Shown: in pieces, positions 1 to 64,000 of the stretch
Position numbering within the stretch: position 1 is the stretch's first letter
Layout: each line of letters opens with the position of its first letter
Assembly: GCA_022829145.1 (NCBI GenBank)
Contig: CM040745.1
Coordinates: forward strand, 40,896,144-40,960,143
Length of the DNA stretch: 64,000 nt
Direction: 5' to 3'
From: Albula goreensis
Lineage: Eukaryota > Chordata > Actinopteri > Albuliformes > Albulidae
Made by a program: the position numbers and the translations under genes
The notes under the pieces: model-generated
Told to the model about the DNA's origin: nothing
The model's database searches: none
Seen by the model: the letters and a program-made list of their open reading frames with translations, nothing else

Positions 1-696
1 GTTCTGAAGTTTCAAAGTAACTGGCATGCTCATCCCTATAGCAGGGTATGGTGTGCTTACTAAGTGAGAAAATCACCTCTTCTGTTGTTGGTTTAGCCTC
101 TCCTGTGCTGTACTGTGTGATGAAAAGTGTGATGAGTGTACACTGGCTTGTAAGTGTGCTATATGTTGCAGCTGTACTGTGCCCTGTGTGGATGTGGATG
201 GAGTATAGAGGACCTGGGTCAGATGTATCTTGAAATGTTTTCATTTTAATACTTTAACTTCAAATACTTGTAAAACTTCTACAGATCCCCAAGTCCCTAA
301 GATTGTTCAACTAAACACATTACTAGCCAAAATGTTGAAGTATTTAAGTAACTTTTACATTACTATTCTTGAGAGACAGTTCCACCCCCAAAGCTTTCTT
401 CTGTTTTGACATTGTTACATTATGTATAAATATTTTACTTGCTGGAATTTAGAAGATAAGAACAATATAATGGCTAGAACATGACATTGAATTTAACTGG
501 ACTCACCATTTACCCACAGTCAAAATATGCAGAATTGCCTGAACACACCAACAGGTGGATTTACTAAATGTTTGCATTCATTAAAAATCATGTGGAAAAA
601 TGTTACCACATGTTCAAAAAAAGCATTCAAACCTATGAATTTTTGAGATGGTAAGAAGACAGGGTGTTTTAAGATTGGTGGTAACCCTTAAGCAAG

Positions 697-960
697 TGAT
701 TCCCAATGTCGGTCCTCGGGACCCACTGTGTTTGCTGGTTTTTATTCCAACCAAAACTGCAACCCCAGAGTCTTAACAAGCTGTTAATTGTTCATAATTG
801 CTCGATTGTTCATACTTTTCATGATTAGAGAGATAACTTGCCATTGTAACTATGCATGTCATGAAGAAACAGCTCCTATATTTACATTGTGCTAAAGTGA
901 TTTTGTAAACAAATGCACAAAAAGAGTAAGTTTTATACCTGATCAAATTGTAGGCAGGGG
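697..960. repeat. Dispersed fish repeat (MITE-like)
   Basis: The sequence starting gtgattcccaatgtcggtcc and continuing with a 'cctcgggacccac' segment resembles the termini of small non-autonomous DNA transposons common in fish genomes. The far end was not located, so the right limit is approximate. It lies in an intron of copy A. Family assignment is inference. Confidence 0.35.
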
Positions 961-1494
961 TGAATCAATATGCTCCCTAAGTCATTGAATACATGCCTAA
1001 GGTCCTTATTTTTTTCATTATACTTAATAACACAATGCAGGTTTGGCTCGTTATAATTAGCTTTGTCTTTGAATCTTTCATTATCTACCAAATGGTTAGA
1101 TTTAGTGGTCATGTGTCCAGAATCACCCCGGTCATAAGGAAAAATATAAGCTTAATAATGCTTAATCAACTTTCAGGAGAGACCCTCAGAGTATGGCACA
1201 GTCAATGCAAACAATAAAATCCTGAAGACAAAAAGACAGTATGGCAGTAATGAGCTCAAGCTTGCAGTCATGTGACCACAGCCATATTATAGCCCTTGCT
1301 ACAGTTGATTATACAGACCACACTCCTCATAACACCTCTACTCCTTGTCAACAACCCAGGAATACAAGAAAACAGACTTAAACCAGGTTTTTAAAAAACA
1401 CAATGTAAAGAGTAAAAGTAAAAGTATGCTTGTAGACATGTAAAAGCTGGAACTGTGGGACAGTCTCTGATGTACCTGTGGAAGGGTTCTGGAG

Positions 1495-1716
1495 TACAGG
1501 TGTACCCTGTCATGTGACATTCTCTTTATGTTGTGCAGGTGTACAGGTGTACCCAAAGATGTGACATGTTCTATATGGGATTCAGGTATACAGGTGTACC
1601 CAGAGATGTGACATGCTCTTTACGTAGTTCAGGTGTACAGGTGTACCCAGAGAGGTGAAATGCTATTTATGTCTTGCAGGTGTAACCAGAGATTTCACAT
1701 GCTCTTTGTTGTGCAG
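1495..1716 (+). repeat. 47-bp minisatellite carrying the splice acceptor of the next ssuh2 exon
   Basis: Copies of 'ag|gtgtaccc' start at 1500, 1547, 1594, 1641 and 1680, and the real exon starts at 1717. Spacings are 47, 47, 47, 39 and 37 bp. Each unit includes a gtgcag- or acag-like acceptor followed by the opening bases of the exon (GTGTACCCAG). The unit at 1500 also matches further into the exon (gtcatg). The array therefore seems to have grown from the intron/exon junction itself, giving several decoy acceptors just upstream of the true one. Confidence 0.8.
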
Positions 1717-4427
1717 GTGTACCCAGTCATGGGGTTCCCTGATCCAGCTGTCAATCAGGCTGCTGAGCGGCTGGTCAGGGACCACCAAGCCAACTACTCT
1801 TCATCCGCACGGATCCTGCAGCAGGTACATCCCTCAGCTCCTTACAGCTCTTTACTGTGTTACACCCCTCAACTCCCTACAGCTCTTTACTGTGTTACAC
1901 TCCTCAGCCTCCTACAGCTTTTTACTGTGTTACACCCCTCAGCTCCCTACAGCTCTTTACTGTGTTACACTCCTCAGCCTCCTACAGCTCTTTACTATGT
2001 TACACCCCTCAGCTCCCTATAACTCTTTACTTTGTTGCACGTCTCAGCTCCCCATAGCTCCTTACAGCTCTTTACTGTGTTACACCTCTCAGCTCCCCAC
2101 AGCTCTTTACTGTGCTTCACCTCTCAGCTCACCACAGCTCTTTACTGTGTTACACCCCTCAGCTCCCCTACAGCTCTTTACTGTGTTACACCTCTCAGCT
2201 CCCCACAGCTCTTTACTGTGTTACACCCTCTCAGCTCCCCACAGCTCTTTACTGTGCAACACCTCTCAGCTCCCTACAGCTCTTTACTGTATTACACCCT
2301 TCAGCTCCCTACAGCTCTTTCATGTGTTAAACCCCTCAGCTCCCCATAGCTCTTTAGTGTTTTACACCCTTCAGCTCCTGACAGCTCTTTACTGTGTTAC
2401 ACCCTTCAGCTCCCTACAGCTCTTTACCGCTACACCCTTCAGCTCCCTTCACACCCCTCAGCTCCCTCTTTATAACTTTTTAGCTTTACCTACATTCATG
2501 TCAATGAGAAATGTCTGTTAACGCTATGCTTTGTCCGTTCGCCAGCCACTGTGTTTCGATTAATGGAAAACCCAATAGACCACTGCTCTATTCCCGTTGA
2601 TGGGAACAGAAAACTAATAAAATACCTCCGCTTCTGAAAGCTTACATTTGGTGAGAGAACGTGGGGTTAAACAAACTTTAAACACATATGACATTTTAAA
2701 AAGGGAATCGGTCATTCTTGCAGTTCAAGGATACCCTGAATTATACAATATCAAATTAAAGTCATACCGTAACACTGACAGAAAAGAGCATGTCTAATTA
2801 TTGATATCAAGGAATTCTAGCTAGTGAAAGTTATATATTTTATTGTTTGAATAGTTATGGCCTATAAAAAATAAATAGTGTATGGCCTATAAATAGTTAT
2901 GGGCTATCCTATCTAGCTAACAAGTACTAGCTAACTTGCTTGTTATGGTCTGTTATGATGATGGGGGCCTATCTCAGCTAGCTAGCTAAATATATTGATG
3001 ATAATTGTTTGACAGCCAGCTATTTTAATGTTATTATGTAATAATGTATCACTAGCAAGTTTGATGTCCACTACAAAATGGTCCCAATCAGCGATTGTCG
3101 ATTTTTGACAGGTGTGACGTTGTTCTATGTTCTGCGCTCTCACTTGCGGAATGCAGAGCGGAAATTCCGCTTATGCGTGAACGTAGGTTTACACCTTTCA
3201 GCTCCCTACAGCTCTTTGCTTATTCTTTACTGTGTTACACCTTTATAGCTCTTAACTGCTGCCTCCTGCAGCTCTTTACTGTATTACACCTCTCAGCTCC
3301 CCACAGCTCTTTACTGTGTTACACCCCACAGCTCCCTATAGCTCTTTACTGTGTTACACTCCACAGCTTCCTACAGCTCTTTACTATGTTACACCCCTCA
3401 GCTCCCTATAACTCGTTACTTTGCTGCAGGTCTCGGCTCCCTATAACTCCTTACAGCTCTTTACTGTGCTACACTCCTCAGCTTCCTACAGCTCTTTACT
3501 CTGTTACACCCCTCAGCTCCCTATAGCTCTCTATCATGTTGCACATCAAATTCAAAGGTCAAGGCTGCATTTGAAATGTGTAAATAGGTGTTGAATTTAT
3601 TTGCCATATTCTGACATTATTAGCTCATCGCTGGGCTCTCATGTGCAGGCCCGATCTCATTCACTGCTGCCATATTCTCCTGACTCTCCAGTGTTTTTGT
3701 TCACACATGTGCAAAGTACCAACCCTTGCAGCTGCAGGGTCATCAGAAAAGGAAAAATCTTGCATGTTGCATTTACAAAAGTATCAATAAAGTAAATGAT
3801 GCAGTGTTTTCTGCTTCTTTTGTCCTTAGTTTTTATTTATTTATTTAGTTAATCTTTTTTAGAGTTAGTTATTTCGTTATTGGAGATGCCCTTTTTGAAT
3901 TGCCCTTGCCTCTGAGAGAGTCTGTGCATAACCTAGATTTTAAATTTGATAATTTCAGTAATGTATTGTTGGAATGGTGGGGCCAACCCTAGTGTGAGGT
4001 GCTGTATGGAAATGGATCCTAATCTCTTCTCAAGAGTAACCACAGCACTCATTATGTTATGATGACATTTGCGCTTCCTCTATCAAATTTCTCTTTTGAC
4101 ATTCACCTTATAATGCATCTGCAGTCAGCAGCCACTGTCAACACATGTAAAGATCCATCCTTAGGCCTGTAGTCACTCTTTGACATTGCAGCATATGGTC
4201 ATTTCTTCTGTCAGTCTTTGACATTGCAGGATGGTATTTAATCTGCAGTAGTAGTCGTAATAGTGCAGTATTTTCTTTTGTTGCAGCGGCAAACCATCGA
4301 GCTGATCCCTATCACCAAAGTGACCTATAAATGGAGTGGCAGCATACACACCTACTTCGTCTATGGCAACGAGTTCCAGGTGAATGCAGATGACTACCCA
4401 GCTACGTGCTGCTGCACAGTGATGTAG
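1717..4427 (+). CDS. ssuh2: SSUH2-like protein, copy A (3' end only)
   Basis: Two coding exons are seen: 1717-1824 (108 nt, VYPVMGFPD... to ARILQQ) and 4287-4427 (RQTIELIPITKVTYKW... to the stop at 4425-4427). Both are in phase 0 with cag acceptors, and the first has a gtacat donor. They match the last two exons of copy B in length, phase and sequence, which identifies this as the C-terminal end of another SSUH2 family protein. The zinc-knuckle exons would lie left of the window; no earlier exon was found in 1-1716. The protein ends DDYPATCCCTVM. The final CTVM fits a CaaX prenylation box (X = Met usually predicts farnesylation), preceded by extra cysteines that could be palmitoylated; this is inference. 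SSUH2 is a little-studied family, and mutations in human SSUH2 have been linked to a dentin defect. The biochemical role is not established. Confidence 0.85.
1830..3540 (+). repeat. 35-bp minisatellite in the copy A last intron, split by an insertion
   Basis: A unit of about 35 bp (ctcagctccctacagctc then tttactgtgttacac) is repeated about 18 times from 1830 to 2475 and about 9 times from 3190 to 3540. It begins only a few bases after the splice donor at 1825. The two blocks are one array separated by unrelated DNA at about 2480-3188. Overlapping open frames here (for example 1655-2521 and 3095-3526) are low-complexity repeats of LSSLQLFTVLHPSAPYS type and are not considered genes. Confidence 0.85.
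2480..3188. other. Unique insert interrupting the 35-bp array
   Basis: About 700 bp without the repeat unit lies between two blocks of the same minisatellite. It is AT-rich with runs of 'agctagctag'. No open frame, clear terminal repeats or target duplication was recognised. It may be an old insertion or the ancestral intron sequence. Confidence 0.4.
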
Positions 4428-7400
4428 CACAGTTCTCTGCTCCTGCGAAGACATCACTGCAAACCCACCCACCCACCCACCACCCCAGTCTTTGCTTCTA
4501 ACCTGCAGTTTCTCGTAAAGAGGGGGAGCTCCTCCACCCTATATCCACACTGCCCCTGGTAGTGTGGTTCATTTAGGTGCTGTTAATATTTGTTAAATGC
4601 CTATAACAAGTGGGGAAGATATCATTTTACATTTATTTTAATTTACTGAGGTTACAACAAAGTGTGTATCTCCATTTTTTAAACTTTTGCTACGAGTGAG
4701 GGAAGAGTAACTCCAAAATGGTTATCCTCACTGCTACAGAATTTTACACCACAGTTAAATTAAGTCAAGCATTCATTCACAAGAGACAAATTAAAAATAA
4801 AAAAAGCTTCCCTGGATGCTTTCTGACCATTACAGTTAAAAATGTGGCGCTGTGAAGTGGCAGTAACCTCGTACCTGGTGTATTGTGATTTATGGTCAGA
4901 CATTTGCTAAATTTGAATCGGAAATTTTTTTACTTGATAAATTATGGTCCAGCCTACAATGTAAGCTAAATTCTGAATGTTACATTCTGCACTGTTATAG
5001 AAATCTTATGTTTTTGTTTTTTTTTCCACCAAATTCTTCCTCACATTACTACTTACTCCAAGTACATTCTCTCAAATGATTGACATGAGAACAACTATGA
5101 CTGAAATGAGTTCACTCCCCCTACACAGTAAGTACAGTATCGAAAAACACAGACTTCATAAATTCAAGATGGTATTGAATAATATTTGTGGGACATAATT
5201 ATAGTTTGAAATATAGTTTGTTACACAGTATTATGCATGTAGATGTATTAAACGTGTGTGCAATGCATGCAGTTAAAAGAACAATTTTACTCTCATTTAA
5301 AAATATATATGGGACTATATCCAGTATCTATAACCAAGAGCGCTACATCCTATAACATGTCGGCTGAGAATGAAGACTAGCTAATGATTGATCAAAGAAA
5401 GTCACTTTTGTGACCACTTTAGCCTTCCTTAAAGATATGCCTTTTACAAATATGGTATGTAGAATTAACAGTGTTTTACTTGAAGTTATCCTGACTTCAG
5501 TGGTGGAAAGGAGTGTGATGTTCAATTTTATCTGCTGAACAGAAAATAATTTTGTTACAGTGCTGTGAAACCAATTCACACACAGACAACATGGTTATGT
5601 TTTGAAAAAATGTAACCTTTGCTGGGCTATCCTGTACTTTCCTCTGTTACATTTTTTTTCTTCAAGACTGTATGAATGCCTGTAAAACTGCAATGTTTCA
5701 TAAAAGAATGCCTGAATGTAATGCTTTCTGGACTTTTAATATTTTTTTATATATAACTCGTCTGTTTTTCTTAATGGTAACATTGAATAAGGTGCCTCAG
5801 TCTTGGAAAATATAATTGTGTAGTTGTACGTATTAATATCAATAACTACAAAACAAGCAGTCCTCCCTTTGTGTGGGCTAGTGAACCAGCAGCCAAGTAC
5901 ATCAGCTGTCATCTATCTTTGGTTCTCACTCCTTCCACTTGCATTCATTTAGGGGTCAATTCAGACCTGCGCTCAGCGCGACTTAAGCGCTTTTTTGATC
6001 CGTTGCGCGCCCTTTCAGTGTCTGTTCGTATTCTGACCTTGAACCTTTATGCGTGCTTAAGAGACTTGCGCGTTTGGGGTGGAGATTCATAGAATTTGGG
6101 GAGTTTCTCATTAAAATGACCTCTATGCGGATTTGGACTTAGACTTAAACGGATTTTCAGGGTGCTTATTGTGCGCACACCACAACCTAGTATTAAGTCA
6201 TGCAATCCTATCGATCAGACTTTGATACTACATTTTTTTCAGTGTTAACGTATTGCATGAAGTAGAAAATTAATGAATATAATTGGTCAGCACGACTAAC
6301 GGATTGTTTATTGGATGACGGGATACATTGACTGGAAGGACAGGCGCTGATTACATCTAAATATGAGAAATGTAAAATATGAGCAGGTACATTGTTCATC
6401 TTTGATGTCCAGCATTGCAATTTGCTGCTACTGCTACTCCACAAAAGTGCATATTAAAATTTCATTGTATTGCCCATTCGTACTGCAACTAGTATGTGGT
6501 CTTGACAAGTAATCAGTATATTTTAGATTAATCGCATAATGGTATCCAATTGACTGAAATATATTAAAACATAAAACTGCTTTTAAAACCGAACTGCTTA
6601 ACTCTTACATGTAGATTGCACGGCATGATTTTCAGAATATAATTTATCTGATAAAACGTTAAAGCCAGCAGAAACGATCCAAGTTCGTAAATTACAAGGT
6701 AGAGTCTGCATGGCTAAGTCACCCATTTGTTTGATCAACTTTCAAAATTGGACGTTTTCTCTGCTAAGCAGAAGATTTTTTAGTACTAGGTAAGGTAACT
6801 TGGAGAAAAACATTACTGGGCCATATAAGTTTTCGTGGGGTTGTGTCATTTTCCAGGCTGAATTAGCATTAGTTAAGACCTTATGTGGGTCCTCATACTT
6901 TTTTGGGCATGGCCGCATAAACCAGGGCTGTGTCCCAAACTGCAAACACTCAAAAAATAATGCCTAAAACGCTGACTTTGTCTTTCAATTACATGTAATT
7001 TTTCCATCCAATTTTATTACATAATAATGTTACATAATGCAATGTTTTTCTATCATGTTGAGTCAAACTTATACATTAACCCTGTATGTTTCAATTCAAT
7101 TATTACATATCAAGTTAAGGGGAACTTCTACATAGACAGCATGTGTTTATTCAAGTATTATGCATAAAAGTAATGCATTTAAAATTGGTTATTCTATGTC
7201 CCTTAATAAACCACAAAGGAATACACACAAGCACAAACTTCTGAAAACTTTATTGCCAGATCCATTAAAATGAACATGGATAGGCCAATAGTACTTCAAA
7301 GTAACAACTTCAGTGACAGAGTCTTTCAATGTATTTGTTCCATCAGCAATTCAAAAGACAAAGGGACATATCAGCAAGACCTAGTAATGGCAAAATTAAA

Positions 7401-8800
7401 CATAATATCCAAACTACAAAGTGCACAAGGTTTTCCAGTGTACAGAAAACCCAACAGTACTTAAGGAGAATAAAGGCATAACACTTTCCATCTTTGACAA
7501 ATATTAACAATATTCCTGACATGACCCAAGTTTTCTGGTGTCATCTCCACCTAAAACGACTCTCAGGTGGACTGGACTTGACATCTTTCACTGAATGTAT
7601 TCTAGGCAACAAATGCAGGAAACAAAAGTTAGGAAAAGTACTGAACCATTACTGCAGCTTCATATTAGAACTTCAGCTAATGGTTATTAGCATCATCAGT
7701 TAGTCTGAGGATTCCCATCGGTTCACTCCTACTGCAGAACTTGAGCCTAGGACTCCCTTGGAGGACACAGTGCAGCCTGCAGGGCACATTTTCAGCTGTA
7801 AATCTCAGGTTCTAGCACTGCCTTTAATTGAACATGTAAACCATAAATGTAAAAGTGTAAAAAATATTTCTCATAAATGTTTTGAATACATTTTTTTAGA
7901 TGTGAAGCAGCTCTGAGCTCTTATGTAACACAATCACAGAATCATGGTTAGCTTCACTATTCTAGAAGCATAAGCCAATGATGACATGCATCTAGTTCAA
8001 ATTCATGTTTATTTAGAGCCCTTAATCACAGTTACATTCTGAAAGGGCATTCCAGGCTTACAGTTGATAGTAAACAGTAACTATACCCCCTGACCTGAAC
8101 CCTAAACCCTCATAGCAGGCAAGATAAATGGAAAAAAAAAAAAACCTTTTGAAGGATTGCAGAGAGAGGAAGCCCCTTCCACACCCCCAGCTTCTGATAT
8201 CATTTTGCTGTTGTACAATTATGGACCCTGTTTTTAACACTGGATTTTTTATAATAAAAACAAACAATCTGTCAGTGATTTAAGGTAGCACAGGGTGAGA
8301 CCTTGATACAAGTTTTACATGTAAATCAAAACAGAATATGGATGCAAATATAGAGTGGGGCTTTGCATCAATGATACTGTGTTTCCTTGTTTTTACTACA
8401 GTGCAAATATTTCTCATTACAAACAGTAGGTATTTAGTCAAATTACAGTTCAATGGATTGTGAATTAACTGAAAATGCATGACCACACAATATCTGCTGT
8501 CATCTTTTTGTATTGTGATACATTGGATTACTCAAAAAAACCTCAAATATTTACATAAATCACAAAAATATTTGAATAATATCATGTAATTCAATATTTT
8601 TTCAGATGATTGACTAATTGATCATGCAATTATTTGTTACACCCCTACTTGAGTGAGAAAGAAAAGTCACATTATAGACATAATAATGATATGCCTTTTC
8701 AAGGTAACCATCTGTCTCACACCTACAGTGTAGTCACAGAGATAAGCATCAGCCAGGTCTTCAAGATCAACCAGGGCAACCTTAGAGAGGTTCGGACATA
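4428..8800. other. Copy A 3' flank and gene-poor spacer
   Basis: This begins with the 3' untranslated region of copy A. The first AATAAA on the + strand is at 4796-4801, a possible poly(A) signal. No supported coding exon was found. At 5945-6180 a more GC-rich block (cagacctgcgctcagcgcg) stands out from the AT-rich surroundings and looks like a fragment of a dispersed repeat. On the minus strand an AATAAA (tttatt at 7249-7254) could end a transcript coming from the 8827-9860 gene fragment. Confidence 0.5.
4796..4801 (+). terminator. Candidate poly(A) signal of copy A
   Basis: AATAAA lies about 370 bp after the stop codon at 4425-4427, in an A-rich stretch. Other A-rich sequences follow, so actual use is unproven. 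Confidence 0.35.
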
Positions 8801-8826
8801 CAGTCAACTCATAAGCTCTGAAGTGC

Positions 8827-9860
8827 TCATGACACCACACGCACAATATTCTTACAACAAAGCTCAAAGTTTTTAACAATGCACATTTGAAGAATTTCTA
8901 CAAACTCAGGCAGACCACCAGTTGAACCATGAGGAATTAGCACGCCAATTCTGTAGGAGATTCCTTTGATGGTTGCATTTTTGGCAAGATGTACCTCATT
9001 CATCTTGGGGTATTTCTGCGTGAGAAATGCCACTGCTTCCTTGTTCAGTACTTCCGCAGGAAGCGTGGAAACATTTGCAACTTCCAATGTGGATTTGAGG
9101 TGGGAAAAATTGATATGATATTTAATCATTTGCTGATGTTTGGCTGCTAATGTGAGTGGTATATTTTTGAAATAATTTGTATGACAAGCAACATGCTTAA
9201 AGAAGCTATGCTTCACCTCAAACCTCATAGTCCATTGCCCTAGTAAAGGGCCAAAACATTTGATCATTTGACGGTAATGTTCAAGATAGTGTTTCGGTAA
9301 AAGTTGTGCAGGAAAAAGCTCCAAGAATCTATCTCTGTGTTCTGTGATTTTGCGGTCCAGGTAGGCAATGGTCTCTTTATTATGAAGGGGGGCAACAGCG
9401 AATTCAACCATTTCTTTTAAATCAAGCAACACAAGCCAAGCAGGCCCTGCCTCTGGTACCAAGTCTCAAATTATAAATGGGAGCAAACTCAATAAATTCT
9501 AATTTTCATGGGTGTTACCTCCAATGGTCCTTGTAGAATTATAAGTGTGTGGTAAAATATGAGGTTTATTAGTTCTATCCCCTCACTTATATGGAAAGTT
9601 CAGGATTAATTTGTTAAGAGTGTTAAGAGGCAGGTACTTTTGGAAATTAATACACCAATGCAGAGGGCAATCTCAATTGGAATAACACCCTCAAATTCGT
9701 CATGAACAATGTCAGGAGGGAAGCCCTGAGTGACATGAAAATAAGATAGTCTTAGTAAAAACACACTATCCTCTTTACTCCACAACAAATGGTAATATAA
9801 GTCTGAAATACAGGAAAATCTTTCTCTAAGTGTACAGAAAACACTATGAACTGGGAACAA
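8827..9860 (-). pseudogene. Mobile-element-associated protein fragment (uncharacterised fish family)
   Basis: Two open segments on the minus strand, 9860-about 9657 and about 9462-8827, read as parts of one protein and are separated by an interval that looks like an intron or a small disruption. The first contains GFPPDIVHDEFEGVIPIE. The second contains LLDLKEMVEFAVAPLHNKE, LLPKHYLEHYRQMIK and MRFEVKHSFFK. This combination is familiar from multi-copy uncharacterised proteins in fish genomes that behave like transposon-derived genes. The exact superfamily is not certain. A plausible donor follows CIG near 9657, and an acceptor may lie near 9455. No N-terminal start was found, so the copy appears partial. 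Catalytic residues could not be assigned. Confidence 0.5.
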
Positions 9861-10068
9861 ACTTAATACTTCCTAGCAAATAACTATGTGCTACTAAAGG
9901 CGACCAGTAGATGGCACCAACAGGCAAGAAATGTAATCATTACAATAATTACTATTGAAACATTTACAAAGGCAGCACACTTACTGCCTGGCAAAATTGT
10001 TTTGTGTCAGTAATATTTAACATTGAACTTTAACTTTATCTTGCATTACAGTCCCTTCTTTTCAGGTA

Positions 10069-13000
10069 CTACCAGAGAGTAGAACAACAATCTCTGACAC
10101 TGGCGGAAGGAAAGTCTTCATTGTCCCATCTTGCAATCTTCACTTCTACCTTCCGGACCTTGGGAGTCTTTACTGGGAATGGTGTTGACAACTCGTTCCT
10201 GTGGGCTTGGCTATCTTTGAACAAGACAACATCTCCCACCTTCACGTTGGGTCTCTCATCTGACCATTTTCTTCTGTTCTGCAGCGATGACAAGTACCAT
10301 CCACGCCATCTCTTCCAAAAGGTGTTGGCCAAACATTGGACCTGCTTCCACTGCTTTTCATGAAGTTGCAGCACCTCCCCTCATGCACCGTGAAACTATC
10401 ATCCATGGACTGAAGACGTCAAGTCCAACACAGGTGAATGGTGGCTCTTGGGTGAGTCTGTCAACAGGTATATCTGCCATTTTTTGACACTCTACACCTC
10501 CTCTGAGCTTTTCATGTTTTATTTGTGTATAATAGTAGAGACAAGACGCTTACCTCCAACAATCCACAATCCTTCAGCTCCTACTGCTCATTCTGTTAAG
10601 TGACATCCCTGATGTGCTACCTGTTCATGAACGTGTCTTACCAGGAGGGTGGTGATGTGGTGTGATCTGAGGTGCATGGGAGAATAAGCGGGTGTTTCTC
10701 CTCTCTTGACACATCTGCTGCAGACAGCCTGCCCCCAACTCTGAGCATTCCATTTTTATCCATCACAGGATTGAGCTTTTTCAAGTGACTCTGCTTTGAG
10801 CTTGACTGCCCTTTCTCAAGACAGCTGATTTCTTCCATAAAAACTTCCAGCTGAACAGTACAGATGAGGAGATGTTTGGCTTTGGAAAGCTCTGTGGTGT
10901 TACACTGTTTCCTATAGCATTGCCAGCCTTCCCCACCATTAGCTCTGGATTGGAAGGACGATGCTACTCGGATGAGCTAAGCCATTGTGTGATTAAGAGC
11001 CCTCCAGCTATAGAACCGCTGAAAACAATGAGAGCCTAATTGTTTCTCTAAGCTCTTGGTGCTCAAAGCCGTAACAACAGGTCTGATCTCCGTGTATTCT
11101 TCTGGATCAACAAGAGAGAACATGTTTTTGTTATTTACGTCCTCAATATTAGTGTGAGACAGGAAAGGAGCACCTGAAGCCAGCTGGGGTGAGATAAGTA
11201 GACTGTGTGCGTAGGTCACGTAGCGTGATCTGCTGGGTTCTTCTCAGAAGAGACATAAAACCATTGATCGGGATGAGCAGCTTTTCTTATGTGAGACGCT
11301 CTGTTGGACACATACGTGTAGAACCTCTGCGAGGTGTTGTGAATGTAGCCCAGTACTATTCTGCTGTCTGTAACGAATTTGATTGCATCCCAAACAATGT
11401 CCATCTCGCCTCTGAGCAACTCATACAGTTCGACAGCCAAAACAGCTGCACATAACTCTTGTCTAGGAATAGTGCGAGCAGGCTTCAGTGCCAATTTGGA
11501 TTTCCCAATAATAAATCCGACATGAAACCATTCCTCTGTGTCATCAGCTCTGAGATATTCTATGGCTTCTATTCCTGTTATAGATGCATCTGAAAAGATG
11601 CAGAGCTCCTGTTTTCGTGTCGCTGTAAGTGAACACAAAATGTAACATCTTGGTATTTTGAGATGTTGGAGTTTCTTCAGGGACTCTTTCCACTGATTTC
11701 ACTCCGCCTACTTTTCCCATGGTAGAGAAGCATCCCATTCATGCTATTCTGATGAGAGCTCCCTGACAATTGCCTTACCCTGAATTATGGTGGGTGCTGC
11801 AAATCCCAGGGGGTCATAAAGACTGTGCACTGTGGACAGGATTCTTCTTCTCGTGTATGGCTTGTCTGCATGAGAAACTTGCAAGGTGAAGCTATCTGTT
11901 TCCAGGTCCCCACAAAGTCCTAAGCTTCGCTGGATAGGAAGAGGATCCACACTTATGTCGAATGGTGGGAAGTTGTGTGGATGTGTTTTGTTCGTCCATA
12001 ACTGTATAAAAGTTTACTGCAAGTACAGGAAAGCCTGTACATTTTTGTTATTCATTGTTTGTTTTCAGTTAAACATTTAGTTATTCTTACATTCTCCAAT
12101 AAATCATTTTTTCCCCAAGAAATGTATTTGGAAATTTTGTTTAGAAAAATATAAAGGAACATTTTAGCCACTACAAATGTCTAAACTTTTTTGTGGATTA
12201 CCTGAAGCATTTCCCACAAAGGCTAGGGAAAAAAGCGGAGAATTAAAGGACGGACTCAGCGGTGGTATGTAATACACTGTGAGCTGACTGATATAAATGT
12301 TTACTGGAATGAAAGTGATTTATACTTATTCCAACTTTGTGGACTGCACTGTTGGAATTCATTGTTGGGAATAAATTCCCGCCATATCTATTGAACAAAG
12401 GAATGGGCAGTGACTGATTCGGGAACAAACAGAATTATTACATCAACGCATCAATGACATTGAAATTGAAACTGAATTTTTATTGGATTTGAACTGCATT
12501 CATCTGAACTGTTTCTATTGGAAAAGAAATATAAATACAATTAATTTGTGGGGTGGAATGGATGCTACTGATTCAGATTTGAATTCAAACAGGGTTTATC
12601 AGGAAAGGAACTGGTAGAGAAAACAGCGCAAATGCGTGCTTCTAGAACAGGAAAAATGTCCCATCTTACCCAACGCATGAACATTGTTCATGAGCTTATG
12701 GCTGATAATGTGAATGTGGAGGAAGTGAAAGAGAACATGGTGAAATACAATGGGATGCTTGATGAATTTAAAACACTGAACATTTATTATCAGCAACTGC
12801 TGACTGAGGATGACCGTAGACATGATGAGTTAACATGGTATAGGCCCAAGCTTGACTGTATCCATGCCTTATTCTCCTCTGTGTCTAAATGGCTGACTGC
12901 AGCAGAGAAACCCAACCCATATCCCAGTGATGACTTTGCACACAATGACAATGTTTGTTCAGTTTCTAGCCACAGGTCTGGCAGGTCAAGCAGGAGAAGC

Positions 13001-16000
13001 ACACACTCAATTGGATCGTCCACATTGTCTATTTGAATCCGGGCAGAGGCGGAAAAGGCCGCTTTGCTCAAAAAGGCTGCTGCTGTGAAGGAAAAGCATG
13101 CTCTGAAGGACAAGGAAGAGCTGCTTAACAAACAGAAGGATGAATTAAGGAAAAGGAGAGAAACTCTGGAACTCTGAAATAGCAGCCACAACAGCCAAAA
13201 TCAATGTTCTTAAACGTGCAGAGGATGTAAACCCAACATCAATGGATGCCATGAATGAGTACTTTGAGAACTTGGCAGTCAGATACAAAACCTCAGACCT
13301 GGATTTCCATCAGGTGAAGGAGCAGGAAAGCACACCAGACACACGGATACAAAGTGTGTGCCCAAACACAGAAATCCCGCTTCCTGTTCAACATGCACAG
13401 TCAGCTCATGAAGATCTCAGAGAGTGGGATGTGATACAGGGTCATGGCCCAGGCCGGCGGACCCAGGGGCCACCTGTGCAGGCCCATTCCAATGGAGCTC
13501 CCATGGCAGCACGGATCCAGGGTGCAGGACCCCCTGCACAGAGTGGAGCAGAGAAGGACAGTCTCATTGCAGTTCTGAAGAGACAAAATGAAATTAGCAC
13601 CATGATGGCCAGAAAACAAACCCTTTCTACTTTGCCACCGAGAGAAATTACTGCCTTTGATGGAGACATTCTACAGTTCCAGTCATTTCTCAGATCTTTT
13701 GAACATGTAACTGAGCATAACACAAAGGCAGCCAAGGACAGGCTGTATTATCTGGAGCAGTACACCAGAGGTCAGGCTCATGATCTTGTCAGAAGTTGCC
13801 TACATATGGCTCCAGACACAGGTTTTGAGAAGGCAAAGAACTCCCATATAAGCTCAGTGAGAAGTGGAGGTCAGTTGCTTGTGAGCTACAGGAAAAGCGC
13901 AAACAGAGGCTTCATTGATTTGGGGCAGTTTATTGAGAAGCAGGTTAGGATAACCTGAGACCCTATGTATGGTGATTTACAAAATTCAGATACCAGCAAC
14001 ATCAAACCCAAGGTTAAATCAATTACCACTAAACCAATATCAAGATCAAAAACAGGAAGTAGTTTTGCTACAGGAGTGTCAACAGTTAACATGACAGAAA
14101 CAACACCACCACAAGCCCCAAAAGGTGAATGTTCACAAGCTGCATGTCTGTTCTGCAAAGGTGGTCATATATTGCCGTTATGTCCATAATTAAGGAAACA
14201 AGCACACAGGCAGAAGGTCACCTTTCTAAAGGAGAAAGGAATCTGCTTTGGTTGTCTGACAAGAGGTCACATGAGCAGGGATTGCAAAAGGCGTCTCACA
14301 TGCAGTGTGTCTAACCTATCCCACCCTAGTGTGCTTCACTTTAAACACAAAGATAAAACCAGAGAAACAACAGAACAGCCAGTAGACCCACCTGTGAGCA
14401 GTGCACTGGTGTCTCTCAATGCATGTGGGCATATTGGGGCCGATAACACAGATTGAGTATTGTCTATTGTTTCAGTAAAGATTAAAAGCTGCAAAACTAA
14501 CAAATTCATACAAGCTTATGCCTTCTTGGACCCAGGCAGCTCAGTCACATTCTGCACAGAGAGCCTGATGAAGCAGCTGAATATCTCAGGGAGGAAAATG
14601 AACATCCCTCTGCGTGCCATGAATCAAGAGAAATCTGTGCATTCACATGTCATAACAGGACTGGAGATCTCTGGATTAGACAGAGACAATTTCATAGAGC
14701 TGCCAGAGGTGTACACACAGAAGACCATGCCTGTGAGCTCAGAAAACATCCCCACAAAAGAAGGCCTGACCAGGTGGCCTTATCTAAGTGAAGTGCAGAT
14801 GCCACAAATAAAAGCTAATGTGGAGTTGTTAATAGGGACCAATGCTCCCAAGATCATAGAACCTTGGGAAATAATCAATAGGTTGCAGACAAGAGTAGCT
14901 GTCACACAATTACTGTTAATAGAATCTCCATTTCACACTTGGAAGAGCTGTTGATCAAATATTATAATCATGACTTTTATGAGAAGTCATCAGAGGACAA
15001 GCCTGAAATGTTAATGGAGGACAAAAGGTTTGTAAAGATGCAGAGGAGTCAATCAAACTGCAAGATGGACATTATAGTCTAAACTTGCCCTTCGGGAAGG
15101 ATGGTACAGTCATGCCTAATAACTATCATTTTGCAAAACAGCGTCTCTTAGGCCTGAAAAGGAAATTCAAAAGGAACAAACAATTTTCAGAAGGAGTACA
15201 CAGGATTCCTCACATAGGTCATTCAAAGGGGGTATGCTGAAGTGGTGCCGCTTCATTGCCTGTTCTCTGCAATTGGGTAGTCGCTGTCTTGGACACCAAA
15301 AAAGCAATGGAGCTACCCAGCTATTATCTTTGTTTTGGAAGACCTCCTTTTATACCTCATTATACTAAGAAACTGTTTGTCATCTACAGACAAAGCCAGC
15401 TTGTCATCATCTTTTGACTGTTCAAATACAGTATCTCCTAAGCTGTCTGTACTCCCAGGGTGCTTTGCTGCCCTGGTGCAGTTTGAAAAGAGCGGTGGCT
15501 GCTCTGCTTCTCCCACAAAGATATCTTTTACCTGGATGTTATTTGAACAGGGGCAGAATATGGAAGGACGACCATTTTGGAGCACAATAGCTTTGTAGAC
15601 ATTACACTTGTTGGCTTATGGATTGAACCTAGGCACATTTCACCCACAATTACCCATCCTAGGTCAAGCCGTTGTGCATAGGGCACATCACAGAGCCCAT
15701 TTATTTGCTCACACACCTTGTGTCCTCTTAAGATATCATGTCCCAAGAACAAAATGATTGGAACATCTGGGTCCATGGCTGGAATTTTGTTGGAAATTCA
15801 CCTAAGGTGTGGGTGGTAACGTGCAATCTCTAGACTTGGTATTTCTGTCCTGTCATCAGGGATCAGGTCACACTTAATGAAGGTAGGTAGGGGAAGCTGT
15901 AGTTTTCCATTCACGGGTTCAACGACAAAGTTCTCAGCTCTTCTTCCCGCTGTCTCTGTTGTTCCAGCACAGGTTTTTAGTGTGTATGGGCTGAGGCTTG

Positions 16001-16178
16001 TTTTGACATTGAATAGATTGAAGAACTCTGTCTGTGCAAGTGATGTAATGCTTTGTTCATCAAGTACTACATTTTCACAGCTTTGTCTTTTCTCCCTGCT
16101 GGATGTGCCCTGACCAAGCAGATTCTTGAACATGACCTTGGATGGGGTGTTCCAGCCGTACCGCATACCTCTGTGCAC
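10069..16178 (-). mobile_element. BEL/Pao LTR retrotransposon, minus strand, broken and interrupted
   Basis: Reading from right to left, 16178-15300 matches the region between gag and reverse transcriptase (LGHDILRGHK, RLDLGWVIVGE). About 15300-15240 matches the start of reverse transcriptase with an internal stop. 11950-11744 has the late RT segment (STVHSLYDPLGFAAP). 11638-11216 is the RNase H domain (CIFSDASITG, PRQELCAAVLAVEL, VTDSR, SSEKNPADHAT). 10838-10638 and 10374-10069 match parts of the integrase region, including its C-terminal segment (VKVGDVVLFKDSQAHRNE). The element carries many stops and frameshifts, and most of RT and the integrase core are missing. The centre is occupied by a + strand BEL/Pao copy. 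LTRs were not delimited. Confidence 0.75.
12557..15235 (+). mobile_element. BEL/Pao gag-protease-RT fragment, plus strand, degenerate
   Basis: The gag-like frame opens at 12557 (MDATDSDLNS) but meets a stop within about 20 codons. It continues in the open segments 12632-13036 (LDEFKTLNIYYQQLL, WYRPKLDCIHALFSSV), 13242-13958 and 13965-14455. Two CCHC-type knuckles are visible near 14144-14190 (CLFCKGGHILPLCP) and, across frame breaks, 14230-14310. The aspartic protease region is at 14460-14954 (FLDPGSSVTFC). The beginning of RT (LPFGKDGTVMPNNYHFAKQR) follows to about 15235, where homology stops and the minus-strand element resumes. Multiple frameshifts and stops make it non-functional. Confidence 0.75.
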
Positions 16179-16898
16179 TTTGAAGTGACATCAGCTGACC
16201 TGTCTTCGCCTCTCTCCCCGCCATTCCCTCTCTATTATACAATGGCCTCCGAAATTGCAGGGGGGATGCATCTGGATGGATCTGACTTGATGCTGGTCAT
16301 CTTTCCTCTTGTATTTCTGTAAAGCCATCTTCTGGCTGGTAGTTTCTTCAGAATGTAAGCTCATGTCTGCTGTACGATGTTTCTGTCAGTGGAGCCCACT
16401 GCACGGTTGCCTTTGTATTGTGCTGCCTTCACTGAGTGTAGCCCTACGCAGCTACATAGCCAGCTAACAAATACACTTCTCTTCAACACTGAGGTGTGCT
16501 TTTCACAAATGTTTACCACAGAGAGGTTGCCTATACAAAATGTGAGCTACTTTGTTGATTTGGCCCTATGATGTTGTACCTGAAAGTGATAGAAAAATAT
16601 TACAAGGTTAGTTTCCAACCAGTATGAGAAATAGCAAGCTGCAGAGAGGTGTGTGTGTGCGTGCTACTGTCTGATCTTCATTGGACATTAAATGTATTGT
16701 ATTTAAATATTTTAAGGCCGCTGTAGTCTGGACGTAGTTCGGCTTGTCCGCTGTGGAAAGAGCCAGTCGGTGAAGCAGTGTAGTTAGTGCCGAGCCCGAG
16801 GAGAAGGTGCTGGCCGATTAAGATGTAGGTAGAGCTAGCCTGTATTAGCAAATGACGCAGCCTGAGCGGCGGTAGCCGGACCGGTCCTTGGGGGCCAA

Positions 16899-17200
16899 CG
16901 AATTTTCGTTTTGAAACTTGAAAACCTAAATCGAGAAACAAGCTGTTTCCCGACTACTATTTAGAAATAGGGAAACAAAATGGAAAACGACCCGTTTTTA
17001 CATTTGATAATAGAAAACGGAAAAACGACCCTATGTCATCACAAGACATTTCATTTATTCTGTTTTCTGCAACAAAACCTATATTATTCGTTCAAAGACA
17101 TGGATTGTTTTCCATTTTCCCCCTATTTCTAAATGGTAGTCGGGAAACAGCCGATTTTGGTTTCCTCATTTCAAAACAAAAATCCGTTATGGTCAAATTC
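16899..17200. repeat. Inverted repeat (foldback), arms of about 95 bp
   Basis: The left arm, about 16899-16996 (cgaattttcgttttgaaac ... gctgtttcccgactac), is the reverse complement, with mismatches, of the right arm at about 17107-17200 (gtagtcgggaaacagc ... ttcaaaacaaaaatccg). About 110 bp separates them. This is a foldback-type MITE or the two ends of a small DNA transposon. Confidence 0.6.
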
Positions 17201-17248
17201 AGTTATATTTTCTTTACTTCCTGTACTGTTCTTTTTGTTATTCTATAC

Positions 17249-17489
17249 CACTGGTTCTTAACCTGGGTTCGATTGAACCCCAGGGGTTCGGTGAGTCAGT
17301 CTCAGGGGTTCGGCGGAGGTCAAGACACACACCCAACTCATATGATTCGTGATGACACGCCCCATTTTTGTGTAAAATTATGTTTTGATGGTTTTGTTCT
17401 TTGAACACAGTGATGTTGATGCACGGTTCATTTTGTGCACATATGAAACTGGTGGGGTTCAGTACGTCCAACAAGGTTAAGAACCACTG
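17249..17489. mobile_element. Non-autonomous hAT element, 241 bp, perfect 8-bp target duplication
   Basis: The termini are inverted: left cactggttcttaacct, right aaggttaagaaccactg. The same 8 bp, ttctatac, stands at 17241-17248 and 17490-17497. It fits the hAT target preference nTnnnnAn. Internal sequence is rich in aggggttcgg, and no coding capacity is seen. Confidence 0.85.
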
Positions 17490-17681
17490 TTCTATACCTT
17501 CGTCGGCTGCATCCTGGAAGGATGCGGCCCCTGAGTTGAGTCTCAGTTTCATTTTCGAAAAAGTGAAACTAAGGACAAGAATTACGCCTTTTTTTCCTTT
17601 ATTAGGTCTGAGCAGAGCCGTTGAGCTGGGATACTCTGGGTCTGGGAACCTAAGAAAGAATGGATAAACAATATTTGTTAA

Positions 17682-17912
17682 TGTGAGCTCTCAGAAACAC
17701 TATTTTTGTCTCTGAAATCATTTATCAGTGTGTGTCTCGGGTTTGTCTGGTTGGAATATAAAACTGAATGACGTTCTGATGCTATAGTTCTGCCTTGTTG
17801 AGATCTCGAAACACTATATTTGTCTCCGAAATCATTAATCAGCGAGTGTCTCAGTTTGTCTGGTTGGAATATGAAACTGAATGGCGTTCTGCTGCTATAG
17901 TTCTATAATTCT
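17682..17912. repeat. Direct tandem duplication, about 117 bp unit
   Basis: Two adjacent copies begin at about 17682 and 17799 and share gtttgtctggttggaatat and gctatagttct with scattered mismatches. No coding content is evident. Confidence 0.7.
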
Positions 17913-17929
17913 ATACGAATCGTGATGAT

Positions 17930-19750
17930 AACTGCTCTGACAACACAACTGACGAATTTCGCGTTCATCTTAATTCGGTCTCGGTAGGCAGCAGAATTAA
18001 GTTATTTCGTTGTCGTATTATGACAGTGAAATTAAGTTCGATGCACACAAAAGACGGACTAAAATGGAATGAAAATGTAAAAGAATGAAAATAACACAAA
18101 TTCAAAGAAACCAAAGCGAACAATGTGCTCTTTAGACAGTGCAATGAAGTTAACAGCAGCAAAAGTAGTGCTTAGTAGAATTCGATGTCCGTATTGCAGT
18201 TCATTCGGGATGGGTTGGCAGGACAAGTCGGTCGCTTATACACCTAAGTAGTTCGCTTCTAAGTTGTTTGTAACTAATTTATACTCAATTTGGTTGTCTT
18301 TCACCCTGCAGAACAAGAGCGGACCATCGTCAGTATACAAAATTGACCTTTTTCCTACGATGTCGTACCACCGTCAATCGTGTTTTCAGGGTTCGAAAGG
18401 GACACGTTAATATCCTGATAAGTAAAAATGAAGTCGAGAATAACATCAGTTTAATTCAACGCTTTAAACGTAGTACTCGCAAGCATGTAGTCTTCGGTCA
18501 CTGACTTCGCCATTTTTTAAAATAAACACAGCGTTATAGTTTAAAATTTTATATTTTACATTTTATAGGCTAACGTTATAATAAGCTCCGAAAGCCAACA
18601 TGATCATGTAATAAACTTTTTTCGATTTTTAAATGCAACTCCTTGTACAGGTAGTGGACTTTAGAATACATTGCTTCAGACCACTGGGTGCGTTCCAGTT
18701 GTGAAATTTTGTCTCCTCCTCTGTTTCACTCGTTTCCTCCTGTTTATGACTTCTCCAAAATCACTTCGACAACATTGGCAACATCTGCCATTTTGCACCT
18801 TCTAGCTAGCTAGTTAGCTGGCTAGATTTTCCTTCTATGACCTAGCTTAAAACAGCCCAAACAAAAGCAAGTAACAAACTCAAGAACTCTGTATTTATAA
18901 ATTTATTTACAGTATGTACAAATAAAAACTGTATAGCAAATAACAGGGAAAATGAGTAGAGGCTTTTATGTCTCTCGATTTAACCGGCCAACACTCCGCA
19001 AGACTGAGCTTTAATTCCTCCAATGCCGGTGTATAATTTTAAAATATCAGCCATGTTTCTTTTCCATTGACACTACAACAATACAAATAACAATAACTAG
19101 GCTCTGAAAAAGAACTGAAATAACAAAACACTGACACACACTGTAGGCTATGCCTGTTGGCCCTACTAAGGAAAACTGCTTTGTGGCTAGTGCACCCACA
19201 TAGCTTGCTCACAAAACAAAAAAACCTCCTCAACTCATTCTTAGCCTACAACCAGAGATTTTCCATGTCAGATGCGTTCTCACTAACTGGAAATTGTCCA
19301 TTTAGTTTAGGCGAGGAGTGGCACCTGGGTGGAGCATGCAGGAGGCAAGACATGATGCAAAAAGTATGCTGCGGAAATCAGTGTTTTGTTTACAGCACAT
19401 CAAAGTCGGTGGACGAGGCTCATCCATAATGATGATTGTTTTTGTGTTGATATCAATACTGCATGTATTTGGACTTATCAGCAATATCAACGAAAGAGTA
19501 GGAAGCAATATACAGACAAGCAGAAAAGAGTATGAAGCAGCTACCCTTGGATGTTTCTATTCTTTTGGTTTTTGCGCCAGTCTCATGATAGAAACATCAT
19601 CAACACGTCCACTTACTCGCTGTGAATTCTCTGGACAATTACCAGCTATATTCACACATGGGCTCAACCGGACATTACCCAGACTTTGTATTAGGGAGCT
19701 AGCAGGATAAAGTCTGTATAATGTCCGGAGCAACTGATTCGGATGTTGGC
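17930..19750. other. No gene recognised
   Basis: No spliced or intact gene was identified. Near 18686-18760 a segment with gtgcgttcca and tctcctcctctg resembles the end of a small DNA transposon. The open frame at 19318-19710 lacks any recognised domain. The flanking text at 19560-19830 (ttcacacatgggctcaac ... gtgtgaaaggggctt) looks like dispersed-repeat DNA. Confidence 0.4.
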
Positions 19751-19759
19751 GTTCACACA

Positions 19760-20440
19760 TTCAGCTCCTCTGTGTAATTTCTAGAGAAGTTCAGGGTTGT
19801 AGTGCATGTGTGAAAGGGGCTTGAGCATGCGACTCATGAAATTTGGGCCTTGATCTGTTGGCATTTCCTGGGGAATGCCTACCCTGGAGAATAATTGTAA
19901 CAGTGCAGTAGCTATTTGTCTTACAGTCACCTCTCTCATTGGGAATGCTTCTGAGTAGCATAATCACAAACCACTATTACAAAGCTGTTTCCTGCCTGGC
20001 CCCTCTCTTCTGGGCCCACAATGTCTACACCCACCAACTCAAAAAGTGTGTCTACTATGGGAAGGGTAGTTAAGGAAGCATGTGCCATAGTCTGACCTCC
20101 AGACACCTGGCACTCAGGACAAGATTTGAAAAACTCCCTGACCTTAACATACATTTTTGGCCAGTAAAATTGCTCTGTGATATTTTGTACTGTTCTTATG
20201 CACTTTGCCTTGTAAGTCGCTCTGGATAAGAGCGTCTAACAAATGCCCGTAATGTAATGTAATGATCCTCATGTAGGTTTTCAGAGACCCTAAGTGGCCA
20301 GCCCAAGGAATAGTTAGGCCCAGGTGTAGTACCTCCTGTCTACATTTCTGTGCCAGGACTAACTGCAGGCCCTCCTCACTCTATTAAGAGCCCCTCTTGC
20401 ACCACAAACCTCTCCTTGCTAACAGCAGTCTGAACCCCAC
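19760..20440 (-). mobile_element. Gypsy/Ty3-type integrase fragment
   Basis: On the minus strand the pieces run in integrase order: AGHLGSLKTYMRI near 20290, then YWPKMYVKVREFFKSCPECQ (zinc-binding end) at about 20165-20110, VGVDIVGP and VVCDYAT (catalytic core start) at about 20060-19965, and a second core segment ending TDQGPNFMS near 19840. The zinc-binding part is split by a SINE-like tail at about 20185-20275. Stops and the missing remainder make it a relic. Confidence 0.65.
20185..20275 (+). repeat. SINE/LINE-type 3' tail inside the Gypsy integrase relic
   Basis: The segment gtaagtcgctctggataaga, then gcgtctaacaaatgcc and a gtaatgtaatg tail, is the conserved 3' end shared by many fish SINEs and their partner LINEs. 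It separates the integrase pieces MRI and YWPK, so it inserted after the Gypsy element. The head of the SINE was not found. Confidence 0.65.
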
Positions 20441-20501
20441 CCTTTTCATCAGCCTTTTGAAAACATTCCTTAGATACAACCTCTGTACACCTGCATGCAG
20501 C

Positions 20502-20660
20502 GGTCTCATTTATTTAAATTGTACATACACCAAAACCTACAAGTCTGCGTACACAAAAAAATCTGATTTACAAAACTTGTGTACGCCACACATACATATG
20601 TTTGTATAAATCACAACAAATCCTACAGTTGTGTGTGCGTGAACTAACTATATCTGGACC
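20502..20660. repeat. Harbinger-like MITE end fragment
   Basis: The block ggtctcatttatttaaat followed by many 'gtacacaaa'-type motifs resembles the ends at 32712 and 58232 (gggcctcattta-type), which are typical of teleost PIF/Harbinger derivatives. Boundaries are not resolved. Confidence 0.4.
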
Positions 20661-21779
20661 TCAATTGTACATCAAGCATATGTTTTCTTTTATTTCTCTA
20701 CACTGAATACAAACATTTGGCAGTAACTCCTCCCCCTAACTCCCCCCCACTCTCTATTGTAAAGTTTACACTCACCTCAGTGTAGTGACACATCTGGATC
20801 TCTGGTGTATGCTGTTGAAAAGCATTTGTTTATATTGATACTCCCACTCTCTGATTTTCCCACGCTTGCATGCTTCCGTACTCTCACACTGCCACATTTC
20901 CACACTCTCATGTAGTGGCTGAGTAGTTTGAAGCTGGACTAGGTCATTGTGTTGGTGTATTGGTGTGCTCTGCTTTAAGGCAGGAGAGACTGGACAAGGT
21001 TATGGTGTTGGATGGACTAGGTTATGGTGTTGCCGAAGCACATTCATTTCATACAGCTATTTAAATCACCCCATTCGTACAAATGCCACCTCGCAAAGAT
21101 ACATATTGCTTGATGCTGTTGGTGCAGTGAAAATGAATGTTTCAAAGGCACATGTAACTTGTTGATTGATTTATTAAAGCATTTGCTTTAACTTTAAAAT
21201 AGCAGAGAATCTTGCTTTTGAGCCAAAAAGGACTGTCCCATTTCACCATAGTGTTCCATTTTACTTGAACTTGTTATTGGAGTGAGAAGAGGGTCTTGGC
21301 ATGTTTAAAGGTGTGGTTATCTGTAAGATTCACATGTAAAAAAAAAGAGTTAATACAATTTCCATGTATAAAACATGTATGCATGTACTATACATGTGTA
21401 TGCAGAAACGTTTTTGTTGAAATTTTTTTATATCAAAATGCTGCCAAGTTACCAATATTTTGAACTGAAAAGTATTACTCCAAAGAAAAGCTACCTATGT
21501 TTACCCATCTGTTTCATCTCTTTTATTTGGTTTCTTTGAATCTGATGGCACAACAAAGAGATAGATTTCGAAGTCAATGAGGTTGATTTTGTAAGATCTT
21601 AAATAAAGGGTGTTAATATGCATGTACCCAAAGAGCTTGCAAATGTTCATATTTCTCTGTATATAGGTGATCAACAAAGAGTTATCACATGGAAAATGTC
21701 AACAGCAAACTTCATATTTCACCACATAATGGATTTAGTGTGTTGAGAAAATGTAGGTTTTATAAGAATGTTCCGGTTG

Positions 21780-21912
21780 GAAAGTGTTGGGCCCTTGAGC
21801 AAGGCCCTTAACCCCCACATTGCTCCTAGGGGGGAATTGACCCTTGGCTAGCCCAATCAACTGTAAGTCACTTTGGATAAAAGCGTCTGCTAAATGACTG
21901 TAATGTACCCTG
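21780..21912 (+). repeat. SINE fragment with conserved 3' tail
   Basis: gcccttgagcaaggcccttaa followed by gtaagtcactttggataaaa and gcgtctgctaaatgactgta is the central and 3' part of a widespread fish SINE. A decayed relative is visible at about 23278-23365. No intact tRNA-like head was found. Confidence 0.7.
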
Positions 21913-22104
21913 ACTTTAATGTAATGTTGTGGGCTGTAAAGGGTGCACAACTGGTTTGTTCTGTAGAAAATATCAGAGCACAGAATGACTGACAGAATAC
22001 TTATTTGTCATACAAATGTAAATTATTTTATACATATGTTAAAATTTAGGTATATTGCATTATAACAATATCAAATGGAAATACGTGAAACATAATTAGA
22101 GTTG

Positions 22105-22330
22105 GCTCATTCTGCTTGTGCAGTGTGTGAGCAGTCAGACTGGCTCACTCCGTTTGTGCAGTGTGTGTGCAGTGTGTCAATGTTTGTGCAGTGTGTCAGT
22201 ATGTGTGCAGTGTTCCAGTGCTTGTGCAGTGTGACAGTGTTTGTGCAATGTGCCAGTGGTTGTGCAGTGTGACAGTGTGTGTGCAGTATGTCAGTACTTG
22301 TGCAGTCTGCCAGTGTGAGTGCAGTCTGGA
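22105..22330 (+). repeat. Short-period minisatellite (about 20-22 bp) upstream of copy B
   Basis: Units of the type gtgcagtgtgacagtgtttgt repeat about ten times with variation. Each carries a gtgcag motif resembling a splice acceptor. The array ends about 100 bp before the candidate first exon of copy B. Confidence 0.75.
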
Positions 22331-22436
22331 GGAAATATGACTGAGAAAGCATCCCTTTCCCTGCTGAGCAGTCATAATTGTACTGTTTAATATTAGTATG
22401 TGAATGGTGGTTTTTATGGTCTTCATGCCTCCACAG

Positions 22437-22501
22437 TGACCAGGATGAAGCTCCAGGATGTGCTCCTTCTGTCCAGCAGAATCAGGTGCTCCAAGGGGAA
22501 G
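22437..22501 (+). other. Candidate first exon of ssuh2 copy B
   Basis: A ccacag acceptor-like site precedes 22437 and a good donor (gtatgt) follows 22501. An ATG at 22445 gives MKLQDVLLLSSRIRCSKGK, ending in phase 0, which joins in frame to the next exon at 23427. This does not resemble the acidic start of copy C (MDDKDEDLG). The more acidic frame here (DQDEAPGC) ends in phase 1 and would run into a stop after splicing. The exon may instead be untranslated leader, with translation starting at the ATG at 23451. Confidence 0.35.
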
Positions 22502-25500
22502 GTATGTTTTCCACAGGTAACAACCTTACAGCTTACTAATAAGGGGTATGACTACAGGTAACAACCTCAAAGCTCACGAATAATGGATACAATTACAGGT
22601 AACACCCTCACAGCTCACTAATGAGGAAAATAACCACAGGTAATGACCATACAGCTCACTGATGAGGAAAAAAACCATAGGTGATGACCATACGGCTCAC
22701 TGATGAGGAAATTAACCGCAGCTAATGACCGTATAGCTCAGTGATGAGGAAAATAACCACAGGTAATGACCATACGGCTCACTGATGAGAAAATAACCAC
22801 AGGTAATGACCATAGGGTTCAATGATGAGGCAAAAAATGCAGGTAATTCCCATAAGGCTCACGAATGAGGAAAATAACCACAGGTAATGATCATAGAGCT
22901 TACTGATGAGTAAATTAACTGCAGCTAATGACCATAGAGCAGGGGTGGGCAACCCTGGTCCTTGAGTGCCAGAGACATTTCTGGTTTTCACCCCAGCCAA
23001 ACCCCTGACAGTTTAATCAGACAGGGGTTAATTAACAGACAGAGTTAATTATCAGTCCTTAATGACTGCAGTTGACCTTGTGCTGGAGCTGGAAGAACAG
23101 CTTCACCATTCAGGATTAGGCCCTTTATAATTACTCAAACTCTACTCAAGAACTCGGGCAGAACAAAAAATCCCGAAACGGCTCTGGCGCTCAAGGACCA
23201 GGGCTGCCCACCCCTGCCATAGAGCTCACTGATGAGGAAAATAAACACATGTAATGACCTCACAGCTCAGTAATAAGTGTAATGGCCCTTAACCTCACAT
23301 AGTCCCTAATAAGTTTAATCAACTGTAAATTGCTTTTTGTGAAATTGTCAAGTAAACAACTGTAATATTAAGGTAAAGGTTCTTAACAAACAGCAGACTG
23401 ACAGGTTTTCTTTTTATTGTGTGTAGGTGGTGTGGCTTCAAACCAGTCAGATGGCTGGAGGGGCAACAGCGCCCCCTGCAGATCTGATGGACACAGTGCC
23501 AGGTTATGAAGGGATGGGTACAGGAGGGAAAGGTGAGTTACAACATGCACTTTGCTATATAGATGAAATAGCTGTTAACCTCTGCACCAACACTAACAAG
23601 GTTTATAAGATCCTGACATCAAGGCTAATAAAGGTTTTTGCAGCTGGGTGTATCCTTAACAGGATACTGCAACATTGTGCCAATTATGCTCTTTTGTGGC
23701 AAAGAACCTTAATGTCTGCTCTCTCTCTTTATCAAAACTAGACCTTCCACCTCCTTACCACGGGTTACCTGAACCTCAAGTTCCAACTCCCAACCAACCA
23801 AACAGAGACTGGCAGTAAGCAAAATTTGTGTTTTAATTGTTTATTTAATTGTAATAACAAACACTATTTGGAAAAACAGAAATTCAAATGACAGAGAGTG
23901 GTTTACATTCTTTAGTCTATTACACCATGTTATATAACCATGTAACCATAGGGTGTCACGTAGCCCAGCTTGCTACAGTTTACATACACCCAAACAAATG
24001 GCATTAAAAAATCTTGTTTTTCACAACTCCACACATTTCATGTTCTTGAACATTTTCTGTGTTAAGACTGATTTGTTTATTTGATTAATTATTATATACT
24101 ACTATTTGATATTTTCAGTGTGCAAATAGTTACATACATAATTACATACAAATACATACACTTGTTTTTTAAATTTGGTGATAATGCCTTTTACTTGCTT
24201 GACTTGAATTACAGTTTTAACCAATCATTTATACACTATTCCTGGGCCTATTAACTAAACATCCCAAAGCATAACGCCATTTCCCAAAAGACAGACCCAT
24301 TTCCCACAACTTTAAACACCATTCCTGTTTTCACACATGATCCAGATTTGTTGAGCTTTTTGTGCAAAACTCTACACACAAATCCCTTCATTTATTACTG
24401 GCTACACAATGTGCTCATTTAGAAAGCACTTGCATTCAATATCATTAACTCAAGTCATCACAACTCAAACCCCAATTAACACAATTCTCTATGAAAACAC
24501 TAACAGTCAAAATTGTTCACACTATACTCAGAACTTCTGGGTGGATAAATAAAAGGGGCAGTTCACATGTTTTGTGTCCAGAAAGACATGAAGGTAGATG
24601 GGCACATGAGGGGTGGAGCAGAAGGAGGAGGAAGAGGAATTGGAAGGCCAGGGGCAAGGATGTTGCTTATGAGACCTATGCAATGCTAGATGACCATGTC
24701 TTTGTTCATGGGATGTCAATAAGGGAAGCTGGGCATAGTGCAAATCTGGGCCATTTCCCAGTAGCCTCTAAAATCTGGACCTTCAATGGTTTATAAGATC
24801 ATGTATATTGACTAGACCACAGGGAGCCAGGACAACAAGAGCAGCCACTCTGTGATGCAATTTGGGACAATGTCAGTTTCCACCAGGCTGCTCTGGTTCA
24901 TGACTGGTTCAGTAAAAACCCAAGTTTCAGTGACATCTCTCTCCCTGCATATTCTCCCTTCCTCAATGTCAGAGAGACGTTTTTCGGCATGAAGGTAGAA
25001 GGCCATGGTGGAGGCTTGTTTGGATATTACGGTTGAGGCTTGCCAAGGGTGGATAACTTTGATATTTACGACCCCTATAAACACAAAACTGCTTCATCAA
25101 CAACATCTTATTGTAACTAATTCAGCATTTTACTAACAACAGCTGAGAAACTCTCCTGTGTTGGTATGATTTGTTCGGGATAATAATTAAATGGCAGCAC
25201 TGCTTGTTTGAAAGCTAGGGATATGGAGTTGTATGTGAAAAACCGGTTGCATAATGAGATAGCACATTTGATATTATGACTCCTGTAAAAATAAGTAAAT
25301 TCAATGAAATCGACAGTATGTGGGCACTTTTATTGTAGTAACCAAATTAAACAATAAATAAAGAAGATAAATTAGATAAAAATGAATACAATACAGTAAA
25401 TATTTAAATGTAGAAGTATTAAAATAAATAAAATGATAAATACAATGAAAAACAGCACTTAAAATAAATAATATGTAAATAAATGAAATATATATGAAAG

Positions 25501-28500
25501 AAAATGCTACCCCTAAACAATATATTTACAAATGAAAAACTATTTGTTGTTCTTGTAAGCTGCTGCATTTTGGTCCTGCTGATCCTGCTTCTCCTCTCAG
25601 AAATAATCTGTCCAGTTTTTGAGGAAAGTATCCCCAATGGCAAAGATGTATACACAATTCACCAAGTCGAGCCTTATGCTCGAGTTACATTCACGCTAAT
25701 CAAGGTAGTAGAAATGTGTTCCCCAGACCCATATTGCTCTTTTCTGTCCTCTGAAAGAGAACATTTAATTTATTAACGTTAATTATTTACCAGTGGTTTT
25801 TGTGCTTTTTTGAAATTGTTTTGGAGAGGTCTAGCTGGTGTATTTGCTTGTGTATTTGTGCTGGTTAGCCCACATACTAGTGTTCATTAGCAGCAACCAT
25901 AGGCAAGTCAAGGATGTATGGATGATTTGCTCATCAGGGGAAAACAAGGGGTCAATAGCAAAGGGTCATAACCTGCAAAGAGTTGATTCATTGTGTCAAA
26001 CAGCTCATAAGAAATCAATTCAGTAAAGAGAGTCGAACTGCCCATCACTAGTGATAAATGTTTATTGTGTGAAGCCAAACCACTGTCCGTGATTGGTCCT
26101 GAAATTTTGAGTTTTTTTCTCTCACTTTCATTTACTCCAGCCCCTCAAGTTCAATTCTGCGATTCCACATTATCAAGCCCTCTACATGAGTCTTACGAAT
26201 GTGAAGAATGAACCTGACAACTGACAATTTTGCTGAATGACTACAATGTTCTCTTAAGTTACAGAACTACAACAAAGATAATTTTAGGAAACATTATCGT
26301 CAGTGCATGATACTCCAAATCGTTTGTGAACAGCACTGCTTAATAATCACTGAATTTACTCAGCATCATTTTTCCCCAGAATTCCCTCCATCAGTGAAGA
26401 GGTAGCACAAGAGGCTTTCATGGAATATGCATCCAGCAAGTGTTGCTACAGTAAGAAGCCTGCCAAGGAGATGTACTTTACTGACCTACAGTCACACAAC
26501 ACGTACCGGGTTAGTACAGCATACAGCCATAGCCATGCAAACATCTAAAGGCAAACTGATTATACTGATTATGGCCTTTTTATAGGAGTTACATATATGT
26601 TACCTCCTCTTTGTTCTTCATATTCTTATTACCACTGCACATTGCAAATGAATCATGATCAATCATACTTTCAAAAGAAATGATCTTTTGTCTGTATATC
26701 AATTCTTCATGTATTACCAATTCTTACAGTACCGGCTTGAGACCTTCACTGAATCCAGATCCACAGAATGGGCAAGTGAACCATACAGAGGTGAGAACCT
26801 TTTTAATTCAATTAATGTTGTAGTAAAAAAAACAAAACAAAATTTTACAAAATGAGTTTCCACAAACACAATGAAACTGCTTACTGGAATTAACATGGAG
26901 CTCACCAGCATTTCTGTGATGGCCAAAGTTCAATAAACAAGATGATACATACAATGCTGACAATATAGTTCCAAAGCATACACTGCTGGTATTGATCAAG
27001 ATTATCTTACCTTGCTCCAGGGTTTACAGTAGACTTTTTTTTAATATTCCAGAATTCCAGCCATATATAGGATAACTACCAGACATATGTTTTAAATAGC
27101 CATATAATAGCCTACATTTAAACAGCAATAAAGCGCAAACGCTATGATCCAACAAATGTATTTTATTAGAAGTAGTCAGTATGAATGGACTCTTTGAGCA
27201 AACTTTGCAAACTGAACATGTAGGCTACAACAATAAAATAATAGCCTTGCTATTGTTAATTAAATGAAGACATTAAATGTATGTCTGTTTGCATTCCAAG
27301 CCCATAAAATGAAATAACTTGAAAACAGGCTGAATGAAGAAGCAATTCAGTCTAAAATAAAATCATAGGCTGGTTGGTCCGAATTACAAAATCGCATTTG
27401 TCCCTCTCACAAATAGTGCAGAACATTTTGTCTGATCCGTCCACCTTTTTATGTTTTAACCATTTGAACTTTCCCGCCACTCTGGTTTAAACCATTGTTT
27501 TTTTTTTTTTTTGCTGTCGCATCTTCCATTCTTTAGGAGCTTTACGCTTTTTGTAGTCTTGCTGGCCTCGGCTGTAGTACTTGCAACATCACTTGGTTTT
27601 TTAAAAACTGGATGTCTTGCCTTGGCCTTTCGGAGTTGCTAATATGCAGAGTCGAGCCAAAGTGCAGGGCTGTTGCGCGTGACACTATAGGCTTTTGATC
27701 TTGTACAACACAAATGACCAAACACTCAGTGAATCTCTCTGTTGTAACAATGGAGGCAAAACCAAACTTTTGCATAATATAAGTTTATATTTAAGTTACC
27801 ATATTTTATAGGTCACAAAATATTAGGCTATTTAATATGCTATTAATGAATTTATTTATTTCGCATATTTCCTACCGGACATTTTGGCCTTTCATATTTT
27901 CATCTGCCAGACAATTACACACAATACAGGCTAAAAGCCGGCATATGCCAGCTAATGTAAACCCTGCCTTGCTCTTTGCATTCCAAGGGCATAATTTAAT
28001 GATTTCCTCTCTGAGCCCAAGACATTTGTGAACAAATGTGCTACAATCATCATTTAAATCATGATTCCTAAACTATAATAAATAACCACACCTAAATTGC
28101 ACAGTTAGAAACACTGAGGTATGTAATAAATGACATAGGTTGCTCATACAACAATAATTAACATGTCTGATGTAAGGGTATCACTTAACAACGATAACAT
28201 GTCTGATGTAAGAGTATCACTCAACAACGATAACAAATCACTCAGGAGGAGCACCAACATCTGAATGGGCCGTTCTATGATTGAAGGCTTGGAGGGATTA
28301 TTTGGCTTTCCTGTTGATTTTTGCTAATTTTACCCTTACCTGGCAAACAAGACCATCACTCTCTTGCATCAGCAACCACTCATCCCAGTTGCCATTGGTT
28401 TCTTGGAAGGGTGTCATCTTTGATAATGACTATGTCATTAACTTTGAGGTTGCACCAAGGTACATGCCACTTCTGCTGTGTGGAAATGTTCAGAGGAATT

Positions 28501-31500
28501 CCTTTTCCCATTGACACCAGAACTGTTTGATCAGGTATGGGACTCTTCACCATGTCTTCTTTCACAAATTTCCCAGGAGGTGGCAAGGCGACTTTTTGAC
28601 TGCTTTAAGATGAGGTTAGGTGTTAATGGCTCCAATGACTTGGGATCATTGATGACATCTACAGCTAGTGGACAGCTGTTAACAATGACCATAGCTTAAT
28701 TCTTGCAACCACCTTAAGGAGGTTCAAGGTCCAAGAAGAGAACTGACTCAGATGACTAAGAATGTCCATGTGCCTGTTCACCCTGGTCGCAAATACCTGA
28801 ACAGTCTTGACTTCAGGATCACCAAAAAGCAGCTCAGTTGTGGGGGGGAGAGGGGTTAGCTGTACAATGTACTTCTTGCTTACACAGGAATTTAGGTCCT
28901 GACAACCAGATTGCTGAAGAGATATGTGATGTATGCAGACCTCTGAAGGCATAGTTAGCTGGATTTTCTGTCGTGTCACTAGTAGTGCCACTGGCTGTGA
29001 TCAGTATTTTTTCTTATCAGTTGAATGCGATTTACAACAAATACATGGAACCTTCATGCTTCATTATGGATGTATGCCAGCACGACTTGAGAGTCTGTCC
29101 AAAAGAACTTTTTGTCAACCTTCATTTTGAGCTGAGTTTTCAGCATAATACTCATTCTGGCTTCTGGAAGTTCTCATCTTGGAATGCTTGTGATCTTTGT
29201 TGGCTCAACCCTTGCCTTGGCCATCACGAGACTGGAGTGGACTTCATCCTTGTCATTTTAGTATCTGAGATAGGAGCATGCACCATACCCCACATTGCTT
29301 GCATCCGAGAAGTGGTGGGATTCTGTCCTGATAATGTTTCTGAAGTGCGGTGGGTGGTAGCACCTAGGTATTGAGATTTCCTTTACCTTCTGGAGACAAA
29401 CCTTCCACTCCTCCCATAGTGGCTGTATGTCCTCGGGAAGTGGATTGTCCCATTCAATGCCTCAACGGCACAACATCCTGTCAGATGCATTTTCCTCTTA
29501 GGGTGAATGGAGCAACAAACCAAAAGTGGATTGAACTGTGATCCTGTCACTTTTGATTACTGTCTGGTATGCAAACAAATCAAAACACATAATAAAGAAA
29601 ATGGACAGAATTATCACCAGAGCATCAAACATCATTGGCTGCAAACTCCCCACATTGGATTCCATATACACACATAACGCACCATCTCACAAGCAATCAA
29701 GATCACAGATGACCCTGTCCACCCAGCTCACCGTCTTTTTCAGTGTCTCCGCTCTGGCTGATGGTATAGGTCACTAGCAGGCAGGACAGAACGCCTTAAC
29801 TGGAGCTTCTTCCAATACAGTTGATAAACATAAAACAGCTGGACTAATTGTATGAGATATGGATATGTGGCATGTGGATATGTTTGCACTTATGTTATGC
29901 AATTATGTTATGTCCTTATGTTTGCAGTTGATGTTACAAATTCCATCTGCAGATTAATTCCAAGCCAAAGAAACCTAACTTACCTTAAACAAAATGGAAA
30001 AGCTCCATAGAACACAAAGAGTTCCAAGGTATTTAATAATTAATTTATTTCCTCCCTCAGTTAAACCGTCCACATTGTACAACAAAAAAGCATCATGCTA
30101 AAAAGGAATTTCATTTTCTATGGCTGGTTTTTTTCTGGCTTTTTTTTCTCGTTTCTGGTTTTTTTAAAAACCTTAAAACACAAATGGGGTATGCTTTCTG
30201 CATGTTTATTTAACTTTTAATTTTAAATTTTTTTTTTGCTTTTTTTTCCCCCTCATTTCCAGGTCAATGTAATCACAACATACCAATCAGCAATCACAAC
30301 ATTATCATAAATATTTTAATTAATGCTGAACTAAAATTTTGTTTGAGGTCATTTACTGTAGGGGTTTGGAGTGGGGGGTAAAGTCTGGAGTTTACCCCCA
30401 TCGTTCAGAGTGGAACAGTTAAAAGAGAGGTGGTAGATGGATGTAAAGTATTGAACTGAAATTGATATAAACCAATGCAAACCTTGCTTCTCAAATGTAA
30501 ATCTGGCTTCCCCATGAGTGTTCAGTGGTCATTACCATTAAGAGCTCATTATGTCACAATAAGCCCTGCATGCTCTGAAGAATAAACTCCTCATTTGTAC
30601 ATGTAAGAGATTTTAATCATCCAGACCAGTTCTAAGTTATACCACTTCCATATGAAAAAGTATTCCTGTAGAATCAGGCGAGGGTGACTTAAAGTAAATG
30701 TATGTAAGAGATTGCATCATTGCAGGAGTTATATAACTCAAGTAATTGTTTGGATAAGCACTGTAGTGCCCTGTGACACCGCATGTGCAGTAGGATCCAT
30801 AAAATCCTAGCTCCTCTTGGGAACTAGTTTTTGCCATATTTTTCACAGAAAAAGCCAAATCCATGCTATGGTTTGTTCTCATCTTCAGTCTTGCTGGCTG
30901 AGTAATTGTTCTGCCAAATTTCACGAGAATCGTATCTGGGGAACTGTGAGAGTTTTTCCCAGCAGCAGGATAAGACGAGGCAGCAAAGGCAAAGGTTTCA
31001 GGGTCACCAGTGATTTATTTAGTAATTTTTAGGTAGAGACTTTAGGTAAAGAATGCAGTTTTGCAAAAACATTTGAATTTAGTGCTCTTGTGGTTCTTGT
31101 CCAACCATTATCTAAACCCTTACTTAAAAGAATGTTTTTCTGCATATTGATTGTGTAGGTGACTTTGCAATATACAATGTTTTTCAACATTGTCTGGTGA
31201 GGTCAACCACATTAGATCACACATCCATACTGTTTCAGTTCTCTGACCCTTCCTAACCTTGTGTATCCTGATTTTCATTCCAAATTTAACCGCAGTTTCT
31301 GAAGGCGGTAAAGCTGTTGAAGAGCTCATTTCTAATTTTTAAATTCTGACCAATTACTTAACCTTTTAATGACAAATTTATGTGCAAGACAAATATATTC
31401 ACATTACAAAGAATCAAAATTCTGTATTCAGGTATTGGCTTTGGATCTGTTCAATCAGGTAGCAGACAGTAACGTATCCTTAACTTTTTAGTGGATCCTT

Positions 31501-34500
31501 TTGAAGAGGTTTTATTGATGAATCAGATCTACAGCTGAATTCCTGAATGCTGAAAGCACTGACACCTTGGGTGTGTTCCAATACTTTTCTTGTCTCCTTC
31601 TCTTGTCTCCTACCCTGGAAGAATTGATGTATTCTAGTAACTTCGACTGATTCCGAGGATACCTAAGCCAATCAAAATATTATGTGATATAGTCCTTTAA
31701 TCTGACTGGTCATGAGCACAATGATGTCACCCAAAATTTGTGAGAAGACTTCCACAGTAGAATACATGGATGTATCCTTCATTTGGAGGAAACGAGGAGG
31801 CAAGGAGAGTTGAGTATTGGAAAGCACTTCAGATCATTGAAAAGCCATTACTTGAAAGATGATTTAAAGTTGAGGTCAAAGGCAATGAAATGATGAGCCC
31901 AGCCTGCCTTGTGTTAAAATCTGTTTTAGGAAAAAAAAGGGACTTCAAGACAACTCCAGCTGCATTAACAGAAATACTGCTAGTAATGAAAGCAAGCACA
32001 CTCAGGGTGCAAGAAGATCAGGGTTAGGGACCAGTTTATTCGAATATGGGCTCACTTTGCTTCACTGTATCCTCCTCCCAGGTCAGGTAGTGGATGGGTA
32101 CATGGGTGTGGCTCCAGGACCCTGGGACATCGCTGTGTCTTCTCCAGCCATGTTTCAGAATAACAGAAAGGAGGTCCCCATTCCCCACACATCCTCTGTA
32201 AAGGTAGAATAATAATAACATTCCTCCTACACTATCTGTCTGTCTATCTATCTATCTATCTATCCATCTGTCCATCTATCTAAAGTGGTGCAGATTTTTT
32301 CTACCCAAAATGTGTTCTTATGAATTTTCAAAATATTTTGAATAGAACAAAACTTGGGCACTGTGGTGCAGTGGCAGGTATGGCCATTCAGCCAGGTGGT
32401 CAGTGGAAGGGGAAACAGACAAAAGTTTATTGGCCTAATGCCTTTTTATTTACTCCCTTTTGGGGGGAAAAAAACCCAACACAGGAAAGAAACCACAAAA
32501 GTACATTGCAAACCAGCACAGACAGTGGGGAAAAACAACGTAAAACAAAACTAGTCCTCCTTCAGCCTTCAAGGCTGTGCTTAAATAAGTGGCCTAACTG
32601 AAGGCAAGTGCTAGCACCTTTGAATAGCAATGATCCCCAGGTGAGCCTGCCTGTTAGCGAGGCCCCTGCTGTTCAAGCTCCTGTAGTTTCTCCAGGCTGA
32701 ATGAGGGACCAGGGGCCTCATTTACAAAAAAAAATATGGTCCAAAATGTGTGTACACCGATTTTCACACAAATTTCAGGATTTATAAAACTTCCACTTGA
32801 CATGAGCTCATGCATACTGGTACGCTACATTTGACCCATGTGTATGCATATTTTGGGCACATATTTGCTCTAAATAGCACATCCTAGAGCCCATTTAAAT
32901 GATACTTTAACGCACTCCATTCTGGCATAAATGGACAAAGTGGAATAAATGGATAAACTCTTTTTCACACAGTGGGATTCACATATCGTATGACATTGAG
33001 TGCAGATGCAAGGCTAACATTAACCAGCAACAAAGACTAGACATTGAACAATGTCATGGTATACAGTATTATATATTATTTCTAACCCAACTCTAGCATT
33101 TTACTCCTAACCCATCTCCAGAGTATCATTCCTAACCCATCTCCAGAGTTTCATTCCTAACCCATCACCAAAGTATTATTCCTAACCCAACTCCAGAGTG
33201 TCATTCCTAACCCATCTCCAGAGTTTCATTCCTAACCCATCACCAGAGTTTCATTCCTAACCCAACTCCAGAGTTTCATTCCTAACCCAACTCCAGAGTT
33301 TCATTCCTAACCCAACTCCAGAGTATCATTCCTAACCCATCTCCAGAGTTTCATTCCTAACCCAACTCCAGAGTTTCATTCCTAACCCAACTCCAGAGTG
33401 TCATTCCTAACCCCTCTCCAGAGTTTCATTCCTAACCCAACTCCAGAGTGTCATTCCTAACCCAACTCCAGAGTTTCATTCCTAACCCATCACCAAAGTA
33501 TTATTCCTAACCCAACTCCCGAGTGTCATTCCTAACCTGTCTCCAGTGTGTTATTCCTAACCTGTCTCAAGTGGTATTTCTAATGGAGCTCCATTATGTC
33601 TGGAATGTAGGATCAGAAGCTACAGTTCCTCTATGCTGTTTGACCCTGAGATTCAGTGACAGGCTGATGTCCTACGCTGCTAGCTGTCATTGGCATTGTC
33701 TAAGAAACTGCTTCATACTAATCAGTTGCATTGTAATGTTTCACACTTACGGGTCCTGATAAAGCTTTGCACTTTGAAGCTGTACTTGTGGAGTAATGTG
33801 GATGTTTTCCACCAATATTTATGTTGTTTAAAATGTAAACGGAAGTTTACTTTCCATGTGCCTTAACATCATGCCTACCTACTTAATCTAGAGATGTGGC
33901 ACACAAATGATTTTAAGGTCTGCCATCATAATCAATAGATACTTTATATACACATGTTCACATTGATAACTGAATTTAGATATATCTCAAAAATACCATC
34001 AAGGTTAAGTTAACCTTTGCTAAGGATCGATTCTTAACTACCTATGTTTAAGGATTCCTGGGTTATGTTGCCATCTGCTGTATATATAGAAGTAACCTCT
34101 ATTAACCTGGTTATTGAGTGCCTCTAACTGAGGCTTTCAGTAGGTGCTCATGCAGTATCCCTGTACTGTGGTTTTTAGAGTGCTGCTTATTTATTGTGAC
34201 TGATTGTGTTGTGTTCTCCAGGGCTGCCATGCGTGCTTGGGTCTGGGTAGATCTGCCTGCCCTAAGTGTGTGACTTCAGGAATGGTAACGCCCCCGCAGG
34301 AGTCACCTCAGCTGTGTTTCCACAGCCAGACTGGGTCGGAAGCACTGCAGCCCTTAATTAGTTATATATGGTTTCAAAATGCATTATCTGGCATCTGTCT
34401 TGTTGCAGAATATAACTTGTTATAACAACAAAAATGATTGGTAAATGGCAGTGGTCATCCACCACTGTATACATAGTAAAAATACATACATTTTTTGCAA

Positions 34501-37500
34501 TAATTATTATACTTTTTCCATCATAGCCAGTGAAATCTTTATGTAATCTAACATGTAAATCACATTGCAACATTGTTGTGAAAATTATCAACAGGGACAC
34601 CTGAGCACAATCCGTGCTAAATAACGTATGTGACAGGAAAAAATAAAGAAAACATTTGTGCTCTGAGCATGAACTGGACATGGCTATTGGGGCTAGAGAG
34701 TCCATTCAAATACATTTTCAACTTTCTTTGTAATAATATTACAAGAAATTCTGCAACTACAGAATTTTTCAGAACCCATACTTCCAGGTGTCTGTCCCAA
34801 AAATGGGGTATTATTTTGCATTCACACCCAAAATATTTGCAAATAGTACCATTTACTGTCGGTAGCCCTGGGTGTGATAATGTATTTTCTTGATTTCAGA
34901 TGCAGTGCTGGGTTTGCAGAGGAGCAGGAAGGCGTGTTTCTGATGACCGTTGCTCTCACTGCAACGGCATTGGGAGAGTCCGGTCAGAGTTACATTTCAC
35001 TGCACACAGTAACTAAAGCCACAGTCCAGTCAGAGTTACATTTCACTGCACACAGTAACTAAAGCCACAGTCCAGTCAGAGTTACATTTCACTGCACACA
35101 GTAACTAAAGCCACAGTCCAGTCAGAGTTACATTTCACTGCACACAGTAACTAAAGCCACAGTCCAGTCAGAGTTACATTTCACTGCACACAGTAACTAA
35201 AGCCGCAGTCCAGTCAGAGTTACATTTTACTGCACACAGTAACTAAAGCCGCAGTCCAGTCAGAGTTACATTTCACTGCACACAGTAACTAAAGTCCAGT
35301 CAGAGTTACATTTCACTGCACACAGTAACTAAAGCCGCAGTCCAGTCAGAGTTACATTTCACTGCACACAGTAACTAAAGCCACAGTCCAGTCAGAGTTA
35401 CATTTCACTGCACACAGTAACTAAAGCCGCAGTCCAGTCAGAGTTACATTTTACTGCACACAGTAACTAAAGCCACAGTCCAGTCAGAGTAACATTTCAC
35501 TGTACATTAGGGCTGCCCCCGACTAAAGCTTTTTCTCGTCGACTAGTTGTTGCTCGTTTATGATATTAATTTAATTATTTAAATACAGTTGTGCTCAAAA
35601 GTTTACATACCCCGGCAGAATTTTTGCTTTCTTGGCCTTTTTTCAGAGAATATGAATGATTACACAAAAACTTTCCTTCCACTCATGGTGGTTGGGTGAA
35701 GCGATTTACTGATAAACAACTGTGATTTCTATTTTTAAATCATAATGACAACAAAAAACATCCAAATGACCCTGATCAAAAGTTTACATACCCCAGTTCT
35801 TAATACCATGTATTGCCCCCTCTAACATCAACGACAGCTTGAAGTCTTTTGTGGTAGTTGTGGATGAGGCTCTTTATTTTCTCAGATGGTAAAGCTGCCC
35901 ATTCTTCTTGGCAAAAAGCCTCCAGTTCCTGTAAATTCCTGGGCTGTCTTGAATGAACTGCACGCTTCAGATCTCCCCAGAGTGGCTCAATGATATTGAG
36001 GTCAGGAGACTGAGATGGCCACTCCAGAACCTTCACTCTGTTCTGCTGTAGCCATTGACAGGTCGACTTGGCCTTGTGTTTTGGATCGTTGTCATGTTGG
36101 AACGTCCAAGTACGTCCCATGCGCAGCTTCCGGGCTGATGAGTGCAAATTTTCCTCCAGTATTTGCTGATAACATGCTGCATTCATCTTTCCTTCAACTT
36201 TGACCAAGTTTCCTGTGCCTTTGTAGCTCACACATCCCCAAAACATCAGCAATCCATCTCCATGCTTTACAGTAGGAATGGTGTTCCTTTCATCATAGGC
36301 CTTGTTGACACCTCTCCAAACGTAATGTTTATGGTTGTGGCCAAAAAGTTCGATTTTGGTCTCATCACTCCAAAATACCTTGTTCCAGAAGTTTTGAGGC
36401 TTGTCTCTGTGCTGTTTGGCGTATTTGGCTTTCTTCTGGCGACTCGACCATGCAGCCCATTTTTCTTCAAGTGGCTCCTTATTATGCATTTTGAAACAGC
36501 CACACTGCTAGTTTTCACACAGTCCTGTATTTCAGCTGATGTTATTTGTGGGTTTTTCTTTGCATCCCGAACAATTTTCCTGGCAGTTGTGGCCGAAATT
36601 TTTGTTGATCTACCTGACCGTGGTTTGGTTTCAACAGAGACCCTGATTTTCCATTTGTTAATCACAGTTTGAACACTGCTGACTGGCATTAGCAATTCCT
36701 TGAATATCTTTTTGTGTCCCTTTCCTGTTTTATACTACCTTTTCCCGTAGATCCGTTGACAATTCTTTTGCTTTCCCCATGACTCAGAATCCAGAAACGT
36801 CAGTGGCTTTATGAAAGATGCAAGAGTCTGTCTGGATCCCAGAAACTCACTCAGCTTTTATGCACACACACTGATTACAAGCAAACAGATCACAGGTGAG
36901 GATGGTTACCTTTAGTAGCCATTCAAACCCATTTGTGTCAACTTCTGTGCATGTTATCAGGCCAAAATCACCAGGGTATGTAAACTTTTGATCAGGGTCA
37001 TTTGGATGTTTTTTGTTGTCATTATGATTTAAAAATAGAAAACACAGTTGTTTATCAATAAATGGCTTCACCCAACCACTGACCATGAGTGGAAAAAGTT
37101 TTGTGTTATCATTCATATTCTCTGAAAAAAGGCCAAGAAAGCAAAAATTCTGCTGGGGTATGTAAACTTTTGAGCACAACTGTATAAACAGAAATTGGTT
37201 TTAGTTCTGAGAAAGAATGTTACTAGTGACATTGTTAACACTGTGCAACTTTACTAAGAAATACAAAATCGTAATAATGAGCCTTTAAAATACAAATTTT
37301 ACAAGCGTGCACACAAAGCGAGCTGCCTGTTAATGACAATGTTACCCAACATTAGCACTCATTTAATGCCGTACTCGACTAACCCCTTTAACATATTATT
37401 TTAAAAAATATATTAGAACAACGCAATTACATCAGGTTCACCAAAAAACTTTATTTGCTCACTCAAGCAATGTTTATTCACTGACACAAACACTGGGACT

Positions 37501-40500
37501 GGTCTTCTCTGAATAGCCTGCATTTTTAGCGGTTGGTCAGGAGAAAAAAAAAATGTCCATGGCTTTTTCCCAATAAGAAACAGCCTGATCTATTTTACCT
37601 GCAGCGCACCCATGCACTACAAATTCACGACCACACCTGTAAATTTCAATGTTAATATTTTTTCACCCATTTTGGATGATTTCCTGCCCGACATAGTCTA
37701 ATAACTTTTTAACAACAAGGTGTAACTCCTGAATGAAGTTTGAGGGTTTTTTTCTTTTCTGTGACTAACCAACCAATGAAAACTTGGTCGACTAAGACTC
37801 TTCTCATCGACTAATGGTTGGTCGACTAATCAGGGGCAGCCCTACTCTACAGTCTGGTCAGAGTTACATTTCACTGCACACAGTAACTACAACCACAGTC
37901 CGGTCAGAATTACATTTCACTGCGCAAAGCAACTAAAACTACAGTCCGGTCAGAGTAACATTTCACTGCACAAAGCAACTAAAGCTACAGTCCAGTCAGA
38001 GTAACATTTCACTTCACACAGTAACTACAGCCACAGTCTGGTCAGAGTTACATTTTACTGCACACAGTAACTAACACCAGACATTAACAGAGCCCTGGGG
38101 CCTCAGAAAGTCTGAAATCCTATCTTATCTCAGTTTAGGATGATATTTAGGATTTTTGGTATTACAGAAACATATTTCCTACCTGCATCTTATCTTAGGA
38201 TTGGAATTTAGCTATTACAGAACCATCCTGACTTAGGGACTTCCCAAGATAGGCATCCTAAGTTAGGAAGGCACAGACCCTGTCCTTAATTCAAAATAAC
38301 TGACAAAAATGGCAGCAGCACTCTTGTTAGGTCTGTATGGCAATGAAGATGAGGAACATGAACACAGAAATATAATGATTGAAAGGCATATAAACCAAAT
38401 AAATGAGGCTCTAAGTTTCCCAGACCATGTATTAACTCCTTGTGGCAAAAGTTGTACGCCCATATTTTTTTGTCCATAATAGTAGTGAGAGCCATCAATA
38501 AAAGTGTGAGCCGTTGATAATATGGCTTGTCCATCTTGAGCAGCCTACCGGTACTTTCTAATCAAAGATACAGGCAGTCTCGTGTACATTCTAAGCATAG
38601 ATACAGGCATGACAGGATGACTGCCGACTGAAAAATCAAATTTACAGTTATAGTTAGGATTTCTGAAGTTTAGATAAGATCTGAGGTCTGAGATAGGATA
38701 GGACACAGCCAGTTTAGGAGTTGCTTCTGTAATCGGAAGTTAGGATTTTTCCTAACTTTTTTTGAAGCTTAATTTAAGATAGGACAGTTAGGATATTTTT
38801 CTGTAATGAGGCCCCTGGACCACAACTTAATCTAATACTCTGTTTTCCAGCTGCACCTCCTGTTCTGGAGCTGGCTCAGAAACCTGCAAAACATGCCAAG
38901 GGAAAGGAAAGCTCTTGTGCTTCATTAAGCTGATAGTGAAATGGTAATGTAGTTCATAAGAGAACTGTTTGAATAAAATGTCTGAAACATCTTTATCTCT
39001 TCAGTAAACAATCTTAAGTTATATGCAGCTATATGCGGTTAGCACTGTATGTATATAGTGGAGCTTCACTAATCTGGATCTCTCTGACCTCCAGTGATCC
39101 AAAAAAGTCAAAAAACCCAGCAGTGGCACTTTAATTATTCCTTATTCATAATAATATTCATATTCAAAAGCTGTAATCCAAAACACCATCACACTTCAAA
39201 CTGCAAATTACAGTTTGGATTTCTTGGTTAAGTGGTGTGAGGAGTTGACCCACTGAAAAGGAGTCTGTGTACATTGGCAGTGAAAATTACTTACTGTAAG
39301 ACTTACTGAAAATGTGCAATGTATTAAGCTTGCTAAAAGTGTCTTTTGGAAAATTTGTATTGGACATTTATTTAATAGTTGTTCTTTTTTCTTGCTTATT
39401 TAAGGAAAAACAACGTACATGAAAGTGTGGTGGACAAGCAGTCGGGGCTTCCGACAGAACACATCAGCAAGGTCACTGGAGAGATTGTCTTCAGTGACAT
39501 GCAGTACCTGGTAAAGAAGAAGCATTTAATGATTTTTATTTATTTGTTATTTAACAAGTATTTAACCAGGTTAGTCTCTTGGGATTTATGATCTCTTTTG
39601 CTAGAGAGACCTGGCCAAGACAGCAGCTGAAATTCCTGTTATGGACAATGACTCATATAAAACAAATGTAAAAAGAGACAAATATAATACATTTATACAT
39701 TGAAACTTAAAGGAGAAACCCAGATAAAAATAAATCGTACATCAATCAAAAAGTACAATGACAAAGCCCAATTTTGATTAATTCCAGATCTTTGACCATA
39801 ACTTTAAATTAATTTAAAGTGATGAGCTTTTTAATTTAAAACATTTTTGGAGATCATTCCAAGAAGCAGGTGCAGAGAATTTAAAAGCCTTTTTCCTAAA
39901 CTCTGTACAGACCTTTGGCACAGTTAATTAAATGTAATCCAATGAGCGTAAACAGTAGTTATAGTTACTTGGAGGGATAATGTGCATGCATAAGTAAGAA
40001 GGGAGCTGCCCAAATATGGCTTTATAAATAAAAATGTACCAGTGAGCCAATCTGCAGTTAGCAAGGCTAGGCCAACCAACTTTCCTATAGAGGGTGTGCT
40101 GGTGAGTGATGACTTTAGAATAGGGTTTCTCAACGGGGGCGGTACCGTCCCCCAGGAGGCATTCATACAACTTTGGGGGGCGCTGGGAACGCGGCGCTGA
40201 GAAGGGGGCGCTCAGGCACAAACGGGGGCGTTAACCACAGTTATTCATAATAACTTTTAAGCCTCTGTCAGCACAAAACTGTTCATTTGAATTTGAATCA
40301 AAAGATATAATTATGTTTATGCGCGACTAAAGCCTGGTTCATACTCACATACTGAAATCGCAAAATGTTCATGAACGTTCTAATGTCGCCCAACGTTAAA
40401 GTTCACAAAAAGTATAAACGCACTTCAGTATCATTCCAACGGCATTTGACACTCATCAATAATGGAGGAAGAGGCCATAGTAATCACTCTCAGTTTGTCC

Positions 40501-43500
40501 GGTGCTCTACTCCTCATAAGGAGAAAGCAAAGATGGAGTGATTATAGCAGGGCAGTGAATTCTACACGGCACGTAGTAGGAGAATACTACTCGCCTTTAA
40601 GAGCAATGAAATTTAAAGATATAGAGTACTACAGCCGTTACATCAGGATGCTACCAAAATATTTTTTTAGGCTATTACCTGTTGTTGCACCAGGACTGCA
40701 ACATAGGTCAACGCATCTTCAGCCTATATCGCCCGGTGAAAGGCTGAGCTTGACATTACGACAGGTTATGTATGACCTTAGCATATGCTGCCAGGCTTCA
40801 ATAATACATAAAAGATGTACAAATGCAAGTTAGTCTATTTTTAAAAGAAAATTATTTAATTGTTCTAAATGAGAAACACGTGAGTTTGTGAGCTCGCTTC
40901 CAATGTGTAATGGTAACCATTCACAACACAGACTGTTATAATCATGTATGTCACAGTCCCATAGGCTAGGTTAAACTGGAAATCAATACATTTACCAGCA
41001 GACCAGGAAATGCAGATAAGCTGACAATAAGAAAGCAGTCTAACAAATGCGCCTCATCTTGTCATACTACAGACTAATCACTGTAACTATCTTTAAAATC
41101 AATTAAAACGCGGAATCTAACATTGGTTTCTCATTTCATTTTTCTACCATGACGTTATCTTGGAATTTCGGAAACGGGCTAGCATTAACAACATAAATTC
41201 CACTTTTAAATATGGGTGGTGTGGCAAGAGGTAAGCACTCAGTTACAGTGAATCACTAAGTAGGTATTGTTGTTAGCCTGCATATCTGTTTTGACTAACA
41301 TTAGCTCTGTAAGTTAGCTGAGTAGAACTTTAAGCAGTTATGCAAGACGTTATGAGCTAGCTAGAGAGCTACTTACAGGTAGTTTTTATTTGGTAAGCAA
41401 TTGCTGACCAGGCATTCTCCTTTCTTTCTGGCATCTTTCATCTTTTAATCTGCCTGGTCATAGGTATATACTCACAGCACGTAGTGAGTTTTGTTTGCCT
41501 GATTGTTTTTCTGTGAATTTGCAAACACATATATTTACAACAATTTCAATCAGTTCACAAGTGTTGTTGTTTTTTCCCCAAAAGACAATATTTTCCTAGT
41601 TGGCCAGGAATAGCATGTATACTTAAAACATCAGAGGGCAAGTGTTCAAAAATAGGCTTATGAACAATGTTCTTGTTTAATGACTGCATTCTCTGATAGG
41701 AAACATAAATGTCATGTAGGCTAATCATATTCAAACATAAAAATATAACCACTTGAGGCCTTTTCTAAAAACAGAATATATCACTCATATTCCAACATTT
41801 TGACAATCATTTGGACCAAAAACACTGGTCTCTGTTTTCTAATTTTAGTTTTTTGCTGTAAAATATTTCTGGCATGGTCAATTGGTCAAATGATCTTCTC
41901 TACCCACTGATTTCTACTGCATATACTTATATGTATATTATATCACTGCCTTTGAATGTGTGTTTTATTTTTTGTTTTGTTTTGGTTTTTTTGGGTGGGG
42001 GGGCGGCAGGGCGTGTCATGATGAGGTAAGGGGGCGTTCGTTCAAGAAAGGTTGAGAAACACTGCTTTAGAGTCTGAGAAAAATTTTAGTGCTCCATGGC
42101 AAACTGTATCAAACAACTTTAGCGAAGAAGCTGGGGCAATCATATATACTATGTCTCCATAATCTAATTGAGAGAGAAACAGCAGACAAGAGTCTCTTTC
42201 TAGCTTCAAAAGAAAAACAAGATTTATTTCTAAAATAAAATCCTAAATTTTTTCACCAGGTATTCAATGTGAGGTTTGAAAGTAAGGATATACATTTTAT
42301 ATATCTTTGTGTCTTTGTGAACACCATCAGTTTAGTTTTTTCCTCGTTCAGTACAAGCCTTAGCTGATGAAATTGGGACTGTACAAAGTTAAAAGCAGAC
42401 TGCAGATTCTCAAGAGCCTCAGTTAAATTAGGAGCACAACAATAAAGGACTGTATCATGTGCGTAAAAATGAAAATGAGCATTTGATACATACAAGTCCA
42501 ACAGTCCTCTTTACCATGGATACATATTTATCTTGTTAGTTTACATATATATGTTAATCACTACTGAGATTTTATGTGTGATTATTTTGAATTGATAGAG
42601 CCCTGCACGCTGTAAAAGTGTGTGACTGAGCCTTACACACTGTTAGTCAAGTTTTTTCCCACTTTTTCATATGATGACAATTACTTGATTAAAAACATGA
42701 ATGTGTTTTTACTGCATGATCCACCCAAAAGTGTAATAAATGTAAGGTGACCAGAAATGAAACATTGAATCTTGGATGCACTCTCATACCATTAAATTAC
42801 AATCAATACATGTCTAGCTACAAATGGCTGAAAACTTTATTCATTTTCTGGAAATGTCACGGCATTGCATGCATGAAGTTGCACTTGTATATTGTGTTAT
42901 AGGAGTATCCACTTTACTTGTGTGATCTGTTATAGGAGTATCCAGTTTACTTGTGTTTTCTGTTATAGGTATATCTAGTTTACTTGTGTTTTGTGTAAAA
43001 GGAGTATCCAGTTCACATGTGGTCTCTGTTATAGGTATATCCAGTTTATTTGTGTACTCTGTTATGTTGACTTGTGTACTCTGTTATAGGTATATCCAAT
43101 TTATTTGTGTACTCTGTTATAGGTGTATCCACTTTTTGTGTGTACTCTGTTATAGGTGTATCCAGTTTATGTGTGTACTCTGTTATAGGTGTATCCAGTT
43201 TATGTGTGTACTCTGTTATAGGTGTATCCAGTTTATGTGTGTACTGTGTTATAGGTGTATCCAGTTTATGTGTGTACTCTGTTATAGGTGTATTCACTTT
43301 TTGTGTGTACTCTGTTATAAGTGTATCCATTTTTTGTGTGTACTCTGTTATAGGTGTATCCAGTTTATGTGTGTACTCTGTTATAGGTGTATCCAGTTTA
43401 TGTGTGTACTCTGTAATAGGTGTATCCAGTTTATGTGTGTACTCTGTTATAGGTGTATCCAGTTTATGTGTGTACTCTGTTATAGGTGTATCCAGTGGTT

Positions 43501-44854
43501 GGCTTCCCAGATAATGCCATAAACCAGGCCTCAGCAAGGGCTGTGAGAGAACATCAGGTCCAGTTTTCCTCCACCTGCCGCATCCTACAACAGGTAAGTT
43601 AATTTCTTTCATGTGCTGTACTCTTAGTTATGTTCAGTGTGTTACCAGGTGGGGCAACACCTGAGCAGGTTCCCATTTACACAGAGCCTGATGGTGTATG
43701 TCTGTCAGCAGATTGCATGTGACTGCGGTTCCAGAGGATACAGAGTATAAAAACGGATGTTTATTTACTTCAGCATAACATTGGATATACAGCTTCTCTC
43801 CAGTTTGTAGTACTGTCATCAGCAACTGATGGCATTTGTGCTAAATAAGGGCCTACAACAATCACTTCAGGCCCACCTATACCTTTCTGTTGTTTAAAAT
43901 GTTCATTTTAATTTCAGTGAAAAAACATCACAGCTCTATACAGAACCTCTGTTCCTTGAAGGAAAAACCAAGATGTATCCTAATCTTAGTAAGGGATATC
44001 TAACTGAAGATGTTCACTGACATTAGTATGAGATGTCCAACTCAAGATGTACCTTAACTTTAGTATGGAATGTCCAGCCAAGCTGTACTCTAACATTAGT
44101 AACTAATATCCAATTTATCCTGAGACTGGACAGAATGCTCCCGTCACTTCCTGCTATAATTTTCAGGCAGAATGAGTATAAAGAAGGGAGAAGCCCCATC
44201 TTGCATTTGCTTGATGCTTTGCTCATGTATCAATTCCATCAAATTACACCTTCATCTCTCAAATAAGTCCACGTCATAGGAGGACAGGCCAGCATATTTT
44301 CCTTCAGAGTATCAAATGTTCCATACAGACCCTCAACAGAACCTCAAAATAATATGAGAATGGAAAACTTAATACCTTCATGTGTGCTGACTGCACTAAA
44401 AGGAAGTACTCATTGATGGAAAGGGAAAAAACTCATAGGCAGAACCAACACAGTATGGCTGGTTTTGTGCAGGGTATTGGGAAGGTAGTGGAAGGGGTGG
44501 TACTCAAATTGATGTTTCTATGTTGGTTGATATGCATCTAGAATATCTGCATATTTAACCTCTGCGTTTGTGCAAAAGACCAAAACATTTTCTGACATAA
44601 AGTCGAGACAAAGAACATCATATGAAGACCAATTACTGCTAAGGATTTTAAGACAGTAAAACATTTTTACAATATCTGATTAAAAGCTGTTTTTTTTTCT
44701 CTTTGTGTAGAAGCAGACCATTGAGCTGATCCCAGTCACTCGTGTGCACTACAGCTGGAAAGGGAAAACTCACATATACTTTGTGTATGGTGCAGAACAC
44801 AGGGTCTTCACGGAAGGCTACCCGGCCAAGTGCTGCTGTTGCTTACTCCTGTGA
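22445..44854 (+). CDS. ssuh2: SSUH2-like protein, copy B (complete or nearly so)
   Basis: Coding exons: 23427-23532, 23742-23814, 26380-26509, 26730-26790, 32082-32203, 34222-34284, 34900-34982, 38851-38943, 39405-39510, 43486-43593 and 44711-44854 (stop 44852-44854), plus a doubtful first exon at 22437-22501. From the ATG at 23451 the protein is 354 aa; from 22445 it would be 381. The N-terminal part has ATAPPADLMDTVPGYE and the family segment YRLETFTESRSTEWASEP. The centre (about residues 157-226) has six CxxCxGxG-type knuckles: CHACLGLG, CPKCVTSG, CWVCRGAG, CSHCNGIG, CTSCSGAG, CKTCQGKG; the second is imperfect. The C-terminal part has VYPVVGFPD, KQTIELIPVTRVHYSW and the end CCCCLLL, whose last four residues fit a CaaX box (Leu suggests geranylgeranylation). 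All introns are GT-AG, with weak donors gtagaa (32204) and gtcaga (34983). Function is unproven; the knuckles suggest DnaJ-like zinc binding. Confidence 0.85.
22515..23275 (+). repeat. About 40-bp minisatellite in copy B first intron, split by a hAT MITE
   Basis: The unit cacaggtaatgaccatacgg ctcactgatgaggaaaataac repeats about ten times from shortly after the donor at 22502 to 22939, with a last copy at 23217-23260. Each unit contains CAG followed by GTAATG, a good match to a splice donor. The 277-bp element at 22940-23216 is inserted inside one unit. Confidence 0.8.
22940..23216. mobile_element. Non-autonomous hAT element, 277 bp, perfect 8-bp target duplication
   Basis: The ends are inverted: caggggtgggcaaccctggt on the left and accagggctgcccacccctg on the right. 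The duplication ccatagag is at 22932-22939 and 23217-23224. It sits inside a minisatellite unit. No open frame is present. Confidence 0.9.
24491..25070 (+). pseudogene. IS630/Tc1-like transposase relic
   Basis: Reading on the + strand, 24491-24796 has a basic RRRRKRN segment, then DDHVFVHGMSIREAG, resembling the DNA-binding half of a fish IS630/Tc1-type transposase. After a large internal loss, 24850-25020 has WDNVSFHQAALVHDWF (second catalytic Asp context) and YSPFLN followed by a decayed third catalytic position. Stops and the missing middle make it non-functional. It lies in the intron between the 73-nt and 130-nt exons of copy B. Confidence 0.6.
27365..27545 (-). pseudogene. hAT-like zinc-finger fragment
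   Basis: The minus strand reads KHKKVDGSDKMFCTICERDK preceded by a W-rich basic stretch. This is the pattern of the N-terminal TTF/BED-like zinc finger of some hAT-derived proteins. It is a short fragment with no matching downstream transposase seen. The longer minus frame at 27775-27542 was not recognised. Confidence 0.35.
28300..29530 (-). mobile_element. BEL/Pao fragment (RNase H to integrase C-terminus), minus strand
   Basis: Right to left: a degenerate RT/RNase H region at about 29530-29050 (HHFSDASNVGYG and FFWTDSQVV-like readings), a connecting region at 28991-28665 (LTPLPPTTELLFGDPEVKTV, FSSWTLNLLKVVARI), and an integrase C-terminal segment at 28586-28380 (NLKVNDIVIIKDDTLPRNQW). The integrase core is missing. 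Frame breaks occur throughout. It lies in the copy B intron before exon 32082. Confidence 0.65.
29538..29960 (+). mobile_element. Non-LTR retrotransposon 3' fragment
   Basis: The + strand reads KMDRIITRASNIIGCKLPTL, TDDPVHPAH, and further downstream NWSFFQYS. This resembles the C-terminal end of fish LINE reverse transcriptase proteins. It is short, has frame breaks, and directly abuts the BEL/Pao fragment. Confidence 0.55.
31570..31828. mobile_element. Small MITE with inverted ends
   Basis: The left end gtgtgttccaatacttttct is the imperfect inverse of the right end gagtattggaaagcac, and both flanks carry tctcc/ggaga motifs. It is about 260 bp with no coding capacity. The target duplication is not clear. 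Confidence 0.5.
32236..32284 (+). repeat. Tetranucleotide microsatellite (tcta/tctg)n
   Basis: A run of ctgt, ctat and ccat tetramers covers about 49 bp, starting about 30 bp after the donor of the 32082-32203 exon. Confidence 0.9.
32712..33000. repeat. Harbinger-like MITE fragment
   Basis: It starts ggggcctcatttacaaaaaa and contains tgtgtacaccg and ggatttataaaactt, the style of teleost PIF/Harbinger ends. The right end was not found; the 25-bp minisatellite begins shortly after. Confidence 0.45.
33085..33580 (+). repeat. 25-bp minisatellite in a copy B intron
   Basis: About 20 copies of tccagagtttcattcctaac ccaac with point changes (gtgtcatt, gtatcatt, catcacc). It lies about 640 bp upstream of the 34222 zinc-knuckle exon. 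Unlike several other arrays here, its unit does not include an exon edge. Confidence 0.9.
35586..37182 (-). mobile_element. Tc1/mariner element, 1.6 kb, with IR/DR-type ends
   Basis: The ends cagttgtgctcaaaagtttac and its inverse (gtaaacttttgagcacaactg) are flanked by TA on both sides (35584-35585 and 37183-37184). A second copy of the motif tcaaaagtttacatacccc occurs at about 35777, with its inverse at about 36975, giving the inner direct repeats of the IR/DR class. The arms are about 200 bp and well conserved, suggesting a fairly recent insertion. The transposase is on the minus strand. Confidence 0.9.
35800..36780 (-). pseudogene. Tc1-type transposase, frameshifted
   Basis: The likely original start is the ATG at 36780-36778 (MGKAKELSTDLREKVV), followed at once by a stop codon. 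The reading continues in 36695-36267 (N-terminal helix-turn-helix: SGRSTKISATTARKI, KNPQITSAEI, GLHGRVARRKP). It then shifts frame near 36420 into 36489-35800, which holds the DDE catalytic core: WSDETKIELFG, FQHDNDPKHKAK and SPDLNIIEPLWGDLKR. The three catalytic acidic residues (Asp, Asp, Glu) are still visible. At least one stop and two frameshifts make this copy inactive. Confidence 0.85.
38097..38815. mobile_element. PIF/Harbinger-derived element, about 720 bp
   Basis: The left end ggggcctcagaaagtctga and the right end tctgtaatgaggcccc are inverted, and tatcttatct/agataggaca motifs recur near both ends. An ATG at 38309 opens MAAALLLGLYGNEDEEHEH on the + strand, which resembles the N-terminus of a Harbinger transposase before breaking at 38475. 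Most of the coding region is deleted. A clear 3-bp target duplication was not found. Confidence 0.6.
39530..42510 (-). mobile_element. Non-LTR retrotransposon (LINE) 3' portion, interrupted by a hAT element
   Basis: On the minus strand, 42501-42253 reads FYAHDTVLYCCAPNLTEALE and LVLNEEKTKLMVFTK, a reverse transcriptase active-site region in which the usual YADD is YAHD. The C-terminal part is at 40120-39925 (GWPSLANCRLAHWYIFIYKA). The 3' untranslated end runs to about 39530. The 1.9-kb element at 40121-42064 splits it. It is 5'-truncated and inactive. Confidence 0.7.
40121..42064 (+). mobile_element. hAT-ended element with a Harbinger-like open frame
   Basis: The ends tagggtttctcaacg and ttgagaaacactg are inverted. 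The flanking 8-mers ctttagaa (40113-40120) and ctttagag (42065-42072) are 7 of 8 identical and fit the hAT preference. The open frame at 40462-40833 (123 aa) contains GEYYSPLRAMKFKDIEYY, MLPKYFFRLLPVVAPGLQ and ISPGERLSLTLRQ. This is the N-terminal pattern of PIF/Harbinger transposases, not hAT. A second, inverted copy of the same composite is at about 56905-57744. Confidence 0.65.
42895..43485 (+). repeat. 33-bp minisatellite carrying the splice acceptor of the next copy B exon
   Basis: About 18 copies of the unit gtgtgtactctgttatag gtgtatccagtttat run directly into the exon at 43486, which itself starts GTGTATCCAGTGG after tctgttatag. Each unit thus holds the acceptor plus the first 11 bases of the exon. 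Since 33 is a multiple of three, long open frames exist on both strands (42953-43522, 43074-43514, and minus 43612-43046). They encode 11-residue repeats and are not treated as genes. Confidence 0.9.
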
Positions 44855-45222
44855 GCTGCAGACACCAAATAATTCCCATCTTTGGGATATTATTACAGTG
44901 CGGTTGGGTAGTGTGTTACTCATCTTCTTTTTCAAAATGTCTAACAAACCTTTTTAGTCTATCAATGGAAACTAAACACGTAGATTATAATCAGCTGTTA
45001 CGTAATCGTTTTGATAATCTTTCAGGCTTTGACATAATAAACAACCAAAATCAATTAAAAAAGATTGCATATTATCAATTTTCACCTGGAAAATGCATGT
45101 GTAAAATGTCACAGTGGTTTCAGTACTGTTCGTTCACATGATTCCAGTATAGTAGTAGTAGATTTGTCATGTTCATTTTTGTACTAGAATGTTTTAGCCT
45201 TAATTTCATTGTCCTCTGTTTT

Positions 45223-45228
45223 AATAAA
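45223..45228 (+). terminator. Candidate poly(A) signal of copy B
   Basis: AATAAA lies 369 bp after the stop, followed by tgtgttctttct, a GT-rich element of the kind found downstream of cleavage sites. Confidence 0.5.
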
Positions 45229-45439
45229 TGTGTTCTTTCTCAATATATTGTAAGCATTTCATTTTCATTTGTAACAGCTTGAAAGTATAATTGTTCATTC
45301 TTATATTTTGCCCTTTAAGTACATAAAAGCCAATTTATTATTCATGACCCCCAAATACTATGCAAAGGTGACATTATAAAATCTGAAACCCTCTGTAAAT
45401 ATATTTTTTTACATTTTTATTGAACAATATTAAAATAGT

Positions 45440-46400
45440 CAACAGAACATTTTTCCTCTTTTCACAGTAAGAAGAGCAGTTGTGAAAGAGACAAAATTAA
45501 AATGAAATTAAAAACAGCAGATCAGGTTAGGTCATTAGGACACGATGTACTGCAATCCAGGCACTTTCCTAAGTCAAGGAATCATTTCAGTAACATTCAA
45601 GTAACATTTCAGGAGAGTCCAGCAGAAACATCTGGTTTAAGACCTTTACAAAGGATTCCCAAACTTTGTAGAATTGCTCTGTTCTAGACTGTATACGAGA
45701 GAGATATTTCAGTGACATCGAGTCTCATACCACTTTATGCCAATGCAGTGATAAGCAGCCTTATCACTAATCCACTGCAATGAAAGATTTTTCTTTGAAA
45801 CAAAGGTAAGAATTTCACACAACCTTTTGTTAACTGCAGTGGTTAGAGATTTATTCTAAAGACCTAGAAGACAAGACAACTCCAGCTTTACTCCAGAACC
45901 TTTCTCCTTTTCATAAAGCCCTTGAGTCAGCCTGCTTATATTGCATTTATATTTAAATATATTTTTTTCTAGCTCAGACACAGGTGAAGACACAGGGATT
46001 TAAATGTATAATAAATGTATTACTCAATTGTTAGGGGATACATGCATTCTATGGGTAACATTAAACTGGACTGCTTTAACATAGTTACCATTTATACAGT
46101 TTTGGCATGTCTCCAAGTATCCCTTGTCTCCTTATCAAAGGTAATGAATGACTCCTCCTCCCATAAGCTCAAGACACCTTGTGCATGTGCAGGAGACATT
46201 ATTTGAGGTCATAAAGAACAGAAATAAGCCATTTTCTAAAATGTTTTGAATAGAATACTCTCTATTACTCCTTGGGATGTCAGTTAGGGTTGTCCTCTTC
46301 TGATGTAGTGCTGTAGGTGTAAGAAAGGGAAACAGTCCTGGCTTAAGAATTAGTATCTCTGAATCACTCAAATGACATAAGGTTACTGTGTGAACAAGTC
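45440..46400 (-). mobile_element. L1-type LINE ORF2 C-terminal fragment
   Basis: Minus-strand readings in several frames give TTLTDIPRSN, SFITFDKETRDTWRHAK, VQFNVTHRMHVSPNN and further on FVSKKNLSLQWISDKAA. Their order and spacing fit the C-terminal region of fish L1-like ORF2 proteins. Many stops and frame changes are present. It lies between copies B and C. Confidence 0.5.
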
Positions 46401-46919
46401 ATCTAGTCAGTTTATGCCTTTATCACGCAGGACTTCAGAGCCAATCCCGGGCAAGAGATTGGGTTGTTAAGGATTGGGGTAGAGACAAAGAGTAATGCAG
46501 ACCTTCCCTAAAAGCTACAGATTAATCATTGTTCTTTGAGTGGTATTGACTGTGAAAGTTGAGTTGGCACAGCTCTCTCTTATATATCTGTAACTCAAAC
46601 AAATCTGCCAATGGGTATTTTGATAGAGAAAGTTTCAATATTTATCTAAACAGAGATGCTATTTGCAACCCAAAAAAAACTGGGTACTTCCCTGTGAAAT
46701 AACCAGGGCCAAGCACCATCATGTTTTAATAGCCTCACATTTTTAGCATCACTGCAGGAATTGCAACTCTTTACAATACACTGTTAGGGAACTTAGATTA
46801 ATACCGCTAATCAACAATGAAATTACACAGAACGTCACAGTGAAATGCTCATAATTTTTAATTAATAAGGTCATGGTAAAATGTTAGAAACATAATGTAT
46901 AATGCATCATATTTGGAAT

Positions 46920-47670
46920 TGAGCAAATTATGTACTGGCCTACAGTGGCACTAAAATCGAAAACACAAGAATGAAAATAAGAAGTAAATTATACATTATG
47001 TTACTAACATTGCAGCAACTAACTTTGAGCAGCAGACAGAGTCTCTGAAATGTAAAACCAAAACCTAACTGCTCTGGAATGCAAAACAAGAAAAGAGTCT
47101 CCTCGGGCAGCTGGTCCTGAAGCTCACTGAATACAGCAACACCACCATCAGTCAGCTCCATGACAGCACCTCAATAACACTCAGGATCAGAGTAAACCAA
47201 ATTACCAAACATCTCAAAAGCTCTTATTTGGACCATTGGGACACAATCACAAAATCTCAAAACAGAATGAATAGCTATTGGGCCCTAAATAGAAAATATG
47301 AATTGGCAGAAAATCTAGTAAACATTAAAAATACAAAACAAAGAGAGATTCCTGACCAAATATCGTGTCTTGAAGAGGGCTGATACAGACAAACCTGGCT
47401 GGCTAGGAAGGACAGGCTGTGTGAGCAATGTAAGACCAAAGAGGTAGAGACAGAGATTCACCTTCTTTTATATTACACAAATTATGATCAAGAAAGAGAA
47501 TCATTCTTTAAAAATATAAACATTGTTTTTGCTGACTTTAAAAAATTAAATGTTTTGTAAAAATTATCAATAATTCTAGGAGAAGGGCCTACAGCACAAC
47601 AAGCAGCCAAATATGTAGCCACCTGCCATAATATAAGGGACAGAAAGAGGACAATCTCTATATAAACAAA
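46920..47670 (+). mobile_element. LINE-associated fragment, plus strand
   Basis: Mixed-frame + strand readings include DTDKPGWLGR, CKTKEVETEIHL, TNYDQERESFFKNINIVFAD and TAQQAAKYVATCHNIRDRKR. They resemble the zinc-knuckle tail of fish retrotransposon proteins. It is heavily decayed. Confidence 0.5.
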
Positions 47671-47699
47671 GGGAAAAATAAAGAATAAAAAGAAATATT

Positions 47700-47787
47700 A
47701 GTATGCATGTATGTGTATATATAGGTATATGTATGTATATGTAGGAATATGAATACATATAATGTATGTGTGTATGTATATGTATAG
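47700..47787. repeat. TA/TG-rich microsatellite
   Basis: gtatgtatatgtatatata-type imperfect dinucleotide and tetranucleotide repeats. Confidence 0.85.
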
Positions 47788-47929
47788 AGAGAATTAGGAT
47801 TCAGGAGTCAGGATTGGTCATGTTTTTCAGCAGCTATTTGAAAGAAACAAGAGTTAAGTGTTATGGATGTCTGACATTTTATAATGAATAAAACTTAAAC
47901 ACAGTCATGTAAGTATATTACTACATTAT

Positions 47930-48175
47930 TGACTCCAATTATCACATTTTTAATGATTTTTAACCCGGTTAATAATATAATAACCAGTCAATAATGTAAT
48001 AACTTATTACATTATGTGCAAAAAGTTATTTCGTTATTGGTTCAGAAATGTTATTACATTATTGGTAAGTTATTACATTATCGACTTTTATTACATTAAG
48101 AACCGAAAAATTATTACGTTATTGGCAGTTATTACATTGACGGTAGTTACTACATTATTGGCTGCTACATCCCCA
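47930..48175. repeat. Imperfect repeats of ttattacattattgg
   Basis: The motif ttattacattattgg and its inverse recur about ten times, resembling the body of a small AT-rich DNA element of fish. No clear ends or duplication were found. Confidence 0.5.
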
Positions 48176-48179
48176 TAAA

Positions 48180-49877
48180 GACATCGTGCCAGGGAATGAA
48201 GATCGTTTGTTCACACAATAAAAGTAAAATGAATTGCTGACTTTTGAAGTAACGTTTCATAGTCATTTTAATTCAAAATAAAGTGATATCAAAACAGTAT
48301 CAACAAAATGGGGGCTGACACTTTACAAACAAGGGTCATATGTGGTCATGTGTACAGTTTCTGGAATGTGTGGGTTTTTGCACAAGCTGTAATATTACGC
48401 ATACAGGATAGATACAGACGGTAATATAACATGGATGTATTGCTTATCGGTTGGTTGGTGCTACTTCACAACTCACCATAGCTCAACAATATATAACTGG
48501 CAGTTGGGACTACTGGCTTGTCAGCAGGCAAAGCTACGCTACTTTCAAATGTCACAATGTGGGTAAAACAGTCACATCTTAAAGCAATCCACTTAAAAGC
48601 TTACCTGTATTGACATAGGACATGTCTATTATATGACCCGTGCTATACAGGAAAAAAAAATCTTGATTCAATGACAGTGTTCTTTCGTTACGTTGTTGTC
48701 AATATGTATTCACATTCAAGGTTTATTTATTGTTTTTCCAAGGTGTTAACGTCAGTCTTCATTTGTTTGCAAAAAGGGGTGTTTGACGAATGTTTCCGTT
48801 GACTAAAGTAATATTGTCCCAACCTGGAACCGCTTAAAATCCAACTGTCTCAGAATGCCATTTAAGGTGGGTTTTAGGCTCCATTAGGCTCGCAACTGAT
48901 TATAGGTTTGGGTCTGAACAAAAGCAAGCTGATATATAGCTACCTAGCTAATGTTGTTTCTAAGGCAATGAAGTAACAAAAAAGGATATCACAATATTTA
49001 TGTACAGCCACTATAATACTAAAATACTGTACAGTATCAACTATTTCAAGGCTACTCGGGCTGTAATGGTAGGAATCCGTGGCGATCAATCCTATGACTG
49101 GAATTCTATGGTACCGGGATCTGTATGACACATTCCTTTACTCAAACCACCTATGGACCAATATAGTCACCTATACTGACCTTTGGTCGCACTGACTTTT
49201 TTGTCTTCCTCGCTTAATTTACCTTTATGTTACGCAAACTAACTTTGTATTTTTTATCAACTGCACAAAAACTGAATGATATTTCCACAATCTGTTCATA
49301 AAGTAAACGTAACGGTGGTATACTGAATTGCAAAAGGCCACATCCATGAGATTTTATTTCATTTTCTAAGTCGCACGGTTTTTAGGCTTTATTGTTTTTA
49401 TTTGCGCCACTATAGAGATGTGTGCAGTCCGGACAAGCCCTGCGCTTTCACTAGTTAAGCTGGCTAAGGGCGTGTCTTTCAGTACACATATCAGAGCGCT
49501 CTCATGCTAAAGTTGCGTTTTAGAATGCCTTTCCTGTATTCTGTGTCCTCATTGGATCCTGCCATCTTGAGACTGCCCCACGCCTCATGCTTGTTTAGAG
49601 AAAACAACTACAGACTGATGACCATAGGCCTGTACAATTAAAGTTTTGGACATGTTACTGAAATATATCAGCTCTCATGGCATTTTGCTACCTCAGTTAA
49701 CTTGTCTAAAAACCAAATAAGGAAAGGAAAGCATACATTTACGAATACTCGAATGTATGCTGAAAACTGTAAGGGTCTCTGAACGAACGTGTCTGACATT
49801 CCACATAACTCTGATTCTTTTCGCAAATTTTCTCAGCCACCAGCTGCAACTTTTGGAAGAGAGTTATATACAAAACC
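48180..49877. other. Upstream flank of copy C
   Basis: No coding exon or clear repeat was recognised. The segment before 49878 should hold the promoter and 5' untranslated region of copy C. No convincing TATA box at a fixed distance could be chosen, because the transcription start is unknown. Confidence 0.4.
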
Positions 49878-52800
49878 ATGGATGATAAAGACGAAGATTT
49901 GGGTGAGTTTTCCATATTTAGCGATTATCAGACATTGTGTATGTTTTTAAAAGACCGTATATGATGCTAAAATGATTAGTTGCATAAGTTTGAGGAATGC
50001 CTGCCAGCTCGTTCTTTGTAATACAGAGCCTGTAGTAATCAAATGCGGTTTGTGCCGACCGACGAAGAGTGGGATGATGAAAAGGTTGTATTACTCAGAA
50101 CATGTAAATAACAATCATTCCCAATAATTCCCCATCTTGAGTTTTGCACAGTCGGCCCTGCTGCCCACCATTATTTTACGGCGTACTGTACATTGTACCT
50201 TGTGACAAATAAAAACTTTGAAATTTGAAACTTCTTCACTCCCCTCTTTAACAGTTTCATGTAAATAATTAAATATCCATTGGGAAAAGTAAGAACGTGA
50301 GATAAAATTTTAAAAGCTGCTTTTTACTGAGAGCAGTACTAAATACCAGTGATACACTAGGTTAAGTAAGAACGTATTAGTGGGGGATTTAGCATGAATG
50401 CGGAAAGCTGGAAGTTTGGAAATATATGGTGCTGTTGAAAACAGAAAACCAAGTCAGCTGTTCCAAGGAAAACAATTTAAATGAATTGTTTGGAACTTGG
50501 CAAAGAAAGTTGGGGTTTTGGTAAGGTCTGTTTTCCCCTTCAGTGGCTAATTAAGCAGGTGAAAGTAGGCTGGTCAGTTCTGTAAATGGGTAATATCACA
50601 GTATTTTTCCATTTTTATTTTATCAAGGTGTTGATGGTATTTTGTTTTTCAATGAAAAAATAGTAATACTATGCCTCCTGCACAGTGCATGGCTCCCAGT
50701 AATGCCAGCAGGTGCATGTTAGGTGGTTTGATGAACTTTCTTTCTATCCTGATTGCTTTATTACATTTAAACCAAACTTTAAACACGGAGAGTGAAACAG
50801 AATTGAACCAGCAAACAACCAAAACACTGTAGAATAAGAAATATATTTTTATTTTGAACTATGTCATTACACAAAATAGAGAAATGTTAGCCTGGTTACC
50901 AGGCTAACCATTTTATTGATTAAAATGTGTGTTCTGGCATGTACAACAGGGATGAAGTTGCTGTCCTGTTTAGAATGTTATTGATTAAGTGAAGAGATGC
51001 TGTTTCTCCTGCTCGTTTGGTGGAGTTACTCTCACATCTAGTAAGTTCCTCAAATTAAATCACCTTTTGCTGTAGTGGGCCTTTCTTTCACTTAGTGCAG
51101 AGGTCATCAGTAGGATGAACTGGACCGCAAGCCAGTTTTCTCTGGGCCCACCGAAACCTTTCCAACCCTAAATAAAATGGAAAAAAAGTATGAATACCAT
51201 TCTTCAAGTATATTCTTTTTTTAAATCTCGGGGTTTTTTTGTGTGAGACAGCAGTGGTGGTGTTGACCATGTCAAAGACTCCATGTCAAAGACATTTTTC
51301 AGCTGAAATAATTAGCCTCTCTGGGCATGCCAGTTTTTTTTTTTTTTTTACAAATTATTTTTTATTTATTTGTAACACCAGGATATATTGAGAGGAACAC
51401 AGGCTTGATAATTCCTCATCCTATAGATTTTGATGAAAAAAGGCAAGTTTGAATGAACTAATTTGTTAAGATAGGACATGTGTGATGGGGGTTGGGGGGG
51501 GGGGTGCAGTCCAGTCCAGTTTGGCTGAAAGAGTACTTGCTATTCAAGAATTTGGCCCTGGTCAAATATATTTGATAACTTAATGTGTTCATTTGATTAG
51601 AGAGTAACATTCACTGGTTTCCTAGCCAACTTGTAAAATCTTTTATTTTATAGCATATCTACCTCTCATGGTCTGACCCTCTCAGCTCAGCTGGTGTGTG
51701 ATAAATAAATACTGTGTGAAAACTTACGCCATTGAGCCTTCCTGCAGAGACACCAGCATGGAGAGAAACCTCACATAGCTTGCAAATGATAAGATTAAGC
51801 TCAGTTCAATATTTTTACAGAACTAATTTGTATTGTGGATCTGTGGTAGGGGTTAGTGTTGTCACAATACAAACCCCTAACTAACGATACCGATACCAGG
51901 TTTAGTATCGCAATAATTGGTACTAAAAGGACACTCGATACTGGAACAGTACTTTTTTATATTCTGTAACCCCTTAAGAGATTAGAAACGGAATGTCCAC
52001 AAGGGTCAATTGCATTTTTGAATTAACAGCCTTTCAGATGAAGCCTGTTCAAGATAGTAAGCATAGGCCTCCAATTTTAAAATTATATCATATTAAACAG
52101 AATAAGTACACATTTCAAAATTAAACAAATACAACAAACCTTTAAAGAATCTTTAAATAGTGCTTTCAAACTTTCAGACAGACCTTTCAAAAACTACCGC
52201 TCTACAAATTCCATTAAAATGAATCTGCCTCAATGCATCTCTCTGAAGCTGCACTTCCAGTGAGAATTCCACTTGAATTCTGTCTTAAACCCAAAGAACC
52301 GTGGATAGAAAATCATGACATCTGTCGTTTCAAAACAAAAATGTATTTGGCAGTGTGTAAAATATATGATTTTTAATTCAAACTATCTGACTAGTCTTTT
52401 GAAGTTATTCGTCTCAACAGTGTAAAGAAATGGAATTAAAAAAATGTACTACACTTCTAAAAAATGCTACACTGCCTGTGCATGCAATTTACGATACAGT
52501 AATGTTAACAATCGTCATCAAATCTCATGTCATCAAACAGTGCATCATCATCAAGCTCTACATATCATTCTCTAGCCTATTTAGCTAATTTGTTTGTATT
52601 CGAAGTAGGGTCTGCATCACCAAGGATGAATGCTGCTTCGCTAGGCGCTAGTACTGCCATCTAGCGAATATTCTGGCAAATTACTTCTTTTATCCTCTAA
52701 CACGAGACAAATTTGACCAAAAAGTACCAAACGCCGTAAAATTCTGATACATTACCGTTTTTAAAAAAGAAATATCGAAAAAAGTACCGAACTTTTGGTA

Positions 52801-55800
52801 TACCGTGCAACTCTAGTAGGGGTGCAGAATTAACTGACTATAACCAAGTGTTATGCAACCTGGGAACCCAGCTATAAAGGTAGTTAAGCTTTCTCTCATT
52901 TGATTATGGCATGGAGATGTAGTCAGGAGGGAAGAAATGCAATAAGAGCTCCCAACAAATGCTAAAGGTTACCACCAAAACAAGTAAATGGGGCTATAAA
53001 TACCTTCTTAAAATAGATTGAAACAATGTCTTACCCATGACTGGTGGTGATCCACCCAAGCTGCTGTAGCAAGCTATTTTTGATACATTGTTCAGCTGTG
53101 AAGTCAGCTTTGTTTTCCATTTTTCTAGCTCATTTCCCATCAGCCATGAGCAACACTACAACTCAATGATTTTAGTATCACTGTGTGTCCAATGTCCAGT
53201 TTTTGTCAGTAGAGAAAAATGTGTCTTATCACTGTTTGGCAGACAGTGATATCGCTGCAGTTATTGTGGCTATGACTGCAGTCATGAAGTGTCATGTTAT
53301 ATGCGTAGATTGTTTATTTATAAACCTCACTCATGCTCTGTCTTTGTTGAACCTGTTCATTGGAGGCTCTTAGGTGCACTGTAGGTCTTCATTCTCAAAA
53401 CAACATTTGAAATCATTGCCTTAGTTGGAGTCATTGGAGTCTAAATTCTTTCATTCCTCAGAGTGTACAGTACCACCACTCGATCGTGTATGACCTCTGT
53501 GTGCTTCTGTCCATCCTTTAACAGGAGATTTTAATCCAGCCGTTGAAGAGGAGGGGCCAACAGCACCTCCTCCTGGCTGGTTAGAAAATGTCACAGGATA
53601 TGAAGAGATGCATGAAGATCAGGGTGAGTGGCACAGTACAACCATTTCCCCATACAGACATGCAGTATCAGCAGTGGAATTATGGTACACTGTTTTCCCA
53701 GCTGTTGCTGTAAAGTTGGTTTGTCTGTTTTTTTCTGGAGTTTTATCTCAGATGGAACAGACAAGCTGTATCCTCCTCCTCCAGCCTATGTGCCAGTACC
53801 GGATAATGGCAGGAGTTCATCCGTCCCTAATGTGAGGTAATAACAGATGCAGAGAGCCCTCCTTGACTTTTTTTTTGATTTGGCTCTGTACTCAATAGTG
53901 GATTTTGGTAAGCCTAAGGTTTAGCCTATGTCACAGACCATTTTTTTCTTTTATTTCTCAGCTTCATAATGGGTTGACTTTTATTGGTATGGCTCTGGTC
54001 CTCATGTTGATAAACACCAGTAACAGACTCCAAAGGTTGGCTTATACCTGCACTATAAGCAGCTTAACACACTTGACTGATCAGAAACACCTATGAAGCC
54101 ATTTGTCCTAAACATGATAGTGCCCTGAAATGGAGGACAGGGGCTACATATAATATGGACTATAATTTCTACATAGTGAAACTACAATATATACAAATAT
54201 CCTTTCATAAAAACTGAAAATCTGTACTTTAACCACTTGTGGATAGTTTTAATACTAATCTGAAGATATGGAGTACAGAGGTATATCATTTGTACCAGGC
54301 ATCACGGAGGGGCACTCAAAACCATCTCCATTCATCAGAGTGATGACGCACCATCTTTATTTGAAACACACCAGAATAATTAGCAAGGTAGTGCCCTGAA
54401 TCAGAGTGATGATGTTCCCTACAGGGTACCAGTGGTGTCCGAGGATGTGGCCAGAGAAGCACTGCTGCAGTTTGTGGGGAAGAAGTGGACTTACAGCAGC
54501 AAGCCAGCCCACAATATGATCTTTAAGGACTTAAAGCCCTTCACTGTGTACCGTGTATGTTCTACATAGTGTTAAAATTTCTTGGTAAAATAAAAGAAAA
54601 TACAAAAAAAACAGGATTCAGACAAAAGCACTTTTTGACAATCTTAGCACACTTAGCCTTCTTAGTACCTCCTATCACTGGGCCCTGTAATATAACAATC
54701 TTAGTGCACTTACCTTTTTAGTACCTCCTATTCTGTTTGTAGGTTTGGGCCACATGGATGCCATGTTTTTAGATTTTTAAAGCTTTATTTAGGGAAAGCA
54801 GTGGCCAAAGCTTGATTAGAGGTGCTGGATAATCGCTTTCTTGAGGAAGACCTCCAGAAAGCCTTTATCATCAACATTACTGGCTTGTTGAGCACTTGGA
54901 GCTAAATATTGTTGATCTCAAAGCCTGACTAGCAGGAATCCACAGTAATCCTGAATTGTAGAACTTCCAGTGAATGCAGCTTCAGCAGAATCTCCACTGA
55001 ACGTAGATTCAGTAGAACTGCTGTTATATATGTAAGCTAAAGCCCAGGAATTCCCTTATAGTCTTTACAGGGGAGTGATGAGACAGTATAATGAGCCTGA
55101 GGTAACACTTTACAAGACCCTTGGAAAGAGTATGAGTTGTTAAGTAAGTGTGTAAGTGTAAGATGTAATATGTTTTACAATTACTTATTTTCAAACTGTT
55201 TTTGAAATGCAAAGCACTGATAATAACCAGCACAAATCTAATACAATGGTATGGGGCCCTCCTTAGACATCTGAGTTACATTCAATAAAAATACAGCTTA
55301 AAACAAAACTAAAATCGTCCCATATCCATGCAGTTCTAGCCCCAAAATGCAAATAAAAAACAATTGTAATAGTCATAGAAAACAGATTTTAAACTAAAAA
55401 CAAGTTATAAACAAATGTATATGAATAAATGTAGCTAAAAGCTCATGACAAACAGCTCATCTGTTTGTCCTGTCATCATGTTTCTAATGCTAGCTTTGTG
55501 CAGCTGCTGATCCTCACTGCCCAAGTTTTTTACCAGCTCATGCTGGACAGAGCCTTCCGTCTGAGAATCAACTGCAGCGAAACCTCTGGAATGCCCAGAA
55601 TCAACATCTCAGGATAAACTTGCTGATTAATTACTATTGTGTTTTAGGTCTTTCTGTTTTGGACATTATATTATGAAGTGTCTTTTGTTTTCAGAGCAAT
55701 GTTGTAGATATGAGTGAGACTGTCAATCATTGAGTTAGAGTGTAAAAGAATGAATGATTCATGTTTTTGTCTGATTTTAGTACCGTTTGGAAACATTCAC

Positions 55801-58800
55801 AGAATCCAGATCAAGCTCCTGGGAGAGTGAGCCTTTTACAGGTATGTCACAGAGAAGTTGTTGCTGCTGCTGCTATTGCTGCTGCTGCGTTTGTTGTTGC
55901 TGTTTTTGTTGTTGCTGTTGTTGTTGCTGGTGATGTCATGTCATGTAGTGTCATCCTCCCAGGCCAGTTTGTGGATGGGCCACAGTATGGTATGAGCCCA
56001 CCCCCCTGGGATGTGCCAGTGGAGGTCCCACCCCTATTCACTGATGTCTCCATGAATGTGCATGTGCCACATTCCTCTTTCGTCAAGGTGAGACAATTTT
56101 CCTTCCCCAAGGGGGTCTATTCTAGGGATTTTAAATTAATGTTGTTGGTGGGCCACTTTTACATTTGTGAATTGAATGGCTGGCCAGTTGGGCACGAAGC
56201 ATGTAATAATATTATATCATATCATAGGTATATATATATAATATAAGACAGTAGGCCAAAAACTCTAGTAAATGTGGGCTTGTAGCCTACAACTTACCAT
56301 CAGGTTCATAAAATGAGGTGTGTGTATTATGATTGAGAGAACAGGAAATTTAATGTTGAATTAATCTGACTATGGAATTTGTCTGATGCGTTCTGTGACT
56401 GTGTTTTTTGTTTTGGGGTCATGACTCAGCACTTCACTTAATATATTGATTGCACATGTCTTCACCAACTCTGAGTCAACAAAAGGCGTTTTGCTTTTGG
56501 CGTGGGAAGATGGCATTGAAACCCAAGTGTTCGGTCTCGGATTGCTGCTGTGTGTTTGCAATTGCTAGCAATTACATTTATTTATTTTCACTGTCAAAAT
56601 GAAAGTTTATTCAGTCCGTGTGTAGCATGTGCTGCTCGTTGTCACTCTGTTGGAGTAGCACTCAGAATTACCAAATTTATATGGGCTAGTTTCACAATAA
56701 TAGTTGGAAAAGAGGCTGCTCAACTATGGGGGCATATAAAATGCTTGATGAAAATGCTACACGGGCTGCGTTTTGAAAATCACTGGTCTGGACCTTAGTG
56801 AATAAAGGACACAACTCTGTCTTACAAGCTCCAGTTACAAGACAATATCTGCAAGAAAACAATTAGCTTGCTAGCTTTCTGTGCTTGCATGCATGGAATA
56901 TTAACTTAGCCTATGGTACTGTGACATACATGCTTATAACAGTCTGTGTTGTGAATGGTTACCATTACACATTTGCAGCGAGCTCACAAACTCGCGTGTT
57001 TCTCATTTAGAACAATTAAATAATTTTCTTTTAAAAATAGACTAACTTGCATTTGTACATCTTTTATGTATTATTGAAGCCTGGCAGCATATGTTAAGGT
57101 TATACATAACCTGTCGTAATGTCAAGCTCAGCCTTTCACCGGGCGATATTGGCTGACGATGCGTTGACCTATGTTGCAACAACAGATAATAGCCTAACAA
57201 ATATTTTGGTAGCATCCTGATGTAACGCTGTAGTACTCTATATCTTTAAATTTCATTGCTCTTAAAGGCGAGTAGTATTCTCCTACTACGTGCCGTGTAG
57301 AATTCACTGCCCTGCTATAATCACTCCATCTTTGCTTTCTCCTTATGAGGAGTAGAGCACCGGACAAACTGAGAGTGATTACTATGGCCTCTTCCTCCAT
57401 TATTGATGAGTGTCAAATGTCGTTGGAATGATACTGAAGTGCGTTTATACTTTTTGTGAACTTTAACGTCGGGCGACATTAGAACGTTCATGAACATTTT
57501 GCGATTTCAGTATGTGAGTATGAACCAGGCTTTAGTCGCGCATAAACATATTTCTATCTTTTGATTCAAATTCAAATGAACATGTTTTGTGCTGACAGAG
57601 GCTTAAAAGTTATGATGAATAACTGTGGTTAACGCCCCCCGTTTGTGCCTGAGCGCCATCTTCTCAGCTGCCGCGTTCCCAGCGCCCCCCAAAGTTGTAC
57701 GAACGCCTCCTGGGGGGCGGTACCGCCCCCGTTGAGAAACCCTACTCTACATTGTGGATGAATTGCCAAGTAGATATTTTCTTTGCTATCAAAGAACAGA
57801 AAGGTAACATAAACTTGGTTCACATACATGGAGAAGTGCACGCATGTATGTTTGTGTGTATTTGTGTTGATGTTCTGTATTGTTATGTGTTTAAGTGTAA
57901 TTCTGCTGTATTGTTCCAGGTGTGCCACCAGTGTGAAGGCAGGGGCAATGTGCGGTGCCGCCACTGTTCTGGACGAGGGAAAGTGAGTGACCTCTCTCTC
58001 ATGTTGGGATGGTTTTGTTTCCACCAAAGTTGTTGGCAGAGACTCATCCTGTAATACCTATTCACAAACACTATATGGCATTCATATAAATTCAGCTCCT
58101 GGAGAATGTTATCCCCTGAGCATTGGTCATGATATGAGAAGTTGATATGTACTTTTCTATGGGGTAAAATTGTTCTCCATTGTTACAAAATACATGTGTT
58201 TTGTAAGCTGTACATACATCATCTGCACAATGGGCCTCATTCATCAATATTTTCGTAAAACTGTGTGTAAAGTTGTGTCAACGACTACGAACTAACAAAT
58301 TCCGGATTTATCAAACATGTGTAAACACAGCATTTGTTCGTATTTCGTGCATATGTTGATAAATACCAATCAATCGTAAATGACAAGCGCGTTCACAAAA
58401 TTTTCGATTAGCATAAATCCACGCCCCTGAAATACCATATAAGGAGCTTGAAATTCCATTGCTGGCAATGTAAAGAGATGACAGAGAAAAGGCAGAAGAA
58501 AAAAAATGTTCTGAAGCGGCGAATGAAGTTTTGTTAATGGAAACAGAATAAAAAATACTTTGTTCAGAAGTGTAAGTAGTTTAGTGTCGGGGCCGGGGAA
58601 GACCAAAGCCTGGCAAGAAATAACTGTTGCAGTAAATTCGGTGTCAAAAGTTCCGCCGTAAACTGCAACAGGTTAAAGGAAAATGGTTCAACATGAAACT
58701 GGAGGCGAATTATTGGAGAGACGTCGTTAGCTGGAATTACCGTGGAGGGTGACCGGGATCTGATTTTCCCTGGTCTTGGATCAATCACTCTCCAGTTCTG

Positions 58801-61800
58801 AAGGTAAATTTTTGTATACCAGCCTTATCGTTGCCATAAATCCTGGGGGCAGCTGCACCGGGACACGCGAGGGGGCATGGTTGGTCAAAGTGGTAATGTC
58901 ACATGCAGTACATCGTTGGGACCGTCATGTTTTCCTTAAATCAACTTGGAACGAATCCCTAGTTAAATAATTCGTTCAAATTAGAACTATTACGTAATTA
59001 GGATCCTCCATAATAGTGAGCCTTCCCTTGCCTTTCCCTCCACTCTGCAGTCCCTCTCTAACGTAATTTTATCTTGTATAAAAATAACGACAACGATAGT
59101 ACATAGTAGCAGCAAGAGTACTAGAAGCAGTCAAAGAACAGCAGAACTTTCTGTTCAAAACCTGAAATTGTCATTGAAGATCATTATACCTGACCAGCAT
59201 TGCAGTGTCATTATATCCAGAAAGTTATTTCAAAATGTCAAGTCCGGTAAGGTAGCTTACCGACAAGCATGCTGTATTCTTTGGATATTTTTTCAACTAC
59301 AGTACAGTACTTTAAAATTCAGCGGCAGTTATAATTGTTGCTTAGTAACGTTAGCCACATTAACACGCTCAACATTCCACCAATGTGAAGTCAATGGAGG
59401 CGTTTTTTTAAGATTTGTAGTTTAAAAAGTATGAATCTATAGCTCAGAAAAATACAAGCAACCTGACCAGTATATTCACGCCAAGTTCGATATGTCTACC
59501 TTAAAAACTGTTGGGGGAGATACGTCCGGAAGAACCAGGAATAATAATATAAAGAAGAAGTAAAGATTCCATAGAATAGTAGTTTGCGCCTTCCTCAAGC
59601 AAACTAATTAATTTTATTAATCAGTTTTACACAAATGAAGCCGAATGACCTGTTTTAATGTTGTATAACACTTTGTGATAATTTACAATTGAAAATTATT
59701 TTCAATCAAATGAAATTAAAAGCAAGCAGTTGTTTACGCACACAGCAGCTGTAAATGGGACTCATGCCCATTAACAGACTTTAGTGTCATACATGTACCT
59801 GCATGTACATACACATGTCCCACCTCTTCTTGTTCTCCATAATTGCAGCCCCACCTCTTCCTGTCCTTCTTTAGACCACACCTCTTCCTGTTCACAGTCA
59901 GTTTGAGGATTGGGACAATCCCTATGCCAATAAAGATTAGAATTCAAGAGAATGCTGTAAGCATGTTTGATTGAATTTAGTGTCAAGTTTTTACACATTT
60001 TTACAAGATTTGGACATTTTTAAAACCTCACTTAAAGTAACTTCTAACTAATTGTTAACAAATATGAGAAGAATTGAGTTCCATCCCCACCCCACACAAA
60101 TACACACTTATTTTTCAGGTTGGGGAATAGTGACCAATAAGCTTTTCACTGGGGAAAAAAATCTTTAAAATAGACAATAACTCTTATTATTCTTATTTTG
60201 AGATAAATTCAGCTATCTTTTTTTTTTTTTTTTTTTTTTTTTTACCTCAGAACAAGATGTACTTTTCTTATAAACACAATGCTAGGCATCAATGCTAGCA
60301 GATCTCAAAAAAAGAAATTAAAATCTATTGCCTACTTCAAAGATTATTTTGGTTTGTGCTGAAAGTAACTTTTTTCAGAACTGCAATCGAAAATGGATGG
60401 TTAAGAATGAGATAAGAGGTATAAAAAATAAGGATGGAGTAAGGGTGTATAATAGCAAAGCTATTGCACAAGAGGCTCATGGTGAAAACTAAATCTGTAG
60501 GAATTACAGGAGCTATCATTGGGTAGGTTCGTAGTTGGTTATCTGGTAACTGAGTGTAACTGTGGGAGGAATTTTATCAGAGCACGGTCCTATATTAAGT
60601 GGAGTCCCCCAGGAGTTGGTATTGGGGCCTTTTCTCTTCATTGTATATCAAATGTTATTGATGCAGAGGTTGGAAGTAAAACTGAAAAATTTACAGATGA
60701 TACAAAACTTGGGGGTCTAGCCAACACAATAGAATCAACTAAGTTAATACAGGAAGACTTAAACAGAATCCCAAAGTGGGCATGTTCTGGTGTTATGGGA
60801 AACACTGTTTCTCCAGGCCAGCTGATTCTGTGCTCTAAGCTCACATGTATGTTCTGCTGCCAGCTGATTCTGTGCTTTCTGTTTAAGGCGCGGTGCTCAA
60901 GTTGCTATGGTAAGGGGAGGAAAGGGAAAAAAAGATGCATTACCTGCAGTGGCACAGGGAAGAAGAGGTATGATGAAGACCATCTCCTCTGTCTCTTCTA
61001 CACTCCACACTTGTTTGTTCCACACATACCCATTTTTTGCCAGCCAGTTGCAAAAATGTGCAACAATCTTGCCTGTGTAAGACAGGTCCCCCTTGATCTG
61101 TAGGACTGAGGTGTTATTCCTGTCCTTTGCTTGACTGATTAGGGTATCATGTTCTGACCATCATTTTGATCATGTAGATAAAAAATGCACAAAATGAAAG
61201 TTTGACTATAACTATTATCTTTCTCTTTGAACTCCTTGGTTTCCACAAATGATCTGGTGTTCACACTTATACCATTGAGTAGTACACTAATTTCAGTGGA
61301 AGGTTAATCAAATAAACATGTATCCTCTTTAGAAAGGGCCCAGTTGCCATGGCACATTAGAGAAAATCATGTTCTCTGAGCATGGGTCTGGCTGGTTAAA
61401 AATCATTGAATGGCTGTGTGATATTATTTCTTTGGAACATACATGATTGATTTCTGACATAATATGGTATTATTTGGTAAATTCATCTCCAAACATTGTA
61501 AATTTCTAATTAAAAACAACTAATGGGTTCCCTGGACCAACCAGGAGCTGCGAACCACTGTTCTAAGATAAAGATGAAAAATTGGTTTCATAGTGGCCTC
61601 TGAGTGACTCGTGGGATAAATTGCTGCCTACGGGTCCTGAGGTCGGGGGTTTGATTCCCGGGCTCGCCATTCCCGACCATGGCCAGAGGCTCCATTGGCG
61701 AGGCAACAATTGGCCAGCCTCACCAGGGGTTTGATATGGGGTAGGTTGGACTAAAAATCTCACGTTGGTTCATCGCAATAGCGCCCTCCTTGGGGCTGCT

Positions 61801-63877
61801 TGGGCGCTTGTGGTGGCACGAACCAATTGTACGCTGACTACGTCTTCCTCCGACGTCATAGGCAGTGTGCGACTGGTGGTGCGGCCGTAATGTGAAAAAG
61901 AAGCGGGATTGTTGACACGTGATTTGGAGGAGTACCTGGGGTACACAGTGAATGGGTACACACTGTGTGGGTGTGTACATGGGTTTAGAATGAGTGTGTC
62001 CACACTGAGTGTGTACTGGGATTCACAGTGAATGTGTGCACACAGTGAGTGTGTACTGGGGTGTAGGGTGATCATGTGCACACTGTGTGAGTGTGTATTT
62101 GGGTTTACAGTGAGCATGTGCACACTGTGTGAGTGTTTACTGGGGTTTAGAGTGAGCGTGTGCCCACTGTGTGAGTGTTTACTGGGGTTTAGAGTGAGCG
62201 TGTGCACACTGTGTGAGTGTGTACTGGGATTCACAAAGAATGTGTGAACTCTGTGTCTCACCCATAGATGCTGGCGCTGCAGTGGAAAAGGTTATAAAAC
62301 ATGTCCGTCCTGCCAGGGACACCAAAACCTGATGCACTTCATTCAGCTGTCCATCAAATGGTAAGATTTATTTCACTGGTTTCAAGTCAGAGCAGCGTTC
62401 ACTCTGGCAGTGGCAGATGTTGCTTGTGAAACAGCTTGTTGCATGGGCAGTGTAATGGACATGTTTACGGAGATATTTGGAATTTCAGGCGGGGAAACTA
62501 CTGTCCAAGACAGGACATATCTGAGGGGCATGTGAGTGGATGTACTGTGTAGGGTCTTGACTCTCAGTCCATACTGGTCTATATTTTATGCGTCTGTAAA
62601 TGTAAGAATGCATTCGTGGCCAATTACTGACAGCGTATTTTATCCTGCACCATTTACCAGGAAGAACGAAGCTTTTGAGTTTATCCCAGATCGGTTTCCT
62701 GAATTCCCAGTGAAGAAGTTTAAGAAGGTTTCCGGGGACCAGTTTTTTGTGGACGAAAGCATCCTGGTATGGACACACATTGTGCTTCCTCTGGCCTAAA
62801 AAGTTGACATCTTTGCAGAGTAAATAACGAAGAGCTACCATGTAATGTACATGACTCAGTGATTTAAACAAATGACCACATTGACTTAAGAGAGAAAAAC
62901 CTTTTTTGATCAGTTCAAACAAGTCCATGATTGACAGATTAGTGCAGGTCCACCCTAAGGGCTCATGAAAGCTCATTTTAACCATCACTAGATGTTGGTT
63001 AGCGATATTCACTCTAGCCACGGGAGATCTGTAAAGGGTGAAGGGATTTGTTGTTAACTGGCCACTTAATTCAGTAGATAAAGTACTTCATTACAGTGAT
63101 GGTACCTGGATAGAAGCACTGGGGAAGCCAGGCAAAGGAAAAATTGAAATGCCACCCAGTAAAACCTAATCTTCTGATGTATAAACTATATACCTTTTGC
63201 TTTGTAATATATAGGGTTAGATCAACATGTGTACAGGATCACAAGCTTAGCTTCATAAGAGCACAGTTACAAAGATATGGAGTAAGGGAATCCACATGCA
63301 TACGCTTATCATTCATCACAGTTAATCATCTCTGGTCCACAACATGAAACCAATCCTGCAGATAGTGAACAGATACACGATTGACTGTGTTAATAAAATG
63401 CCAAGTGGTACTGCTGACCAGGGTGGCTTTTCTTGCATTTTTTCTTGCATTTTGAAGAGCTATTGACCAATTAAAGCAAGAATACTTTTGGCAACTCTGG
63501 TGACACTAAAGAAAAAAAAATACCTACAAATTATGAATGAAAATAATGAGACACAGAGATTCAAGGACACATTATTATATTATATTTTTTGTGAATCCTG
63601 GCTCCCCTTGGCCTTCATTAGTATATTCTACTAGTTCATCTCTCACAACTCAACTGAGAAGCGACTAAAAGACATTGAGAAAGAGTGAATACCAAGACCA
63701 AGAGTGAATAACACTGATTGTAATGGCTTCTAACACACCTGCTGATGTTGATTGTGCTTATTTGCTCAGGTCTATCCTATTGTGGGATTCCCTGATCAGG
63801 ATATCTGTGACATGTCCAGAAAGATGTCTGAGGAGCATCTCGTCAAGTTTTCTTCTGTCAGCCGAATTCTACAGCAG
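49878..63877 (+). CDS. ssuh2: SSUH2-like protein, copy C (last exon beyond window)
   Basis: Coding exons: 49878-49902 (ATG at 49878), 53525-53623, 53752-53836, 54425-54554, 55781-55841, 55963-56087, 57920-57982, 60888-60967, 62268-62360, 62661-62766 and 63770-63877. Together they give 325 codons in one frame; a final exon of about 47 codons, as in A and B, is expected to the right. The protein begins MDDKDEDLGDFNPAVEEEG. It has YPPPPAYVPVP (about 55-66), YRLETFTESRSSSWESEP, PHSSFVK (169-175), then six knuckles: CHQCEGRG, CRHCSGRG, CSSCYGKG, CITCSGTG, CWRCSGKG and CPSCQGHQ. The last lacks the closing Gly. The C-terminal part has HFIQLSIKWKNEAFEFIPD and VYPIVGFPD. Exon phases equal those of copy B. 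Acceptors are cag- or tag-type except aag at 60888. The first intron (about 3.6 kb) carries a hAT element. Family membership is clear; function is not established. Confidence 0.9.
51854..52815. mobile_element. Non-autonomous hAT element, 962 bp, perfect 8-bp target duplication
   Basis: The left end tagtgttgtcacaatac and the right end gtataccgtgcaactcta are inverted with mismatches. gtaggggt occurs at 51846-51853 and 52816-52823. Internal sequence includes gataccgatacc and its inverse. No transposase frame was recognised. It lies in the first intron of copy C. Confidence 0.8.
55853..55930 (+). repeat. gct/gtt trinucleotide repeat
   Basis: An imperfect (gct)n/(gtt)n run lies in the short intron between exons 55781-55841 and 55963-56087, ending about 35 bp before the acceptor. 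Local open frames of alanine/valine are artefacts. Confidence 0.9.
56905..57744 (-). mobile_element. Second copy of the hAT-ended/Harbinger-like element, truncated
   Basis: The reverse complement of 57744-56905 matches 40121-40975 closely, including the terminus tagggtttctcaacggggg and the start of the open frame (minus 57400-57194, MEEEAIVITLSLSG). A change after EYYS shifts this copy's frame early. The far end (caccc-rich ttgagaaacactg terminus) is missing, so it is truncated near 56905. It lies in the intron before the first zinc-knuckle exon of copy C. Confidence 0.8.
58232..58760 (+). mobile_element. Harbinger relic with Myb/SANT-like coding remnant
   Basis: The end gggcctcattcatcaata followed by cgtaaaactgtgtgtaaag is typical of PIF/Harbinger elements. 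Around 58470-58720 the + strand reads, with frame breaks, KTKAWQEITVAVNSV. This matches the style of the Myb-like DNA-binding protein that accompanies Harbinger transposases. Stops follow directly. The right boundary is uncertain. Confidence 0.5.
60219..60243. repeat. Poly-T tract
   Basis: An uninterrupted run of about 25 T. It may be the reverse-orientation tail of a retroposed sequence, but no body was identified on its left. Confidence 0.7.
60519..60790 (+). mobile_element. LINE reverse transcriptase fragment
   Basis: The + strand reads SPPGVGIGAFSLHCISNVID, then KFTDDTKLGGLANTIE and LIQEDLNRIPKWA. This is the RT active-site region of a fish non-LTR element, with the catalytic ADD changed to TDD. 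It lies about 100 bp before the exon at 60888, and its frame happens to run through that exon, so a simple ORF call would fuse the two. Confidence 0.7.
61593..61930 (+). mobile_element. tRNA-derived SINE
   Basis: The head gtggcctctgagtgactcgtg and a B-box-like ggtttgattcc at 61648-61658 resemble a polymerase III promoter of tRNA origin. A body with cgccctccttggggctgcttg and cgtcttcctccgacgtc follows to about 61930. No cloverleaf of a working tRNA can be drawn with confidence, so it is called a SINE rather than a tRNA gene. Confidence 0.6.
61935..62245 (+). repeat. 42-bp minisatellite just upstream of a copy C zinc-knuckle exon
   Basis: About seven units of actggggtttagagtgagcg tgtgcacactgtgtgagtgttt, spaced 42 bp where well preserved (62139 and 62181), end about 25 bp before the exon at 62268. 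Since 42 is a multiple of three, a minus-strand frame (62261-61770) with a 14-residue repeat stays open; it is not a gene. Confidence 0.85.
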
Positions 63878-64000
63878 GTGAGACCCACAGTCAGTGTATT
63901 TTGACAAATAACAAAAAAATAATTGCATTTTAGGAAGAGTCACTGTCATAGCAGTCATGGATGTGAAGGAAAGCCATTTCTTGCCAAAAAGATTGATTGT

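Follow-up and report, generated by a model that had tools for sequence, protein, structure and literature searches.

A mirage minisatellite before exon 11 of ssuh2-A in Albula goreensis and its probable origin from the gene's own splice junction

How does an intron come to end in a row of copies of its own acceptor, and when two paralogues carry such rows at the same exon, do they owe them to one event or to two? These questions are raised by a cluster of ssuh2 genes in Albula goreensis. The window, that is, the whole stretch of 64,000 nucleotides analyzed here (C5:40,896,144-40,960,143), is situated on the 42.3-Mb contig C5, with about 1.3 Mb between it and the contig end, which was taken as the chromosome end. 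The window contains the end of ssuh2-A, the whole of ssuh2-B, and ssuh2-C without its last exon; for gene models and array counts it was extended by 20 kb on each side, to 104 kb. The three genes have 12 exons each, of equal or similar lengths and with open frames, and 66 junctions in total, the acceptor of the uncertain first exon of ssuh2-B being omitted from the junction counts. A 43-nt exon at 62489-62531 was dropped from the ssuh2-C model because its frame was broken and it had no counterpart in B.

Searching the animal's own genome (932 Mb in 208 contigs) at the protein level revealed four ssuh2 loci, namely A, B, and C on C5 and a fourth, D, on contig C12. Among the C5 copies, A and B form the closest pair at exon 11 (66.7% over 36 residues, against 41.7 and 58.3%), and A is equally close to D (66.7% over 33 residues). 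Exon 11 of ssuh2-D is one base shorter than the 108 nt of the others and its frame is shifted, which may reflect either a pseudogene or a sequencing error.

Exon 11 of ssuh2-A (108 nt, 1717..1824, + strand) is preceded by an array at 1500..1716 on the same strand. The junction motif AG|GTGTA(C/A)CC occurs there at 1500, 1547, 1594, 1641, and 1680, each copy consisting of AG and about 10-17 exon-like bases. The row is closed by the first bases of the exon itself, behind the real acceptor at 1717, which repeat the exonic portion of the unit for the last time. The copy at 1680 reads GTGTAACC. A sequence-only reading of this DNA had listed the five copies leading to 1717, and all are present where it placed them. 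It had described the row as a 47-bp array, which is correct for the first three spacings but not for the last two units; the full series is 47, 47, 47, 39, and 37 bp, the last spacing ending at 1717. Tandem Repeats Finder accordingly makes two calls, one at 1494-1684 (period 47, 4.1 copies, 81% match) and one at 1638-1726 (period 39). The exon-edge bases noticed in that reading are indeed part of the unit, but more of the exon is included than it had claimed: the distal copy at 1500 agrees with the exon start at 15 of 17 bases, and the remaining four copies agree at 11-14 of 17. Overall about 10-17 exon bases lie inside the repeat units of A, and about 11 inside those of the corresponding array of B. 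On the + strand of the window, matches of at least 13/17 to the exon start are found solely in arrays A and B and their exons (for A at 1500, 1547, 1594, 1641, and 1717), and the - strand has a single 13/17 match, at 61945. These junction-copy matches are not due to chance. Further AGGT sites are present inside the array at 1539, 1586, 1633, and 1655.

Arrays of this kind have been described before. According to excerpts of two papers on amphioxus (PMC3087553; PMC3902484), mirage minisatellites straddle exon-intron boundaries in Adh3 and in the globins BflGb6 and BflGb9 and are named also at troponin C and PGBD5; their units range from 10-72 bp (Adh3) to 150-160 bp (BflGb6), and RT-PCR suggests regular splicing. 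The arrays before exon 11 of A and of B both have a tandem unit that spans the exon-intron boundary, and splice signals lie within the units, with AG|GT in all five in-register copies of A. The array of A is a new occurrence of this known kind. As the same excerpts have it (PMC3087553; PMC3902484), a boundary-spanning unit, splice signals in the units, and a position on either the acceptor or the donor side are common to both animals. In contrast to the lancelet cases, the present one comes from a 932-Mb vertebrate-type genome with many semaphorin loci, several arrays occur in one gene cluster, and array-free paralogous junctions are available for comparison. Among the matches listed in open-licence papers, mostly titles and starts of abstracts, there was no use of "mirage" in this sense outside lancelets.

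What do such rows of acceptors mean for splicing? Scored with matrices built from 29 acceptors and 29 donors of the ssuh2 genes, the real acceptor of A reached 10.6, above all eight decoys scored (4.1-9.7), and the exon-proximal acceptor at 1717 is presumably the one used, as in our gene model. The five in-register copies scored 5.5-9.2 as acceptors. As donors, the AGGT sites of the array scored 4.1-5.2, where the training median was 8.3; the sequence would allow both roles for them, with weak donor scores. In ssuh2-B, 9 of 17 decoys match the real acceptor at every one of the 18 scored bases. Because exact copies of the real site are among the decoys, local sequence cannot pick the right acceptor in B, and the choice would have to come from exon definition or from removal of wrong products.

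Use of a decoy would in most cases lead quickly to a stop, within 6 codons for the in-register decoys of A (5/5) and within 12 codons for those of B (17/17). The stops behind the A decoys come later at two sites (codon 40 for 1539 and codon 14 for 1586), and no stop was met behind 1655. A transcript spliced at 1633 would gain 84 nt (28 codons), in frame and free of stops, and the idea that every decoy is poisoned or self-limiting was rejected on this site.

A functional array is one way to read these signals: dual AG|GT sites, through recursive or alternative splicing, would tune the output of ssuh2-A, with decoys leading to nonsense-mediated decay. The AG|GT in the units, the several decoys that score like ordinary acceptors, and the early stops behind the in-register copies all agree with it, and the human UBC gene uses tandem AGGT sites in both roles, as far as an excerpt of PMC10809524 describes it. 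However, the sites of A are weak as donors, ssuh2-C and D are free of arrays here, and no unit is conserved between A and B, so that we hold this function to be very improbable. In UBC and VCX3A, dual-specific AG|GT sites are repeated at unit spacing (PMC10809524), and AG|GT is repeated in this way here too, but the UBC units are coding, 228 nt long, and in frame, while ours are intronic and mostly out of frame, measure 37-47 bp, and carry early stops behind the in-register sites. Only one of the lengths 47, 47, 47, 39, and 37, namely 39, is a multiple of three.

Was the junction amplified independently in A and B? In ssuh2-B, a 33-bp array with 17 upstream junction copies spans the exon 11 acceptor (42895..43496, + strand; exon start 43486). 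The homologous acceptor of ssuh2-C (exon at 63770..63877, + strand) has no array, as had been claimed earlier; the closest array called there stops about 1.5 kb upstream of it. Around exon 11 of ssuh2-D (3-kb locus, repeat score at least 40) the sole repeat row has a 23-base unit and lies more than 1 kb away. An array at this acceptor is therefore carried by two of four ssuh2 copies, A and B only.

The sequence-only reading had held the unit of A to be unlike the 33-bp unit of B beyond the exon edge, and the alignments agree with it. With the first 10 exonic bases removed, the score of the 47-bp unit of A against the unit of B was reached by 588 of 2000 dinucleotide shuffles, and that of the 39-bp unit by 329 of 2000. 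On this ground, homology between the 47- and 33-bp units over their full length was rejected, the bodies aligning no better than the shuffles. Whole units gave better scores, reached by only 17/2000 (47-bp) and 12/2000 (39-bp) shuffles, a gain that the exon edge common to both units can account for.

Position 6 of exon 11 is C in A and T in B, C, and D. The five units of A have C, C, C, C, and A at this position, and all 17 units of B have T, so the A units carry the base, apparently a derived one, of A's own exon. The distal unit of A has A's base at all four of the A/B exon differences within the first 17 bases. The presence of the A-specific base favours amplification from A's own exon edge after the divergence of the two genes. 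The four units other than the distal one differ from the A exon at positions 11-12, and all five differ at position 16, which shows that the array is no fresh copy. Independent amplification of the two arrays is thus favoured on these sequences but unproven, and an old array later homogenised from the exon edge would look the same. Both possibilities had been named in the earlier reading, a junction amplified twice or one array diverged beyond recognition; the evidence leans to the first, and the second keeps some room.

This second possibility deserves to be stated fully. One array may have been present at this acceptor in the ancestor of A and B, turnover then replacing its bodies and homogenising the exon edges until position alone was shared. 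Both arrays do lie at the same acceptor, A and B are the closest C5 pair at exon 11, and the whole units resemble each other above most shuffles. Two more homologous junctions bear arrays in two paralogues each: the exon 9 acceptor, from which the array lies 84 bp away in A and 11 bp in C, and the exon 5 donor, which the array of A spans and that of D misses by about 26 bp. These pairs could not serve as a demonstrated positive control for shared ancestry, because their unit comparisons are weak, with scores reached by 15/300 (exon 9) and 130/300 (exon 5) shuffles. Moreover, the units of A and B are unalignable once the exon bases are removed, the A units hold a base unique to the A exon, and the D exon, array-free at this place, is equally close to A. 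An ancestral array is in our opinion an improbable origin, yet one to be taken seriously. In an all-against-all comparison of units, the top z-score joined the array before A exon 11 to a 45-bp array near A exon 6 (0/300 shuffles); these junctions are unrelated, which means that such scores prove little by themselves. The exon 5 array of ssuh2-D (L008 on C12) has a 35-bp unit in 5.7 copies, and its units are not clearly related to those at exon 5 of A.

The reading that we prefer, and consider probable, is that this intron ends in the last copy of a junction-straddling minisatellite, a mirage array, and that A's own junction was duplicated after A and B diverged. About 17 exon bases and some 20-30 intron bases of the ssuh2-A junction would have been tandemly duplicated after A split from B; the copies may then have been amplified and partly homogenised through ordinary minisatellite turnover, in the array-rich DNA about 1.3 Mb from the contig end. 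The array would have been tolerated because splicing at the exon-proximal acceptor still yields a normal mRNA. For this reason an array could extend as far as the exon and would halt where protein constraint starts. The order of events and the turnover mechanism are what we infer from the present state of the array.

Could the array be an artefact of assembly or sequencing? Assemblies are error-prone at tandem repeats, and the one-base slip in exon 11 of ssuh2-D may be such an error. But the units of A differ among themselves (81% match, three lengths), as falsely duplicated reads would not, and ssuh2-A, B, and C are open over 12 exons. An artefact is extremely unlikely.

It is also possible to ask whether splice junctions are mutational hotspots for the birth of arrays, for instance through microhomology from AG|GT and pyrimidine tracts or through transcription-linked breaks. 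The 104 kb contain 22 arrays (second halves of two split arrays dropped), and seven of them lie within 12 bp of one of the 66 junctions. Two flank exon 11 of ssuh2-A, the acceptor array already described and, at its donor, a 35-bp array of 17.5 copies that begins at intron base +2 (1826..2448, + strand) and has a further piece at 3265-3530; no exon bases are visible in its unit. A 41-bp array starts 11 bp past the donor of ssuh2-B exon 1 (22513..22940, + strand) and has CAG|GTAA in 8 of 9 AGGT sites. The donor of B exon 8 (34982|34983) is spanned by a 46-bp array (34977..35506, + strand), whose second half lies at 37849-38079, beyond an inserted stretch. The remaining three are at the acceptor of B exon 11, at the acceptor of C exon 9, where a 42-bp array ends 11 bp before the exon (61936..62256, + strand), and at the donor of A exon 5, spanned by a 43-bp array (L004 1625-2019). 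In this last array, eight in-register copies follow the real donor; four of them keep GCCTACACAG before GT, and the others have variants of it. The insertion that splits the two halves of the array at B exon 8 (35507-37848) is one that we take to have hAT-like ends and a Tc1-like piece.

Taken against placements that avoid exons, seven arrays near junctions seem striking, since none of 10000 placements over the 104 kb reached this number. The window alone gives a similar picture, with 6 of 11 arrays near junctions, reached by 0/20000 exon-avoiding and 69/20000 exon-blind placements. But over the 104 kb, 459 of 20000 exon-blind placements reached seven, and 1226 of 20000 did so inside gene spans. 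Arrays that span a junction show no excess (4 observed against 2.84-3.69 expected). At 4 of 66 junctions (B11 acceptor, B8 donor, A5 donor, and A11 acceptor) the neighbouring 700 bp contain two or more further copies of the 20-base word that straddles the junction, with exon bases repeated, and random non-exonic points show the same recurrence at a similar rate (256/5000). Only 38 of 3377 exon bases are within arrays, the share of gene spans in arrays being 10.5%. A junction hotspot is not shown, its strong exon-avoiding and window-only results shrinking to marginal or none under the 104-kb exon-blind null and the pseudo-junctions. On the simplest reading, these introns are rich in arrays, which reach exons about as often as chance allows and are halted there by selection.

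Two cases elsewhere on C5 also bear on the hotspot. Ten 10-kb samples from the last 2.3 Mb of the contig contained 15 arrays, and ten from elsewhere on C5 contained 4. Ten ORF pieces near these 19 arrays, chosen by eye, were run against Pfam, and three had matches (phosphodiesterase, Sema, and CD34-like). Two of the matched pieces lie at an array edge; by the pieces run, at least 2 of the 15 arrays near the C5 end adjoin an identified exon edge. Upstream of the Sema exon (Pfam E 6.3e-18; C5:41000001-41010000, 8045-8552), its acceptor is repeated 12 times at spacings of 36-46 bp. The copies consist of a pyrimidine tract, a CACAG-like end, and 8-12 of 12 matched exon bases, and 11 of 12 keep the AG. 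The phosphodiesterase exon (Pfam E 2.4e-10; C5:40250001-40260000, 7314-9435) has a long array starting 31 bp past its donor, in which GTAAGAG sites recur.

These independent cases, one at the exon and one 31 bp off, agree with a hotspot. Relatives of the Sema exon speak against it. Fifteen loci, itself included, have this exon at 54% identity or more, a number that fits a vertebrate, semaphorins not being known to reach such numbers in other animals. In about 500 bp before the same exon of 16 Sema relatives the junction word (at least 15/20) was found in 0 copies each, the positive control giving 11 copies; a few of the 16 hold other short repeats there. Five of the 16 are no farther than 1.4 Mb from a contig end and are free of such arrays, so closeness to the end does not suffice. 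A mutational hotspot seems unlikely to us.

It is possible, but tentative, that mirages are recurrent in this vertebrate-type genome rather than a lancelet oddity, that real acceptors near chromosome ends evolve by repeat homogenisation, and that exon definition alone separates them from decoys. If this is true, loci with splice sites in minisatellites that turn over would be a source from which shifted splice sites and new introns could arise. Such arrays are natural experiments on splice-site choice, with rows of near-identical acceptors of which, according to the gene model, one is used, and they show how repeat turnover can reach functional splice sites and supply material from which introns may change. 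That introns are gained when AGGT proto-splice sites are tandemly duplicated has been proposed by Rogers (1989) and later, as discussed in an excerpt of PMC3087553. In that model, as the excerpt presents it, and in our arrays a duplicated splice-junction sequence is the raw material, but here no intron was gained, as one 12-exon layout is shared by A, B, and C.

Some other features were observed. The CD34-family-like exon (Pfam E 3.5e-9; L014 237-346 and 460-813, - strand) lies near a 20-bp array, at an estimated distance of some 180 bp, so it is not at the array edge. In an intron of ssuh2-B, 659 bp from the nearest junction, the window has a regular 25-bp array of 19.4 copies (33078-33562). 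The stretches 40116-40974 and 56901-57749 of the window form an inverted pair with 95.5% identity over an 862-bp alignment, and this pair is probably a mobile element.
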